58,656 nucleotides of DNA from Rothia nasimurium (lineage in GTDB: Bacteria; Actinomycetota; Actinomycetes; Actinomycetales; Micrococcaceae), in the NCBI RefSeq assembly GCF_004569295.1, contig NZ_SPQC01000013.1, positions 1-58,656 on the forward strand, written 5' to 3'. This document shows, in pieces, positions 1-58,656 of the stretch. Each line of letters begins with the position of its first letter. Position 1 is the first letter of the stretch. The notes below the pieces were generated by a model. That model ran no database searches, was not told where the DNA came from, and worked only from the letters and a program-made list of their open reading frames with translations. The position numbers were made by a program, and so were the translations under genes.

Positions 1-234
1 CCGCCCACCCGCGTGAGCCTGACCCTACCGGTTATCAACTACTCAGAGCGCATCTGGTTCCTGGTTGCCGGTAGCGACAAGGCCGAGGCAACTGCCCGCC
101 TGCGGGCGGCGTCCGCTCTACCGGAAACCCAGCTAACCGCCGAGATCCTCACCCAGACCCCGGCAGCTGGGGCTCGCGGCCTGCTCGAAACCCTGATTCT
201 GGCAACCGAGGACGCCCTCGGCTCGACTTCCTAG
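1..234 (+). CDS. pgl: 6-phosphogluconolactonase, C-terminal end (cut by window edge)
   Basis: Only the last 77 codons lie in the window; the reading frame is open from base 1 and stops with TAG at 232-234. The segment LTLPVINYSERIWFLVAG followed by SDKAEA matches the C-terminal part of the DevB/Pgl family, which hydrolyses 6-phosphogluconolactone to 6-phosphogluconate in the oxidative pentose phosphate pathway (cytosol). In actinobacteria pgl normally ends a tal-zwf-opcA-pgl cluster lying next to tpiA-secG, which agrees with the convergent secG gene here. The start is outside the window, so gene length and integrity cannot be judged. Confidence 0.85.
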   Translation, partial: PPTRVSLTLPVINYSERIWFLVAGSDKAEATARLRAASALPETQLTAEILTQTPAAGARGLLETLILATEDALGSTS

Positions 235-253
235 AGTTCAGGTATTTAGAGAC

Positions 254-297
254 AAAAAATTCCCGCCTACCGGTGAACCGGTGGGCGGGAATTTTTG
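254..297. terminator. Bidirectional terminator between pgl and secG
   Basis: An almost perfect inverted repeat has arms of about 20 bases starting AAAAATTCCCGCC and ending GGCGGGAATTTTT. There is one wobble pair and a 3-base loop. A-rich and T-rich flanks on the two sides make it a terminator for both converging genes. Confidence 0.85.
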
Positions 298-305
298 ATG
301 AAAGC

Positions 306-563
306 CTAGATAACGGCGGTTTCAGAGAAACGCAGCACCAGGGCGTAACCGATAATCGCAAAGACCCAGAGCAGAATCACTGTGACGGTCAGACGGATTA
401 GGTTTTTAGATGCCATGCCCGAAGAGTTCAGCGAGGTGGTCATGCCACCACCGAACATATCTGAAAGGCCGCCGCCCTTACCGCGGTTCAGCAGAACCAG
501 CAGGATGGTAAGAATGCTCGCGATAGCGATTAGGACCATCAGGATAATCTTGAGGGTTTCCAC
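306..563 (-). CDS. secG: Preprotein translocase subunit SecG
   Basis: An 85-residue protein, the usual size for SecG, the small auxiliary subunit of the SecYEG translocon in the cytoplasmic membrane. Two hydrophobic segments (about residues 5-22 and 57-77) flank a glycine-rich loop with the family-typical LNRGKGGGLSDMFGGG. The start codon is GTG at 563, preceded by GAAAGG. It is the last gene of the gap-pgk-tpiA-secG run, 75 bases after tpiA, and is probably co-transcribed with it. A short hairpin followed by seven Ts (617-640) lies in the spacer, but the T-run is on the strand opposite to transcription, so I do not read it as a terminator of this operon. Confidence 0.93.
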   Translation of the reverse strand: METLKIILMVLIAIASILTILLVLLNRGKGGGLSDMFGGGMTTSLNSSGMASKNLIRLTVTVILLWVFAIIGYALVLRFSETAVI

Positions 564-638
564 GCAGAACCTTTCAGTCGGGTTGAAGGGCGTTTCGAAG
601 CGCCATCAATCTACTATACCCCTAGTTAGGGTATTTTT

Positions 639-1415
639 TTAGGCCTTGTAACGAGCGATGTTAGCGAATTCGGTGGCGTCGAGGGAAGCGCCGCCCACCA
701 GTACGCCGTCGACGTCTGCCTCGGCCACGATCTCGGGGGCTGATGCTGCCTTGACGGAGCCGCCGTAGAGTACGCGGACCTTACCGGCGACCTCTGCGGA
801 GTAGAGCTTGGTCAGTTCCTCGCGGATAGCCTTGCTCATTTCCTGGGCGTCAGCTGCGGTTGCAACCTTGCCGGTACCGATAGCCCAGACGGGCTCGTAG
901 GCTACGACCAGGGTCTCAGCCTGTTCTTCGGTCAGACCCTCGATGGAGCCGCGTAGCTGGTCCAGGGTGAAGTCGACGTGCTCGCCGGCTTCACGCTTGT
1001 CGAGGCCTTCACCGACGCAGAGTACGGGGGTGAGCTCGTTGCGGTAGGCAGCCTGTACCTTAGCGGCGCAGACGGCGTCGGTTTCGCCGTGGATGGTGCG
1101 GCGCTCTGAGTGGCCGATCAGCACGTAGGTAGCACCGAGCTTCTTGAGGAAGACGCCGGAGATGTCGCCGGTGTAGGCGCCGGAGTCCTGGTCTGAGAGG
1201 TCCTGGCCGCCGTAGACGATGTTGAGCTTGTCGCCGTCAACGAGGGTCTGTACGGAGCGGATGTCGGTGAAGGGAGGGAAAACGGCAACTTCGGCGGTAT
1301 CGTAGTCGAAGTTGGTGTCATCCAGGGTCCAGGCCAGCTTCTGGAGCAGGGTCACACCTTCGGTGTGGTCCATGTTCATCTTCCAGTTGCCTGCGATGAG
1401 GGGCTTGCGAGTCAT
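639..1415 (-). CDS. tpiA: Triose-phosphate isomerase
   Basis: Cytosolic glycolytic/gluconeogenic enzyme interconverting dihydroxyacetone phosphate and glyceraldehyde 3-phosphate. 258 residues, normal for the family. The substrate-binding lysine is in GNWKMN (Lys12), the catalytic histidine in GHSERR (His102), and the catalytic glutamate in [11 protein letters not shown] (Glu174, loop 6). The GG phosphate loop near the C-terminus is present (LYGGSV). The frame is open further upstream, but I place the start at 1415 because it gives the family N-terminus and has a good ribosome-binding site (GAAAGGAACG). It follows pgk by 113 bases on the same strand. Confidence 0.95.
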
Positions 1416-1528
1416 GGGCTCGTTCCTTTCGCGAAATCTTGAGGTGGGTGGGCAGGACGCGGCGGGTGCGCCCGTCCTGTCCGCTGGCGGGTTAACCGCC
1501 GGGTGGCTTACTGCCACCTGGTGTTGTT

Positions 1529-2752
1529 TTAGGCGCCGAGTGCTTCGAGGCCGGGCAGGGTCTTACCTTCGATGTATTCGAGGGAAGCGCCGCCGCCGGT
1601 GGAGATGTGGCCGAACTGGTCGTCGGAGAAGCCCAGGTTGCGCACTGCTGATGCTGAGTCGCCGCCACCGATGATGGAGAAGGCCTCTGACTCAACGAGG
1701 GTGTCGGCTACTGCCTTGGTGCCGCCTGCGAAGGCTTCAATTTCGAAGACGCCTACGGGGCCGTTCCAGAAGACCAGCTTGGCTTCCTTGATCTTCTGGG
1801 CGAAGAGTTCGCGGGTTGCGGGGCCGATGTCGAGACCTTCTGCCTTGGCGCCCAGATTGCCGCCGGTGAGGTCTTCGATGGGGCGGATTTCGGTGTTAGC
1901 GTCGTTAGAGAAGTCATCTGACCAGACGATGTCTGAGGCGATGATGAGTTCGGTACCCTTCTTAGGGGCTTCTTCCATGTAGCGCTTGCAGTTTTCGATC
2001 TGGTCTTCTTCCAGCAGGGACTGGCCGACCTCGTAGCCCATGGCCTTAGCGAAGGTGTAACCCATGCCGCCACCGATCAGCAGGGCGTCTGCCTTGCCGA
2101 TGAGGTTGTCGATAACTGCCAGCTTGTCTGAGACCTTAGCGCCACCCATGACAACGACGAAGGGGCGGTCGGGGTTCTTGATGACCTTCTGCAGGACGTC
2201 AACTTCGGTCTTGACCAGGTCGCCCAGGTAGGCGGGCAGTTCCTTGGCGATGTCGTACACCGAGGCGTGCTTGCGGTGCACAGCACCGAAGGCGTCGTTG
2301 ACGTAGGCGCCGTTCTCGCCGGTCAGGGCTGCCAGTTCTGCTGCGAATTCGGCGCGCTCGGCGTCGTCCTTGGAGGTTTCGCGGGCGTCGTAGCGTACGT
2401 TTTCAACGACGAGCAGTTCGCCGTCCTTCAGTGCCTCGGCCTTGGCCTTGGCGTCCTCGCCCACCAGGTCAGTTGCGATGATGACGGGGAAGTCTGCCAG
2501 TTCTGCCAGGCGCTCTGCGGCGGGCTTGATGGAGTACTGGGGGTCTACCTGGCCCTTGGGGCGGCCCAGGTGGGCGGTGACGATGACGCGGGCACCGGCG
2601 TCGGTGAGCTTCTTGAGTACGGGCAGGGAGGCGCGGACGCGGCCGTCATCGGTGACGACGCCGTCCTTGAGGGGTACATTCAGGTCGGAACGGACGAGAA
2701 CGCGGCGGCCTGCTACGCCACCGTCGATGAGCTCTGCGAGAGTCTTTGCCAT
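1529..2752 (-). CDS. pgk: Phosphoglycerate kinase
   Basis: Transfers the acyl phosphate of 1,3-bisphosphoglycerate to ADP (reversible, cytosol). About 407 residues. Visible landmarks are RSDLNVPL (substrate-binding N-domain), GAHLGRPKG-type loop (TAHLGRPKG), GGAKVSDK, the hinge-region WNGPVGVFE and the C-terminal nucleotide loop GGGDSASA. An alternative ATG lies 18 bases upstream (2770). I prefer 2752 because it matches family N-termini and GGAG lies 12 bases before it. The gene sits between gap and tpiA, the standard actinobacterial order. Confidence 0.95.
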
Positions 2753-2821
2753 GGGATTTTTCATCTCCATACAGTGAGAGTTGGTTGTGGCTAGCCCCGG
2801 TATGGGGCCGGATAAAGGGAT

Positions 2822-2862
2822 GGGTTAGCGAACCGCGCGCGTGCGCGTCGATTCGCTAACCC
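2822..2862 (-). terminator. Hairpin in the gap-pgk spacer (attenuating or processing stem)
   Basis: Perfect 11-bp inverted repeat GGGTTAGCGAA / TTCGCTAACCC around a GC-rich, partly self-complementary loop. There is no long U-tract after it on the minus strand, so it is more likely a partial terminator or an RNA-processing/stability stem that sets gap and pgk to different levels. That role is inference. Confidence 0.45.
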
Positions 2863-2902
2863 TATCTTATTGCTGTCTTGTTCAAGACCGGTGGATGACA
2901 GC

Positions 2903-4067
<1,165 letters not shown>

Positions 4068-4209
4068 TGTTTCTGTCGGTTTTTTGAGTGGACTTGCGTG
4101 CGTTTATGGATGCTTGACCCCCGTTTTGACCTGGAAATATGGGTTTTGCCGGGTGAGAGCATGAGCAAGACCACCCAGTAAAGGGCAAACCAACAAAAAC
4201 CCACACATC

Positions 4210-5190
4210 CTAATTGAGGTGGCTGACGCCGTTCACACCGGCTTCGGTGCCGGGAATGCCGCGTTCAGCTGCCCGCTTATCGGCCATAGCAATCAGGCGG
4301 CGGATACGGCCGGCAATAGCATCTTTAGTCATGGGAGGTTCAGCCAGGCGCCCCAGTTCGTCAAGGGATGCCTGCTTGTGGGCAACACGCAGTTCACCGG
4401 CGTAGCGCAGGTGCTCGGGTACCTTATCACCCAGAATCTCTAGGGCCCGCTCAACACGGGCACCGGCGGCCACAGCGGCCTGGGCTGACCGGCGCAGGTT
4501 GGCATCGTCGAAGTTGGCCAGGCGGTTGGCGGTCGCTCGCACCTCTTTACGGGCGCGGCGTTCCCGCCAGTTGTCGAGGGCGTCAACAGCGCCCATTCGC
4601 TCTAGCAGCAGGGAGATGGTTTCACCGTCGCGCACGACCACCCGGTCCACCCCGCGCACTTCGCGGGCCTTGGCGATCACGTCGAGACGGCGGGCGGCAC
4701 CGACCAGGGCCAGGGCAGCCTCGGGGCCGGGGCAGGTAAATTCCAGGGCGGACGAACGCCCGGGCTCGGTCAGCGAACCGTGAGCCAGGAAGGCCCCGCG
4801 CATGACAGCTTCAGCATCGGCCAAAGAACCGTTGACCACGGCAGGGGGTAGACCGCGGACGGGGCGGCCGCGTCCGTCCAGCAAACCGGTCTGCCGGGCC
4901 AGCGCTTCGCCGCCCTGATCAACACGAACAACGTAGCGCCCACCCCGGCGCAGCCCGCCACCCGAGATAGAGGTAATGGAAGCCTCGTGGCCGTACATTT
5001 CGGCAATGTTATAGCGCAGGCGTTCTGCGGTGATTTCGAGGTCAACTTCAGCTTCGACCACGATTTTGCCTTGCACGAGGTGCAGACCGTTCGTGAAGCG
5101 CAAGATTGTGGCTACCTCAGCTTTGCGCACGGATGAGCGCGTGGCTTCGTAGTGTGCCAGCTCTTCTTTGACCGATGCCGTCAGGGCCAT
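4210..5190 (-). CDS. whiA: DNA-binding regulator WhiA
   Basis: 326 residues. The N-terminus ([15 protein letters not shown]) and overall layout match WhiA: an N-terminal degenerate LAGLIDADG homing-endonuclease-like domain (about residues 1-220) and a C-terminal helix-turn-helix region (about 240-310, around [20 protein letters not shown]). In Streptomyces WhiA acts with WhiB to control sporulation septation. In non-sporulating actinobacteria and in Bacillus it is linked to cell division and metabolism. It follows yvcK by 63 bases in the conserved rapZ-yvcK-whiA cluster. Confidence 0.93.
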
Positions 5191-5253
5191 GCGGGTCTTC
5201 CTCCAAAGTTGTGTCTGCTCTCGTAAGCGCGGGGTGCCGGTGTGTGGTCGGCG

Positions 5254-6276
5254 TTAGTGTTTAAAGACGTGCTTGTAGGCAGCTGCTAGTTTGAGGGGAT
5301 CGTGCACGCCGGGTTGGTCAGCTTCTGCCACATCAGCCCAGAGCACCTTCGCCCCTAGCTGGGCTGCTACATCTTCAAATGTCGTGCCTTCTCCTGCGGC
5401 GGCGGGATCAGCGATGACTGTATTAACCCTAATTTCTGGAACGTATTCACGCAAAACGAGCAGGTGGTCTGCGGCACTCATGCCGAGGGTTTCTTTGCCG
5501 TCAAGTTCGAGGTTCATCACCAGGCAAATCTTGGCGCTGGTGTTGAGGATAGCGTCGCGCAGGCCGGGCAGGAGCAGGTGCGGGAGTAGGGAGGTATAGA
5601 AGGAACCTGGCCCCAAGACCACCCAGTCGGCCTCGTGTACCGCGCGGACGGCGTCCGAGCAGGCTTCGGTGTTCTCAGGTAGCAGGCGGACCTTGTCCAC
5701 ACGCCCTGCCTTGGCCAGGGTGGCCTGGCCCTGGACGGTATCGCGGAAGGTCACCCCGTGGTCGTTGGTGGTAACGATATCGCCCTCGATCACCAGGGGC
5801 CTAGTAGCCATGGGGAGCACGCGTCCGCGGGCGTTGAGCAGGGCCCCGGCCCAGTCCAGCCCGGCGATAGTGTCGCCTAACAGCTCCCAGAGGGTGACAA
5901 TCAGCAGGTTGCCCAGGGCATGGTTTTCAAGGGCGGTAGGACGTTCAGGGCTGCGGGAGGTGAAGCGGTGCTGCATAACGTCGCGCCAGGTGCGCCCCCA
6001 GTCGGTGTCGTCGCACAGGGCCGAAAGGGCCATGCGCAAATCGCCAGGTGGCAGCACGTCCAGCTCTTCGCGGAGCTTACCCGAGGAGCCCCCGTCGTCC
6101 GCCACGGTTACCACGGCGGTGAGGGCGGTGGTGATGAGCTTGAGGGCAGAAAGGGAGCCGTAGAGGCCGTGCCCACCGCCCAGGGCAGTGACGCGAACGG
6201 GTAGGTCGTGCCCTTGGGCGGTGACGGGCAGTAGGCCGGTTTCGGGGAACCGGCTCATGCGAGTTGCCTCAGACAT
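5254..6276 (-). CDS. yvcK: YvcK/CofD-like gluconeogenesis factor
   Basis: 340 residues. The glycine-rich GGGHGLYGSLSALK (about residues 33-46) and VADDGGSSGKLREELDVLPPGDLR are hallmarks of the YvcK branch of the CofD superfamily, which binds UDP-sugars and affects cell-wall precursor metabolism and growth on gluconeogenic carbon. The enzymatic role is not settled for this branch. Its ATG overlaps the rapZ stop (TAATG, 6278-6274), indicating translational coupling. An in-frame ATG (MSRFPETG) seven codons in is a possible alternative start. Confidence 0.92.
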   Translation of the reverse strand: MSEATRMSRFPETGLLPVTAQGHDLPVRVTALGGGHGLYGSLSALKLITTALTAVVTVADDGGSSGKLREELDVLPPGDLRMALSALCDDTDWGRTWRDVMQHRFTSRSPERPTALENHALGNLLIVTLWELLGDTIAGLDWAGALLNARGRVLPMATRPLVIEGDIVTTNDHGVTFRDTVQGQATLAKAGRVDKVRLLPENTEACSDAVRAVHEADWVVLGPGSFYTSLLPHLLLPGLRDAILNTSAKICLVMNLELDGKETLGMSAADHLLVLREYVPEIRVNTVIADPAAAGEGTTFEDVAAQLGAKVLWADVAEADQPGVHDPLKLAAAYKHVFKH

Positions 6277-7196
6277 TATTCTCGCCCCATGTCGCGGTGG
6301 TGTACGGAGATATTCACGTCTTCCATCTCGCTCAGGCGGCGGGCGATTTCTTCGCTCACGGCCACCGAACGATGCTTACCGCCGGTGCAGCCGATGGCGA
6401 AGGTGGCGTAGAGCTTACCCTCACGGCGGTAGCCCGCGATAACGGGCTGCAGGGCAGCGATGTAGTTGCTGATGAACTCTTCGGTGCCGTCCTGGGCGAA
6501 GACAAAGTCGCGGACGCCGGCGTCCTGCCCGGTCTGGGCCCGCAGGCCGGGCACCCAGTGGGGGTTAGGAATAAAACGCATGTCGGCCATGTAGTGCACA
6601 TCTGAGGGGGTACCGTACTTGAAGCCGAAGCTCATGACGGTGATGTTGACCAGGCGTTCCTTACCCGGGGCGTAGGTTTCGCGCACCTTTTTTGCCAGCT
6701 GGTGGATGTTCATGCCAGAGGTGTCGATAACGTAGTCGGCTTCCTCCTGCAAGCCAGCGAAAATACGGCGTTCTTCGGCAATTGCCTCAGCTACAAGACC
6801 ACCCTGTTGCAGGGGGTGGGGACGGCGCTGGGCCTCGTAGCGGGCGATAATGTCCTTATCGGCGGCGTCCATGAAAAGCATGGAAAAATCGACATCAGAG
6901 GCGCGGAGCTTGTTAATAGCCTCGGGCAGGTCAGCCAGCTGGCGGCGGGCACGAATATCGATACCCACAGCTACTTTGGGGAGTTTACCCGGTGAGTCTT
7001 TGACCAGCTGGGCCAGGGAGCCGAGCATCTGCGGCGGAATGTTATCGACCACGTACCAGCCCTCGTCTTCGAGGGTGTTGGCTGCGGTGGATCGGCCGGC
7101 ACCCGAGATACCGGTGATCACAAGAATTTGCGGCTTGACGGTCTGCTCGCTGGAGTTGGGTGACATGGGTGGGGGTCTCTCGCTTCCACGAATCAT
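6276..7196 (-). CDS. rapZ: RapZ-family nucleotide-binding protein
   Basis: 306 residues. P-loop GISGAGRS at residues 29-36, VVDNIPP motif shortly after, and the C-terminal GCTGGKHRSVA segment that in E. coli RapZ forms part of the metabolite-sensing/RNA-binding half. In E. coli it is the adaptor that targets GlmZ to RNase E. In Gram-positives it is a conserved ATP/GTPase of less certain role, always next to yvcK. The start at 7196 lies 18 bases after the uvrC stop with AGAAG upstream. An internal ATG (MSPNSS, residue 11) behind GGAAG is an alternative. Confidence 0.92.
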   Translation of the reverse strand: MIRGSERPPPMSPNSSEQTVKPQILVITGISGAGRSTAANTLEDEGWYVVDNIPPQMLGSLAQLVKDSPGKLPKVAVGIDIRARRQLADLPEAINKLRASDVDFSMLFMDAADKDIIARYEAQRRPHPLQQGGLVAEAIAEERRIFAGLQEEADYVIDTSGMNIHQLAKKVRETYAPGKERLVNITVMSFGFKYGTPSDVHYMADMRFIPNPHWVPGLRAQTGQDAGVRDFVFAQDGTEEFISNYIAALQPVIAGYRREGKLYATFAIGCTGGKHRSVAVSEEIARRLSEMEDVNISVHHRDMGRE

Positions 7197-7214
7197 TCGG
7201 TTGGTACTTCTAGC

Positions 7215-9203
7215 TTAGTGCACTGCTTCACTCTCGGGTTCATTCCCCGGCCCCGGCGCAAAGCGCTCCCGTATTTTCTGGGCCATAGCGGGGCCAATGC
7301 CCGGTATCTCTTGAAGTTCTTCGACGCTTGCTTCAGAAAGCTGTTTAAGGGAGCCGAAGTGCTTGATGAGGGCTTCGCGTTTGGCAGGGCCCAGCCCGGG
7401 TACGGTGTCGAGGGCAGATTTGACCATTTCTTTACCCCGCTTGGAACGGTGGAAGGTAATAGCGAAGCGGTGGGCCTCATCGCGGATGCGCTGAATCAGG
7501 TACAGGGCGTTAGAGGTTCTGGGCAGAATGACGGGGAAGTCGTCACCCGGCAGCCAGAGCTCTTCGAGGCGCTTGGCGATACCGACCACGTAGATATCGA
7601 TAATTCCCAGGTCTTCGAGGGCCCGGGTGGCGGCGGCAACCTGGGGCTGGCCGCCATCTACCACGACCAGGTTGGGCGGGTAGGCGAACTTGGCCGGCTC
7701 CTTGGTGTGCAGGTCCTCGTCGCTGATTTGGCCGGAAGCCCGCACCCGGGCCCCTGGGGCCTCGTCGGTGAGATAGCGGCGGAAACGACGGTAGATGACG
7801 TCGTACATGCTAGCGGTATCATCGCGGGCGGCGGCACCGGTAATGGAGAACTTGCGGTAGTCGCTCTTCTTGGGCAGGCCGTCCTCAAAGACCACCATGG
7901 AGGCCACCACATTAGTGCTCTGCACGTGGGAGATGTCGTAGCACTCGATCCGCATGAGGGCCTCGGGCAGTTCCAGGGTCTCTTGGAGCTCCACCAGGGA
8001 GGCCGAGCGGGTGGTGAGGTCCCCTGCCCGGCGGGTCTTGTGCAGGGCCAGGGCCTGCTTGGCGTTCTCGGCAACGGTTGCCATCAGCTCAACGCGGTCA
8101 CCACGCTGGGGCACGCTAATGGTCACCTTGGCCCCGCGCACACCCGAGAGCCATTCTTCGAGCTTCTCATGGTTTTCGGGTAGGACCGGCACATTGATAT
8201 GGCGGGGTATCTCGTTGAGGTTGTGGTTGATTTCTTCCTCGGTTGACCCAGCGGCCAGGGCGACAGCGGCCTCACCGTAGACCTGAACCAGTAGGTGGTC
8301 GACCAGGGCTTCAGGGGTGGAGTCTTCGACCTTCTCAACGATCCAGCCCCGCTGGCCGCGGATGCGTCCGCCGCGCACATAAAACACCTGCACCGCAGCT
8401 TCTAGGTCATCTTCGACAAAGTTGAACAGGTCGGCATTCACCGAATCGGGCAGCACCACGGCGTTGCGTTCAAAGGCCTTGGTTAAGGCTTCAATGTCAT
8501 CGCGCAGGCGGGCCGCCTTTTCAAAATCAAAGTCGGCGGCGGCGTCCTTCATCTGCCGGGTCAGCTCGGCAATGAACTTCTCGGCTCCCCCGGCCATGAA
8601 GGAGCACAGGTCCTCAGCGATTTTCTGGTGGTCTTCGCGGCTCACCCTACCCACGCAGGGGGCAGCGCACTTGTCGATGTAACCCAGCAGGCAGGGCCGG
8701 TCGGACGCCTGGGCCCGGTTAAAGACGCCAGCTGAGCAGGTGCGCACCGGGAAGACCCGCAAGAGGGCGTCAAGGGTTTCGCGGATAGCCCAGGCCTGGG
8801 AATAGGGGCCAAAATAGCGCACACCCTTCTTCTTTTCCCCGCGCATGACCTGGGCGCGCGGGAAGCGGTCTTTAAGGGTGACGGCCAGGTAGGGGTAGGA
8901 CTTATCATCGCGGAAGGCGATGTTGAAACGGGGCTTGTATTCCTTAATCCAGGTGTACTCTAGCTGCAGGGATTCGAGCTCGCTGCTCACCACGGTCCAC
9001 TCCACCGAGGCGGCCGTGTGTACCATAGCGTAGGTTTTGGGGCTCAGGGAATCTACGCGGGCAAAATAGGAGTTCAGGCGGTTGCGCAGGTTCTTGGCCT
9101 TGCCCACGTAGATAATACGACCCACCTCGTCGCGGAAGCGGTAAACCCCGGGGTTGGTGGGGATTTCGCCGGACGCCGGGCGGTAGGAGGCAGGATCGGC
9201 CAC
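7215..9203 (-). CDS. uvrC: Excinuclease ABC subunit C
   Basis: 662 residues; makes both incisions in nucleotide excision repair with UvrAB. N-terminal GIY-YIG nuclease (GVYRFRDEVGRIIYVGKAK, about residues 19-37), cysteine cluster region around CLLGYIDKCAAPCVG, UVR domain (about 200-235, UvrB contact), RNase-H-like endonuclease (around ECYDISHVQ and VVVDGGQPQ), and two C-terminal helix-hairpin-helix units (VPGLGPAKREAL and IPGIGPAMAQKI). GTG start at 9203 with AAAGGA 10 bases upstream. It heads the minus-strand run uvrC-rapZ-yvcK-whiA. Confidence 0.96.
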   Translation of the reverse strand: MADPASYRPASGEIPTNPGVYRFRDEVGRIIYVGKAKNLRNRLNSYFARVDSLSPKTYAMVHTAASVEWTVVSSELESLQLEYTWIKEYKPRFNIAFRDDKSYPYLAVTLKDRFPRAQVMRGEKKKGVRYFGPYSQAWAIRETLDALLRVFPVRTCSAGVFNRAQASDRPCLLGYIDKCAAPCVGRVSREDHQKIAEDLCSFMAGGAEKFIAELTRQMKDAAADFDFEKAARLRDDIEALTKAFERNAVVLPDSVNADLFNFVEDDLEAAVQVFYVRGGRIRGQRGWIVEKVEDSTPEALVDHLLVQVYGEAAVALAAGSTEEEINHNLNEIPRHINVPVLPENHEKLEEWLSGVRGAKVTISVPQRGDRVELMATVAENAKQALALHKTRRAGDLTTRSASLVELQETLELPEALMRIECYDISHVQSTNVVASMVVFEDGLPKKSDYRKFSITGAAARDDTASMYDVIYRRFRRYLTDEAPGARVRASGQISDEDLHTKEPAKFAYPPNLVVVDGGQPQVAAATRALEDLGIIDIYVVGIAKRLEELWLPGDDFPVILPRTSNALYLIQRIRDEAHRFAITFHRSKRGKEMVKSALDTVPGLGPAKREALIKHFGSLKQLSEASVEELQEIPGIGPAMAQKIRERFAPGPGNEPESEAVH

Positions 9204-9268
9204 GTGTATCAGGTCCTTTGAGCTAGGTCAGGGGCGATAGGAGCCTCTAGCCCGCGCTGGGTGCTGGG

Positions 9269-9955
9269 CTAGATTCCCCCGTCGCGTTCTGCTGACGGTG
9301 AGACGTTGTATTCGTTTTTGCGGGGCTGGCCAGAGAGCTGGGCGATAGCGTCCATAATCTGGTCGGTGGTCTGGCGGCGCTGCTTGCCGCTCATCCGATC
9401 CCCCAGTTTTTCGAAGGTCATGGGCTCCCCCACCCGCACCGTAAAACGGTGGGGGTAGACCATGTTGGAGCCCGGCTTTTGAATCTTATCGGTACCAATC
9501 AGGCCGATAGGCACTACGGTGGCCCCGGTCATGTGAGCCAGCCAGGCCACCCCGATTTTTCCCTTATAGAGGTAGCCGTCGCGGGAGCGGGTGCCCTCGG
9601 GATAGATGCCGAAGACCTTGCCCTTATTGAGGCGGTCGAGGGCGGTTTCGAGGGCCTTCATGGACTCTTTTTTGTCGGTGCGGTTGACCGGAATAATGTC
9701 GATGACCTGGAAAAGGGTCTTCATGGCCTTGCCCTTGAGGCCCGGTGAGTTGACGTACTCAGACTTGGCGAGAAAGGCAACTCGACGGGGCATGAGGGCT
9801 GAGATAATCACCGAGTCAAGGAAGGCCAGGTGGTTGGAGGCCACGATGACGGGGCCCTCAGCGGGGAAGTTCTCAAGGCCGGTCACGCGGGCGCGGAAGA
9901 CGGTACGGAGCAGGGCTTCGACAGTCTTTTGAGTTGCCTTGTATTTGAGGGACAT
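9269..9955 (-). CDS. 1-acyl-glycerol-3-phosphate acyltransferase (PlsC-like)
   Basis: 228 residues. Acyltransferase motif I is NHLAFLD (HX4D, His42-Asp47), with motif III YPEGTRSRDG around residue 118 and motif IV VPIGLIGTD. The family acylates lysophosphatidate to phosphatidate at the inner membrane face. The exact acceptor is not certain, since actinobacteria carry several paralogues. Start at 9955 because AAGGAG sits directly upstream; a GTG at 9973 lacks a site. The stop lies in a 7-bp stem (CTAGCCC/GGGCTAG, 9247-9272) without a T-run. Confidence 0.88.
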   Translation of the reverse strand: MSLKYKATQKTVEALLRTVFRARVTGLENFPAEGPVIVASNHLAFLDSVIISALMPRRVAFLAKSEYVNSPGLKGKAMKTLFQVIDIIPVNRTDKKESMKALETALDRLNKGKVFGIYPEGTRSRDGYLYKGKIGVAWLAHMTGATVVPIGLIGTDKIQKPGSNMVYPHRFTVRVGEPMTFEKLGDRMSGKQRRQTTDQIMDAIAQLSGQPRKNEYNVSPSAERDGGI

Positions 9956-9997
9956 GAGAACTCCTTGGTGCACAGCTGGCGGGGCCTACCGTGGCAG

Positions 9998-10070
9998 GCA
10001 CCCCACCCGGGGTATGCTTTTTGAAATTTTAGGGCTGTTTTGACCTATTTAGCATACCCCGGCGGGGTGC
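9998..10070. repeat. Long imperfect inverted repeat downstream of uvrA
   Basis: Arms 9998-10018 and 10051-10070 (starting GCACCCC, ending GGGGTATGCT) are complementary apart from one extra base and one mismatch. They enclose a 32-base A/T-rich loop. Each arm is itself partly palindromic (CCCCGCCGGGG). It begins 8 bases after the uvrA stop. There is no U-tract after the outer stem, so it may be a transcript-end stem or a protein/cruciform site rather than a standard terminator. Confidence 0.6.
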
Positions 10071-10077
10071 TGCTGCC

Positions 10078-12951
10078 CTAGAGCATCTCAGCTAGGAAGC
10101 GGCCGGTGTGAGATTCGGGAACGGTTGCCAGCTGCTCGGGGGTACCGGTTGCCAGCACGGTGCCACCGCCGTCGCCACCTTCAGGGCCCATGTCGATGAG
10201 CCAGTCGGCGCTCTTGATGACATCCAGGTTGTGCTCGATGGTAATGACGGTGTTGCCTTTATCGACCAGGCCCTGCACCACTCCAAGGAGCTTGCGGATA
10301 TCTTCAAAGTGCAGACCGGTGGTGGGCTCATCGAGCACGTAGATGGAACGGCCGTTAGAGCGCTTTTGGAGCTCGGTAGCCAGCTTGACGCGCTGGGCTT
10401 CACCGCCGGAGAGGGTGGTCGCTGACTGGCCCAGACGCACATAGCCGAGGCCCACGTCCACCAGGGTGTCGAGATACCGTGAAATCTTGGTGAAGGCGGC
10501 GAAGAATTCGGCGGCTTCAGAGACCGGCATGTCAAGGACATCGGCAATAGTCTTGCCCTTGTAGTGCACTTCGAGGATCTCGCGGTTATAGCGCTTACCC
10601 TTGCAGACCTCACAGGGCACGTAGACGTCGGGCAGGAAGTTCATCTCAATCTTGAGGGTGCCATCACCCGAGCAGGCTTCGCAGCGTCCGCCCTTGACGT
10701 TGAAGGAGAAGCGACCGGGCTGGTAGCCGCGCATCTTGGCTTCGGTAGTTTCTGCAAAGAGCTTGCGGATGTGGTCGAAGACGCCGGTATAGGTCGCCGG
10801 GTTAGAACGCGGGGTGCGGCCGATGGGTGACTGGTCCACGTGGATAATCTTGTCGAGGTGGTCCAGGCCGGTAATGGTCTTGTGACGGCCCGGCACCTGC
10901 TTGGCCCCGTTGAGCTTATTTGCCAGGGAGGTGTAGAGAATATCGTTAACCAGGGTGGACTTGCCTGAACCGGAGACGCCGGTGACGGCGGTGAGCACGC
11001 CCAGGGGGAACTCGATGTCCACGTTCTTGAGGTTGTTTTCGCGGGCCCCAATGACCTTGATGGTGCGCTTGGGGTCAACCGGACGGCGGGTGGCGGGCAC
11101 CGTGATAGCGCGGCGTCCGGCCATGTAGTCACCGGTCACGGAGTTTTTATTCTCAAGGAGCTCGGCAAAGGTACCCGAGTGCACGATCTGGCCGCCGTGC
11201 TCGCCAGCGCCGGGGCCAACGTCCACGATCCAGTCGGCTTCTTTCATGGTGTCTTCGTCGTGCTCCACCACGATTAGGGTATTACCCATGTCGCGCAGCT
11301 TGGTAAGGGTTTCAATCAGGCGGCGGTTATCGCGCTGGTGCAGGCCAATGGAGGGCTCGTCCAGCACGTAGAGCACGCCCACCAGGCCGGAGCCAATCTG
11401 GGTTGCCAGGCGGATACGCTGGGCCTCACCGCCCGAGAGGGTGCCCGCTGATCGGGCCAGGTTCAGGTAGTCCAGGCCCACATCGAGCAGGAACTGCAGG
11501 CGGGCATCAATTTCTTTGAGCACCAGCTCAGCAATCTTAGCCTCGCGCTCACTCAGGGTCAGCGAGCGCATAAAGGTGAGGGCTTCGCGCATGGGCATGT
11601 CGGTGACGTCGGCGATGGACTTGCCGCCGACGGTGACGGCCAGGATGGTGGGGTTGAGGCGGGCGCCCTTGCAGGAGGTGCAGGCGACCTTACGCATGTA
11701 CTGTTCGTAGCGGTCTTTTGACCAGTCTGATTCGGTTTCTTCGTACTTGCGTTTGATGTAGGCGCTGGCGCCCTCGAAGCCGGAGGTGTAGCGGCGTTCG
11801 CGGCCGAAGCGGTTTTTGTAGGCGACGGTAACCTTGTAGTCCTTGCCGTTCAGAATAGCTTTTTTGACCTTGGCGGGAAGGTCTTTAAAGGGGGTGGCGA
11901 GGTCGAAGTTGAGTTCGTCGGCGAGACCGGCGAGGAGGCGTAGCCAGTATTCGCTGGTTGCCTTGCCGGTGGCCCAGGGGGCGACCGCTCCCTCGGCCAG
12001 GGAGAGGTCGGGGTTGGGCACGATCAGGTCGGTGTCTACTTCAAGGGTGGAGCCGATGCCGTCGCAGGCGGCGCAGGCGCCGAAAGGCGAGTTGAAGGAG
12101 AAGGCGCGGGGTTCTACCTCGGTAACAGCCAGGGGGTGGCTGTTAGGGCAGGCCAGGTTTTCGTTGAAAGAGCGGGTGCGACCCGGGGCGTCGGCGTCCT
12201 CGTCCACGAAGTCGATGAGCACCTTTCCGTCGGCGAGCTCCAGCGCGGTTTCGACGGAGTCGGTCAGGCGCTGGTGGACGCTCTCCTTGATGGCGATGCG
12301 GTCAACGACGACCTCGATGGTGTGCTTGTACTGCTTTTCGAGTTTGGGCGGGTCGGTGAGCTGGATGACCTCGCCATCCACGCGGGCGCGGGCGTAGCCG
12401 GCGGTGGAGAGTTCTTTGAAGAGGTCGACGAACTCGCCCTTGCGGGCTGAGACGACGGGGGCGAGCACCTGAAGGCGGGTTTTCTCAGGGTAGTCCATGA
12501 GGGTATCAACGATTTGTTGGGGGGACTGCTTGGAGATTTCCTCGCCGCATTCGGGGCAGTGGGGGTGGCCTACGCGCGCCCAGAGCAGGCGCATGTAGTC
12601 GTAGATTTCGGTGATGGTGCCGACGGTAGAGCGCGGGTTCTTAGAGGTAGATTTCTGGTCGATAGAGACGGCCGGTGAGAGACCCTCAATGAAGTCGACG
12701 TCGGGTTTGTCGACCTGGCCCAGGAACATGCGGGCGTAGGAGGAGAGGGATTCGACGTAGCGGCGCTGGCCCTCGGCGAAGATGGTATCGAAGGCGAGGG
12801 AGGATTTGCCCGACCCGGAGAGGCCGGTGAAGACGACCATGGCGTCGCGGGGGATGTCGAGGTCGACGTTTTTGAGGTTGTTTTCGCGGGCGCCCTGCAC
12901 ACGGATATGGGTGAGGTCGTTGCCGGTGGGTTGTGTGGCTGAGCCTGCCAT
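10078..12951 (-). CDS. uvrA: Excinuclease ABC subunit A
   Basis: 957 residues, full family length. Damage-sensing ATPase of nucleotide excision repair. Two ABC modules: Walker [10 protein letters not shown] at about 43-51 and GVSGSGKST in the second half. Two LSGGEAQR signatures, zinc-binding cysteines in CPECGEE / CACDG and in CEACSGDG / CEVCKGKR, and the Walker B segments [10 protein letters not shown] and [10 protein letters not shown] are all present. ATG at 12951 with AGGTGA upstream. A LexA-like palindrome lies 25 bases upstream. Confidence 0.97.
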
Positions 12952-12975
12952 GAGTCACCTATCTAAGAGATTGTT

Positions 12976-12991
12976 TCGAAGATATATTCTA
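12976..12991 (-). promoter_or_regulatory. Candidate LexA (SOS) box upstream of uvrA
   Basis: TCGAAGATATATTCTA resembles the actinobacterial/Gram-positive SOS palindrome TCGAAC-N4-GTTCGA, with mismatches at the inner C and G and near the 3' edge. It is in the right place for repression of uvrA, and divergently could touch the MBL-fold gene. Weaker match than the uvrB box. Confidence 0.5.
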
Positions 12992-13114
12992 TAGGGTTTG
13001 CGTGAGCGATGAAAGCGTCTGCCCCTCCCGGTTTGTACCGCGCCCGGCTCATTCTGGGGTCTTAAACCGGGCAGGGCATGGTACAAAGGCGGGGTGAGAG
13101 CCTAGAATGGGGCC

Positions 13115-13819
13115 ATGAGTGACCTAGCCAATACCCTGATTTTTGAGTCCGATGCCCTGACCGTGCGGTCCATTGCGGTATCGGAGATGGAAAACAACGT
13201 CTACCTGCTGACCCACCGGGCAAGCGGTGGGCAGGTGCTGATTGACGCCGCGGACGATTTTCCCGCCATCAACACCTTTGTCCAGCAGGCTGCCGCTGCC
13301 GACTCACTCGCTGCTTATGACCAGGCGGGGGCTGGCGTCCGCGCCCTGGTAACCACCCATTCCCACTGGGACCACATCCGAGCTCTGCCGGAGGCAGTGG
13401 AGACCTGGGACCCGGCAACCTACTGCGGCGCCCCCGATGCTGAGGCCATTGCGGAGCAGGAAAGCGTAGAGGTTGAAGAACGTCTGGTAGGTGGCGAGCA
13501 TCTGACCTTAGCCGGCATTGAGCTTGAGGTGATTGCCCTGCGCGGGCATACCCCGGGTTCAATTGCCCTGGCCCTGCGGGTACCTGATGGTGCAGACGCC
13601 GGCGAGCGGGTTCTGCTGTTCACCGGGGATTCGCTCTTCCCAGGCGGGGTGGGCAAGACCAACTCTCCCCAGGACTTTGAGCAGCTCTTTGCCGATGTTT
13701 CAGAGCGCATCTTCGGCCGCTTTGACGATAACACCCTGGTGCTGCCGGGCCACGGCGACTCCACCACCCTGGGCAAGGAACGCCCCCAGCTGCCTAAGTG
13801 GAAGGAGCGGGGCTGGTAG
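13115..13819 (+). CDS. MBL-fold metallo-hydrolase (glyoxalase II-like)
   Basis: 234 residues. Metal-binding set complete: HSHWDH (His82, His84, Asp86, His87), His145 in RGHTPGS, Asp172 in FTGDSLF, and His213 in LPGHGDS. The order and spacing are those of the hydroxyacylglutathione-hydrolase-like group of cytosolic thioester hydrolases. Actinobacteria use mycothiol rather than glutathione, so the natural substrate may be a mycothiol or other thioester; that is inference. Divergent from uvrA with a 163-base shared upstream region and close to the thiamine operon, with no obvious functional link to either. Confidence 0.85.
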   Translation: MSDLANTLIFESDALTVRSIAVSEMENNVYLLTHRASGGQVLIDAADDFPAINTFVQQAAAADSLAAYDQAGAGVRALVTTHSHWDHIRALPEAVETWDPATYCGAPDAEAIAEQESVEVEERLVGGEHLTLAGIELEVIALRGHTPGSIALALRVPDGADAGERVLLFTGDSLFPGGVGKTNSPQDFEQLFADVSERIFGRFDDNTLVLPGHGDSTTLGKERPQLPKWKERGW

Positions 13820-13867
13820 GAGCCCCCTCTGGCAAGCCCGGTGGAGCCGTAATACAGAAGTTATACC

Positions 13868-13896
13868 TTGTCGCCCACCGGTCTACTTATTAGCAT
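13868..13896 (+). promoter_or_regulatory. Promoter of the thiamine operon
   Basis: TTGTCG, 17 bases, TAGCAT. A transcript starting about 7 bases downstream would begin just before the TPP aptamer. Confidence 0.5.
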
Positions 13897-13904
13897 GAAC
13901 CTTA

Positions 13905-14003
13905 CAACTGGTTTGGGGTGCCCCTACTGCCAATTCTTTTCGGGCGGACGGGGCTGAGAACACACCCACTGAACCTGCTCTAGTTAGAACTAGCGAAGGG
14001 AAA
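13905..14003 (+). promoter_or_regulatory. TPP riboswitch (THI element)
   Basis: The conserved aptamer blocks are present in order: GGGGTGCC at the 5' side, GGGGCTGAGAA (the CTGAGA pyrimidine-sensing helix) and CACCCACTGAACCTG (pyrophosphate-binding side), ending in AGCGAAGGGAA. The last block contains the likely ribosome-binding sequence (GAAGGGA) 4-5 bases before the thiM ATG. Ligand binding would therefore probably hide the site and block translation, as usual in actinobacteria. No intrinsic terminator is seen between aptamer and ATG. Confidence 0.95.
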
Positions 14004-14006
14004 CCC

Positions 14007-14882
14007 ATGCAGGAGCATGCCTCTATTTCTGCGCGCCTCGACGTGCCCTCTGACTCAAGCACCGCCATCCTTGCAGCAATCACAGCGGTGCGAACTACCA
14101 CGCCTTTGGTGCAGTGCCTAACCAACGCTGTGGTCAGTAACATCACCGCTAACGCCCTGCTAGCGGCGGGTGCTGCCCCGGCTATGTGCGATACGCCGGC
14201 TGAGTCCTACGATTTTGCCCGGATTGCTACCGGCGTGCTGGTCAACGGTGGCACCCCCAGCGCCGAACAGTACGAAGGAATGCGCCAGGCTATTGCCGGA
14301 GCCAAGGACGCGGGAACTCCCTGGGTGCTGGACCCCGTTGCCGCCGGCGCCCTCACAGCCCGCACCGATTTCTACCGGGAGGTAATGCAGCTCTCCCCCG
14401 CCGTGATTCGAGGTAACGCCTCAGAGGTTGGGGTGCTGGCCGGCAGCGGCCGGGGCGGACGCGGGGTAGACGCAACCGATAAGGCCGAGGACGTACTCGC
14501 CGCAGCCCGCGTGTTCAGTCAACAGACCGGTGCCACGGTTGCTATCAGTGGAGCAATTGACTACGTTGTCACCGGCGACCAGGTAACGGCGGTAGAAGGC
14601 GGGCACCCCACCATGGCCCAGGTGATTGGTACCGGCTGTTTCTTAGGGGCCCTGGTAGCTGCCTATGCCGGGGCAGCGCTGGCAGCGGGTCTTGACCGCC
14701 ACGATGCTGTGGTTGCCGCCCATGCCCATACGGCAGCTGCCGGTTCAGTTGCCGGAAGTCTTTATGCCACCAAGCCCGGTTCCTTCGCGGTTGCCTGGCT
14801 CGATGCCCTGGCCGAGCTGAGTGCTGAGCAGATTCTTGAGCGGGTCAGCCTGCGGGAGCTGAAGGCAGGTGGGCAGGCATGA
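14007..14882 (+). CDS. thiM: Hydroxyethylthiazole kinase
   Basis: 291 residues. Phosphorylates the thiazole moiety HET for thiamine salvage. Family landmarks are QCLTNAVVSNITAN, the GGTPS loop, WVLDPVAAGA (substrate/ATP site), RGNASEV and the catalytic GTGC (about residues 209-212, VIGTGCFLGALVAAY). First gene after the TPP riboswitch; its TGA overlaps the next gene's start (ATGA, 14879-14882), so translation is coupled. Confidence 0.95.
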   Translation: MQEHASISARLDVPSDSSTAILAAITAVRTTTPLVQCLTNAVVSNITANALLAAGAAPAMCDTPAESYDFARIATGVLVNGGTPSAEQYEGMRQAIAGAKDAGTPWVLDPVAAGALTARTDFYREVMQLSPAVIRGNASEVGVLAGSGRGGRGVDATDKAEDVLAAARVFSQQTGATVAISGAIDYVVTGDQVTAVEGGHPTMAQVIGTGCFLGALVAAYAGAALAAGLDRHDAVVAAHAHTAAAGSVAGSLYATKPGSFAVAWLDALAELSAEQILERVSLRELKAGGQA

Positions 14883-16579
14883 CTGTATTCCCTACCAAGC
14901 GCGCATCCGTTGACTGGTCGCTCTACCTGGTCACGGACCCGTCCTTTCAACCTGCCGAACACCTGACCAACCACGTCCTGCGGGCTATCGAGGGCGGGGT
15001 CAGCGTGGTGCAGCTTCGCGATAAGCAGGCCAGTGACGAGCAGCTTGAAGTTCAGGCCCGAGCTCTGGCCCGCGCCGGGGGCAGACGGGTGCCAATTTTC
15101 GTCAACGACCGGGTTCAGCTTGCTCTCTCACTGGGCCTACACCTGCATATTGGGCAGTCCGATATGCCCTATGTTCAGGCCCGCCAGATCCTGCCGGAGC
15201 ATCTGATGATTGGCCTGTCGATTGAGAACCGCGACCAGCTAGAGGACTGTATCGCCCAGTGCACAGCGGCCGGGGTTCGGCTCCCCGATGTGGTGGGCCT
15301 GGGCCCGCTGGTTGATACACCCACCAAGCCCGATGCGGCACCGGCCCTGGGGATTGCGGGTATCACCGACCTGGCCCAACGGGCGGCCGAGGCGGGCATC
15401 GCGAGCGTGGCTATCGGCGGCATCCAGCTTGATAACGCGGCCGAACTCGCTGCCACCGGGGTCAACGGAATCTGCGTGGTCTCTGCCCTCATGGGGGCAT
15501 CTGAGCCGGAGCTAACCGCTACTCGGTTACGCGGGCTTTTTACGGCAAAGGGCTCCCGGCACTCCTGCCCCGTCCCCAATATTCTGTCTATCGCAGGCAC
15601 TGACCCCAGCGGCGGAGCAGGTGCTTCAGCTGACCTCAAATCCATTGCGGCAGCAGGCGGCTACGGCATGAGTGCTATCACCGCCCTGGTCGCCCAAAAT
15701 ACCCTGGGGGTCCGGGCCATTGAGGTTCCGCCCACCGACTTTTTACGGGCCCAGCTTGATGCGGTGAGCGACGATGTGCGTATTGACGCCGTCAAAATTG
15801 GCATGCTGGGGTCGGTGGACATTATCGATACGGTGGCCGCCTGGCTCGACGATAACCCCCAGCAGGTTGTGGTCCTTGACCCGGTGATGATTGCTACCAG
15901 CGGCGACCGGCTTTTAGAACCTGCCGCAGAAGAGGCCCTGCGCGACTTTTCCCGCCGGGCTACTGTGCTTACCCCCAATACCCCGGAACTTGCGATTCTA
16001 GCCCAGGAGCAGCCGCCAGCCACCTGGGACGATGCCTGCCAGATGGCCCAGCGGGTTGCTACCCGGTACGGGGCTGCCGTTATCGTCAAGAGTGGGCATC
16101 TGACCTGCTCCGAGGCAGGGAACGCGGTGGTCACAGCCGACGGGGTACAGGCGGTCTTTAGTAGGCAGCGCCTTGCGACCGCTAACACGCACGGCACGGG
16201 CTGTTCCCTATCGTCCGCGCTGGCCACCCGCCTGGGCGCGGGTGACAGTCTCGAAGAGGCCCTCTCATGGGTCACTGCCTGGCTGCACGGGGCTATCGCT
16301 ACCAGCGACCGCTTGCAGGTGGGAGCCGGGCACGGCCCGGTTAACCACTTCTGGAACCTGTGGGCTGGCTCGGTGACTGCCGGTGCCACTCCGATTCCCC
16401 TGGGTGCTTTTGCGGACGCCGCCTCCCCGACTCCCCTGATTCCGGCAGCTGGCCCGCACACGGCTGCCCTCTGGGAAATGACCGGCGGTCTCTGGGAGCG
16501 CATCACGGCCCTGCCCTTCATCCGCCAGCTAGCCGATGGAACGCTGCCGGCCGAGGATTTCACTTTCTATCAGGATTAA
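14879..16579 (+). CDS. thiE/thiD: Fused thiamine-phosphate synthase / HMP(-P) kinase (ThiE-ThiD) with truncated TenA start
   Basis: 566 codons. Residues about 9-220 are ThiE: WSLYLVTD, QLRDK, FVNDRV, GLGPL and a C-terminal AIGGI phosphate loop. It joins HMP-PP to thiazole phosphate. Residues about 230-500 are ThiD: AGTDPSGGAGASADLK, IGMLG, VLDPVM, TPNTPE and HGTGCSLSSA. It phosphorylates HMP and HMP-P. From about residue 528 the sequence turns into the start of a TenA domain (LWEMTGGLWERI...FYQD) and then hits TAA. The downstream DNA continues TenA in other frames (see 16460-16933), so this was once a ThiE-ThiD-TenA trifunctional protein. ThiE and ThiD look intact. Confidence 0.92.
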   Translation: MTVFPTKRASVDWSLYLVTDPSFQPAEHLTNHVLRAIEGGVSVVQLRDKQASDEQLEVQARALARAGGRRVPIFVNDRVQLALSLGLHLHIGQSDMPYVQARQILPEHLMIGLSIENRDQLEDCIAQCTAAGVRLPDVVGLGPLVDTPTKPDAAPALGIAGITDLAQRAAEAGIASVAIGGIQLDNAAELAATGVNGICVVSALMGASEPELTATRLRGLFTAKGSRHSCPVPNILSIAGTDPSGGAGASADLKSIAAAGGYGMSAITALVAQNTLGVRAIEVPPTDFLRAQLDAVSDDVRIDAVKIGMLGSVDIIDTVAAWLDDNPQQVVVLDPVMIATSGDRLLEPAAEEALRDFSRRATVLTPNTPELAILAQEQPPATWDDACQMAQRVATRYGAAVIVKSGHLTCSEAGNAVVTADGVQAVFSRQRLATANTHGTGCSLSSALATRLGAGDSLEEALSWVTAWLHGAIATSDRLQVGAGHGPVNHFWNLWAGSVTAGATPIPLGAFADAASPTPLIPAAGPHTAALWEMTGGLWERITALPFIRQLADGTLPAEDFTFYQD

Positions 16580-16933
16580 GATGCCCTACTACCTGCGGGA
16601 ATACTCACGGGCCCTGGCCCTCTTGAGCGCCAAGGCTCCCACCTCCGAGCAGCAGGTTTTCTGGGCACGTGGGGCTCACGGTAGAGTCCCTACTCCACGG
16701 GAGCTGGCCTTGCTACCTCCAACACGCCCGAGCGCACGCACACCGCCTGGTTAAGCATGTACGGGTCAGCAGATTTTAGGGCCTCTGTCGAACAAGCCCT
16801 CAGCTACGTGGAGGCAGCTCTCGAAGATGCCCCGCCGCGCGTCCGCCCCCTCGCGGCGCAGGCCTACCAGCAGGCGTCCGCCCATGAACTGCATTTCTTC
16901 GACCAAGCTCACCGCCGCACCCTTTCTGTTTGA
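16460..16933 (+). pseudogene. tenA: Decayed TenA domain (3' third of the thiE-thiD-tenA fusion)
   Basis: Reading across frames reconstructs a TenA/thiaminase II-like domain. LWERITALPFIRQL...FYQD sits in the thiED frame. KMPYYLREYSRALALLSAKA follows after one extra T near 16579. VESLLHGSW appears after another shift near 16682, then a third frame gives ATSNTPERTHTAWL, SADFRASVEQAL and HELHFFDQAHRR, ending TGA at 16931-16933. At least three indels are needed, so sequencing error alone is unlikely. TenA would salvage HMP from degraded thiamine; here that activity is probably lost from this locus. Confidence 0.85.
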
Positions 16934-17046
16934 CAGCCCCAGGTCGGCGACGGATGATGGCTATGGGCCTTACCACGGGGCGCGGCCCCTCCCGGTGCAA
17001 CGGCACAGCCTGCAAACGGGAGTACGAACCGACAGAAAGATGTGAG

Positions 17047-18759
17047 ATGACCTCCCCAGCACACCCAGGAGCCCATCAGCAGGCCCTCGCGGCATTCAAG
17101 GACATCGTGGGCGCTGACCACGTGCTCACCGCAGAGCACGCGACCATTCCCTACAGCAAGGGCTACCGCTTCGGCGGCGGCCCCCTGCTTGCCGTCCTCC
17201 GCCCCACCACCCTGGTGCAGATGTGGAAGGTGCTCCAGGTCTGCGTTGACCACAACCTCATGGTAATTCCCCAGGCCTCTAACACCGGTCTGACCGGCGG
17301 TTCCGGCCCGGGCTTCCAGGACTACGACCGGCCCATCGTGCTCATCTCAACCCACCTCATCAACCAGGTGCACCTGATTAACGACGCCCACGAGGCCATC
17401 TCCCTGGCGGGCGCCACCCTCACTCACCTAACCGAAGAGCTGGCCCCGCATGGCCGCGAGCCCCACTCGGTGATCGGGTCAACCTCCATCGGCGCCTCGG
17501 TCATCGGCGGTATCGCCAACAACTCCGGCGGTAGCCAAATTCGTAAGGGCCCGGCTTTCACCCGCGAAGCCATCTACGCCCGCGTCACCGAAGAAGGCAA
17601 GGTCGAGCTGGTCAACCACCTGGGTATCTCCCTGGGCGACGACCCCGAGGCCGCCCTCGACCGCCTGCAGCGCGGCACCTGGTCGGCGGACGACGTCACC
17701 CCCGCCCCTGCCGACAGCAGTGAGACCGAGTACGCCGCCCACCTACGCAAGATGGAGCCGACCCCCGCCCGCTACAACTCCAACCCTGAGTACCTATTTG
17801 AGGCGTCCGGATCCGCTGGCAAAATCATGGTCTTTGCCGTGCGAACCCGCACCTTCCCGCTCGAGAAGAACCCCGCCATGTTCTACATTGGCACCCACAA
17901 CCCCCGCGAGCTCGAAGAAATCCGCCGCATCTTCCTCGAAGCCGACATGCCCCTACCCATCTCGGGCGAATACATGGGTCGCAGCGCCTTCGACCTGGCA
18001 GAAAAGTACGGCAAAGACACCTTCGTCTTCCTCAAGTACATGAGCTCTGCCCTGCAGACCCGCATGTTTGCCTTCAAGACCTGGGCCAACGGGGTCTTCA
18101 GCAAGGTCCCGGGCATCGGCCCCACCTTCGCCGACACCGTCTCCCAGCGTATCTTCGACCTGGTCCCCAACCAGCTGCCCAAGCGTATGCTAGACTACCG
18201 CGACCGCTTCGAACACCACCTGCTGCTCACCGTCAGTGAGGCCCAGAAGCAGGCGACCGAAACCATGCTCAAGGACTTTTTTGCGGCCCCCGAGCACGAG
18301 GGTGACTTCTTTATCTGCACGGCGGACGAGGCACAGAGCGCCAACCTCAACCGTTTTGGTGCTGCCAGTGCCGCCACCCGCTACGCCAGCATGAAGCGCA
18401 AGGAGCTAGGCGAGCTTATACCCATCGATGTTGCCCTGCGCCGCGATGACTGGGACTGGCTAGAGGTACTGCCCCCTGAAATTGCTAGCCAGCTGGATGT
18501 TACCGCCTACTACGGTCACTTCTTCTGCCACGTCATGCACCAGGACTACGTCGCCAAAAAGGGCGTTGACCCCCATAAGCTGCACGACGATATCCAGGAG
18601 CTGCTTGAGGCCCGTGGCGCCAAACTGCCTGCTGAGCACAACTATGGGCGTCTCTACCACATGCCCGAGGCTATGGTGGAGCACTTTAAGCAGCTTGACC
18701 CCACCAACACCTTCAACGCCGGCATCGGCGGCACCTCCCCTAAGAAGGGCTGGGCCTAA
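17047..18759 (+). CDS. dld: Quinone-dependent D-lactate dehydrogenase
   Basis: 570 residues, almost the same length as E. coli Dld. Peripheral membrane flavoprotein oxidising D-lactate to pyruvate and feeding electrons to menaquinone. N-terminal FAD-binding PCMH domain: RPTTLVQMWKVLQVCVDH, PQASNTGLTGGSGP, GSTSIGASVIGGIANNSGG. The middle and C-terminal parts carry the Dld-specific membrane-binding insert (about residues 270-420) and the end motif NYGRLYHMPEAM...DPTNTFNAGIGGTSPKK. The frame is open upstream to 16930, overlapping the tenA tail. I choose 17047 for its fit to family length, though the site before it (GAAAG) is weak. Confidence 0.93.
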   Translation: MTSPAHPGAHQQALAAFKDIVGADHVLTAEHATIPYSKGYRFGGGPLLAVLRPTTLVQMWKVLQVCVDHNLMVIPQASNTGLTGGSGPGFQDYDRPIVLISTHLINQVHLINDAHEAISLAGATLTHLTEELAPHGREPHSVIGSTSIGASVIGGIANNSGGSQIRKGPAFTREAIYARVTEEGKVELVNHLGISLGDDPEAALDRLQRGTWSADDVTPAPADSSETEYAAHLRKMEPTPARYNSNPEYLFEASGSAGKIMVFAVRTRTFPLEKNPAMFYIGTHNPRELEEIRRIFLEADMPLPISGEYMGRSAFDLAEKYGKDTFVFLKYMSSALQTRMFAFKTWANGVFSKVPGIGPTFADTVSQRIFDLVPNQLPKRMLDYRDRFEHHLLLTVSEAQKQATETMLKDFFAAPEHEGDFFICTADEAQSANLNRFGAASAATRYASMKRKELGELIPIDVALRRDDWDWLEVLPPEIASQLDVTAYYGHFFCHVMHQDYVAKKGVDPHKLHDDIQELLEARGAKLPAEHNYGRLYHMPEAMVEHFKQLDPTNTFNAGIGGTSPKKGWA

Positions 18760-18824
18760 TTGCTGTTTATCCGCCTGTAGGCGGGGAGCAGGTTCATCCT
18801 GACGGCTAATTTTTTAAGACAGGT

Positions 18825-20117
18825 GTGATCACACTCCAGCACCAACCAGCCCGACACCGCGCCGCCTACCTCACCACAGCCGTCCTGGCAGCCAGCACAC
18901 TCTAGCCCTGGCAGGCTGTAGCCTCAGCGTCCCCTCCGCCCAGCAGCCGTCAGACTAGGCCCTCGCTCCCGCAGCCGACCGCGCCCACTGAGCCAGCTGG
19001 CAGCGGGAAAACTTTGAAAACTTCTACGAGCAGACCATCACCTGGGGCGAGTGCACCGCCGAGCACAGCGGCTTCTCCCTCGAGAACGAAGAGCTGCTGA
19101 AAGAAACCGGGTTCGACTACGCCAACTACGAGTGCGGCACCGTCACCGCCCCGCCCAACTGGGGAGATTCGGACGATAACCGCACCCTTGACCTAGCCGT
19201 CAGCCGCACCGTCTCTACTGGCAGCGACCCACAGGTACCCCTCTTCACCAACCCCGGCGGGCCGGGCATCGGCGGCATTCAGCACGCCATGTCGCTGGCA
19301 ACCGACCCCTCCTTTGCACCCGTACTGGAAAGCCACCAGCTCTGGGGCGTTGCCAACTACATGGGCACCTCCCAGGTAGCCCGCGATATGGAGCTGCTCC
19401 GCTCCCTGGCCGGGGGCGAGCGCCTCGACTACCTGGGCTACTCCTACGGCACTATGCTGGGGGCCACCTACGCTACTCTCTTCCCCGAGAAGGCAGGACG
19501 CCTGGTGCTCGACTCGGCTGAAAATGCCCAGTGGGGTCCTGACCCACAACTACGACCAGATGGTAGCCGTATCGAAAGCTGTGGGTGCCCTGGCAGAGCG
19601 CTGCTCCGACCTCACCACCTCAGAAGATACAGTCGTGACCTGCCCTTTCACCAGCGAGCGCGAGATGCTCGACTACCAGAAGTCCCTGACCGACAAGCCC
19701 CTGGTAGCCAGTGACGACACCGAAATTACCGGTTCGGAGCTGCGTGATTACCTGACCAGCCAGCTCTACGGGCCGGACGTCATACAGGGAGACGGCCTGG
19801 ACCTGCTGGGTAAAGCCAAGGCCGGGGATAAGGAAGCGGTAGACGCCCTTGCCCAGATGATTGCGACCAATAGCGCTGAGATTGATACGGCCGGGCAGCT
19901 GGTGGTGTGCCCCTCGAAGCCTAAGACTCCGGACGTAGAGGCCCTGCTGGCTCGCATGAAGGAGGTGGGCGTTCCCGAGGTCATTGGCGGCCCTGAGATC
20001 ACCGATGAGGTGCTGGCTGAGTTTACCGAGTTCGGCTGTGCGGTTTTGCCCGCGACCGGCACCGTGTGCCAGCCGAACGCCCCCCGAACAGCAGTAACCT
20101 CCCCCTTAAGGGACTAG
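18825..20117 (+). pseudogene. Decayed secreted tripeptidyl-aminopeptidase-like alpha/beta hydrolase (lipoprotein)
   Basis: Reconstructed in pieces. A GTG start and hydrophobic signal run into a frame break. A lipobox LALAGC follows (18906-18923) in another frame. Two in-frame stops (about 18956 and 18997) come before NFENFYEQTITWGECTAEHS and YECGTVTAPPNW. FTNPGGPG (oxyanion-hole region) and GYSYGT (nucleophile Ser, about 19440-19457) are retained. The DPRG segment normally between them is deleted, a frameshift follows LDSAENAQWG (about 19530), and the C-terminus is cut before the catalytic Asp/His region. The family (S33, Tap-like) removes tripeptides from extracellular peptides. Surely non-functional. 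Confidence 0.88.
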
Positions 20118-20178
20118 ATACCATCTAAATCAGAAAAACCCACCAGTCACGTGGGTTTTTCTGATTTAGATGGTATCT
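20116..20178. terminator. Perfect 28-bp palindromic bidirectional terminator
   Basis: Arms 20116-20143 and 20151-20178 are exact reverse complements, with a 7-base loop. The core AAAAACCCAC / GTGGGTTTTT is a standard two-way intrinsic terminator for the plus-strand pseudogene and minus-strand fhs. The outer 17-18 bp (AGATACCATCTAAATCAG) extend it far beyond what termination needs. Confidence 0.9.
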
Positions 20179-20195
20179 ACCTGTTTAAAGGCGGT

Positions 20196-21905
20196 TTAGA
20201 AGAGGCCGACCATAGTGCCGTCCTCGTCAAAGCCAATTCGTTCGGCAGCCGGGAACTTGGCCAGGCCCGGCATGGTACGCATGGTGCCGCAGATAGCGTA
20301 AACATAGCCGGCACCGGCAGCCAGGCGCACCTCGCGCACCGGCAGAGTCCAACCGGTCGGGGCACCCTTCAACGAGGCGTCAGCCGAGATGGACAGGTGA
20401 GTCTTGGCAATGACAACCGGCAGCTTGCCATAGCCTAGCTCCTCGTAGCGGGCCAGCTGCTTAGCCGCAGCCGGGGCGACCTCAATGCCGTCCGCGCCGT
20501 AGACCTTGGTGGCAACCTTCTCAATCTTGGTGGTCAGGCTATCTTCGTCCTCGTAGGTGTAGGTCAGCTCGCTCACGTCATCACAGGCTGCGGCGACGGC
20601 GTCCGCCAGCTCAGTCACGCCCTTACCGCCCTCGGCAACGCCGCGGTGAATCGCCACGCGAGCGCCAGCCTCCTCGGCAATGCGGCGAATCGTCTCGTGT
20701 TCTGACTCGAAGTCGGTGGGGAAGGCGTTGATAGCAACCACCGGCTGCACGCCGAAGGAGCGCACAATCTCGATGTGCTTGAGCAGGTTAGCGGCGCCTG
20801 CTTCGACGTTCTCGGTGTTCTCTGCCAGCAAGCCCTCGGGCAGGGGCTTGCCGGGCACAATCTTGTAGCGGCCCGAGTGGGACTTGAGGGAGCGGACGGT
20901 GACCACCAGGACGGCGGCGTCCGGCTTGAGGCCGGAGACGCGGCATTTGACGTTAAAGAAGCGCTCCGCACCCATATCTGCGCCGAAGCCGGCCTCGGTA
21001 ATCACATAGTCGGCGTGCTCAAGACCAACGTAGTCAGCGACAACCGAGGAGTTACCGGTGGCGATGTTGCCGAAGGGGCCCGCGTGAATCAGGGCGGGGG
21101 TCTTCTCGAGGGTCTGGAGCAGGTTGGGGTTGATAGCGTCAGCCAGGATGACGGCCATAGCGCCGTCGGCCTTGAGGTCGGCTGCGGTGACGGGGTCGCC
21201 GTCCACGTTGAGGCCGATTACGATCTTGGCCAGGCGCTCCTGCAGGTCAGCGAAGCTGGTGGAGAGCGAGAGAATCACCATGATTTCGCTGGCTGAGGTG
21301 ATGTCGAAGCCGGTTTCGCGGGGCACGCCGTCCATGCGCTCACCCAGGCCGATAACGATGTTGCGCAGGGCGCGGTCGTTCATGTCGATGACGCGGCGCC
21401 AGGTGATGGCGCGGGTGTCGATGCGCAGTTCGTTGCCGTGGTGCAGGTGGTTATCAATCATGGCAGCGAGCAGGTTGTGGGCTGCGGTGACGGCGTGGAA
21501 GTCACCGGTCAGGTGCAGGTTGAGCTTTTCCATGGGGACGATCTGGGAGTAGCCGCCACCTGCTGCGCCACCCTTGATGCCGAAGGTGGGGCCCATGGAG
21601 GGCTGACGCAGGGTCAGCATGGCCTTGCGGCCGGTTGCTGCCATACCCTGGGCCAGGGAGACCGAGGTTGCGGTCTTACCCTCGCCGAGAGGGGTGGGGG
21701 TAACGGCGGTGACCACGATGTACTTGGAGCCGCGGGCCAGGGCCTTTTCTGCGGTGGTGTCGTCGGTCAGCTGCACCTTGGCAACGTACTTGCCGTAGGG
21801 TTCCAGGCGATCCTCATTGATGCCTGATGCTGCGGCAATCTCGGTAATCGGCTGCAGGGTCGCTGCCTGGGCGATTTCAAGATCAGAGGGGAAGTGCTTG
21901 CTCAT
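20196..21905 (-). CDS. fhs: Formate-tetrahydrofolate ligase
   Basis: 569 residues (family about 550-560). ATP-dependent formation of 10-formyl-THF from formate and THF in the cytosol, feeding purine and formyl-Met synthesis. P-loop-like TPTPLGEGKTATSV at about residues 70-83, TLRQPSMGPTFGIKGGAAGGG, NLHLTGDFHAVTAAHN, FNVKCR and INAFPTD are all typical. Start MSKHFPSD at 21905 with AAGGAAG upstream. It is divergent from an oxalate/formate-type carrier; a formate uptake and assimilation pair is a reasonable inference. Confidence 0.96.
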   Translation of the reverse strand: MSKHFPSDLEIAQAATLQPITEIAAASGINEDRLEPYGKYVAKVQLTDDTTAEKALARGSKYIVVTAVTPTPLGEGKTATSVSLAQGMAATGRKAMLTLRQPSMGPTFGIKGGAAGGGYSQIVPMEKLNLHLTGDFHAVTAAHNLLAAMIDNHLHHGNELRIDTRAITWRRVIDMNDRALRNIVIGLGERMDGVPRETGFDITSASEIMVILSLSTSFADLQERLAKIVIGLNVDGDPVTAADLKADGAMAVILADAINPNLLQTLEKTPALIHAGPFGNIATGNSSVVADYVGLEHADYVITEAGFGADMGAERFFNVKCRVSGLKPDAAVLVVTVRSLKSHSGRYKIVPGKPLPEGLLAENTENVEAGAANLLKHIEIVRSFGVQPVVAINAFPTDFESEHETIRRIAEEAGARVAIHRGVAEGGKGVTELADAVAAACDDVSELTYTYEDEDSLTTKIEKVATKVYGADGIEVAPAAAKQLARYEELGYGKLPVVIAKTHLSISADASLKGAPTGWTLPVREVRLAAGAGYVYAICGTMRTMPGLAKFPAAERIGFDEDGTMVGLF

Positions 21906-22144
21906 AATGTGAACTTCCTTGGTTAACTAGCTTATCTGCCACCACCCAGTTTAGTGCCCTGAGTCATGTTTTGCAGAGCCAGCACACTCATACATCTCAA
22001 GGAATGCTCAAAATTTTAGAAGAGCTACCAGACTCGCCACCCCTAGGACAGATAACATACGCCAGCCGCCGGCATGGGGTAATGTTGAGCGCATCACTAC
22101 ACATTGAATTTCGCCAGCAGACACACATCTCAGAGGAAAGCTTC

Positions 22145-23653
22145 ATGTCAGTTCTTGATAGGTCAGCTATCGTAGCACCCATCACTTTTAACCGCTGGTT
22201 CATGGCGCCAGCGGCACTTGCCATCCATCTCTGCATCGGGCAAGTCTACGCCTGGTCAGTTTTTAAGACCCAGCTGGTCACCCACTTTGGATCAACTGAA
22301 ACCGCAGTGGGTTGGGTCTTCTCTCTCGCCATCGCCATGCTGGGTATCTCAGCGGCCATCGGTGGCACCTGGGTGAAGCGGGTTGGCCCTCGCAAGTCGA
22401 TGCTAACGGCGGGAACCTGCTGGGTTCTAGGCTTTCTCATCGCGTCTCTCGGCGTGACCACCAACCAGCTATGGCTAGTTTTCCTGGGTTACGGTGCACT
22501 CGGCGGCATTGGTCTGGGTCTGGGCTACATTTCCCCGGTATCCACCCTCATGAAGTGGTTCCCTGACCGCCCGGGCATGGCCACCGGGCTTGCCATCATG
22601 GGTTTTGGCGGCGGTGCGCTCATTGCTTCTCCCGTATCGGCCCAGCTCATGGAGCTCTTTTCAGGCTCAGCCGAAAAGACAGAACAGGCATCAGCGCTCG
22701 TCCCCTCATTCTTAGTTCTCGCTGCCTCCTACGCCCTTATTATTCTGCTGGGCGCTTTCGTCATCAGGGTCCCCCACCCCGACTGGAAGCCCGCCGGTTT
22801 CGACCCGGCCCAGCAGAAGCCCAATACCATGCGCACCAACAAGAACGTCACCGCAGCCCGGGCTATCCGCACTCCCCAGTTCTGGCTGCTCTGGACTGTA
22901 CTATTCACCAATGTCACCGCCGGTATCGGCCTGCTTGAATCAGCCTCCCCCATGATTCAGTCTTACTTCACCATCTCCGCTGCGGCGGCAGCCGGCTTCG
23001 TCGGTCTGCTGTCCCTGGGCAATATGGGTGGCCGCTTCGTCTGGTCATCGACCTCAGATATCATCGGCCGCAAGAACATCTACATCATGTACCTGGGCGT
23101 GGGGCTGGCCCTCTACATCATCTGGGCACTCTTCGGCAACGTCAGCCTGGTGCTCTTTATCGCTACCGCTTTCATCATCATTTCCTTCTACGGCGGTGGC
23201 TTTGCCACCATCCCGGCCTATCTGCGCGATATGTTTGGCACCCTACAGGTGGGGGCTATCCACGGCCACCTGCTGACCGCCTGGTCAGCTGCGGGTATTG
23301 CTGGGCCGCTCATCGTCAACCTGGTTCAGGACACCGTGCGTGGGGGCAACCCCGATGCCTCTGGTGCCGAGCTCTACCAGCCCTCCCTCTTCATCATGGT
23401 GGGCGTGCTGGCAGTTGGGTTCATCGCCAACCTGCTGGTCAAGCCGGTGAACGAGAAGCACCATGCCTCAGAGAAGGACATGGCAAAGCTGGCAGGCCAC
23501 GGGAAGCTGGGCACCGCTGACCAACAAATTAAGGTCAACGCCGGCGGCCCGCTGCATACCCTGGCAGCCTGGGCCCTGACCCTACTCGTCACAAGCGGCT
23601 TGGTCTATGGCCTAGCCCAGACCATAATTCGCTCGCTGGCACTGTTCAGCTAA
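22145..23653 (+). CDS. OFA-family MFS transporter (oxalate/formate antiporter-like) with extra C-terminal helix
   Basis: 502 residues with 12 hydrophobic segments plus one more. N-terminal FMAPAALAIHLCIGQVYAWSVF and GYGALGGIGLGLGYISP (before MKWFPDRPGMATG) are hallmark OFA sequences; the second half repeats the fold with GNMGGRFVWSSTSDIIGRK. After a hydrophilic stretch (about 420-470) a 13th helix (AWALTLLVTSGLVYGLAQTI) resembles the separate small subunit found beside some OFA carriers, so this looks like a fusion; that is inference. Start at 22145 behind GAGGAAAG. Substrate could be formate, oxalate or another small carboxylate. The divergent fhs favours formate. Confidence 0.85.
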   Translation: MSVLDRSAIVAPITFNRWFMAPAALAIHLCIGQVYAWSVFKTQLVTHFGSTETAVGWVFSLAIAMLGISAAIGGTWVKRVGPRKSMLTAGTCWVLGFLIASLGVTTNQLWLVFLGYGALGGIGLGLGYISPVSTLMKWFPDRPGMATGLAIMGFGGGALIASPVSAQLMELFSGSAEKTEQASALVPSFLVLAASYALIILLGAFVIRVPHPDWKPAGFDPAQQKPNTMRTNKNVTAARAIRTPQFWLLWTVLFTNVTAGIGLLESASPMIQSYFTISAAAAAGFVGLLSLGNMGGRFVWSSTSDIIGRKNIYIMYLGVGLALYIIWALFGNVSLVLFIATAFIIISFYGGGFATIPAYLRDMFGTLQVGAIHGHLLTAWSAAGIAGPLIVNLVQDTVRGGNPDASGAELYQPSLFIMVGVLAVGFIANLLVKPVNEKHHASEKDMAKLAGHGKLGTADQQIKVNAGGPLHTLAAWALTLLVTSGLVYGLAQTIIRSLALFS

Positions 23654-24055
23654 AAACCAGAAGCCCTGCCCTGGCAGCCCCCAGGTTGAGCACCAGGATG
23701 AGGGCACCCAGTACCAGATTAGGCCAGCCGCTTCCTACCCAGGCGGTGAGACCAGCTACGGCGATGATAGCGAGGTTGATGAGCACATCATTGCGAGCTG
23801 CCAAAAAGGCGGCTGCGGTGAGCGCCCCGGCACCGGTACGAAAACGGGCCAGAATCAGGGTACAGATGAGGTTGACCACCACGGCCCCGCCTGCGGTAAC
23901 GAAGAGGGTGAGCGCATTGGGGGCGCCAGGGTCAGGGAATTTAGCCACGATCTGCCAGACGGCAGCCAGGGCCGGGAGCAGGATAATAGGGCGGACGCCT
24001 TCCCCGCCCGCGCCTGCCAGGTCAGTAACCAGCCCAGGGCGAATGAGGCCCAGAC
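23646..24055 (-). pseudogene. Remnant of a cation diffusion facilitator-like transporter
   Basis: The 100-codon ORF from 23948 (MAKFPDPG) holds a C-terminal half ending in AAFLAARNDVLINLAIIAVAG...SGWPNLVLGALILVLN, the pattern of small CDF-type cation transporters. Translation continues sensibly upstream in the same frame (GEGVRPIILLPALAAVWQIV), and a further fragment (ASFALGWLLT) lies in another frame. The N-terminal metal-site half (normally with a FADSVDF/EDT segment) is absent; the next gene begins instead. Its 3' end overlaps the MFS gene stop by 8 bases. Probably dead. A short expressed membrane peptide cannot be excluded. Confidence 0.65.
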
Positions 24056-24076
24056 ATCTTAGACCTGTGAGGTTTC

Positions 24077-25828
24077 TTAGGCGCGGGCAAAGATTTCTGC
24101 CGGGGCACCCTCTACAACCAGCTCACCGTTTTCCAGGAGCACGGCCCGGTCAGCCAGTGAGACGATGCGGGCGTCGTGGGAGATGATGATGACGGCCCGG
24201 CCCTGCATCACCGCGGCCAGGGACTGGCGGGCGTCCGCCAGTTCAAGCTGGGTAGTTGACTCATCCAGAATCACCGCGTGGGGGTTGGCAGCCACGATGC
24301 GGGCTAGGCCCAGCTGCTGAATCTGGTCGCGGGTGAGCTCTGTGCTACCGCCACCGACCCGACTCTCCAGCCCCTCGGGCAGGTCATCGACCCAGGTGGC
24401 GCCCACCGACCGCAGGGCGGTGAGCATCTGCTCGGCACTAGCGTCGGGTGCTGCCACGGTCATGTTCTCGGCCAGGGAGCCGACAAAGACGTGAGCCTCC
24501 TGGGTGCAAATGAGCAGGGCGGGGCGTCCGCTGGCATCAGGCTGGGTGGGGTACAGCCCGTTGCCCACTAGCTGACTACCGACCTGCACGGTGCCGCTGT
24601 CTGCGGTGAGCGACCCGGCAATCAGGCGGGCCAGGGTGGTCTTGCCCGAGCCGGAGCGTCCTACCAGGGCTAGGCTCTCCCCCGCTGCCAGCTGCAGGTC
24701 TACCCCTTTAATCACGGGGGCGTCCGGGTCGTACCCGTAGGTCACGCTCTGCAGGCTGATGACCGGGGCGGACGCGCCCTGCTCGGGCAGGTGCGCCGGG
24801 GCAGGCACCTGCCCGGCGGCACGGCGGACCTGCTGCTGGTTCGACAGGTCGATGACGCCAAAGACGCGCCCCATGGTGACGGTCATTTCGCGCAGGCGGT
24901 CGAGCCAGAAGGTGAAGATATCCGAGTTGACGCGCATGGTGAAGAGCATGATAGAGGCGGTTGCAACGTCGCCCCAGGTCGCCCAGCCCTGCTCCACGCA
25001 GTAAGCGCCCCAGACCATGGAGAGCACCAGGGGCAGGAAGGAGTTGAAGGCGTCCACAGCCCAGAAGATGGAGCGCACCACGACCATGCGGTCGCTGACC
25101 TCAAAGGTTTTCCAGATGCGCTCATCCTGCACCCGAGCACGGGCCTCACTGATCCCCAGCTCTTCAACGGTGCCAGCACCGCGGATGTTTTCGGTTGCCA
25201 CCACAGTCAGGTCACTGACGGCTTCGGTCTTTTCCCGGGTGAGCTTGGCGATCCGGGGTAGGAAAATCGAGAGCGCGATGGTCATCACGATAAACATGGG
25301 CACAGTCACCAGGCCGACGGCCGGGTTGACGGTGAAGATGGTGGCCGCGGTAATCACCATGTAGATGCTGATATGGGCGAATTCCGGCAGGCCGGTGGCC
25401 AGTACCTGGCGCACGCTGTCGACGTCATCAGTCAGGCGGGCTACCAGGTCGCCGGAGCCGGCGTCCTCAACGGTTTGGGCGTCCAGCTGCAGGGAGGCCC
25501 CGACCAGGTCAATGCCCAGGTCGCGGTTGAGGCGCACACCCATTTTCTGGCCCTGGAAGGTCCAAGCACGGGCCAGCAGGGCACCGGCGACCACGGCGAG
25601 GCCAATAACCGCTAGCTCTGCCCAGGGGTAGCCGGTCAGCTGCCCAGTGGTAGCCCGGTCAATCAGTTGCCCCACCATAATGGGGGTCACCAGGGTAGCC
25701 ACGGAGCTAGCCACAAACAGAACCACCAGCCAGACCAGCTGCCAGGGGGTTTTGAGAATCGAGAGGGCCAGCAGCCGCCAGGTAGTCTTACCGTCGGTAA
25801 TGGGGAGGAGGTTAGCCACGGGCTTCAC
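24077..25828 (-). CDS. ABC exporter half with intact Walker motifs but lost signature (catalytic-site partner)
   Basis: 583 residues. Six transmembrane segments (about 30-310) and one nucleotide-binding domain. NBD motifs: Walker A GRSGSGKT (390-397), Q-loop Gln443 (CTQEAHVF), Walker B VILDES (519-524, with Asp522 and Glu523) and H-loop His551 (IISHD). The ABC signature is replaced: STELTRDQ (496-503) stands where LSGGQ should be. Its start lies inside the upstream ABC gene (17-bp overlap). The partner has the opposite set of losses, so the two would make a heterodimer with a single competent ATP site. Substrate unknown; multidrug or peptide export is plausible. Confidence 0.88.
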   Translation of the reverse strand: MKPVANLLPITDGKTTWRLLALSILKTPWQLVWLVVLFVASSVATLVTPIMVGQLIDRATTGQLTGYPWAELAVIGLAVVAGALLARAWTFQGQKMGVRLNRDLGIDLVGASLQLDAQTVEDAGSGDLVARLTDDVDSVRQVLATGLPEFAHISIYMVITAATIFTVNPAVGLVTVPMFIVMTIALSIFLPRIAKLTREKTEAVSDLTVVATENIRGAGTVEELGISEARARVQDERIWKTFEVSDRMVVVRSIFWAVDAFNSFLPLVLSMVWGAYCVEQGWATWGDVATASIMLFTMRVNSDIFTFWLDRLREMTVTMGRVFGVIDLSNQQQVRRAAGQVPAPAHLPEQGASAPVISLQSVTYGYDPDAPVIKGVDLQLAAGESLALVGRSGSGKTTLARLIAGSLTADSGTVQVGSQLVGNGLYPTQPDASGRPALLICTQEAHVFVGSLAENMTVAAPDASAEQMLTALRSVGATWVDDLPEGLESRVGGGSTELTRDQIQQLGLARIVAANPHAVILDESTTQLELADARQSLAAVMQGRAVIIISHDARIVSLADRAVLLENGELVVEGAPAEIFARA

Positions 25829-27467
25829 CTGCTTTCAGTCGTCGCTCAACCTCCATGGTGGTTGAGACCAGGTAAATCTGGCGGATGTGTTCGAGGGGGC
25901 CGGGTCTTCCCGTATGGGTTTCGAGCTGGTTCAAGATAAACTTCTGGCTGGGTTCGTCCACCGAGTTCAGCGGTTCGGTGAGCACCAGCACGGACGCAGG
26001 CTGGGCCAGGGCCCGGGCCAGGGCCAGGCGCTGCCGCTGGCCCCCAGAGAGGTTGGTACCCTCTGAGGCCAGGGTGCTAGACAGGTACTTTTCGGGGTCG
26101 CGGCCACCAAGTCGGAAGGCGATTTCTTCGGAGTCGGTGAGCTGGAGCAGCTCAATCATGCGCTCCCGGCTCAACCCTTCAGTGCCCATCTGCAGGTGAT
26201 CAGCCAGGGAGCCGGCAAAAATCATGGGGTTGGGCTCCGAGAGAAGCACGCGCTCGCCCCCGGTGAGGATGCCCGCCGCCTGCTCCCTGCCCGGGGCAGG
26301 TTGAGCTTGGCATAGGGCTTCGGTCAGAGTTTCGGCGTAGTCCTGGGCTGGCACCCCGGCTTCGCGCGGGTTGATGTAGTGCACCGGGGCGCTGGCCCGG
26401 GGAACCTCAACCAGCGCCTGCCCTGCTGCGGCGCTGGTCGCCGGGGCCGGAGCGTCCTTACTCTCTACCTGAGAGTTACCCTCAACCTCAGCTGCAAGTC
26501 TATCTACGCGTTTGAGGGCAATGCGGGCGTTACGCCAGGCAAAGAGCAGCATCTCCACCGACCAGATAGGGCCGGTCAGGGTGTTGATCAGACCAACCAC
26601 CGTGACCAGCTGGCCAGCGGGAACCTCAGTAATCCAGGTACCCTCGGGGGCGGCCCCGCGCAGGGCGAGCGCAATGACCACCCAGGTCACAGCTCCCACC
26701 AGCAGGTTGCGCACCGCATACGACCAGGTCTGCACGCTCTCTAGGCGAATCTGGGAGGTGTAGACGTCCTGGGCTGTTGCCCCGTAGCGGCCCATCATGC
26801 GGCGCTGGGCACCCAGTCCTAGAATGGTGCGAATCGAGGAGGCTACGTCAGAGGCGCGGGAGGTAGACACCCCCACCTTGTCGCGGAAGACGTCCGCGTG
26901 CTTCTCGAGCAGCTTGGAAATCCAGGTGAGGGTCAGCATGGTCAGAATCAAGCCACCCAAACTCACCACAGCAATCACAGGGCTAATGCGCCAGAGCTGC
27001 CAGGTGCCCAGGGCGGTCACGCCCACCGCGGAAAAGGCCAGAATCATGGGCTGCCACATCTGGGCCATGGAGCGGGCGTCCTTGTTCAAGATCGCGATGA
27101 GGGCGCCGGTGTCGCGGTTGGGGCTGCCGGACATCAGGCTGGCAATGTAGAGCCGCCAGTCCCGCTCGATGCGGGCCACCACCCTAAAGGTGATACCCCA
27201 ACCCACGAACTCAACGACCGACAGGTAGACCACCAAGCCCACCAGCAACCAGACCAACCGCCAGGCGCCTGCCTCATCGCCTGAGGTGTACAGGTCAATA
27301 ATCGTGCCCACTAGAACCGGCAGGAACACCAGGGCGAGGGAGGTCAGAATGTCGAGGGGGAAGGGCAGAAAGAAGAGCGGGCGCCAGCGGAAGCCCGGCG
27401 GGGCGATACGGAACTTAACTTTTTCTTTGGGCGACTTGGTTTTTGTCTCGTCAGTCATCTCAGCCAT
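25812..27467 (-). CDS. ABC exporter half with degenerate NBD (signature only)
   Basis: 551 residues. Six transmembrane segments (about 38-310) followed by an atypical NBD. No Walker A is present: the region that should carry it (about 365-400) is short and unrelated. The Q-loop Gln is Glu411 (LSEPNPMIF), Walker B reads LVLTEP with Thr for Asp, and the H-loop His is Thr (LVSTT). The signature LSGGQRQ (473-479) is perfect. So this subunit can supply only the signature to its partner's ATP site. The NBD is a true reduction, not a frameshift, since the frame is intact. Preceded by a leader ORF and terminator. Confidence 0.88.
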   Translation of the reverse strand: MAEMTDETKTKSPKEKVKFRIAPPGFRWRPLFFLPFPLDILTSLALVFLPVLVGTIIDLYTSGDEAGAWRLVWLLVGLVVYLSVVEFVGWGITFRVVARIERDWRLYIASLMSGSPNRDTGALIAILNKDARSMAQMWQPMILAFSAVGVTALGTWQLWRISPVIAVVSLGGLILTMLTLTWISKLLEKHADVFRDKVGVSTSRASDVASSIRTILGLGAQRRMMGRYGATAQDVYTSQIRLESVQTWSYAVRNLLVGAVTWVVIALALRGAAPEGTWITEVPAGQLVTVVGLINTLTGPIWSVEMLLFAWRNARIALKRVDRLAAEVEGNSQVESKDAPAPATSAAAGQALVEVPRASAPVHYINPREAGVPAQDYAETLTEALCQAQPAPGREQAAGILTGGERVLLSEPNPMIFAGSLADHLQMGTEGLSRERMIELLQLTDSEEIAFRLGGRDPEKYLSSTLASEGTNLSGGQRQRLALARALAQPASVLVLTEPLNSVDEPSQKFILNQLETHTGRPGPLEHIRQIYLVSTTMEVERRLKAGEARG

Positions 27468-27534
27468 CAGGCTACTCTTTCAGCGTGTGCGTGCGGGTGG
27501 GCAGGTCGTATGTGAGGAAAAACCCGCAGGGCAT

Positions 27535-27569
27535 AAAAATACCTACCGGGTTCGCTTGCCCCGATAGGT
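27535..27569 (-). terminator. Intrinsic terminator between leader ORF and ABC genes (putative attenuator)
   Basis: On the minus strand ACCTATCGGG (27569-27560) pairs with CCCGGTAGGT (27550-27541), 10 bp with one G-U, followed by ATTTTTATG. It begins 27 bases after the leader ORF stop and ends 67 bases before the ABC start. CCCGTGGGTAG inside the leader ORF could pair instead with the 5' arm, leaving a 3-base bulge, and so act as antiterminator. That pairing is inference. Confidence 0.75.
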
Positions 27570-27596
27570 GTGTCTACGTCAGGTTATCGTACTCGT

Positions 27597-27683
27597 CTAA
27601 CCAGCAGTCGGGCTAGAAGCGAGCGCACCATTGATGTGTCTACCCACGGGGAGGCTGTTGAAGGGAATAGGTCGATTATTCAT
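27597..27683 (-). CDS. 28-residue leader peptide upstream of the ABC exporter
   Basis: ATG at 27683, stop TAG at 27599-27597. The reading starts MNNRPIPFNSLPVG and ends ASSPTAG; it is Pro/Asn/Ser-rich with no membrane segment. It is too short for most gene callers. Support comes from an exemplary ribosome-binding site (GAAAGGAGG, 8 bases before ATG), a promoter 51 bases further upstream, and an intrinsic terminator 27 bases after the stop and before the exporter genes. This is the arrangement of ribosome-mediated attenuation, as known for bmrB-bmrCD of Bacillus subtilis, which also controls a heterodimeric ABC drug exporter. It could alternatively encode a bioactive peptide. Confidence 0.7.
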   Translation of the reverse strand: MNNRPIPFNSLPVGRHINGALASSPTAG

Positions 27684-27733
27684 TTCGTGGGCCTCCTTTC
27701 GTGAGCTAGATATGCGGTTAAGTTCTGCCCTTT

Positions 27734-27763
27734 ACCTTAGAACACTCTGGGCAGGTTTGACAA
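27734..27763 (-). promoter_or_regulatory. Promoter of the leader-ABC transcript
   Basis: Minus strand TTGTCA (27763-27758), 18 bases, TAAGGT (27739-27734). A transcript would start near 27727, about 43 bases before the leader ATG. The whole 27468-27811 stretch is thus accounted for by leader ORF, terminator and this promoter. The promoter of the divergent helicase gene is not clear. Confidence 0.55.
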
Positions 27764-27811
27764 GCGTCACACCCGTCTTTGTCTTGACCGGTCTATTAAA
27801 CTAGAAGAACC

Positions 27812-30415
27812 ATGAAGATTCTTCCCTTTCTCTCCCCCTCTTTAGCCGATAACAGCAAGCCCTATTTCCGTGGCATTTTTGCCTCTAACCCGCTCACGGG
27901 CGATGAAGCCTACGAGGCCTTTCTGGCTTGGATTGAGGCTCGCGGTATGCAGCTGTACCCGGCCCAGGATGAAGCTGTGCTTGATTTAGCGGCGGGCAAC
28001 AACGTCATTTTGGCGACCCCTACCGGGTCGGGCAAGTCTACCGTGGCGGTTGCAGCTCATTTTATGGGTCTGGCGACTGGCCAGCGCTCCTATTACACCG
28101 CCCCTATTAAGGCCCTGGTGTCTGAGAAGTTCTTTGATCTCTGCGAGATTTTTGGGGCTGAGAACGTGGGTATGGTGACCGGCGATTCTTCTATTAACGC
28201 CGATGCCCCCATCGTCTGCTGCACCGCCGAGATTCTTGCCAATATTGTGCTGCGTGAGGGTGAAGGGGCTGATCTGACCCAGGTAGTCATGGATGAGTTC
28301 CATTTCTACTCTGACCCCCAGCGCGGTTGGGCTTGGCAGGCTCCCCTGCTTGACCTACCACAGGCCCAGTTCCTGCTCATGAGCGCAACCCTGGGCGATA
28401 CTAGCCGTTTTGAGCGCGAACTGACGGAGCTCACCGGACGGCAGACCTCCCTGGTCACCAGCGAGAACCGCCCCATTCCGCTCAACTACACCTACTCCCG
28501 TGAGCCCCTGGTTGAGAAGGTAGACGAGCTAGTGAGCACCCACCAGGCCCCGGTCTACATTGTGCACTTCTCCCAGCTCCAGGCCATCGATACAGCCGCT
28601 TCGCTCATGAGCCTGGCTATTGCCTCTAAGGAAGACAAGGAGCGCATCAACGAGCTGACCGCCGGCTTCCGCTACTCGGCGGGCTTCGGCAAGCAGCTGC
28701 AGAAGTACATCAAGAACGGTATCGGCATTCACCATGCCGGCATGTTGCCCAAGTACCGCCGTCTGGTGGAGCAGCTAGCCCAGGCGGGCCTGCTCAAGGT
28801 CATTTGCGGTACCGATACGCTGGGTGTGGGTATTAACGTCCCCATCCGCACGGTGCTCGTAACTGCCCTTTCCAAGTTTGACGGGCAGCGCACCCGCCGC
28901 CTGAAGTCCCGTGAGTTCCACCAGATTGCAGGACGCGCGGGCCGAGCTGGCTTTGATACGGCCGGTTACGTGGTGGTTCAGGCCCCCGAACACGAAATTG
29001 AGAACGACCGGCTTGAGGCCAAGGCCCGGGAGAAGTTCAATGGGGATGAGAAGAAGATGGCCCAGTCGCTGCGGGGTAAAAAGAAGAAACCCCCGCAGGG
29101 TTTTGTGGCCTGGAGCGATAAGACCTTCGAGCATATTATTGCCGCAGAGCCCGAGCCGCTGACCTCGTCCTTCCAGATGACCCACTCCATGATGCTCAAT
29201 ATGTTGCAGCGTGAGGCTGACCCCTTTGAGACCGTCATGCTCTTCCTCACCGCCAACCACGAGCCACCGGTTAAGCAGCGTGCCCTCAAACGCAAGGCGA
29301 TTGGTATTTACCGGGAGCTGCTCAACGGGGGCGTGGTGGAGCGCCTGCCGGAGCCCGACGAGTTTGGCCGCACCGTGCGTCTGACTGTCTCGTTGCAGGA
29401 GAACTTCGCCCTGAACCAGCCGCTCTCCCCCTTCGCGATGGCTTCGCTGTCTCTACTCGATAAGGAGTCGGAGTCCTACGCCCTCGATGCGGTCTCGGTG
29501 ATTGAGTCCACCCTGGAAAAGCCCCGCCAGGTGTTGATTGGCCAGGAGAAGAAGGCTAAGAGTGAGGCCCTAGCCGAGATGAAGGCTGAGGGGCTGGACT
29601 ACAACGAGCGCATGGCTGAGCTCGATAAAATCACCTACCCGCAGCCCCTGGCTGACCTGCTAGAACAGGCCTTTGAGACCTACTCGGCGGGCGCTCCCTT
29701 TATGAAGGAGTTTGAGGTAGAGCCCAAGAGCGTGGTGCGCGATATGTATGAGCGGGCCATGGGCTTTGGCGACTACATCCAGTTCTACGGGCTGGAGCGC
29801 TCCGAGGGTATTCTGCTGCGCTACCTGTCGGACGCTTACAAGGCCCTGCGCCAAACTGTGCCCCTATCTGCCCTGACCGATGAGCTCACCGACGTGATCG
29901 AGTGGCTGAGCGAGGTTATCCGCCAGACCGACTCATCTCTGGTGGATGAGTGGGAGCGCCTGGCCGCCGGTGAAGAAGGTATCCCAGTTCAGGACTCACT
30001 CGAAGAGCTCGTTGCCGAATCTGCTCCCAAGGTGACGAGCAACGTCCGCGCCTTTAAGGTGATGGTGCGTAACGCGATGTTCCGTCGGGTGGAGCTCTTT
30101 GCGGACGAGCGCGACCGCCTGCTGGGCGAGCTGGACGGTGAGCGCTCGGGTTGGGACGCCGACCGCTGGGCTGAGGCGATGGATGACTACTTTGAGGAGT
30201 ACGAGGATATCTATACGGACGCCGAGGCTCGCTCACCGCGCCTGATTGAGATTGACGACGACACGGCTGAGCACCCCGGGGTGTGGAAGGTGCGTCAGAT
30301 CTTTGCCGACCCCGACGACAACCATGATTTCGGGATTGTCGCCAGGGTCGACCTGGACGCCTCAGACGAGGAAGGCGCGCCCATGGTGCTGATTGAGAGC
30401 GTGGGGGCTTTCTAG
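27812..30415 (+). CDS. Ski2-like DEAD/DEAH-box helicase with C-terminal DUF3516
   Basis: 867 residues. Helicase core: Walker A ATPTGSGKST (68-77), motif Ia APIKALVSEK, motif II DEFH (161-164), motif III MSATLGD, and motif VI HQIAGRAGRAGFD. A lysine-rich insert (RGKKKKPP) follows and then a long helical C-terminal region of the DUF3516 type with an acidic tail. Actinobacterial members are uncharacterised RNA/DNA helicases related to Mtr4/Ski2 proteins; a role in RNA processing is inference. Start at 27812 with AGAAGAACC before it. Its TAG shares bases with the stop of the converging M3 peptidase remnant. Confidence 0.9.
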   Translation: MKILPFLSPSLADNSKPYFRGIFASNPLTGDEAYEAFLAWIEARGMQLYPAQDEAVLDLAAGNNVILATPTGSGKSTVAVAAHFMGLATGQRSYYTAPIKALVSEKFFDLCEIFGAENVGMVTGDSSINADAPIVCCTAEILANIVLREGEGADLTQVVMDEFHFYSDPQRGWAWQAPLLDLPQAQFLLMSATLGDTSRFERELTELTGRQTSLVTSENRPIPLNYTYSREPLVEKVDELVSTHQAPVYIVHFSQLQAIDTAASLMSLAIASKEDKERINELTAGFRYSAGFGKQLQKYIKNGIGIHHAGMLPKYRRLVEQLAQAGLLKVICGTDTLGVGINVPIRTVLVTALSKFDGQRTRRLKSREFHQIAGRAGRAGFDTAGYVVVQAPEHEIENDRLEAKAREKFNGDEKKMAQSLRGKKKKPPQGFVAWSDKTFEHIIAAEPEPLTSSFQMTHSMMLNMLQREADPFETVMLFLTANHEPPVKQRALKRKAIGIYRELLNGGVVERLPEPDEFGRTVRLTVSLQENFALNQPLSPFAMASLSLLDKESESYALDAVSVIESTLEKPRQVLIGQEKKAKSEALAEMKAEGLDYNERMAELDKITYPQPLADLLEQAFETYSAGAPFMKEFEVEPKSVVRDMYERAMGFGDYIQFYGLERSEGILLRYLSDAYKALRQTVPLSALTDELTDVIEWLSEVIRQTDSSLVDEWERLAAGEEGIPVQDSLEELVAESAPKVTSNVRAFKVMVRNAMFRRVELFADERDRLLGELDGERSGWDADRWAEAMDDYFEEYEDIYTDAEARSPRLIEIDDDTAEHPGVWKVRQIFADPDDNHDFGIVARVDLDASDEEGAPMVLIESVGAF

Positions 30416-31312
30416 GCCAGCCCGCGCCGCTTCAACAACGGGGCAGTGTCGGCCGTACGTCCGGTCATGGATTTGAAGGCCTCGGGGATGGGCTGGGTGC
30501 CGCCGACCGCCAGAATATAGCGGCGGAAGACGTCCCCGTCCTCAAGCACCCGGTTGAGCTCAAAATAGGACTGCAGGGCTTCAGGATCAACAGCGTATTC
30601 CCGGGCTTTGACCTTCTCTGAGTAATAGGTCATGTCCCAAGGCTCAATCTTGTCTATACCGTCCTCTGCCGCCAGGGCCGCAATCGCATGCGCCTCCCGG
30701 TCAGCGTTCCGCATAGACGGTTCAATGGTCTGTACAAACAGCTTCTCCACAGCCTCAGGAGTACCTGCCGTGCGATCAGCAACCGCCAGTGCCCTGGCCG
30801 TAGGAGGTTTGGGCCTGGGCAATAGCAAGGTTCAAGCTAGCGAGTTCCTCACGGTCAGCGTCGCTAAGGGCAACCCCGGCCAGGGTGAAGCTCTGGTGGA
30901 GTTTCTCGGTCAGGCGCACCTGTTCGTCCGTCAGCTCTGCCTCTTGACGGCCCCGGTAGACGGCATCAAGCTTGGCGAAGATAGCGGGATTAAGGTAGAG
31001 GTCGTTCTCAAGCTGGGTAAGTTTTTCGGTGATGCCCCCTTCGAGGGCTAGCAATTCGGGGGTGCCGTCCGCCGATACCAGGTTGTAGAAGACCTTGGTG
31101 GTTCGTTCGAGGGTATCGCTGGGGCGTTCCAGCGGGGCAACCACATTGTCGAAGGTGGGCTCATCGGTGAGCTCTGCGATTGCGGTATAGGTTGAGCGGG
31201 CTTCAGCCAGACCAATCTCTAGTACAGGCAGGTAGTGTTCTGCGCGGATTGCAGCAAAATCGGGCAAGTGGTAGGGCAGGGAAGATTCTGTGAGCAGGGG
31301 ATTCTGTGTCAT
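30412..31312 (-). pseudogene. dcp: M3-family peptidyl-dipeptidase (Dcp), internally deleted
   Basis: The N-terminal piece (from MTQNPLLTESSLPYHLPDF, 31312) matches Dcp/oligopeptidase A to about residue 177 and then shifts frame at AQTSYGQ. A second piece resumes with ALAVADRTAGTPEAVEKLF...YSEKVKAREYAVD and jumps directly to the family C-terminus (FKSMTGRTADTAPLLKRRGL). Two internal deletions remove roughly half of a ~680-residue enzyme, including the zinc site HEXXH. So it cannot be an active dipeptidase. The preserved true C-terminus shows deletion rather than truncation at one end. Confidence 0.9.
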
Positions 31313-31487
31313 GCAGATAGGTTACTGCATTTGCACCCTGAGTCGGTAACCTCAGTCACATTCTAGGGGTGCTCTCACCTAAAGCGGTCACATTAGAACT
31401 TCTTACGCACCACCTCAGAGCCCGCGCAGGGAAGCTAGGGTAGCCTATCGGTAGAAGAAAGACCTTACTTGCGCGCAAAGGAGACCC

Positions 31488-32900
31488 ATGCCTACCCACC
31501 CCAGCCTGCCCCAGCCGACCCACCGCGTCGGCGTCACCCACACCATTGACTCCCTCAAACTGGTAGACCACTGGTTCACCGTGCCCCTAACCCACGGGCT
31601 CATCTACGGCAAGGGTGAAGCGGCAGCCCTGGAATCCCGCTTTGCTGACCAGACCATCACCGTCTTCGCCCGCGAAGTCATCGACACCTCTGATGCCCTC
31701 ACCACCCCCGTCGATGAGCGCCCCTACATGGTCTATCTGCAGGGCGGCCCCGGCGGCAAGAGCCCCCGCCCTATCTCTGAAGGCGGCTGGGTACAGGAAC
31801 TCGCCAAGACCCACCGCCTGATTCTGCTAGACCAGCGCGGCACCGGCAATTCCACCCCGCTCTCTGCCCGCGTCATCACCGCCCAGGGCACCCCCGAGGT
31901 ACAGGCTGAGTTCTGTGAGCTCTTCCGCGCCGACTCCATCATTGCCGACGCCGAGGTCGTCCGTGAATTCCTGCTGGCAGACCGCACAGACAAGCGCTGG
32001 TCGACCATGGGCCAGAGCTTCGGCGGCTTCTTGACCCTCTCCTACCTCTCCTTTGCGCCTGAGTCCCTCAAGGACTCCCGCATGACTGCCGGGCTTGCCC
32101 CCATCCGCTCCCACGTGGATGACATCTACCGCTCCACCCTCGACCGCATGAAGGAGCGCACCGAGGAATACTACGGCTGGTACCCCGAAGATAAGGACCT
32201 GGCCGTCCGCATCTGCGAGCACCTGGCCAAGAACGAGGAATACCTGCCCACCGGCGAGCGCCTGACCCCGCACCGCTTCCAGATGCTAGGCAATATTCTG
32301 GGTGGTAACGGCCGGGCTAGGGGCCTGCACTATGTACTGGAGTCGGCTTTTGCTGAGTCTGATAAGTGGCTCTCTGACCAGTTCCTGACGGAGGTTAGCG
32401 CCCAGGTCAGCTTCCAGGCTGGCCCCCTCTACGGCCTGCTGCACGAGACGATTTATGCGGACGGCCCCGCTCAGGGGCTGGGGGGCACTTCGCCGTCCGC
32501 TTCACCGACGAACTGGTCTGCTGCCCGCATGTACGCTGAGCGCCCGGATTTTGCCGAGGATGCCTCTCCCCTGCTGCTGACCGGTGAGCATATCTTCCCC
32601 TGGTATTACGAGGAGGACCCGGCTCTGCGTCCGCTGGCTGAGGTTGCCCAACTACTGGCTGAGAAGAAGGACTGGGGCCGTCTGTACGACCACGACCAGC
32701 TGGCCCGCAACGAGGTGCCCCTGGTCGCAGCGGCCTACGTGCCCGATGTGTACGTGGATTATGCCCACTCGATAAAGACGGCCGAGTTCGTGGGTAACAC
32801 CCGTGTGTGGACCTCCAAGACCCACCACCATGACGGTCTAGGCGCTGACGGCCCCCTAATTCTGGGCCATCTGAAGAATCTGCTAGCTGATATGCGCTAG
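31488..32900 (+). CDS. Prolyl aminopeptidase-like alpha/beta hydrolase (S33)
   Basis: 470 residues. Alpha/beta hydrolase with oxyanion-hole segment LQGGPGGKSPRP, LLDQRGTGNS (the S33 signature after strand 4), nucleophile elbow GQSFGG and a late His in KTHHHDG. It lacks a signal peptide, so cytosolic. The family releases N-terminal proline from peptides and fits an organism taking up peptides. Strong ribosome-binding site (AAAGGAG) before the ATG. Divergent from the decayed dcp; their 175-base spacer contains GTCACATT twice, 32 bases apart, of unknown meaning. Confidence 0.9.
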   Translation: MPTHPSLPQPTHRVGVTHTIDSLKLVDHWFTVPLTHGLIYGKGEAAALESRFADQTITVFAREVIDTSDALTTPVDERPYMVYLQGGPGGKSPRPISEGGWVQELAKTHRLILLDQRGTGNSTPLSARVITAQGTPEVQAEFCELFRADSIIADAEVVREFLLADRTDKRWSTMGQSFGGFLTLSYLSFAPESLKDSRMTAGLAPIRSHVDDIYRSTLDRMKERTEEYYGWYPEDKDLAVRICEHLAKNEEYLPTGERLTPHRFQMLGNILGGNGRARGLHYVLESAFAESDKWLSDQFLTEVSAQVSFQAGPLYGLLHETIYADGPAQGLGGTSPSASPTNWSAARMYAERPDFAEDASPLLLTGEHIFPWYYEEDPALRPLAEVAQLLAEKKDWGRLYDHDQLARNEVPLVAAAYVPDVYVDYAHSIKTAEFVGNTRVWTSKTHHHDGLGADGPLILGHLKNLLADMR

Positions 32901-32920
32901 GGTTTTTACCTGAAAAATAG

Positions 32921-32966
32921 AGCATCGGCGTGCTGACCCCAATAATAGGGTCAGCACGCCGATGCT
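32921..32966. terminator. Terminator between S33 peptidase and small membrane gene
   Basis: Perfect 19-bp stem AGCATCGGCGTGCTGACCC (32921-32939) with its complement at 32948-32966 and an 8-base loop. On the minus strand it is followed by CTATTTTTC, so it best terminates the minus-strand gene at 33007. It may also stop plus-strand transcription. Confidence 0.85.
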
Positions 32967-33006
32967 TCAGTTTAAGCCTGCGGCGCTTGTCAAGGTTGCA
33001 AGCGTT

Positions 33007-33225
33007 CTATGCCTGAGAATCCTCTTTTACTCGCTGGTGGGCCTCGTTAGCGGCGTTAGCAGCCGTAGTAGCGGTAGCATCTGACTGCATAGTTGCTCCG
33101 GTTCGAATTCCAATAACCCTGTTACGGCTTAAAGTCCCAGCTGCACCCATGCGGGCAAGAGTTAGCAAGAGCCCACCTGCCAGAAGGAGAGAAAAAACTA
33201 GGATCATATACTCAACTGCAAACAT
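33007..33225 (-). CDS. Small SdpI-like membrane protein
   Basis: 72 residues: one N-terminal transmembrane helix (about 5-24) and then LSRNRVIGIRTGATMQSD, the conserved loop of SdpI/YhfL-like proteins (N-x-x-x-GIRT-x-x-T), followed by an alanine-rich charged tail. Typical SdpI domains have more helices, so this is a minimal or shortened member. In Bacillus SdpI gives immunity to the SdpC toxin, but most family members have no known function. I would not assign immunity here. Own promoter region (33226-33350 is A/T-rich) and own terminator, so monocistronic. Confidence 0.65.
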   Translation of the reverse strand: MFAVEYMILVFSLLLAGGLLLTLARMGAAGTLSRNRVIGIRTGATMQSDATATTAANAANEAHQRVKEDSQA

Positions 33226-33350
33226 TAGGAGTTCCCTTCAGTTTCTCAATAGATGTTAAGGTCAATTCTACTCAAACACACACACGGGGGGGCAAGAGTA
33301 ACTGTGAACATTGCAGGTAGAAGACCTTTCTCTTACCAGCTCATAGAAAG

Positions 33351-33388
33351 ACCGCTGGCCCCTTCCCTCTAGGGATGGGGCCAGCGGT
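33351..33388 (-). terminator. Terminator downstream of terC
   Basis: Stem ACCGCTGGCCCC..TCCC / GGGA.GGGGCCAGCGGT with a four-base loop and one internal mismatch. The minus-strand sequence after it is CTTTCT. A second inverted repeat (GGCGTCCGC at 33404-33412 and GCGGACGCC at 33429-33437) lies between it and the terC stop. Confidence 0.65.
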
Positions 33389-33446
33389 CGTGAAGCCGGG
33401 GTGGGCGTCCGCACCCCTGGTTTTTGGGGCGGACGCCTACTGCGGG

Positions 33447-34643
33447 TTAGGCGCTGCGCTCGGCGTGAGCGGTACGGGCACGGCGGACCAGGTCCTGGTA
33501 CTCGTTCTCAGACTCAATCAGCTCGTCGCGGTACTTCTGCGGAATCTCGCGGGACTTAGCCACCTCAGCATCAAGCTTGCTCTGAATCTCAGCGCGCTCA
33601 GCCTCAGAAGCGTCGGCGGGCAGGTTCAGGTACTTCTCAGACAAGGTCTGAACACGCTGAATGGTTGCCAGAGCACGGCCCTTCGGGCTGTAAAGAGAAG
33701 CCAGAACAGTGATGATCAGAACGCCTACAATAACAGCAAGTGAGAGCTCAATTCCAACTTCAACTACGTGAACCGGGTGACCATCATTCACAAAGGGCAA
33801 AGTGTTGGAGTGCAGAGCGTGCAGCAGCAGCTTCACACCGATGAAGGCCAGGATGATGGACAGACCCCATGAGAGGTAGATCAGGCGGTCCAGCAGGCCG
33901 TCAATCAGGAAGTAGAGCTGGCGCAGACCCATCAGTGAGAAAGCGGTCGCGGTGAAGACGATGTAGGCCTCCTGGGTCAGACCGAAAATCGCGGGGATGG
34001 AGTCCAGAGCGAAGAGGATGTCGGTACCACCGATAGCCACCATGACCAGCAGCATGGGGGTCATGACCTTCTTGCCGTTTTCTACGGTGAAGAGCTTGTC
34101 GCCGTCGTAGTAGTCAACGGTGTTAAACATCTTCTTGGCCAGGCGAACGACGAAGTTGTTGGCTTCGTCCTCTTCTTCCTTGTCGGTGACTTCACCCTTG
34201 ATGAGGTTACCGGCGGTGTACATCAGAATCAGGCCGAAGAGGTAGAAGACCCAGCTCCAGCGCTCAATAGCGGCAGCACCAATCAGAATGAAGATGGTGC
34301 GAGCAATCATCGCGAAGATAATACCGAAGAGCAGCACCTTTTGCTGGTCTTTGCGCGGCACCTTGAAAGAGGCCATGATAATCAGGAAGACAAAGAGGTT
34401 ATCGACGCTCAGAGCCTTCTCGGTGATGTAGCCGCCATAGTATTCTGCGGCGAACTGGGTGCCGTCCCAGAACAGGATGACCAGGCCAAAGAGCAGGGCG
34501 ATACCCACGTAGACGGCCGACCAAATCGCGGCCTCTTTGATGGTGGGTTCGTGCGCTTTTCGCACGTGGAAGAAGAAGTCGTAAGCAAGCAGTGCCAGGA
34601 TGAACGCAATCGTTACACCCCACTGCAACCCAGTGATATGCAT
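33447..34643 (-). CDS. terC: TerC/Alx-family membrane protein (manganese-related)
   Basis: 398 residues with about nine membrane helices. Family signatures: the acidic intramembrane segments YITEKALSVDNLFVFL and GTDILFALDSIPAIFGLT, and FLIDGLLDRLIYLSWGLSIIL. A charged cytoplasmic C-terminal tail (about 325-398) is long and helical. TerC/Alx/MeeF proteins are linked to Mn2+ export and metalation of exported enzymes. The yybP-ykoY-type Mn2+ riboswitch directly upstream supports a manganese role here. Start at 34643 with AAAGG before it; the longer frame to 34682 runs into the riboswitch. Confidence 0.92.
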   Translation of the reverse strand: MHITGLQWGVTIAFILALLAYDFFFHVRKAHEPTIKEAAIWSAVYVGIALLFGLVILFWDGTQFAAEYYGGYITEKALSVDNLFVFLIIMASFKVPRKDQQKVLLFGIIFAMIARTIFILIGAAAIERWSWVFYLFGLILMYTAGNLIKGEVTDKEEEDEANNFVVRLAKKMFNTVDYYDGDKLFTVENGKKVMTPMLLVMVAIGGTDILFALDSIPAIFGLTQEAYIVFTATAFSLMGLRQLYFLIDGLLDRLIYLSWGLSIILAFIGVKLLLHALHSNTLPFVNDGHPVHVVEVGIELSLAVIVGVLIITVLASLYSPKGRALATIQRVQTLSEKYLNLPADASEAERAEIQSKLDAEVAKSREIPQKYRDELIESENEYQDLVRRARTAHAERSA

Positions 34644-34679
34644 TGGGAGCCTTTCTTGTGGTTGGGGTTTGCCAAAATC

Positions 34680-34781
34680 CACAAGTCTCTCCCACCACCG
34701 CTCAGGGTGGTTTCCTGCCCCGGTTGGGCGCCTTCGATCAACGTGCTGACGATGCAGGAATTAGTGGGATACTCCCTTGCT
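34680..34781 (-). promoter_or_regulatory. yybP-ykoY (Mn2+) riboswitch in the terC leader
   Basis: On the minus strand the leader has GCAAGGGAGTA at its 5' side, CATCGTCAGCACG in the middle, and GGGAGAGACTTG at the 3' side. CAAG and CTTG close the outer helix. These are the conserved cores of the yybP-ykoY class, which senses Mn2+ and is classically upstream of TerC/Alx genes. About 36 bases remain to the terC ATG, so control is probably at translation; I see no terminator. Confidence 0.75.
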
Positions 34782-34806
34782 CGGTCTACAACTATAACCC
34801 ATCTTC

Positions 34807-36015
34807 TTACTTTTGAACAGACATACAGGCGTCCTTAAGACCGAGCACGATGGCACAGGCCAGGAGAAGGACGGCCGCGCCCGCCCAGGCTGCGACAAAG
34901 CTGGTCGCCTGCGCGGCGGCACCGATGGCGAGAGAGCCCAGGCCGGTGCCGATGTCGAAGTGGGAGTTCCAAGCGACGGACGCCCGCTGGGTGGTGTCCG
35001 CCCCACCGGCATCCGAGAGGGCGCGTACCATGGTCATCGACTGTAGGAAGCCGTAACCGAACCCGATCAGGCTTGCGCCAGCCAAGAGGAAAACAATAGA
35101 GGGCAGACTCGCCCCATTGACCCAGCCAACGAGGGCAGCGCCCAGGGCCGTGAGGGCCAGCACCGGAGTCATGAGAAGGCGGGTACCAAACCGGTCAGTG
35201 AGGGAGCCGCCGTAGAGACGGGTGGGAGTTGCCAAGGCGCAGAGTAGGAGCAGGGCCCCGGTCGCCAGGGTGGCAGTGGGAGCGATTTCAGTGGAGAAGG
35301 TCATGAAGGCACCGCCGACGCTGGTGACGAGTGTGAGGGTCAGCAGTGCGGGCCAGATGCGGGCGATGATGGTTGCGGTGGAGGTTACCGGGGTAGCGCT
35401 ACTTCCCTGCTCACCGGCCCTTTGTTCTTCCATGAAGTGGTCAACCAGTCGACCTAGCTGCAGGGCGAAGGGAGCTGCAATTGCAGCGATTGCACCGGCT
35501 GAGATCACCGAACGGTACCCGAAAGTATCGAGAGCCCAGGGGGCGACGGGTGTAAAGAACATCTGGGCACCTGCAGCTGCCAGCCCGTAGAGCCCGACGG
35601 CCCGCCCACGGTATTCGACGGGAATGAGGTAGGACATAGCCGATGAGCAACAGACGGTGACAATGCCGAAGCCGATACCGCGCAAACCCGAGGTAACAAG
35701 GACGTTGAGCAAATCGGGGCTAAGAGCCTGAATGAGGGAGGGCAGCCCCATAAAGAGGGTGCCCGCCGGCAGCACAAAAGCCCAGGAGAAGCGGCGAGTG
35801 AGGGCAGGGACGCTGAACTGGGTGGCTACGGTGACAGCCATGAGTACCGCGTTGGTGGCGCCAGCCCCCAGGGAACCTGCCTCACCTGCGAGCGCCCAGG
35901 CGGGGGATGCTGGAAGCAGGATAGATAGACTGCAAATGGTCAGCCCGAAGGTAAGCAGAATCTGGGGCATACCCGGCATTCGGGCAACGCTGGGACGCGC
36001 GGTTTTCTGGCTCAT
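34807..36015 (-). CDS. MFS transporter of unknown substrate
   Basis: 402 residues and 12 predicted membrane segments. It starts in a hydrophobic LLTFGLTICSLSILLPASP region; the loop 2-3 motif is weak (ALTRRFSW), and RGRAVGLYGLAAAGAQ at helix 5 and YGGSLTDRFGTRLL in the second half fit the drug/cyanate type MFS. Nothing identifies the substrate. The stop lies 25 bases before the terC riboswitch, so some read-through into terC is possible. Divergence from related sequences cannot be judged by eye. Confidence 0.82.
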   Translation of the reverse strand: MSQKTARPSVARMPGMPQILLTFGLTICSLSILLPASPAWALAGEAGSLGAGATNAVLMAVTVATQFSVPALTRRFSWAFVLPAGTLFMGLPSLIQALSPDLLNVLVTSGLRGIGFGIVTVCCSSAMSYLIPVEYRGRAVGLYGLAAAGAQMFFTPVAPWALDTFGYRSVISAGAIAAIAAPFALQLGRLVDHFMEEQRAGEQGSSATPVTSTATIIARIWPALLTLTLVTSVGGAFMTFSTEIAPTATLATGALLLLCALATPTRLYGGSLTDRFGTRLLMTPVLALTALGAALVGWVNGASLPSIVFLLAGASLIGFGYGFLQSMTMVRALSDAGGADTTQRASVAWNSHFDIGTGLGSLAIGAAAQATSFVAAWAGAAVLLLACAIVLGLKDACMSVQK

Positions 36016-36094
36016 AGAGGATCCCTAAGTGGTGCTGACACAAACTGCACCAGTTTACACTAAGGCCGCGAGCTTCGAAAGACCTCCCCGGGTT

Positions 36095-38239
36095 TTAGGC
36101 GTGCCCGGCTTCCTGCATTGCGCGTAGCTCTTTCTTCAGGTCGGCAATTTCATCGCGCAGGCGACCCGCCAGCTCAAACTTGAGCTCTTCGGCGGCCTGC
36201 ATCATCTGGGCGTGCATCTCTTCGATTAGACCCAGCAGGTCTTCGGCGGGAGCTGCCGCAAGGCCGTCCTGACGCACCCGGGCTTCTGCCTTCTTGAAGA
36301 GCTCTTCGGCTTCGGGGCTGGTTGCCGCGTACTTAGTGCCCTTCTTGACCGGAGCCAGCTTGCCCGAGGCACCCTTGCGGGCGGCAAGGAGCTCTGCGGT
36401 GTCTTCTGACTCGCGGGCCAGGGCATCGGTGATATCGGCAATTTTCTTGCGCAGGGGCTGGGGGTCGATGCCGTGCTCGCGGTTGTAGGCCTGTTGGATC
36501 TCGCGGCGGCGGTTGGTTTCGTCGATAGCGGTGCGCATGGAGTCGGTGATTTTATCGGCGTACATGTGCACCTGACCGCCCACGTTACGGGCGGCTCGAC
36601 CGATGGTCTGAATCAGGGAGGTGGTGGAGCGCAAGAAGCCCTGCTTGTCAGCGTCCAAAATGGCGACCAGGGAAACCTCGGGCAGGTCTAGACCCTCACG
36701 CAGCAGGTTGATGCCCACCAGCACGTCGAAGACGCCCTGGCGCAGCTCGCTAAGCAGCTCCACACGGCGCAGGGTATCAACGTCAGAGTGCAGGTACTGC
36801 ACCTTAACCCCGTGTTCCAGCAGGTAGTCGGTGAGATCCTCAGCCATACGTTTGGTCAGGGTCGTAACCAGCACGCGCTCGTCGCGTTCTACCCGCACAC
36901 GGATCTCTTCGAGCAGATCGTCAATCTGCCCCTCGGTCGGCTTGACCACGATTTCGGGGTCGACCAGGCCGGTGGGGCGAATAATCTGCTCCACCACCCC
37001 GTCGGCCTGGGCCAGCTCGTACTTGCCGGGGGTAGCTGATAGGTAGACGGTCTGGCCGATGCGGTCGAGGAATTCCTCCCATTTGAGGGGGCGGTTGTCC
37101 ATAGCCGAGGGCAGGCGGAAGCCGTGTTCAACCAGGGTGCGCTTGCGGCTCATATCGCCCTCAAACATGGCACCAATCTGGGGAATGGTCACGTGGGATT
37201 CGTCGACGATGAGCAGGAAGTCATCGGGGAAGTAGTCCAGCAGACAGTGCGGGGCTGTGCCGCGAGCGCGCCCGTCAATGTGGCTGGAGTAGTTTTCGAT
37301 GCCGTTGCAGAAGCCCATCTGCTCCATCATCTCAAGGTCATACTGGGTGCGCATACGTAGGCGCTGAGCTTCAACCAGTTTGTTCTGGGACTCCAGCTCC
37401 TGCAGGCGGTCGCGCAGCTCGTCCTCGATGGACGTAATGGCTCGGGCCATGCGTTCGGCGCCGGCGACGTAGTGGGAGGCCGGGAAGACGTACATTTCGG
37501 TTTCTTCGCGGATGACCTCGCCGGTGAGCGGGTGCAGGGTATAGATAGCTTCAATTTCGTCGCCGAAGAACTCGATACGGATCGCGTTTTCTTCGTACAT
37601 GGGGATGATTTCGACGGTATCGCCGCGGACGCGGAAGGTGCCGCGGTGGAAGTCTAGGTCGTTGCGGGCATACTGCATGGAGACGAACCGGCGCAGCAGC
37701 TCGTCCCGGTCGATTTCTTCGCCCTGGCGCAGGGTCACCATCTGGGCAACATATTCTTCGGGGGTACCCAGGCCGTAGATGCAGGAGACGGTAGCAACCA
37801 CCACGACGTCGCGGCGGGTCAGCAGGGAGTTGGTGGCGGAGTGGCGCAGACGTTCGACTTCTTCGTTGATGGAGGAGTCTTTTTCGATGAAGGTGTCGGT
37901 CTGCGGCACGTAGGCTTCGGGCTGGTAGTAGTCGTAGTAGGAAACGAAGTACTCAACAGCGTTGTTGGGTAGCAGCTCGCGCAGTTCGTTGGCCAGCTGG
38001 GCAGCCAGGGTCTTGTTTTGCACCATGACCAGGGTGGGGCGCTGGACGGCCTCGATGAGCCAGGCAGACGTTGCAGATTTACCGGTGCCGGTGGCACCCA
38101 TGAGCACGATGTCTTTTTCACCGTTCTGGACGCGTTCGGTCAGTTCCGCGATTGCCTTGGGCTGGTCACCAGCCGGCTGATACTCAGAGACAACTTCAAA
38201 AGGCGCAACGACGCGGTTAATTTCTTGGGCAAGGCTCAT
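36095..38239 (-). CDS. uvrB: Excinuclease ABC subunit B
   Basis: 714 residues. Helicase-like damage-verification subunit of nucleotide excision repair. Walker [11 protein letters not shown] (about 48-57), the tyrosine-rich beta-hairpin region [23 protein letters not shown] (motif II), motif [11 protein letters not shown], and the C-terminal UVR/coiled-coil segment [19 protein letters not shown] for UvrC contact. Start at 38239; AGGG motifs lie close upstream. A strong LexA-like palindrome sits 35-50 bases before the ATG. Confidence 0.97.
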
Positions 38240-38255
38240 ACCCTCTACCCTACCG

Positions 38256-38302
38256 AAAAACCCCCAACAAAACTAGAACATATGTACTAGTTTCATCGGG
38301 GG
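38256..38302 (-). terminator. Terminator of the BCCT gene, containing the uvrB SOS box
   Basis: On the minus strand CCCCC...AAACTAG / CTAGTTT...GGGGG forms a long interrupted stem followed by TTTTTCGG. The top of this stem is the LexA-like palindrome at 38274-38289, so one DNA segment serves both ends of two adjacent genes. Confidence 0.7.
38274..38289 (-). promoter_or_regulatory. LexA (SOS) box of uvrB
   Basis: Plus strand TAGAACATATGTACTA: the core GAACATATGTAC differs from GAAC-N4-GTTC at one base and is nearly symmetrical. The position just upstream of the likely -35 region of uvrB fits repression by LexA. Confidence 0.75.
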
Positions 38303-38324
38303 CTAACAAGCAACCGCTCAGACC

Positions 38325-40157
38325 TTACTTCTTCGGGTCGATATCGGTAGCGAGCAGGTCACCGGTTACCACAGCGGTATGGGTGCCCTGCTCTTCAGCC
38401 AGCTTTGAGGCAGCCTTCTTCGCGTCGGCGTCCTCAGCAATATCTTCGGCAGTCACCACAGGAATCTGACCGGTGTTGGGAACCAGACCCTCAAACTCGG
38501 GCTCGGTGCCCAGCTCGTACTCGGGGCGGATAGTGACCTCTTCAATCGACGAGAAGTCTTCCTGAGCACGGCGGTGGTATTCCTCGATGGGGATAACCTG
38601 CTTCCACTGGCGGGTGCGCATGGGCGGCAGCTCACCTGCGTCCTCGCGCAGGGCGCGCACCAGCATCCACATCTGCATGAAGCCGATAAGCCACACCGGG
38701 AAGCCGATTACAATAATGACGTTCTGCAAGGCGGTCAGACCATTATCGCCCGCCGCTACCAGAATGGAGGCCGATACAACGCCGATGGAGGCAGCCCAGA
38801 AAATACCCTGCTTCTTAGGGGCCGGGTCCTCATGTCCGTTAGCAATCGCGTCCATCACCAGAGCCGCTGAGTCAATAGAGGTGATGAAGAAGATGGTAAT
38901 CACCAAGAGGGTCACCGCAGCGACCAGCTGGTAGAGCGGGAAATGGCCCAGGAACTCGAAGAGGGCAGCGGGAATGTCGCCTTCTTCCACCACGGTCTGC
39001 ACCAGGGTGCCGTTCTTATTGCGCTCGATATTGAAAGCGCTCAGACCAAAGACACCAACCCAAATCAGGGTAAAGGTGGTGGGGGCAGCCAGCACGCCGA
39101 CAACAAACTGACGGATGGTGCGCCCCTGGGAAATCTTGGCAATAAAAAGGCCCACGAAGGGTGCCCAGGTCACGGTCCAGGCCCAGTAGAAGACCGTCCA
39201 GGAACCAATCCAACCGGTATCGGCAAAGGCGTCATTGAAGAGCATCATCACGGGCAGCTTCTGCAGGAAGTAGCCGGCTGACTCAATGGTGCCCAGGGTG
39301 ACGAAGCGGGTTGCGCCGGTCATCAGAATAAAGAGCATCAGGGCAATAGCCAGCAGAATGTTGATGTAGGACAGGCGCTTAACACCCTTGTCCATACCCA
39401 TCAGCACCGAGGTAATACCGGCGGCAGTAATCACAGCAACGATAGCTGCCTGAATCCAGCCGCCCAGGGGCACACCGTACATGATGCCCATACCCGAGTT
39501 AATCTGTAGGGCACCCAGACCCACCGAAACCGCAATACCGAAGACGGTAGAGACGATAGCAACCGAGTCAATGGTCTTACCGATAGGGCCGTGGATACGC
39601 TCGCCCAGCAGGGGCTGGAAGATGGATCAGACGCGCGGGGGCAGCTTGCGCTTGTAGGTAAAGTAGCCGAAAGCCAGGGCGGGAATAGTGAGAATAATCC
39701 AGACGCCCAGGCCGATGTGCCAGTTAGCAATAGCGAGCGCTTCGAGAGCGGCGTGATCCGACTGGGGCTCTACCCCGTCGTAGGGTGGGTTAGCGTAGTG
39801 GGTGATGGGCTCTGCCGCACCCCAGAAGAGCAGGACGGCACCAACACCAGCTGCGAAGAGCATACCGAACCAGGCGAGGCCGGAGTACTCGGGTTCTGCG
39901 TCGTCATCACCGATTTTGATACGGCCGAAGCGGCTCATCGCCATGTAAATCAGGAAGAAAAAGAAGATGGCAATACCCAGGGTGTAGACCCAGCCCAGGT
40001 AGGTGATAATGAAGTCGGAGATGACGCCAATGCCATCTGACATGGCCGTCGGGAAGGCCATCATCAGCAGGGTGAAGACGATGATAAAGAGTGCAGATGA
40101 GAAGAAAATGACGGGGTTGGTTCGCAACCCCAGTCTGTCGTGTAGCTTGTTCAGCAC
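38325..40157 (-). pseudogene. BCCT-family (betaine/choline/carnitine) transporter interrupted by one in-frame TGA
   Basis: 610 codons in one frame, the right length for BCCT. Residues 1-176 carry the first helices and end LPPRV, then TGA (39629-39627), then SIFQPLLGERIHGPIGKT continues in the same frame. The BCCT signature is intact downstream (VFYWAWTVTWAPFVGLFIA and KISQGRTIRQF). A long acidic C-terminal tail follows (about 500-610). Every other feature looks functional, so this is a very recent nonsense mutation (for example TCA to TGA), a sequencing error, or read-through. BCCT carriers import compatible solutes with Na+ or H+. GTG start at 40157. Confidence 0.85.
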
Positions 40158-40387
40158 AGGATTATCCCGGTGGAAGTACGTGTGTGACCGTGCGGGCCCC
40201 TTGCATCCACCGCCCGCACAGCGGCTGCCCGGTCTCTGGGCAACGTATCAATGATAAGCGGGCTTGGGGTTGTTTTCCAGGAGAGGTAAGTCTACTTGAT
40301 TTTTATATAAGCCCTTGTTCTCGACTGTTTCTACTGGTCACGACCGGCTTTTTTAGAATAGAAGTTCAAATACTGCTTGCTAAAAAT

Positions 40388-41005
40388 TTATTCATGTAAC
40401 GAACCGGCTGTGATGTTGGCAAAGACCTCGCGCACTTGCGCAGCAGTGCGCTCTAGACTTCCCGAATTATCAATGACCCAGGTGGCAATAGCCCGGCGCT
40501 GCTCGTCACTGGCCTGCGCCGCCATGCGGGCGTGGGCGTCCGCCTCACTCATACCGCGCACCTCAACCAGGCGGCGCAGCCGCTCCCCGTGCTGCGTCTC
40601 AACCACAATCACCGCATCAAAGTCTGCTGCCTGGCCAGTCTCGGCCAGCAGGGGGATGTCCTCAACAATGACGGCGCCCTCCCCCAGCTTCTGCACCGCC
40701 GCCTCACGCTGCCGAGCGGCTTCAGCCCGCACCGCCGGGTGCACGATGGAATTCAGGCGGGCGCGGGCAGACTCGTCCGCAAAGACCAACGATGCCAGGG
40801 CAGCCCGGTCAAGCCCACCGGTAGGGGTCAAAATACCCTCGCCAAAGGCGCGGACGGTCTCAGTCAACACCGCCTGGCCCGGCTCCATCAGCTGACGGGA
40901 GATAGCATCGGCGTCAATCAGCACAGCTCCGCGCTCCACCAGCATCTTCGCTACCGTCGACTTACCCGATCCGATACCGCCGGTCAGACCAATTCTCGCA
41001 ACCAC
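40388..41005 (-). CDS. coaE: Dephospho-CoA kinase
   Basis: 205 residues. Last step of CoA synthesis. P-loop LTGGIGSGKST at the N-terminus, DADAISRQLM (substrate-binding), HPAVRAEAARQ and a conserved VIVVETQHGERLRRLVE segment. Start taken as GTG at 41005 because AAAGGA lies 5 bases upstream and family proteins begin about here; the frame is open to 41050. It is located 87 bases from divergent yigZ, and rpsA-coaE proximity (3 kb apart) is usual in actinobacteria. Confidence 0.93.
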   Translation of the reverse strand: MVARIGLTGGIGSGKSTVAKMLVERGAVLIDADAISRQLMEPGQAVLTETVRAFGEGILTPTGGLDRAALASLVFADESARARLNSIVHPAVRAEAARQREAAVQKLGEGAVIVEDIPLLAETGQAADFDAVIVVETQHGERLRRLVEVRGMSEADAHARMAAQASDEQRRAIATWVIDNSGSLERTAAQVREVFANITAGSLHE

Positions 41006-41091
41006 AGGCGTCCTTTCGTCTCTAAGCATCGGGCAGGCGCCCGCTCCCACCAGCCTACGCGCCCTACCGACCGCACACTAGAATAGACACT

Positions 41092-41781
41092 ATGACTGAT
41101 GAAACCCGCGCCAACCACTACACCGTGCTTGCCACCCACAACGAGACCCGGCACCTGCTAGAAATCAAGCGCAGTGAGTTCATCGGCTATGTTCAGCGCG
41201 TGGAAACTGAAGAAGAGGCCCGCGCTTTTATTGAGTCCAAGCGCAAGGCCTACCACGATGCACGCCATGTCTGCTCTGCTTTTATCATCGGGGCAGACCG
41301 GCAAACCCAGCGTTCCAACGACGACGGCGAGCCCGCAGGCACCGCGGGAATTCCCATGCTCCAGGCCCTGCTGGCCCGCCGCACCGAAGGGCGCAACGGC
41401 GAAACCACCGACCTCTCCGACATCTGCGCCGTGGTGGTGCGCTATTTCGGTGGCATCAAGCTGGGTGCCGGTGGGCTGGTACGCGCCTATACCGACGCGG
41501 TCGTCGCCACCCTAGACGCCGCTCCCCTGGTGCCCCGCGAACGCCTGCGACTGGGAACCGTCACCGCCTCACACGCCGAGGCCGGACGCTTCGAGAACGA
41601 CCTGCGCGCGCTAGACTACACAGTGCTGGGTACGGATTACACAGCCAGCGGCGCCCACATCACCCTGGGCGTTTTTGATGACGCAGCAACCCGGGCCCAA
41701 ACAGAAACGGCCCTGGCCGAGCTGACAGCCGGCACAGGGCACATTTCGTGGGGTGAAACCCAGTGGGTTGATCTAGTCTAG
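41092..41781 (+). CDS. yigZ: YigZ/IMPACT-family protein
   Basis: 229 residues. The N-terminal UPF0029 domain carries the family signature [16 protein letters not shown] and [20 protein letters not shown]. The C-terminal DUF1949 ferredoxin-like domain (about 150-225) is present. Related to eukaryotic IMPACT, which affects translation control. The bacterial role is not established; ribosome or nucleic-acid binding has been suggested from structure. Its stop overlaps the end of the converging PiT gene by 4 bases. Confidence 0.9.
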
Positions 41782-43421
41782 AAGATCGCTGAAATAGCCA
41801 GCACACCTACCGAGCCGATAGCGGCTGAGATGGGCAGGGTGATGATCCAGGCAAGGGCGATGGGTCGCATAAGCTTCCAGTTAGCTGAGCGATTGACGAT
41901 ACCAACGCCCAGCACCGCACCGATCAGGATGTGGGTGGACGAAACAGGCAGACCCAGAACAGATGCAGCCATAACCACACCGGCAGCGGCCAGCTCAGCA
42001 GCAAAGCCCGATGAGGGGTGCATCTTGGTCAGACCGTGGCCAACAGTAGCGATCACGTTACGGCCCACGAACCAAAGACCCACAATCAGGGCGATACCGA
42101 AAGTCACCAGAGCGGGCATAGGCACGACGGCCTCGTCGCCAATGGCGCCGGCCTTGAGCACATCAAGAATTGCCACGAAGGGGCCGATAGCGTTGGCGAT
42201 GTCGTTGGCACCGTGGCTAAAGGCGAAGGCAGCTGCGGTAAACACCTGCAACCAGGCAAAGATGGTAAAGGTGGCACGGGAGAGTTCCTGCTTCTGCAGG
42301 CTGCGGGCAAAGACGGAGACACTCACCCAGGCGATAGCCGCAACCATCACCATGATCATGATGTTACCCATGGTTGAGATGCCCAGCTCCAGGTTATCCA
42401 GACCCTTGAAGAGCAGCATAGCTGCAATCAGAGCCGCACCGAAGGCAGCCAGGATAGGCACATAGACCTCAAGTGCCCGGTGGGAGTCAGCGCGCTTAGC
42501 CTTCACGTCAAGTTTATGCACCTGGCGGTAGTACTCGCTCTCAGGGGCCTCGGGGTCAAGCTTCTTGAGCTTGAACTTCTTCTTGCGCAGCATAGCGTTG
42601 GAGTAGGCGTCCTGCTGCAGGTCGGTAATGCGCTGGAAGCCGTCGTGCGGGGTGTGGGCTGCACGCTCTTCTTCCTGGTGCTTCTTGATTTCGAGCATGG
42701 CCGCATCGACCTTCTCGTTGTAGCCCAGGATGTACTTCTTGATGAAGCCAAAGAGAACCCAGGCGAACAGACCGCCCAGGAGCGGTGAGAGAACCCAAGA
42801 AATGGCAATCTGGCCGATCTTGTTCCACTGCACCATGTCCATGCCGCCAGTGCCGGTGGTGAAGCCGATGGTCAGGGCCGCACCCACGATACCGCCGATG
42901 ATGGAGTGGGTGGTGGAGACGGGCCAGCCCATCTTGGTGGCGACCAGCAGCCAGATAGCTGCGCCCAGAAGGGCTGCCATCATGATGTAGACGAACTGCA
43001 TGGGGTCCAGGTCGATAGCACCCAGGTCGACAATGCCTGAACGCACGGTGTCGGTGACCGAACCGCCAGCGATCACAGCACCTGAGACCTCGAAGACAGC
43101 CGCGATGAGCAGGGCCTGCTTGATGGTCAGGGTGCCTGCGCCCACGGAGGTTCCGAAGGAGTTCGCTACGTCGTTACCGCCGATGTTGAAGGCCATAAAG
43201 AGGCCCAAGAGGACGGTTGCGATGAGGACGAGGGTGTGAGCTGACTGGTCGACGTAGTTGAGGGACCAGAGTGTAAAGAGTGTCAGTGAGACAGCCATGA
43301 GGCTGCCGAAGGCGAGGTGCCACCATTTGTCGGTGGTGTCTCGTTGCAACGCGGGGGTTGCGAGATGTGAACCCGAATTCGCGCTGGAATCCACGAGTCC
43401 CCCCTTTGAGGTTGTATTCAT
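41778..43421 (-). CDS. pitA: PiT-family inorganic phosphate transporter
   Basis: 547 residues. Two PiT signature repeats: [16 protein letters not shown] in the N-terminal half and [15 protein letters not shown] in the C-terminal half. Ten or more membrane helices surround a long central cytoplasmic insert (about residues 235-310, rich in Lys and Glu), which is larger than in E. coli PitA. It takes up metal-phosphate with protons, or Na+. A PHO-box-like direct repeat 47 bases upstream suggests phosphate control. The N-terminal 30 residues are polar and cytoplasmic; start at 43421 is not strongly supported by a ribosome site. Confidence 0.92.
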
Positions 43422-43467
43422 ACGGTCTTAAGGCAAAATTTGAGCCCTGTTAATACTCTGGGGAAAA

Positions 43468-43485
43468 GGTTAACACAAGGTTAAC
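43468..43485 (-). promoter_or_regulatory. PHO-box-like direct repeat upstream of the PiT gene
   Basis: Minus strand GTTAACC-TTGT-GTTAACC, two 7-mers with an exact 11-base period. The layout equals the actinomycete PhoP box (GTTCACC repeated every 11 bases), with one base changed in each unit. Confidence 0.5.
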
Positions 43486-43557
43486 TAACCCTAGCCTGAG
43501 CATGAACTATAGGCGGGGCAGCCGCTTGCCGGGGCGTCCGCTGCTTTAAGCAAGAGC

Positions 43558-43593
43558 AAGGGCCCCTCCCACCCGAAGGTGGAAGGGGCCCTT
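43558..43593 (-). terminator. Terminator downstream of rpsA
   Basis: Stem AAGGGCCCCTCCCACC / GGTGGAAGGGGCCCTT with a four-base loop and one wobble pair. Only a short T-rich stretch follows on the minus strand. Confidence 0.75.
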
Positions 43594-43617
43594 GACTGCT
43601 GTGACTAATTCAGAGAA

Positions 43618-45078
43618 TTAGTTACCGGTCAGCTTCTTGCGTAGCTCAGCCAGTGCCTCATCGGAAGCCAGGGTGCCGGTTTCGGCAGGCTTCTCGGATG
43701 AGTATGAGGTGGGTGCAGCTTCGGCGGGAGCGGACGCGGGGACAGCAGCTGCTGCTTCTGCGTCGGCTTCGAGAGCCTTAGCGACCTGTACCTTGTGAGC
43801 TTCCCAGCGAGCCTGGGCGTCAGCGTACTGCTGCTCCCATGCTGCACGCTGGGTTTCGAAGCCTTCGAGCCATTCGTTGGTCTCGGGGTCGAAGCCCTCG
43901 GGGTACTTGTAGTTGCCTTCTTCGTCGTACTCTGCAGCCATGCCGTAGAGAGCGGGATCGAACTCGGTGGACTCGGGGTCTACACCTTCGTTGGCCTGCT
44001 TCAGTGACAGGGAGATGCGGCGACGATCGAGGTCGATGTCGATAACCTTGACGAACAGTTCGTCACCGACGGAGACAACCTGCTCTGCCAGGTCCACGTG
44101 GCGAACGGCGAGTTCGGAGATGTGGACGAGGCCTTCGATGCCGTCTTCAACGCGGACGAATGCGCCGAAGGGTACGAGCTTGGTGACCTTACCGGGTACA
44201 ACCTGACCCAGTGCGTGGGTGCGAGCGAATGCCTGCCAGGGATCTTCCTGGGTAGCCTTCAGTGACAGTGAGACGCGCTCACGGTCGTGCTCAACGAGGA
44301 GGACCTCAACGGTTACTTCGTCACCAACTTCGACAACCTCTGAGGGGTGGTCGATGTGCTTCCAGGAGAGCTCGGATACGTGGACGAGACCGTCAACGCC
44401 GCCGAGGTCAACGAAGGCACCGAAGTTAACGATGGAGGAGACAACGCCGGTACGAACCTGGCCCTTTTCGAGCTGGTTGAGGAAGGTTGAGCGGACCTCT
44501 GACTGGGTCTGCTCAAGCCATGCACGGCGTGACAGAACAACGTTGTTGCGGTTCTTATCGAGCTCGATGATCTTGGCTTCGATTTCCTGGCCGATGTAGG
44601 GTGCCAGGTCGCGGACGCGACGCATTTCGACGAGTGAAGCGGGGAGGAAGCCACGCAGGCCGATGTCGAGGATAAGACCACCCTTGACAACCTCGATGAC
44701 GGTACCGGTAACGACGCCGTCTTCTTCCTTGACCTTCTCGATGTCGCCCCAGGCGCGCTCGTACTGTGCGCGCTTCTTGGAGAGAATCAGGCGGCCTTCC
44801 TTGTCTTCCTTGGTGAGGACAAGAGCTTCAACGGTGTCACCAACAGAAACAACTTCGTCGGGATCTACGTCGTGCTTGATGGAAAGTTCACGTGAGGGGA
44901 TAACGCCTTCGGTCTTGTAACCGATGTCGAGCAGTACCTCGTCGTGGTCAACCTTGACAACTTCGCCTGAAACGAGATCGCCGTCGTTGAAGTACTTGAT
45001 GGTTGCGTCGACTGCTGCGAGGAATTCTTCTTCGTTGCCGATGTCGTTGATTGCAACCTGGGGAACGTTGGTGCTCAT
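43618..45078 (-). CDS. rpsA: 30S ribosomal protein S1
   Basis: 486 residues. Four S1 RNA-binding domains at about residues 34-105, 122-187, 208-276 and 293-362, the third with GVVSSIVNFGAFVDLGGVDGLVH and the fourth with GKVTKLVPFGAFVRVEDGIEGLVH. This is the four-domain actinobacterial form, shorter than the six-domain E. coli protein. After the domains comes an acidic/aromatic spacer (EFDPALYGMAAEYDEEGNY) and an Ala/Pro-rich tail ending LRKKLTGN. S1 helps mRNA docking on the 30S subunit. It has its own strong promoter 190 bases upstream. Confidence 0.96.
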   Translation of the reverse strand: MSTNVPQVAINDIGNEEEFLAAVDATIKYFNDGDLVSGEVVKVDHDEVLLDIGYKTEGVIPSRELSIKHDVDPDEVVSVGDTVEALVLTKEDKEGRLILSKKRAQYERAWGDIEKVKEEDGVVTGTVIEVVKGGLILDIGLRGFLPASLVEMRRVRDLAPYIGQEIEAKIIELDKNRNNVVLSRRAWLEQTQSEVRSTFLNQLEKGQVRTGVVSSIVNFGAFVDLGGVDGLVHVSELSWKHIDHPSEVVEVGDEVTVEVLLVEHDRERVSLSLKATQEDPWQAFARTHALGQVVPGKVTKLVPFGAFVRVEDGIEGLVHISELAVRHVDLAEQVVSVGDELFVKVIDIDLDRRRISLSLKQANEGVDPESTEFDPALYGMAAEYDEEGNYKYPEGFDPETNEWLEGFETQRAAWEQQYADAQARWEAHKVQVAKALEADAEAAAAVPASAPAEAAPTSYSSEKPAETGTLASDEALAELRKKLTGN

Positions 45079-45268
45079 AGAGAGTAGGGCTCCAATATGG
45101 ATAGTTTTCTAGGTCAATACAGGCAAGGCCTTACTGGGTCCCGCGGTGTAGCTTGTGGCTGTGGGCGGGGTAAGGTCCGCATGGTTCTCTGTATTGAGCG
45201 TTGATACGGACAATGTGATGTGCGGGTGTAGCGCGCGCCAAAGCGGGCAATGTACACGCACAGATTCA

Positions 45269-45297
45269 AGTCTAAGGCGCGTGCGGGTGCCGGTCAA
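45269..45297 (-). promoter_or_regulatory. rpsA promoter
   Basis: Minus strand TTGACC (45297-45292), 17 bases, TAGACT (45274-45269), a near-ideal housekeeping promoter. It predicts an untranslated leader of about 185 bases before the rpsA ATG, long enough for autogenous control by S1; I could not identify a specific structure. The rest of 45079-45407 shows no ORF, and no clear terminator for polA. Confidence 0.7.
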
Positions 45298-45407
45298 TGG
45301 TTTGACGAGCATTTTCACCGCGTGTTCACGGGAAAGTGGGGTGATGTTGGTCTTAACCCGTGCTCGGGTGTGTTGCACCGGCGTCCGCACGCCTTATGCC
45401 TGCCCTG

Positions 45408-48239
45408 CTAGTGCCCCGCCTCGTGCCAGGAGCGGCCCCAGCCGACCTGGACATCCAGGGGGACGCGCAGGGAGGCTGACCCGCTCATTTCTTCAACCAG
45501 GATGGCCTCGGCGAGCTTTTCTTCACCCGCGGCAACTTCGAGAATTAGTTCGTCGTGTACCTGCAGGAGTATACGGCTGGCAAGGTTTTTGCGGCGGAGG
45601 CGCTCGTCGATGTTGATCATGGCGATTTTGATGATATCGGCGGCCGTACCCTGAATGGGTGAGTTGAGGGCTGCGCGTTCGGCGGCTTCGCGGCGCTGAC
45701 GGTTGGACGAGGCCAGGTCGGGCAGGGCGCGGCGGCGGCCAAACATGGTCTCGGTGTAGCCGGTCTTGTGGGCATCGCGCACGATGGAGCGCAGGAACCT
45801 GCCGACCTTACCGAAGCGCTGGAAGTAGTTGGTGCGCAGACTGGTCGCTTCGTCCACGCTGATTCCCAGCTGCTTTGACAGGCCGAAGGGTGAGAGGCCG
45901 TAGGCAAGACCGTAGCTCATGGCCTTGACCTTAGAACGCATCTCGAGGGTCACGTCTTCTGGCGCTACTCCGAACACCTCTGAGCCGACGAAGCGGTGCA
46001 GGTCCTCCCCTGCCTGATAAGCGGCGATGAGGTCTTCGTCGTCCGACAGGTGCACCATGATGCGCATTTCAATCTGGGAGTAGTCGGCGGTCAGCAGGGT
46101 GGTGTAGTCGGTGCCGTCGACCGGTTCGGGGGCCACGACAAAGGCGTCGCGGATCTTACGGCCTTCTTCGGTGCGAATCGGGATGTTCTGCAGGTTGGGG
46201 TCTGTTGATGAGAGACGACCGGTAGCCGCGACATTCTGCTGGTAGGTGGTGTGGATGCGGCCGTCTGCAGCGGTTGCCTTACCCAGCCCCTCAACAGTCT
46301 GCTTGAGCTTGGTGTAGTCACGGTAGGTTTGCAGCTCGCCCAGGAAGGAGGCCCCCTGGCTCTCGGGGTCTACCTGGCCGAGGATTCCCGCGAGCGAGTC
46401 GGCGTCGGTGGAGTAGCCGCTCTTGAGCTTGCGGGTGGCCGGTAGGCCCAGCTCGTCGAAGAGGACGCCCTGCAGCTGCTTGGGGGACGAGAGGTTGACC
46501 TCGTGGCCCAGAATTTCGTAGGCCGCTTCGGTGGCGCGGGTGACGTGTTCGCCGTAGTAGCCCTTGAGTTCCGAGATGGCACTGGCGTCGATTGCTACAC
46601 CGGCGATTTCCATGCGGGCCAGGGTGGACGCAGCCGGCAGCTCAATTTCTTCGTAGAGGCCAAGCTGGTTTTTGGCAACCAGGTCAAGGTGTAGGGCGTA
46701 GGCCAGCTCTTGTACGTGGCGGGCGGCAAGGGCCTGGTAGTCGGTATCGACGGCAGGTTCGAGCGAGAAGAGCTCCCCCTGGTCTTCCTGCTCGGGAGCA
46801 GCCGGGTAAGTCTGCCCCAGGTAGTCGCGGGTGAGGTCTTCGAGCATCTCGCGGTGACCGCGGCGGCGGGCGGTGGGGATGAAGCCACAGACGTAGGAAG
46901 AGAGCACCGGGTCTTCAATGACGCCCGCTAGGGGCAGGTCGTAGGCGGCTAGCGACTTAAAGTTCTGCTTAACATCGAAGGTGATTTTGGGGGCGGACGC
47001 GTCCCCCAGCCAGTCGCACAGAGCCGCACGGACGCCGTCCGCCTGCTTCTCAAAATCAAGGTAAGCTGCGCGGGCACCGGCAACCAGCATGAGGCCGTGC
47101 AGGGCCTGTCCGTGGGCTAGCCCCTTTTCACCGACCTGCTCATCAACCACGGGCCAGAGGGTGATGGCCTGCGCCAGGCGTTCAGGTACTTCAACCGGCC
47201 GCTCAACCGCCGCGAGCGCTTCGGGGGCAGCTGCCAGGAAGGCGGTGAGGGCGTCCGCGCTGGTGATGGTTTCTACCGCTTCGATATCAATCTCAACCGC
47301 AGGTGTAGTTTGCCCCATGCCCTCAAAGAGCTCAGCGACGCGCTTGCGAATGGAATTGAACTCTAGGTAGTCAAAGAGCTCTTCTAGCTCCTCAGTATTA
47401 GGGCCGTAGCCCTCAGCATCATCGAGGGTCACCGGCAGGTCAAGGTCGTCCACCAGGCGGTTGAGACGGCGGTTGCGCAGCACGTCGTCGATATGCTCGC
47501 GCAGGGCCTCGCCCTTCTTACCCTTGATCTTCTCGGCGTTGTCCAGCACGCCGTTGAGGTCGCCGTATTCGTTAATCCATTTGGCGGCAAAGCCAGGGCC
47601 TACGCCGGGCACGCCCGGCAGGTTGTCCGCCTGTTCGCCGGTGAGGGCAGCAAGATCGGGGTAAAGGTGAGGTGCAACCTTATACTTTTCCTCGACGGCA
47701 GCGGGGGTCATGTAGCGGATGCCCTTGGTAGGGCCGGTCGTGACCGGGTACAGCACAGTAACGGTATCGGTCACCAGCTGGAAGGCATCACGGTCACCCG
47801 ACACAATCTGCACCTCAAAGCCAGCCTCCCGCCCCTGACGGGTGTAGGTAGCGACAATATCGTCAGCCTCATAGCGCGGCAGGGTCACCGAAGGAATATT
47901 CAGGGCCGCCAGGGCCTTCTGAATCAGCTCGATCTGGCCAAAGAACTCCTGCGGGGTTTCATTACGCCCACCCTTATACTCACCGTATTCCTCGGTGCGG
48001 AAGGTTCCGCCAGAGAGGTCAAAGGCCACAATAATGTGGCTGGGCTGCTCATTTTTAATCAGGGAAATCAGGGTTGAGAGGAAGCCATGAACCGCATTGG
48101 TGTGCTGGCCCTCAGCATTCACAAAGACATCCACCGGGGTGCCGTAAAAAGAACGGAAAGCCAGGGAATGCCCGTCAATGAGCATGAGCTTACCGGGTGC
48201 AGGTGCAGAAATTTCAGGTCTAGTCATCACGCCTACCAT
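45408..48239 (-). CDS. polA: DNA polymerase I
   Basis: 943 residues. The N-terminal 5' nuclease has MLIDGHSLAFRSF, EADDIVATY, SGDRDAFQL and GVPGVGPGFAAKW (about 15-220). The middle 3'-5' exonuclease-fold domain (about 330-520) lacks the DxE exo I motif, so proofreading is probably absent, as in other actinobacterial PolA. The C-terminal polymerase has motif A ADYSQIEMRIMVHLSDD, O-helix KAMSYGLAYGLSPFGLS and motif C VHDELI. It fills repair gaps and processes Okazaki fragments. Several near starts exist (48239, 48227); none has a clearly better ribosome site. Confidence 0.96.
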   Translation of the reverse strand: MVGVMTRPEISAPAPGKLMLIDGHSLAFRSFYGTPVDVFVNAEGQHTNAVHGFLSTLISLIKNEQPSHIIVAFDLSGGTFRTEEYGEYKGGRNETPQEFFGQIELIQKALAALNIPSVTLPRYEADDIVATYTRQGREAGFEVQIVSGDRDAFQLVTDTVTVLYPVTTGPTKGIRYMTPAAVEEKYKVAPHLYPDLAALTGEQADNLPGVPGVGPGFAAKWINEYGDLNGVLDNAEKIKGKKGEALREHIDDVLRNRRLNRLVDDLDLPVTLDDAEGYGPNTEELEELFDYLEFNSIRKRVAELFEGMGQTTPAVEIDIEAVETITSADALTAFLAAAPEALAAVERPVEVPERLAQAITLWPVVDEQVGEKGLAHGQALHGLMLVAGARAAYLDFEKQADGVRAALCDWLGDASAPKITFDVKQNFKSLAAYDLPLAGVIEDPVLSSYVCGFIPTARRRGHREMLEDLTRDYLGQTYPAAPEQEDQGELFSLEPAVDTDYQALAARHVQELAYALHLDLVAKNQLGLYEEIELPAASTLARMEIAGVAIDASAISELKGYYGEHVTRATEAAYEILGHEVNLSSPKQLQGVLFDELGLPATRKLKSGYSTDADSLAGILGQVDPESQGASFLGELQTYRDYTKLKQTVEGLGKATAADGRIHTTYQQNVAATGRLSSTDPNLQNIPIRTEEGRKIRDAFVVAPEPVDGTDYTTLLTADYSQIEMRIMVHLSDDEDLIAAYQAGEDLHRFVGSEVFGVAPEDVTLEMRSKVKAMSYGLAYGLSPFGLSKQLGISVDEATSLRTNYFQRFGKVGRFLRSIVRDAHKTGYTETMFGRRRALPDLASSNRQRREAAERAALNSPIQGTAADIIKIAMINIDERLRRKNLASRILLQVHDELILEVAAGEEKLAEAILVEEMSGSASLRVPLDVQVGWGRSWHEAGH

Positions 48240-48306
48240 CCTACCGCCTGCCCCTGCCCTACGATATGAAGGCAGACAATCTCCCCCTATTTTCTAAGGA
48301 GCACCC

Positions 48307-48735
48307 ATGACTGAGACCCAGGAGCAGGACGCCCGCTACCAGCAGATACTTGAACAGCTAGGGACAGGGGCCCTGGCGCAGAAGCTGGGTATCACTATTC
48401 TCGAGGCCTCCCCCGAACTAACCGTCGCTACCATGCCGGTGGAGGGCAACACCCAGCCGGTGGGCCTGCTTCACGGGGGTGCTTCTGCCGCCCTGGCAGA
48501 AACCCTGGGGTCTATCTCCGCTTTTCTTTCGGTGGCAGAGCAGAAGAAGGCTGCTGTGGGCGTTGATTTGAACATCACCCACCTTCGCTCGGTGCGCTCC
48601 GGTACCGTCACCGCGACCTGCCGGGCGGTCAAGCTGGGCCGCACCGTCTGCGTCCACGCTATTGATATCACCGACGAGGCGGGCAAACTCATTGCCACCG
48701 CCCGCATCACCAATAACATTATCAACCTGCCCTAG
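48307..48735 (+). CDS. PaaI-type hotdog thioesterase
   Basis: 142 residues. Hotdog fold with the PaaI/DHNA-CoA thioesterase motif GLLHGGASAALAETLGS (active-site acidic residue in AETLG) and NITHLRSVRSGTV. Likely hydrolyses an aryl- or acyl-CoA, perhaps 1,4-dihydroxy-2-naphthoyl-CoA of menaquinone synthesis, but substrate is not determined by sequence. Excellent ribosome-binding site (AAGGAG) six bases before the ATG. It diverges from polA with 67 bases between. Confidence 0.87.
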   Translation: MTETQEQDARYQQILEQLGTGALAQKLGITILEASPELTVATMPVEGNTQPVGLLHGGASAALAETLGSISAFLSVAEQKKAAVGVDLNITHLRSVRSGTVTATCRAVKLGRTVCVHAIDITDEAGKLIATARITNNIINLP

Positions 48736-48849
48736 CGGTCTACCCTAGCCCCGGTGTCTGCCCCCTAACTCCGGGCGGCCCGGGCGGCGTCCTGATAAAC
48801 TGGCAGTCCGTGCAAACGCACACAAGACCACACAACACCAAGGAACCCC

Positions 48850-50118
48850 ATGAAGAAGATTCCTCTGCTCGTGTGGATTATCGTCGCAATCCTCGGCGGT
48901 ATCCTCATCGGTGCCTTCACCCCCGGCCTCGTCTCCGGCGTCAACGACGCCCTGGGAACAGCCATTCCCACCGACTTCGTCGTCCAGCTCTTTGTCTCCT
49001 TCTCCACCGTCTTTAGCGCCTTCCTGAGCTTCGCGATTCCGCTGATTATCATCGGCTTCATCGTGCCCGGTATCGGCTCACTGGCCAAGGGCGCAGGCAA
49101 ACTGCTCGGCACCACCGTAGCTCTCTCCTATGCTTCATCTATCGCAGCGGGCTTCCTTGCCGTAACCGTGGCCCACTTCCTCTACCCCATCATCCTCAAG
49201 GGCCAGCAGCTCACCGCCTTCGAAAACCCCGAAGAAGCCCTCTCAGCCGGCTACCTGGAATTCACCCTTGACCCCATCATGTCGGTCATGAGCGCCCTGA
49301 TTCTGGCCTTCATCATGGGCCTGGGCATCACCGCCCTGAACAGCAAGAACATGCTGAACCTCTTCCAGGACTTCCAGACCATCATCGAGAAGCTCCTGGG
49401 CTACGTCATCATCCCCCTGCTGCCCGTCCACATCGTCGGTGTCTTCGCCAACATGACCATGGCAGGCCAGGTCGGCCAGATTCTTGCAGTCTTCGGCAAG
49501 GTCTTCATCATGGTCATCATCCTGCACTGGGTCATGCTGGCTATCCAGTACACCGTCGCCGGCGCCGTCTCCAAGCGCAACCCCATCACCATGCTGCGCG
49601 GCATGCTGCCCGCCTACTTCACCGCAATCGGCACCCAGTCATCAGCCGCCACCATCCCCGTGACCGTGGCGTCCGCTAAGAACGTGGGCATCAAGGGCAA
49701 GATCGTGGACTTCGCGATCCCCCTCTGCGCCACCATTCACCTTTCCGGCTCCATGATTACCATTACCTCCTGCGCGGTTGCTGTGGTGTACATGACCAGC
49801 GGCTCCCTCAGCATCACCGCCATGATCCCCGTGGTTCTGGTTCTGGGCCTCATGATGGTTGCAGCTCCCGGCGTGCCCGGCGGTGCCGTGATGACCGCTA
49901 TCGGCCTGCTCCAGTCCATGCTGGGCTTCGATGAGTCTATGATCGCCCTGATGATTGCCCTCTACTTGGCCCAGGACTCCTTCGGCACCGCCACCAACGT
50001 CACCGGCGACGCCGCTATCGCCTCACTCACCGAGCGCGTGGCTAGGGCCTTCGGCGCGGACGAGGACGACCTGCCCGAGACCGACGAGCTCAACGGCAGC
50101 CTGGCAGCAGCCCACTAA
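48850..50118 (+). CDS. Dicarboxylate/amino acid:cation symporter (DAACS family)
   Basis: 422 residues. About eight helices and two re-entrant loops. The serine-rich hairpin GTQSSAATIPVTV and the later AQDSFGTATNVTGDAAI (the family's NMDGT/NVTGD region) define the GltP/DctA/SstT superfamily. It imports C4-dicarboxylates, glutamate, aspartate or serine with Na+ or H+. The C-terminal tail is acidic. Codon use is notably C-ending compared with neighbours, suggesting high expression. A small membrane protein gene follows after 24 bases. Confidence 0.9.
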   Translation: MKKIPLLVWIIVAILGGILIGAFTPGLVSGVNDALGTAIPTDFVVQLFVSFSTVFSAFLSFAIPLIIIGFIVPGIGSLAKGAGKLLGTTVALSYASSIAAGFLAVTVAHFLYPIILKGQQLTAFENPEEALSAGYLEFTLDPIMSVMSALILAFIMGLGITALNSKNMLNLFQDFQTIIEKLLGYVIIPLLPVHIVGVFANMTMAGQVGQILAVFGKVFIMVIILHWVMLAIQYTVAGAVSKRNPITMLRGMLPAYFTAIGTQSSAATIPVTVASAKNVGIKGKIVDFAIPLCATIHLSGSMITITSCAVAVVYMTSGSLSITAMIPVVLVLGLMMVAAPGVPGGAVMTAIGLLQSMLGFDESMIALMIALYLAQDSFGTATNVTGDAAIASLTERVARAFGADEDDLPETDELNGSLAAAH

Positions 50119-50142
50119 CCTCCAGTTCACGAAAGGCTCACC

Positions 50143-50313
50143 ATGACCGCAGCACGCCGCAAACTCATCGGCAATATCTTCCTGGTACTGACCCTCATCT
50201 TCACGGTGACGACCCTGAGCCAGGGCGGCCTCTGGTGGGCCGCTGTGACCGTCAGTGCCGCCATCACCCTCTGGGGAATCGGAACGAAGAGCGACCACAA
50301 GGACGCCCTCTAG
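50143..50313 (+). CDS. 56-residue two-helix membrane protein after the DAACS symporter
   Basis: ATG at 50143, TAG at 50311-50313, with GAAAGG 7 bases before the start. It starts MTAARRKLIGNIF; helices are at about residues 9-26 (NIFLVLTLIFTVTTL) and 30-47 (LWWAAVTVSAAITLWGIG), with a short charged tail KSDHKDAL. It lies 24 bases after the symporter and before a strong shared terminator, so it belongs to the same transcript. The family is not recognised. A stabilising or regulatory partner of the symporter is a guess from position. Confidence 0.75.
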   Translation: MTAARRKLIGNIFLVLTLIFTVTTLSQGGLWWAAVTVSAAITLWGIGTKSDHKDAL

Positions 50314-50325
50314 CGCCCCGGAAGA

Positions 50326-50371
50326 GGGGCGGACGCCTACCTCACCGGCAGGCGTCCGCCCCCTTTTTTTT
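50326..50371 (+). terminator. Strong terminator after the symporter operon
   Basis: Stem GGGGCGGACGCCT / AGGCGTCCGCCCC (13 bp, exact) with an 11-base loop followed by a run of eight or more Ts. The stem is an inverted pair of the recurrent octamer GCGGACGC/GCGTCCGC. Confidence 0.92.
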
Positions 50372-50380
50372 GGGATACAG

Positions 50381-50417
50381 CAAAGCCCGCTCCAGCAACA
50401 TGCTGAGGTGGGCTTTG
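50381..50417 (-). terminator. Hairpin downstream of pdtaR
   Basis: CAAAGCCC / GGGCTTTG outer stem and CAGCA / TGCTG inner stem. There is no T-run on the minus strand, so termination is likely but weakly supported. Confidence 0.5.
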
Positions 50418-50439
50418 TTACAGGCTAGGGGGTGCTGCC

Positions 50440-51054
50440 CTACTGAACCTGCTTGACGATGGTTTCGGCGACCTCGCGCATGGAGAGGCGGCGATCCATG
50501 GAGGTCTTCTGAATCCAGCGGAAGGCCTCGGGCTCACTCAGGCCCATCTTGGTCATCAGCAGGGACTTAGCGCGGTCAACCAGCTTGCGGGTCTCGAACT
50601 GTTCCTTGATGCTGGTGACCTCGTCCTGAAGGGCACGGATCTGCTCGTAGCGGCTAATTGCCACCTCGATGGCGGGAATCAGATCGTTGGGGGTGAAGGG
50701 CTTGACCACGTAGGCCATGGCGCCTGCTTCGGTGGCGCGGTCTACCAGTTCTTTCTGACTGAAGGCGGTGAGCAGGACGACCGGGGCCAGCTGCTGCTCG
50801 CTGATTTGGCCGGCTGCTTCGATGCCGTCCATGATGGGCATGTTGACATCCATGAGCACCAGGTCGGGGCGGTGCTCCTCGGCCAGTTCTACAGCCTTTT
50901 TGCCGTTGTCGGTTTCGGCGATGACGTTGAAGCCCTGGTCTTTGAGGATTTCAACGATGTCGAGGCGAATGAGCGCCTCGTCTTCAGCGACGACGACGGT
51001 GCGTGCGGGCTGCTGATCGTGGTTCTCGGGCTCCTGGGTGGTCTGCTCTGACAT
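50440..51054 (-). CDS. pdtaR: ANTAR-domain response regulator (PdtaR-like)
   Basis: 204 residues. Receiver domain about 18-135 with acidic pair AEDEAL, phospho-acceptor Asp69 in VLMDVNMP, Thr in LLTAFS and Lys in VVKPF. A coiled linker (RYEQIRALQDEVTSIKEQF) leads to a C-terminal ANTAR RNA-binding domain (about 148-202: VDRAKSLLMTKMGLSEPEAF and RWIQKTSMDRRLSMREVAE). ANTAR proteins bind paired hexaloop hairpins in nascent RNA to prevent termination. The cognate kinase PdtaS is not in the window; in mycobacteria it is encoded elsewhere too. The 51055-51262 spacer holds its promoter and that of tRNA-Leu. Confidence 0.93.
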   Translation of the reverse strand: MSEQTTQEPENHDQQPARTVVVAEDEALIRLDIVEILKDQGFNVIAETDNGKKAVELAEEHRPDLVLMDVNMPIMDGIEAAGQISEQQLAPVVLLTAFSQKELVDRATEAGAMAYVVKPFTPNDLIPAIEVAISRYEQIRALQDEVTSIKEQFETRKLVDRAKSLLMTKMGLSEPEAFRWIQKTSMDRRLSMREVAETIVKQVQ

Positions 51055-51262
51055 ACCCTGCTCCTTAGGTCGTTTCAGCGTTTGGTTGAGGTTCGCTATC
51101 TATTTTCGCACGCGCACAACCTTGTGGACGTGCATGCAACGGGTGACGGTGCGTACCCTCTTCGATTCCCATCATAGTCGGGAGCGGGCACTTTCTTCCA
51201 GGGTAAGGGCCGATTGGCTTTTAGCGGGCAAAAACGTGTATTGTAGAAGAGCTTTCGCACTT

Positions 51263-51342
51263 GCCCAAGTGGCGGAATTGGCAGACGCGCCGCACTCAAA
51301 ATGCGGTTCTTCGGAGTGTGGGTTCGAGTCCCACCTTGGGCA
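51263..51342 (+). tRNA. tRNA-Leu (CAA)
   Basis: Acceptor arms GCCCAAG / CTTGGGC, D-loop GGAATTGGCAGACGC, anticodon stem CCGCA / TGCGG with loop CTCAAAA (anticodon CAA, 51297-51299), a short variable arm TTCTTCGGAGT, and T-loop GGTTCGAGTCC. The 3' CCA is not encoded (A-C-A follows). A weak promoter TTGGCT (51214) and TATTGT (51239) precedes it. Confidence 0.95.
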
Positions 51343-51351
51343 CAAAACAAG

Positions 51352-51392
51352 CCCTCGACCTGGTGAAATATTCAAGGTCGGGGGTTTTGCTT
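51352..51392 (+). terminator. Terminator after tRNA-Leu
   Basis: CCCTCGACCT / AGGTCGGGGG stem with one G-U and a 13-base loop, followed by TTTTGCTTTT. Confidence 0.75.
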
Positions 51393-51445
51393 TTCCAAAC
51401 AGGCTGTTTTGACTGCCTTTAGACAGCGAACGGCACAAAATCGGA

Positions 51446-51669
51446 TTATAGGACATAACGGGTGCCCCACCCCGGGAAGTTTTGAGGTGAATCTGAGCAT
51501 TGACGTCTATGCAGGCTTGGCCAGATACCGCCGGGTTTTTCTCACAGTGCAACCCTTGTGCTGCCTGTGTCCATAAGTGAGCGTGCTTGATATCGCTGAG
51601 CGTGCGTTTACCCGGTGCACATTCGGCGATTTAGTTCATGCGAGTAGGGACACACCTTCTGTCCTATAA
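51446..51669. repeat. 224-bp segment bounded by terminal inverted repeats (possible MITE or IS remnant)
   Basis: TTATAGGACA (51446-51455) and TGTCCTATAA (51660-51669) are exact inverted repeats. Reading inward, the two ends agree at about 15 of 19 bases (TTATAGGACA-TAACGGGTG versus TTATAGGACA-GAAGGTGTG). The interior has no convincing ORF on either strand. It starts about 100 bases downstream of a tRNA gene, a frequent insertion site. Confidence 0.4.
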
Positions 51670-51671
51670 CT

Positions 51672-51793
51672 GAAAATCCGCCCACCCCGAAGGGTAGGCG
51701 GGCTGGTGAGGATACAAGACCGAAGCCAGGCTTTAATCTTGTGGTTCCTACGGCGGTTCGATTCAAAACCAAATCTCCGGTCCTGAATCACCA
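51672..51793 (-). ncRNA. Candidate structured small RNA (~120 nt)
   Basis: On the minus strand a -10-like TAGACT (51805-51800) would start a transcript near 51793. It opens with GGTGA (51792-51788), which pairs with TCACC (51709-51705), closing a three-way junction. Arm 1 is GATTC...GAATC with inner GACC/GGTT; arm 2 is ACAAGA...TCTTGT. Immediately after comes a terminator, CCCGCCTACCC-TTCG-GGGTGGGCGG, then ATTTTC (51701-51672). No ORF or downstream minus-strand gene fits a riboswitch role, so a free small RNA is more likely. No match to a named RNA family was recognised. Together with the segment at 51446-51669 this explains most of the 51343-51919 gap. Confidence 0.5.
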
Positions 51794-51919
51794 TTAACCA
51801 GTCTACACCTGTCAGTCAGGTTAAAGTTCATTCTTCAACCAAAATAGGCAACTATGACCCCTATATGACGAAGAACTTTCCCGCAGGCAACCAGCGGCGG
51901 CGGGCGTCCTAACGCTCCG

Positions 51920-52363
51920 CTACCGCCTTAAGGCGGGCCAGACCGTGCTCGAAGTCCGCGCCATACGCTTCTGCATATTAAAGACCTTAAACATCACCTT
52001 CATCATCAGGTTCTGCTCGCCGCTCATCGACCACGACACCGCGGTGCCCTCGCCAACCTGCTGTAGCTTAAAGTGGCTGCGGTTCTTAGCGGCCCAAGAC
52101 TTGATGAATTCGATATCAACCTCAACCAGGTCGTCCTGCACGGTCACCACGGTCGTGCGGCCCTCGCCGGCCTTCTTATTGCCCACCCAGGCCATCTTTG
52201 CGCCGACGCCACGTTCAGCACCGGAGTAGGTCTGCTGCATAGCGGAGTCAAGCTCCTGCCAGGGTGACCAACTCCCCCAGGCGTGCAGATCCTCAATCAG
52301 GGCGCGAACCTGATCAACGGGAGCATCAATAGCGGTGGAGCGAGTGAGTAAAGTATTTGTCAT
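51920..52363 (-). CDS. SRPBCC-family lipid/polyketide-binding-like protein with C-terminal frameshift
   Basis: About 147 codons from MTNTLLTRSTAIDAP. An START/SRPBCC hydrophobic-cavity fold is suggested by VDQVRALIEDLHAWGSWSPWQELD near the start and the late GTAVSWSMSGEQNLMMKVMF. In the present frame it ends KRMARTSSTVWPALRR. A +1 reading from about 51960 gives ADFEHGLARLKAVAER and then TAG at 51911-51909, the normal family ending. A single lost G in ATGGGCGCGGAC would explain it. Only the last helix is altered, so partial function is possible. The start is uncertain (52372 or 52363), without a clear ribosome site. Confidence 0.75.
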   Translation of the reverse strand: MTNTLLTRSTAIDAPVDQVRALIEDLHAWGSWSPWQELDSAMQQTYSGAERGVGAKMAWVGNKKAGEGRTTVVTVQDDLVEVDIEFIKSWAAKNRSHFKLQQVGEGTAVSWSMSGEQNLMMKVMFKVFNMQKRMARTSSTVWPALRR

Positions 52364-52384
52364 GTCAACCATTCTGCCCAGACG

Positions 52385-52424
52385 AAGGCCCCGCCCCTTC
52401 ATCGTAATGAAGCGGCGGGGCCTT
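52385..52424 (-). terminator. Terminator downstream of pyk
   Basis: AAGGCCCCGCC / GGCGGGGCCTT stem (11 bp) topped by CTTCA / TGAAG; followed on the minus strand by CGTCT only. It overlaps the upstream region of the SRPBCC gene. Confidence 0.65.
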
Positions 52425-52453
52425 GATGTCAGCTCCTAGGAGCGGGCTAACCC

Positions 52454-53923
52454 TTAGTCAGTGTAGGGGCCAACCTGCTCGCGGGCCTCGGGGAGCACAG
52501 CACCGGCGTCATCAAGGTCACCAACGCGGTGAACCTTGACGGTGTTGGTGGAGCCTGCAACGCCGGGAGGTGAACCGGCAGCCATGACGACCATGTCGTT
52601 GGCCTGAGCCAGACCGTTAGCCAGCATGTAGCGGTCGACCACGGCGGTCATCTCGTCGGTGTCCTTAGCGGTGGGTGAAACCGCTGCCTCAACGCCCCAC
52701 AGCAGGGAGAGGAAGGCACGCACGGAGGGCTCGGGGGTCAGGGCAAGCACAGGCTTGGCCGGACGCAGGCGGGCCAGACGGCGAGCGGTGTCACCAGACT
52801 GGGTGAAGGTGGCGATGTACTTAACATCCAGCTGGTCAGCGATGTTGACCGCTGCGCGGGTGATAGCGCCACCGCGGGTCTTAGGTGAGGTGCCCAGTTC
52901 GGGAACGCGGAAGAGGCCGCGCTCTTCAGTGGACTTGATGATGCGGGCCATGGTCTGGATGGTAATAATGGGGTACTTACCCACTGAGGTTTCACCGGAG
53001 AGCATGACAGCGTCGGCACCGTCGAGGATAGCGTTCGCGCAGTCAGAGGCCTCTGCACGGGTGGGGGTGGGGTTCTGGATCATGGTTTCCAGCACCTGGG
53101 TTGCCACGATAACGGGCTTTGCCCAGCGGCGGGCCAGTTCGATGGCGCGCTTCTGTACCAGGGGAACCTCTTCGAGGGGGAACTCCACGCCCAGGTCGCC
53201 ACGGGCGACCATGATGCCGTCGAACTTGTCGACAATATCCTGCAGGTTTTCAACTGCCTGGGGCTTTTCAATCTTGGCGATGACGGCGATCTTACGGCCT
53301 TCTTCTTCCATGATTTCGTGGACGCGCTGGATGTCGTCGCCGGAGCGGACGAAGGAGAGAGCGATGATGTCCACGCCCAGGTTCAGGGCGAAGCGCAGGT
53401 CGCGCTCGTCCTTCTCGGTGAGGGCGGGGATGGAAACAGCAACGCCGGGCAAGTTGATGCCCTTGTTGTTGGAGATGGGGCCGCCGACGATGACGCGGGT
53501 GGTCACGGTGGTCTCGTCAACTTCGATAGCTTCGAGGCGGATCTTGCCGTCATCAATCAGCAGGGTGTCGCCGGGCTTGACGTCGTCGGGCAGACCCTTG
53601 AAGGTGGTGCCGCAGATTTCCTTGGTGCCTTCAACATCTTCGATGGTGATCTTGAAGGTGTCACCGGGTTCGAGAACCTCAGCGCCATTCTTGAAGGTTT
53701 CAAGGCGAATCTTGGGGCCCTGAAGGTCGGCGAGAATCGCGACGTTGTGACCAAGCTTTTCGGCCTGCTCGCGGATGGTTGCGTATGAGTTGGTGTGAAC
53801 CTCGTGGTCACCGTGGCTCATGTTCAGGCGGGCGACGTTCATGCCCGCTTCGATAGCCGCTGCAATTTTCTCGGGTGCAGAAATTGCGGGGCCAATAGTA
53901 CAAACAATCTTTGCGCGTCTCAT
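52454..53923 (-). CDS. pyk: Pyruvate kinase
   Basis: 489 residues. Converts phosphoenolpyruvate and ADP to pyruvate and ATP. MRRAKIVCTIGPA start, RLNMSHGDHEVH, ILADLQGPKIR, active-site FVRSGDDIQ and IAKIEKPQAVEN (catalytic Lys), MVARGDLGVEFPLEEVP, and ATQVLETMI with the monovalent-cation site. The C-terminal allosteric domain (about 350-475) is intact. Start at 53923 with AAGG 7 bases upstream; TTG at 53926 is unlikely. It is monocistronic, with its own promoter of the same unusual type as gap. Confidence 0.95.
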   Translation of the reverse strand: MRRAKIVCTIGPAISAPEKIAAAIEAGMNVARLNMSHGDHEVHTNSYATIREQAEKLGHNVAILADLQGPKIRLETFKNGAEVLEPGDTFKITIEDVEGTKEICGTTFKGLPDDVKPGDTLLIDDGKIRLEAIEVDETTVTTRVIVGGPISNNKGINLPGVAVSIPALTEKDERDLRFALNLGVDIIALSFVRSGDDIQRVHEIMEEEGRKIAVIAKIEKPQAVENLQDIVDKFDGIMVARGDLGVEFPLEEVPLVQKRAIELARRWAKPVIVATQVLETMIQNPTPTRAEASDCANAILDGADAVMLSGETSVGKYPIITIQTMARIIKSTEERGLFRVPELGTSPKTRGGAITRAAVNIADQLDVKYIATFTQSGDTARRLARLRPAKPVLALTPEPSVRAFLSLLWGVEAAVSPTAKDTDEMTAVVDRYMLANGLAQANDMVVMAAGSPPGVAGSTNTVKVHRVGDLDDAGAVLPEAREQVGPYTD

Positions 53924-54049
53924 CAATCAACCTTAGGTTTGTAGGGGCCTGAGAACCTTTGGCGTGGTTTCTGTCGGTAGCGGATTGACCACCGCCAACA
54001 ACCAACATATTCACAGATAGTCAGCATGAAACCAACATGTCCACACCTC

Positions 54050-54078
54050 ATTATACGTTGTTTCGTGAGGTTTTGGTG
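54050..54078 (-). promoter_or_regulatory. pyk promoter with CACCAAAAC element
   Basis: Minus strand: CACCAAAAC (54078-54070), 14 bases, TATAAT (54055-54050). Same element, same spacing as the gap promoter, and no TTGACA-type -35. The predicted leader before pyk is about 120 bases. Confidence 0.65.
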
Positions 54079-54120
54079 GAGGCATTGGGTACTTTCTGTG
54101 TAAATATTCGACACAAACCC

Positions 54121-54141
54121 CACCAAAACACACATAAACAG
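54121..54141 (+). promoter_or_regulatory. Third copy of the CACCAAAAC element, facing the flavodoxin genes
   Basis: Plus strand CACCAAAAC followed by ACACATAAACAG, almost identical to the gap copy (CACCAAAAC-TCACATAAACAG). It forms an inverted pair with the pyk copy, 42 bases away. There is no -10-like hexamer at the matching distance, so it may be an operator-only site. The remaining sequence to 54262 shows no ORF. Confidence 0.5.
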
Positions 54142-54262
54142 TCACAAACAAACAAAATCTGTCATCTAGCTTGTCAGCTTTGAGAGCACACGCCCCGGGC
54201 GCGTATCCTGAATGCAGAACACAACGCTAGCTACCCAACCGCAAACCGACGAAAGAGTGCCC

Positions 54263-54853
54263 ATGCCTACCCCGAACGTCCTCATCCTCTTCGGCTCCAC
54301 CTACGGCCATACCGAACGCTACGCCCACTGGATCGCAGAAGACCTGCGCGCCCACGCGTCCGCACCGCAGGTGACCCTCTCCCCCGTCGCCGAAGCCACC
54401 GACGAAATGATTGAAGCGGCCGACGTACTCATCGTCGGCGCCAGCTACCTGGGCGGCTTCCTCACCGGCGCCCCCACCCTGCGCAAGCGCCGCGAAGCCA
54501 TGCTCACCGTGCCCAACCGCGTCTTCTACACCGTCTCCTTCAACGGCACCGAAGTTTACCCCCGCTCCTACCTCGACGAGCGCGTCATGAAGAGCTACAA
54601 GGCGGACGTTGCCGGCGACCGCCCCGCCTTCCACTTCCGCGGGGGCCTCAAGATGGACGAAATGTCCAAGCTGCACAAGACCGCCCTCACCGGCGTCAAG
54701 ACCGCCTACAAGCTCAAGCCCAAGCAGAACGAGTACGACAAGCAGCTCATCGAAGCCTTCGAGAACGGCGGCGCCGACCACACCAACCGCGAATGGACCA
54801 AGCCCCTGGTCGCCGAGGTCGAAACCTACCTGACCGACATCGCCGCCTCCTAG
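54263..54853 (+). CDS. Flavodoxin-domain protein, first of tandem pair
   Basis: 196 residues. N-terminal FMN phosphate loop LFGSTYGHTERYAHWIA, then DVLIVGASYLGGFLTGAP and VFYTVSFNGTEVYPRS. This is the long-chain flavodoxin-like pattern of HemG-type menaquinone-dependent protoporphyrinogen oxidases, but identity with HemG is not shown, and actinobacteria make haem by the coproporphyrin route. A cytosolic flavin redox protein is the safe call. Start 54263 with GAAAGAG upstream. The paralogue begins 2 bases after the stop. Strong C-ending codon bias suggests high expression. Confidence 0.8.
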   Translation: MPTPNVLILFGSTYGHTERYAHWIAEDLRAHASAPQVTLSPVAEATDEMIEAADVLIVGASYLGGFLTGAPTLRKRREAMLTVPNRVFYTVSFNGTEVYPRSYLDERVMKSYKADVAGDRPAFHFRGGLKMDEMSKLHKTALTGVKTAYKLKPKQNEYDKQLIEAFENGGADHTNREWTKPLVAEVETYLTDIAAS

Positions 54854-54855
54854 CG

Positions 54856-55413
54856 ATGAAAACACTACTGATCGCCTACGGTAGCCAGTACGGCTACACC
54901 GAGCAGTACGCCCGCTGGATCAGCCAGCAGCTAGAGGGGCACTTTGCCACCCAGCTACTCCCCCTAGACCAGCTGACCGAACGCGCCGTAGCCGACGCGG
55001 ACGTCCTGGTGGCGGGCCTGAGCGACTACGGCGGGTTCCTCACCGGCGCCCAGGAGCTCAAGAAGTACGAGCAGGAACTGAGGTTCAAGCCCTTTGCCCT
55101 CTTCACCGTCTCGTTTAGTGGCCTGGCAGGGGCAAGCCAGCAGAAGCTCGATACCCTGCTGGCCAAGAACCTGGGCGAGAGCCTGGTTCAGGACGCCCTG
55201 GGCACCTTTCACCTGCGCGGCGGCCTCGACCACACCCGGCTTTCTTTCAAGCACAAAACCGTGATGGTGGGCATCCGCTCGGCCATTGCCGCCCTGCCTA
55301 AGAAGTCTGATGCTAACCAGCAGATGCTCGATAGCTTCACCCGCAAAACCGTTGACTACTCCAGTCAAGAGCAGGTTGAACCGCTGGTCGAGGCAGTAGC
55401 CGCCCTAGCCTAA
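54856..55413 (+). CDS. Flavodoxin-domain protein, second of tandem pair
   Basis: 185 residues, clearly homologous to the preceding protein along its length: LIAYGSQYGYTEQYARWIS, DVLVAGLSDYGGFLTGAQ, FTVSFSGL, FHLRGGLD and a C-terminal KKSDANQQMLDSF. A tandem duplication whose copies have diverged substantially. Two flavodoxins in one transcript suggest a redox pair, or division of labour between partners. The start (ATG 54856) has no separate ribosome site, pointing to translational coupling with the first gene. Confidence 0.8.
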   Translation: MKTLLIAYGSQYGYTEQYARWISQQLEGHFATQLLPLDQLTERAVADADVLVAGLSDYGGFLTGAQELKKYEQELRFKPFALFTVSFSGLAGASQQKLDTLLAKNLGESLVQDALGTFHLRGGLDHTRLSFKHKTVMVGIRSAIAALPKKSDANQQMLDSFTRKTVDYSSQEQVEPLVEAVAALA

Positions 55414-55435
55414 GGCAAGACCAAGGCACCACAGA

Positions 55436-55480
55436 AAACCGGCCCCGCCCCAGAATCTCTGGGACGGGGCCGGTTTCTTT
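55436..55480 (+). terminator. Terminator of the flavodoxin operon
   Basis: AAACCGGCCCCG..CCAGA / TCTGG..CGGGGCCGGTTT stem (19 bp, one mismatch) with a 3-base loop, followed by CTTTTA. Confidence 0.88.
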
Positions 55481-55496
55481 TACCGTTTTTGTTCGA

Positions 55497-55608
55497 AAAG
55501 GGAGGCAGATTCACGCTCGCTGCCGACCCTCTCGCCGGTTCACTTCGCTCACAAGCGATTCACGCCAGCCGCCGAGCCAGCAGCTTCGCTGCGAATCTGC
55601 CTCCCTTT
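55497..55608. repeat. 112-bp palindromic element abutting gltD
   Basis: Exact 16-bp terminal inverted repeat AAAGGGAGGCAGATTC / GAATCTGCCTCCCTTT encloses about 80 bases containing further short GCGAA/TTCGC repeats. On the minus strand the final arm ends in CCCTTTTCG, so it can terminate gltD (stop at 55613). Its size and inner structure exceed a normal terminator and look like a dispersed repeat unit. Confidence 0.65.
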
Positions 55609-55612
55609 CTAT

Positions 55613-57076
55613 CTAGAGCGCCAAATCAATCGCCCGGTCGCTGGGAGCTACCGGTGAGGGCAGTTCTGTGGAGCCGGTCAGGTGCTTTTCGACGGCTGCG
55701 GCGCAGGCGCGTCCTTCGGCGATAGCCCACACGACCAGGGACTGGCCGCGTCCGGCGTCGCCGCAGGAGAAGACGCCGGGGACGTTGGTCATGTAGTTCT
55801 CGTCGCGGGCCACGTTGGTGCGGCGGTCGAGTTCTGCACCGACCTGGGTGATGATGGCATCGTTTTCCTGGCCGGTGAAGCCCAGGGCTAGGAAGACCAG
55901 GTCAGCGGGGATTACGTGTTCGGTGCCTACCTTGGGAACGCGGCGGCCGTCGGGTAGGTATTCGGTTTCTGCGACCTTGAGGCCGGTGAGTTTACCGTTT
56001 TCGCCCACGAATTCGACGGTTGAGGCTAGGTACTTGCGTTCGCCGCCTTCTTCGTGGGATGAGGATATCTCGAAGACCTTGGGGAACATGGGCCAGGGCT
56101 CGTGGTCGGCGCGGTTTGCCGGGGGCTGGGCGCCGATGGCCAGGGTGGTGATGGAGGCAGCTCCCTGGCGGACGGCGGTGCCGATGCAGTCTGAGCCGGT
56201 GTCGCCACCACCGAGTACGATTACATGCTTACCCGCTGCGTCGATGGTGGGGGCGGCGAGATCACCTGCTACCACGCGGTTGGCTTCGGTCAGGTAAGGC
56301 ATGGCGTAGTGGACGCCGTCCAGGTCGGCCCCGGGGATGGGCAGGGCGCGGGGGGCGGTGGCGCCGGTGGCCACGATGACGACGTCGTAGCGGCGCTTGA
56401 GGTCATCCCAGGTGATGTCCTTGCCGATTTCAATGCCGGTGCGGAAGCGGGTACCTTCTGCCTTCATAACCTCGATACGGCGGTCAACGATATCTTTTTC
56501 TAGCTTGAAGTCGGGGATGCCGTAGCGCAGCAGGCCGCCCACCTTGTCGTCGCGTTCGAAAACAGCAACGGTGAAGCCTGCCTGGGTGAGCTGCTGGGCT
56601 GCGGCTAGGCCGGCGGGGCCTGAACCGACCACTGCCACGGTCTTATCGAGCATACGGTCGGGCATGATCGGCTCGATATAGCCGCCCTCGAAAGCCTGCT
56701 CGGCGATCGAGTACTCGATCTGTTTGATGGTTACCGCGGGCTGGTTGATGCCCAGCACGCAGGAGGTTTCGCAGGGAGCCGGGCACACGCGTCCGGTGAA
56801 CTCCGGGAAGTTGTTCGTCGCGTGCAGGCGTTCCACAGCCTTTTCGGTCTGCTCACGCCAGGTCAGGTCGTTCCATTCAGGGATCAGGTTGCCGAGGGGG
56901 CAGCCGACGTGGCAGAAGGGAACGCCGCAGTCCATGCAGCGGGAGGCCTGGGTCTTGAGAACTGCTGAGTTCTGGGCGACCTGCACCTCGTTCCAGTCAA
57001 GGATGCGCACGGGGACGGGGCGCTTGGGTCGGTCTTGACGGGTGGTTACTTTCAGAAAACCGCGGGGATCAGCCAC
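55613..57076 (-). CDS. gltD: Glutamate synthase (NADPH) small subunit
   Basis: 487 residues. N-terminal double [4Fe-4S] ligand set: [17 protein letters not shown] and [12 protein letters not shown] motif [13 protein letters not shown] (about 150), NADPH motif [11 protein letters not shown] (about 285), and C-terminal [19 protein letters not shown]. It oxidises NADPH and passes electrons to GltB for glutamate synthesis from glutamine and 2-oxoglutarate. GTG start at 57076 overlaps the gltB stop by 8 bases, so the two are coupled. Confidence 0.96.
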
Positions 57077-58656
57077 GAGCGGTCACCTCCAAAATCTTGT
57101 TCCAAACCTGCATGGATTCGGTGTCTTCGCCGGCGGCTTCGGCCTCGGCACGGATAGCTTGTACGGCGGCGAAGTCGCGCGGCAGTACCTTGGTGATGCG
57201 GGCGTAGGTGCCCTCCAGGTCTTCCAGCAGGGCGGACGCCAGGGTTGAGCCGGTCTCGGTACGGTGGCGGGTCAGCAGCTGGGCAACCTCGGCGCGGTCG
57301 TCCTCGGTCAGTTCCAAGAAGCCGAGTTCGCCGGATTCACGGGACTGCTTGTTGACCTTGGCCATATCGAGGTCGAGCACGTAGGCGGTACCGCCGCTCA
57401 TGCCCGCGCCGAAGTTACGGCCGGTTGAGCCCAGAATCAGGGCCTTGCCACCGGTCATGTATTCGCAGCCGTGATCGCCGATGCCTTCAACAACGGCAGT
57501 GGCACCGGAGTTACGAACTAGGAAACGCTCACCGACGATACCGCGGATAAACATTTCGCCGCTGGTGGCGCCGTAGCCGATGACGTTACCGGCTACCACG
57601 TTCTCTTCGGCAACCAGGGGGGCTGCGGCGTCCGGAGCCACAATAATGCGGCCGCCGGAGAGGCCCTTACCCACGTAGTCGTTGGAGTCGCCGGTCAGGC
57701 GGATGGTGATGCCCTGCGGCAGGAAGGCGCCCAGAGACTGGCCCGCGTGGCCAGTCAGGTTGAGGGTGATGGAGTCGTGGTCCAGCACCTCAATACCGAA
57801 GGTTTTGGTGACGGTGTGGCCCAGCATAGTCCCCACGGAGCGGTCGGTATTGGCCACTGGTGAGTCGATAGCAACCGGGGTGCGGTCGCTCAGAGTGGCC
57901 TGGGCGGCTGCGATGAAGGTGTTGTCGATGTGCTGGTCGAGTTCGTGGTCCTGGTCCTTGAGGTGGCGGATACCCCGCCCCTCGTATTCGACGGCGGTGG
58001 AGGTGAGCACCTTGGTCAGGTCAAGGCCGTCGGCCTTCCAGTGGTCGATGGCCTGAGACATGTCGAGCACCTCGGCGTGGCCAATAGCTTCGTCCAGGGT
58101 GCGGAAGCCCAACTGGGCCAGATATTCGCGCACCTCTTCAGCGATGAACTCGAAGAAGTTGACCACATGGTCTGCCTGTCCGGTGAAGCGGGCGCGCAGG
58201 TCGGGGTTCTGGGTAGCGACACCCACGGGGCAGGTGTCCAGGTGGCACTTGCGCATCATGATGCAGCCTTCGACGACCAGGGGTGCGGTGGCGAAGCCGT
58301 ATTCTTCGGCACCCAGCAGGGCAGCGATGATGACGTCGCGGCCGGTCTTGAGCTGGCCGTCTGCCTGCACCACCACGCGGTCGCGCAGGCCGTTGATCAT
58401 GAGGGTCTGTTGGGCTTCAGCCAGGCCCAGCTCCCAGGGGGCACCTGCGTGCTTGAGGGAGTTGAGCGGGGCTGCGCCGGTGCCGCCATCGTGGCCCGAG
58501 ATGAGCACGACGTCCGCCTTAGCCTTGGTGACGCCTGCGGCCACGGTGCCGATACCGATTTCGGACACCAGCTTGACGTGGACGCGGGCGGACGGGTTAG
58601 CCCGCTTGCAGTCGTAGATGAGCTGGGCGAGGTCCTCGATGGAGTAGATATCGTGG
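57069..58656 (-). CDS. gltB: Glutamate synthase large subunit, C-terminal part (cut by window edge)
   Basis: The last ~528 codons, open to the right edge of the window. The FMN/synthase domain continues in from outside ([38 protein letters not shown]). The [3Fe-4S] ligands are in [15 protein letters not shown]. After it comes the C-terminal beta-helix domain with its repeated glycine turns (about 58000-57300: [34 protein letters not shown]). The glutaminase N-terminal half lies outside, so only the visible part can be called intact. Stop TGA at 57071-57069. Confidence 0.95.

Follow-up and report, generated by a model that had tools for sequence, protein, structure and literature searches.

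The regulatory logic proposed here for a leader of Rothia nasimurium appears to resemble that of the upstream open reading frames (uORFs) of vmlR in Bacillus subtilis and are5sc in Streptomyces, with bmrCD as the precedent for an exporter. In vmlR, the uORF MIN lies within an anti-antiterminator, the arrest of initiating ribosomes by lincosamides or pleuromutilins frees the antiterminator, a hairpin masking the Shine-Dalgarno (SD) sequence is also employed, and the uORF sequence differs between species, with MDN, MDK, and MRK being functional; it differs from the Rothia locus in that the uORF has only three codons, that the SD is single-stranded before the hairpin, and that vmlR is an ABC-F protein of the Firmicutes rather than an exporter (PMC9226507). 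For are5sc, whose uORF is MLV, toeprinting with drugs of the lincosamide, pleuromutilin, and streptogramin A classes showed a stall at the start; are5sc and tiaA share with the Rothia leader the actinobacterial host and uORF ribosome sites that overlap the switch hairpin, but they are ABC-F genes with the uORFs MLV and MVGDDDISG, and the tiaA transcription reporter was constitutive (PMC12421871). The portion of the bmrB-bmrCD report consulted describes, in B. subtilis, a two-gene ABC multidrug exporter behind a translated leader with a predicted terminator, antiterminator, and anti-antiterminator, the differences being a 53-codon leader that encloses the terminator, an undefined stall site, and the other phylum (PMC4191407). 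The whiB7/wblC leaders, as far as summarized in a review, combine an actinobacterial uORF, competing terminator and antiterminator, and an antibiotic response, but their target is a transcription factor, and the likeness is one of description (PMC11550727); lmrC (PMC8546547) and hflXr (PMC6310831) are further relatives in logic. In a body of literature largely excluding subscription journals, no report on uORF or leader attenuation in Rothia or on attenuated exporters of Micrococcaceae and their kin was found among the papers listed.

The locus lies on the minus strand of a stretch of 58,656 nucleotides of R. nasimurium DNA, designated the window. As a first-pass annotation of the sequence had stated, the leader is followed by two ABC genes in its own orientation (27467-25812 and 25828-24077): ORF translation and profile search identify ABC_A (25812 to 27467) as a half exporter of 551 amino acids, and ABC_B (24077 to 25828), a half exporter of 583 amino acids, overlaps it by 17 nt. 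A gene for a DUF3516 helicase is located divergently on the plus strand and starts at 27812. ABC_A is only a distant relative of the TetAB subunit A, since it scored 83.6 bits against the respective NCBIfam model, which has a cut-off of 1025 bits. In its nucleotide-binding domain, the Pfam ABC_tran match is confined to profile positions 97-137, the C-terminal part; no Walker A motif was seen in ABC_A, its Walker B motif reads VLTEP, and the LSGGQ signature is intact; ABC_B has a Walker A motif, GRSGSGKTT, and a degenerate signature, LTRDQ. Judged by these motifs, the pair seems to form one complete composite ATP site.

The leader ORF (27597 to 27683) starts with an ATG at 27683-27681, comprises 28 codons for the peptide MNNRPIPFNSLPVGRHINGALASSPTAG, and ends with a TAG at 27599-27597; within its SD lies AAAGGAGG, as long a match as the SD test can score, and the 28-codon ORF with perfect SD of the earlier annotation is confirmed. 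The same holds for the terminator hairpin with U-tract, in which ACCTATCGGG (27569-27560) pairs with CCCGGTAGGT (27550-27541) in a stem of 10 bp including one G-U, closed by a 9-nt loop and followed by the 3' tail ATTTTTA; with -17.1 kcal/mol, it was matched in stability by 0 of 300 dinucleotide shuffles. A consensus scanner reported no terminator between 27300 and 28000, because it takes loops of 3-8 nt only. The promoter fared less well: a pair of hexamers is present (27734 to 27763, minus strand), with a putative -35 region TTGTCA (27763-27758) and a -10 region TAAGGT (27739-27734) separated by an 18-nt spacer, but it is weak and the least certain element of the locus, since TAAGGT matches TATAAT at only three of six positions and a consensus promoter scan of 27300-28000 yielded nothing above threshold. 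The TTGTCA hexamer recurs in three further loci (L030, L031, L032). The leader region as a whole (27468-27740) folds with a z-score of -2.53, equalled by 2 of 200 shuffles, and a scan of 20000-35000 against Rfam gave no family at gathering scores.

Two observations stand beside this layout. On the minus strand at 27518-27552, CGGGTTTTT, located 3' of the terminator, can pair across a 20-nt loop with AACCCG of the terminator 3' arm, possibly as a second, alternative terminator; the motif CGGGTT 3' of the terminator recurs in G016, G020, and G030. Elsewhere in the window, at 30412-31312 (minus strand), two ORFs that overlap each other correspond to different parts of an M3-type oligopeptidase (TOP_N, and Peptidase_M3 positions 52-140 of 457), so that this gene is truncated and probably decayed.

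ABC_A is present in 25 of 35 genomes of the genus (E <= 1e-10). Of these 25 exporter loci, 13 carry a leader of the terminator type, two carry a different leader, here termed translational type, and ten have none that was recognised, a judgment made by eye and from a list of uORFs with an SD score of at least 5. Thus 13 of the 35 genomes, falling into three diverged lineages, have the terminator-type layout in front of the exporter, and an intrinsic terminator was found in all ten of the 13 sequences examined for it, with 0-9 of 300 shuffles being equally stable. A covariance model of the leader retrieved the same number, 13 of 35 genus genomes with one copy each (E <= 4.5e-10); these are the nine training rows and four near-identical copies, so that the gain is one of specificity, with zero new members, and two weak matches in the genus (E 0.19 and 0.78) were left uncounted. 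Under stricter filters, the model gave four matches in 197 genomes of the family, none of them outside the genus, and the exporter itself was confined in the same way, all matches among 149 family genomes (six; E <= 1e-12) and among 297 order genomes (four; E <= 1e-40) belonging to the genus Rothia. A scan of named genomes, in which ABC_A proteins of R. nasimurium strains were 91-95% identical, listed 20 exporter loci, namely 17 of Rothia, one of a Micrococcaceae metagenome-assembled genome, and one each of Leucobacter OH1287 and Canibacter oris, the last two with no leader visible by eye; plasmid records contained three weak matches to the exporter, all from Streptomyces. In a tree of ABC_A, the three terminator-type lineages fall into one supported group, interspersed with leaderless ones, and the two proteins behind translational-type leaders are both long-branched and not sisters. 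Some of the leaderless loci contain other short ORFs (e.g., MVLLS in L035), and in L039, L040, L042, and L043 an LND ORF overlaps the exporter start. In Rothia aerolata (L037), an uncertain exporter start (GTG or TTG) lies close 3' of a TATAAA-like hexamer, which suggests that the exporter mRNA of this species may be leaderless. In Rothia terrae (L055), where no leader was recognised upstream of ABC_A, a partial extra copy of the C-terminal part of the exporter was noticed by eye directly 5' of ABC_A (2925-5350).

The leader RNA contains four segments that can pair in competing ways. Segment 1 (27691 to 27710) consists of the 5'UTR sequence TCTAGCTCACG and the leader SD GAAAGGAGGC and forms the 5' arm of an anti-antiterminator helix, P1, in which CUAGCUCACG and GGAGGC of the SD face GCCUCC-CCGUGGGUAGA of segment 2 (GCCTCCCCGTGGGTAGA, 27639 to 27655, positions +29 to +45 of the leader). 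Segment 2 has an alternative partner in segment 3 (27560 to 27569), with which it forms the antiterminator, and segment 3 is at the same time the 5' arm of the terminator, whose 3' arm CCCGGTAGGT constitutes segment 4 together with the U-tract (27534 to 27550). All these segments lie on the minus strand. The pairing of the leader with the terminator 5' arm had been proposed in the first-pass annotation and was found at codons 11-14 (-17.6 kcal/mol), while the contribution of the 5'UTR and SD as anti-antiterminator is the element that this annotation lacked. The P1 duplex of the R. nasimurium leader amounts to -26.2 kcal/mol. Among 1000 shuffled leaders, two formed a P1 duplex as good as that of R. 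nasimurium, 0 as good as that of G031, 223 as good as that of Rothia P100 (G007), and 429 as good as that of Rothia endophytica (G008), the corresponding numbers for the antiterminator duplex being 23, 4, 410, and 591. Both pairings are thus singly convincing in two lineages and unconvincing in the third, that of P100 and R. endophytica, where they do not differ significantly from shuffles. In these comparisons, rows omitted from the 13 terminator-type loci were close copies of rows kept: ten rows were used for the duplex tests, nine for the footprint folds and the scan of codons 1-15, eight for the footprint-width test, five for the switch shuffles, nine and 11 for alignments A3 and A4, and nine for alignment A5 and the covariance model. 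In all nine sequences of the footprint folds, CUCC of segment 2 begins between +28 and +31. In the alignment, the P1 columns are paired in 82.9% of the cells, compared to 43-56% in slid versions, a value reached by one of 500 column shuffles. The covariation of P1 is thin: its score was reached by 19 of 500 shuffles, only three pairs show changes on both sides (reached by 177 of 500), and the seven further pair types were reached by 474 of 500. The MAFFT alignment offsets the arms of R. endophytica and P100 by one base and thereby blurs these counts, and fold tests were run alongside.

The consequences of ribosome position were computed by equilibrium folding alone, using the nascent RNA up to the terminator 3' arm and moving the ribosome footprint codon by codon, and by folding of this kind the antiterminator and the anti-antiterminator are mutually exclusive. 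In the nine sequences, 5.2-8.9 antiterminator pairs are expected with codons 1-3 in the P-site and 0-1.4 without a ribosome; the expectation drops to 0-0.1 with the ribosome at codon 8 and is 0 from codon 10 to codon 14. When codons 1 to 15 were scanned one by one with each of two footprints, codons 1 and 2 gave 5.4-8.9 pairs in all nine sequences (6.9-8.8 in R. nasimurium). Codon 3 fails with a 15-nt upstream footprint in R. nasimurium, G018, and G017, codon 4 is variable among the nine, codon 5 allows at most 1.0 pairs, codon 7 at most 4.0 (in G016; 0 in R. nasimurium), and codons 8-15 at most 0.5 in every sequence. Codon 6 represents a second window with 0.1-8.8 pairs, i.e., 4.3 or 0.2 in R. 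nasimurium depending on the footprint, 8.7-8.8 in G016, and 7.6-7.7 in Rothia nasisuis 69RC1 (G020). With upstream footprints of 12, 15, 18, and 20 nt, codon 1 works in eight of eight sequences, and with the 12-nt footprint it is the only codon that works in R. nasimurium; with a footprint of -15 to +20, the minimum-energy nascent fold of R. nasimurium and G017 retains the outer half of P1. A combined switch score, which counts codons 1-3 as on and both the ribosome-free state and codon 10 as off, was equalled, among 200 shuffles of the region 5' of the terminator, by one for R. nasimurium, by 0 for G016, G030, and G007, and by two for G031. In the computations, the device therefore opens at the first codons and is closed further on, apart from several sequences in which codon 6 opens it in part. 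Since the antiterminator needs a ribosome, forms when this is at codons 1-2, and is almost absent once codon 8 has been reached, early arrest is the predicted signal, and the folding models indicate that the device most likely reads ribosomes halted during initiation or shortly thereafter, not a mid-leader stall at the proline-containing segment.

We therefore consider it probable that the leader is a ribosome-mediated transcription attenuator which reads an arrest at the start of its ORF. Without a ribosome, the 5'UTR and SD would form P1 with positions +29 to +45 of the leader, leaving the terminator free and the exporter off; ribosomes that proceed along the leader would cover segment 2, and the terminator would again form. 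A ribosome halted early in the leader, at codons 1-2 according to every model and at codon 3 according to most, would cover the SD and block P1, and segment 2, just past the arrested ribosome, could then capture the terminator 5' arm, allowing the polymerase to read through into the half-exporter genes. By analogy, the signal would be translation inhibitors that arrest at the start, such as those of the lincosamide, pleuromutilin, and streptogramin A type, and we infer that these would also be the compounds handled by the exporter, just as we infer that the leader is translated and that termination and read-through occur. The first-pass annotation was right in the kind of regulation it proposed, and its comparison with bmrB-bmrCD is fair, since in three diverged Rothia lineages a leader ORF, a terminator, and a competing antiterminator stand before a heterodimeric ABC exporter; according to the folding, it was probably wrong in the place of the stall, which its second option put in the proline-rich segment.

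In that version, a sequence-specific stall of the nascent peptide in the mid-leader (codons 4-12) drives the attenuator, which we regard as improbable. The peptide is conserved among close kin, the 28-codon form being found with 93-100% identity in seven of the 35 genus genomes including that of the window; codons 1-14 are identical in seven of ten sequences of the R. nasimurium group, again including that of the window, and the other three lean towards synonymous changes. For codons 2-14, pN/pS was 0.15/0.28 on seven differences in the comparison with G016 (ABC_A, 0.052/0.30) and 0.10/0.21 on five differences with G030 (ABC_A, 0.038/0.38), and for codons 2-11 it was 0.06/0.41 on four differences with G020 (ABC_A, 0.036/0.31). 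The constraint on the peptide is thus lower than that on the exporter in two of the three pairs, the changes being so few that some constraint may exist, and the low divergence is also accounted for by the RNA pairing of P1. Between lineages, leader length (28, 20, 17, or 16 codons) and motif frame drift, while start codon and SD stay: 17-codon leaders are found in G016 and, starting with TTG, in Rothia S13M_Sa_13 (G030), P100 and R. endophytica have 20-codon leaders (MNTKCGTMNISPRVSPVRTG/S) with the CTCCCCGCGGGT motif in a different reading frame, and G031 has a leader of 16 codons (MNLTISNTRLHRYLPH). RPIPF.SLP was looked for in the leaders of R. endophytica, P100, and G031 and was absent from them, and a conserved stalling peptide as in leaders of the erm/cat type is not seen, as residues, length, and motif frame vary beyond close kin. 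A ribosome at codon 6 permits some antiterminator pairs, as given above, and a stall at precisely this codon is conceivable, but codons 4, 5, and 7-15 of the R. nasimurium leader yield only 0-0.1, so that the proline-rich stall is mostly unsupported. As far as the sequences tell, RNA pairing is conserved better than the peptide across the three lineages, and since the leader is poorly conserved as a protein, a peptide-specific mechanism does poorly, while arrest at the start needs no particular peptide.

The position of the computed window also fits a sensor of amino acid starvation, in which ribosomes would stall at codon 2 (and 3) when Asn-tRNA is low, as asparagine is encoded by codon 2 of all 15 leaders (13 of the terminator type and two of the translational type) and by codon 3 in the latter two as well as in the R. 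nasimurium group. This explanation is very unlikely, however, because A-rich second codons are common for reasons of initiation, because the leaders of R. endophytica, P100, and G031 contain a single asparagine before codon 7, and because an exporter is an odd target for it. Similarly slight is the chance that the RNA is a ribosome-independent switch responding to a ligand or protein, with the ORF being incidental. In favor of it, the helices persist in R. nasisuis, where ATA replaces ATG and a 1-nt deletion leaves the motif one C shorter, so that regulation has been lost there or translation is dispensable, and the absence of Rfam matches would allow for an undescribed class. On the other hand, the perfect SD doubles as a pairing arm, an ATG or TTG start with SD precedes the exporter in 12 of the 13 terminator-type loci (11 ATG, one TTG, and one ATA), and in two further loci an MNN start is accompanied by an RNA structure of another kind. 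Least probable of all is a plain, unregulated terminator that ends a constitutively made short RNA or the gene of a small protein, for which speak the sequence-based nature of the support for regulation and the ten of 25 exporter loci without recognised leader, but against which stand the competing helices in three lineages and a switch that outperforms shuffles in five of five sequences tested. Attenuation by arrest at the start has to accommodate the start loss in R. nasisuis, the duplexes at shuffle level in P100 and R. endophytica, the footprint dependence of codon 3, the codon 6 window, the thin covariation, and the ten leaderless loci.

The two translational-type leaders are MNNDLYSA-stop in Rothia amarae (L057) and MNN-stop in Rothia S11A_Sa_8 (L058). 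In both, the leader arm CTTTATTCC, which begins at +13 as counted from the A of the leader, forms a helix with the SD region of the presumed GTG start of the exporter, GGAATAAAG. The SD-masking helices comprise 9 and 11 Watson-Crick pairs, equalled in length by four and two of 5000 shuffles, respectively; their arms are identical, the hairpin loops are unlike in length and sequence, and the ABC_A proteins share 46% identity. A ribosome placed at codons 1-3 reduces the computed energy required to open the SD and start from about 12 to 3.0-5.1 kcal/mol, the release being partial in the model for R. amarae, where a stretch of the 5'UTR re-pairs with the SD afterwards. These models indicate that the two leaders probably act by translational attenuation through the same start-proximal arrest. 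Their RNAs cannot be aligned with those of the terminator type, and kinship is suggested by the common M-N start, the exporter, and the position. It is conceivable, although somewhat less likely than not, that within one genus and in front of the same exporter a sensor for start stalls, the Met-Asn leader, was kept while the output was swapped between a terminator (three lineages) and SD masking (two genomes), the sensor depending mainly on the position of the ribosome and the output being decided by how far away the next arm lies (about +29 or +13).

If the proposed mechanism is true, it would represent actinobacterial start-stall attenuation governing an ABC exporter of the drug type, a logic which the passages cited above describe for ABC-F proteins of Streptomyces and Bacillus and also, although with the stall site left undefined, for bmrCD. 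The leaders of Rothia would then form a natural series whose members may couple a single mode of sensing to transcription in some cases and to translation in others, and the spacing rule is directly testable. R. nasimurium has been reported as a multidrug-resistant opportunist of animals, and an inducible pump could therefore escape tests which lack the inducer.
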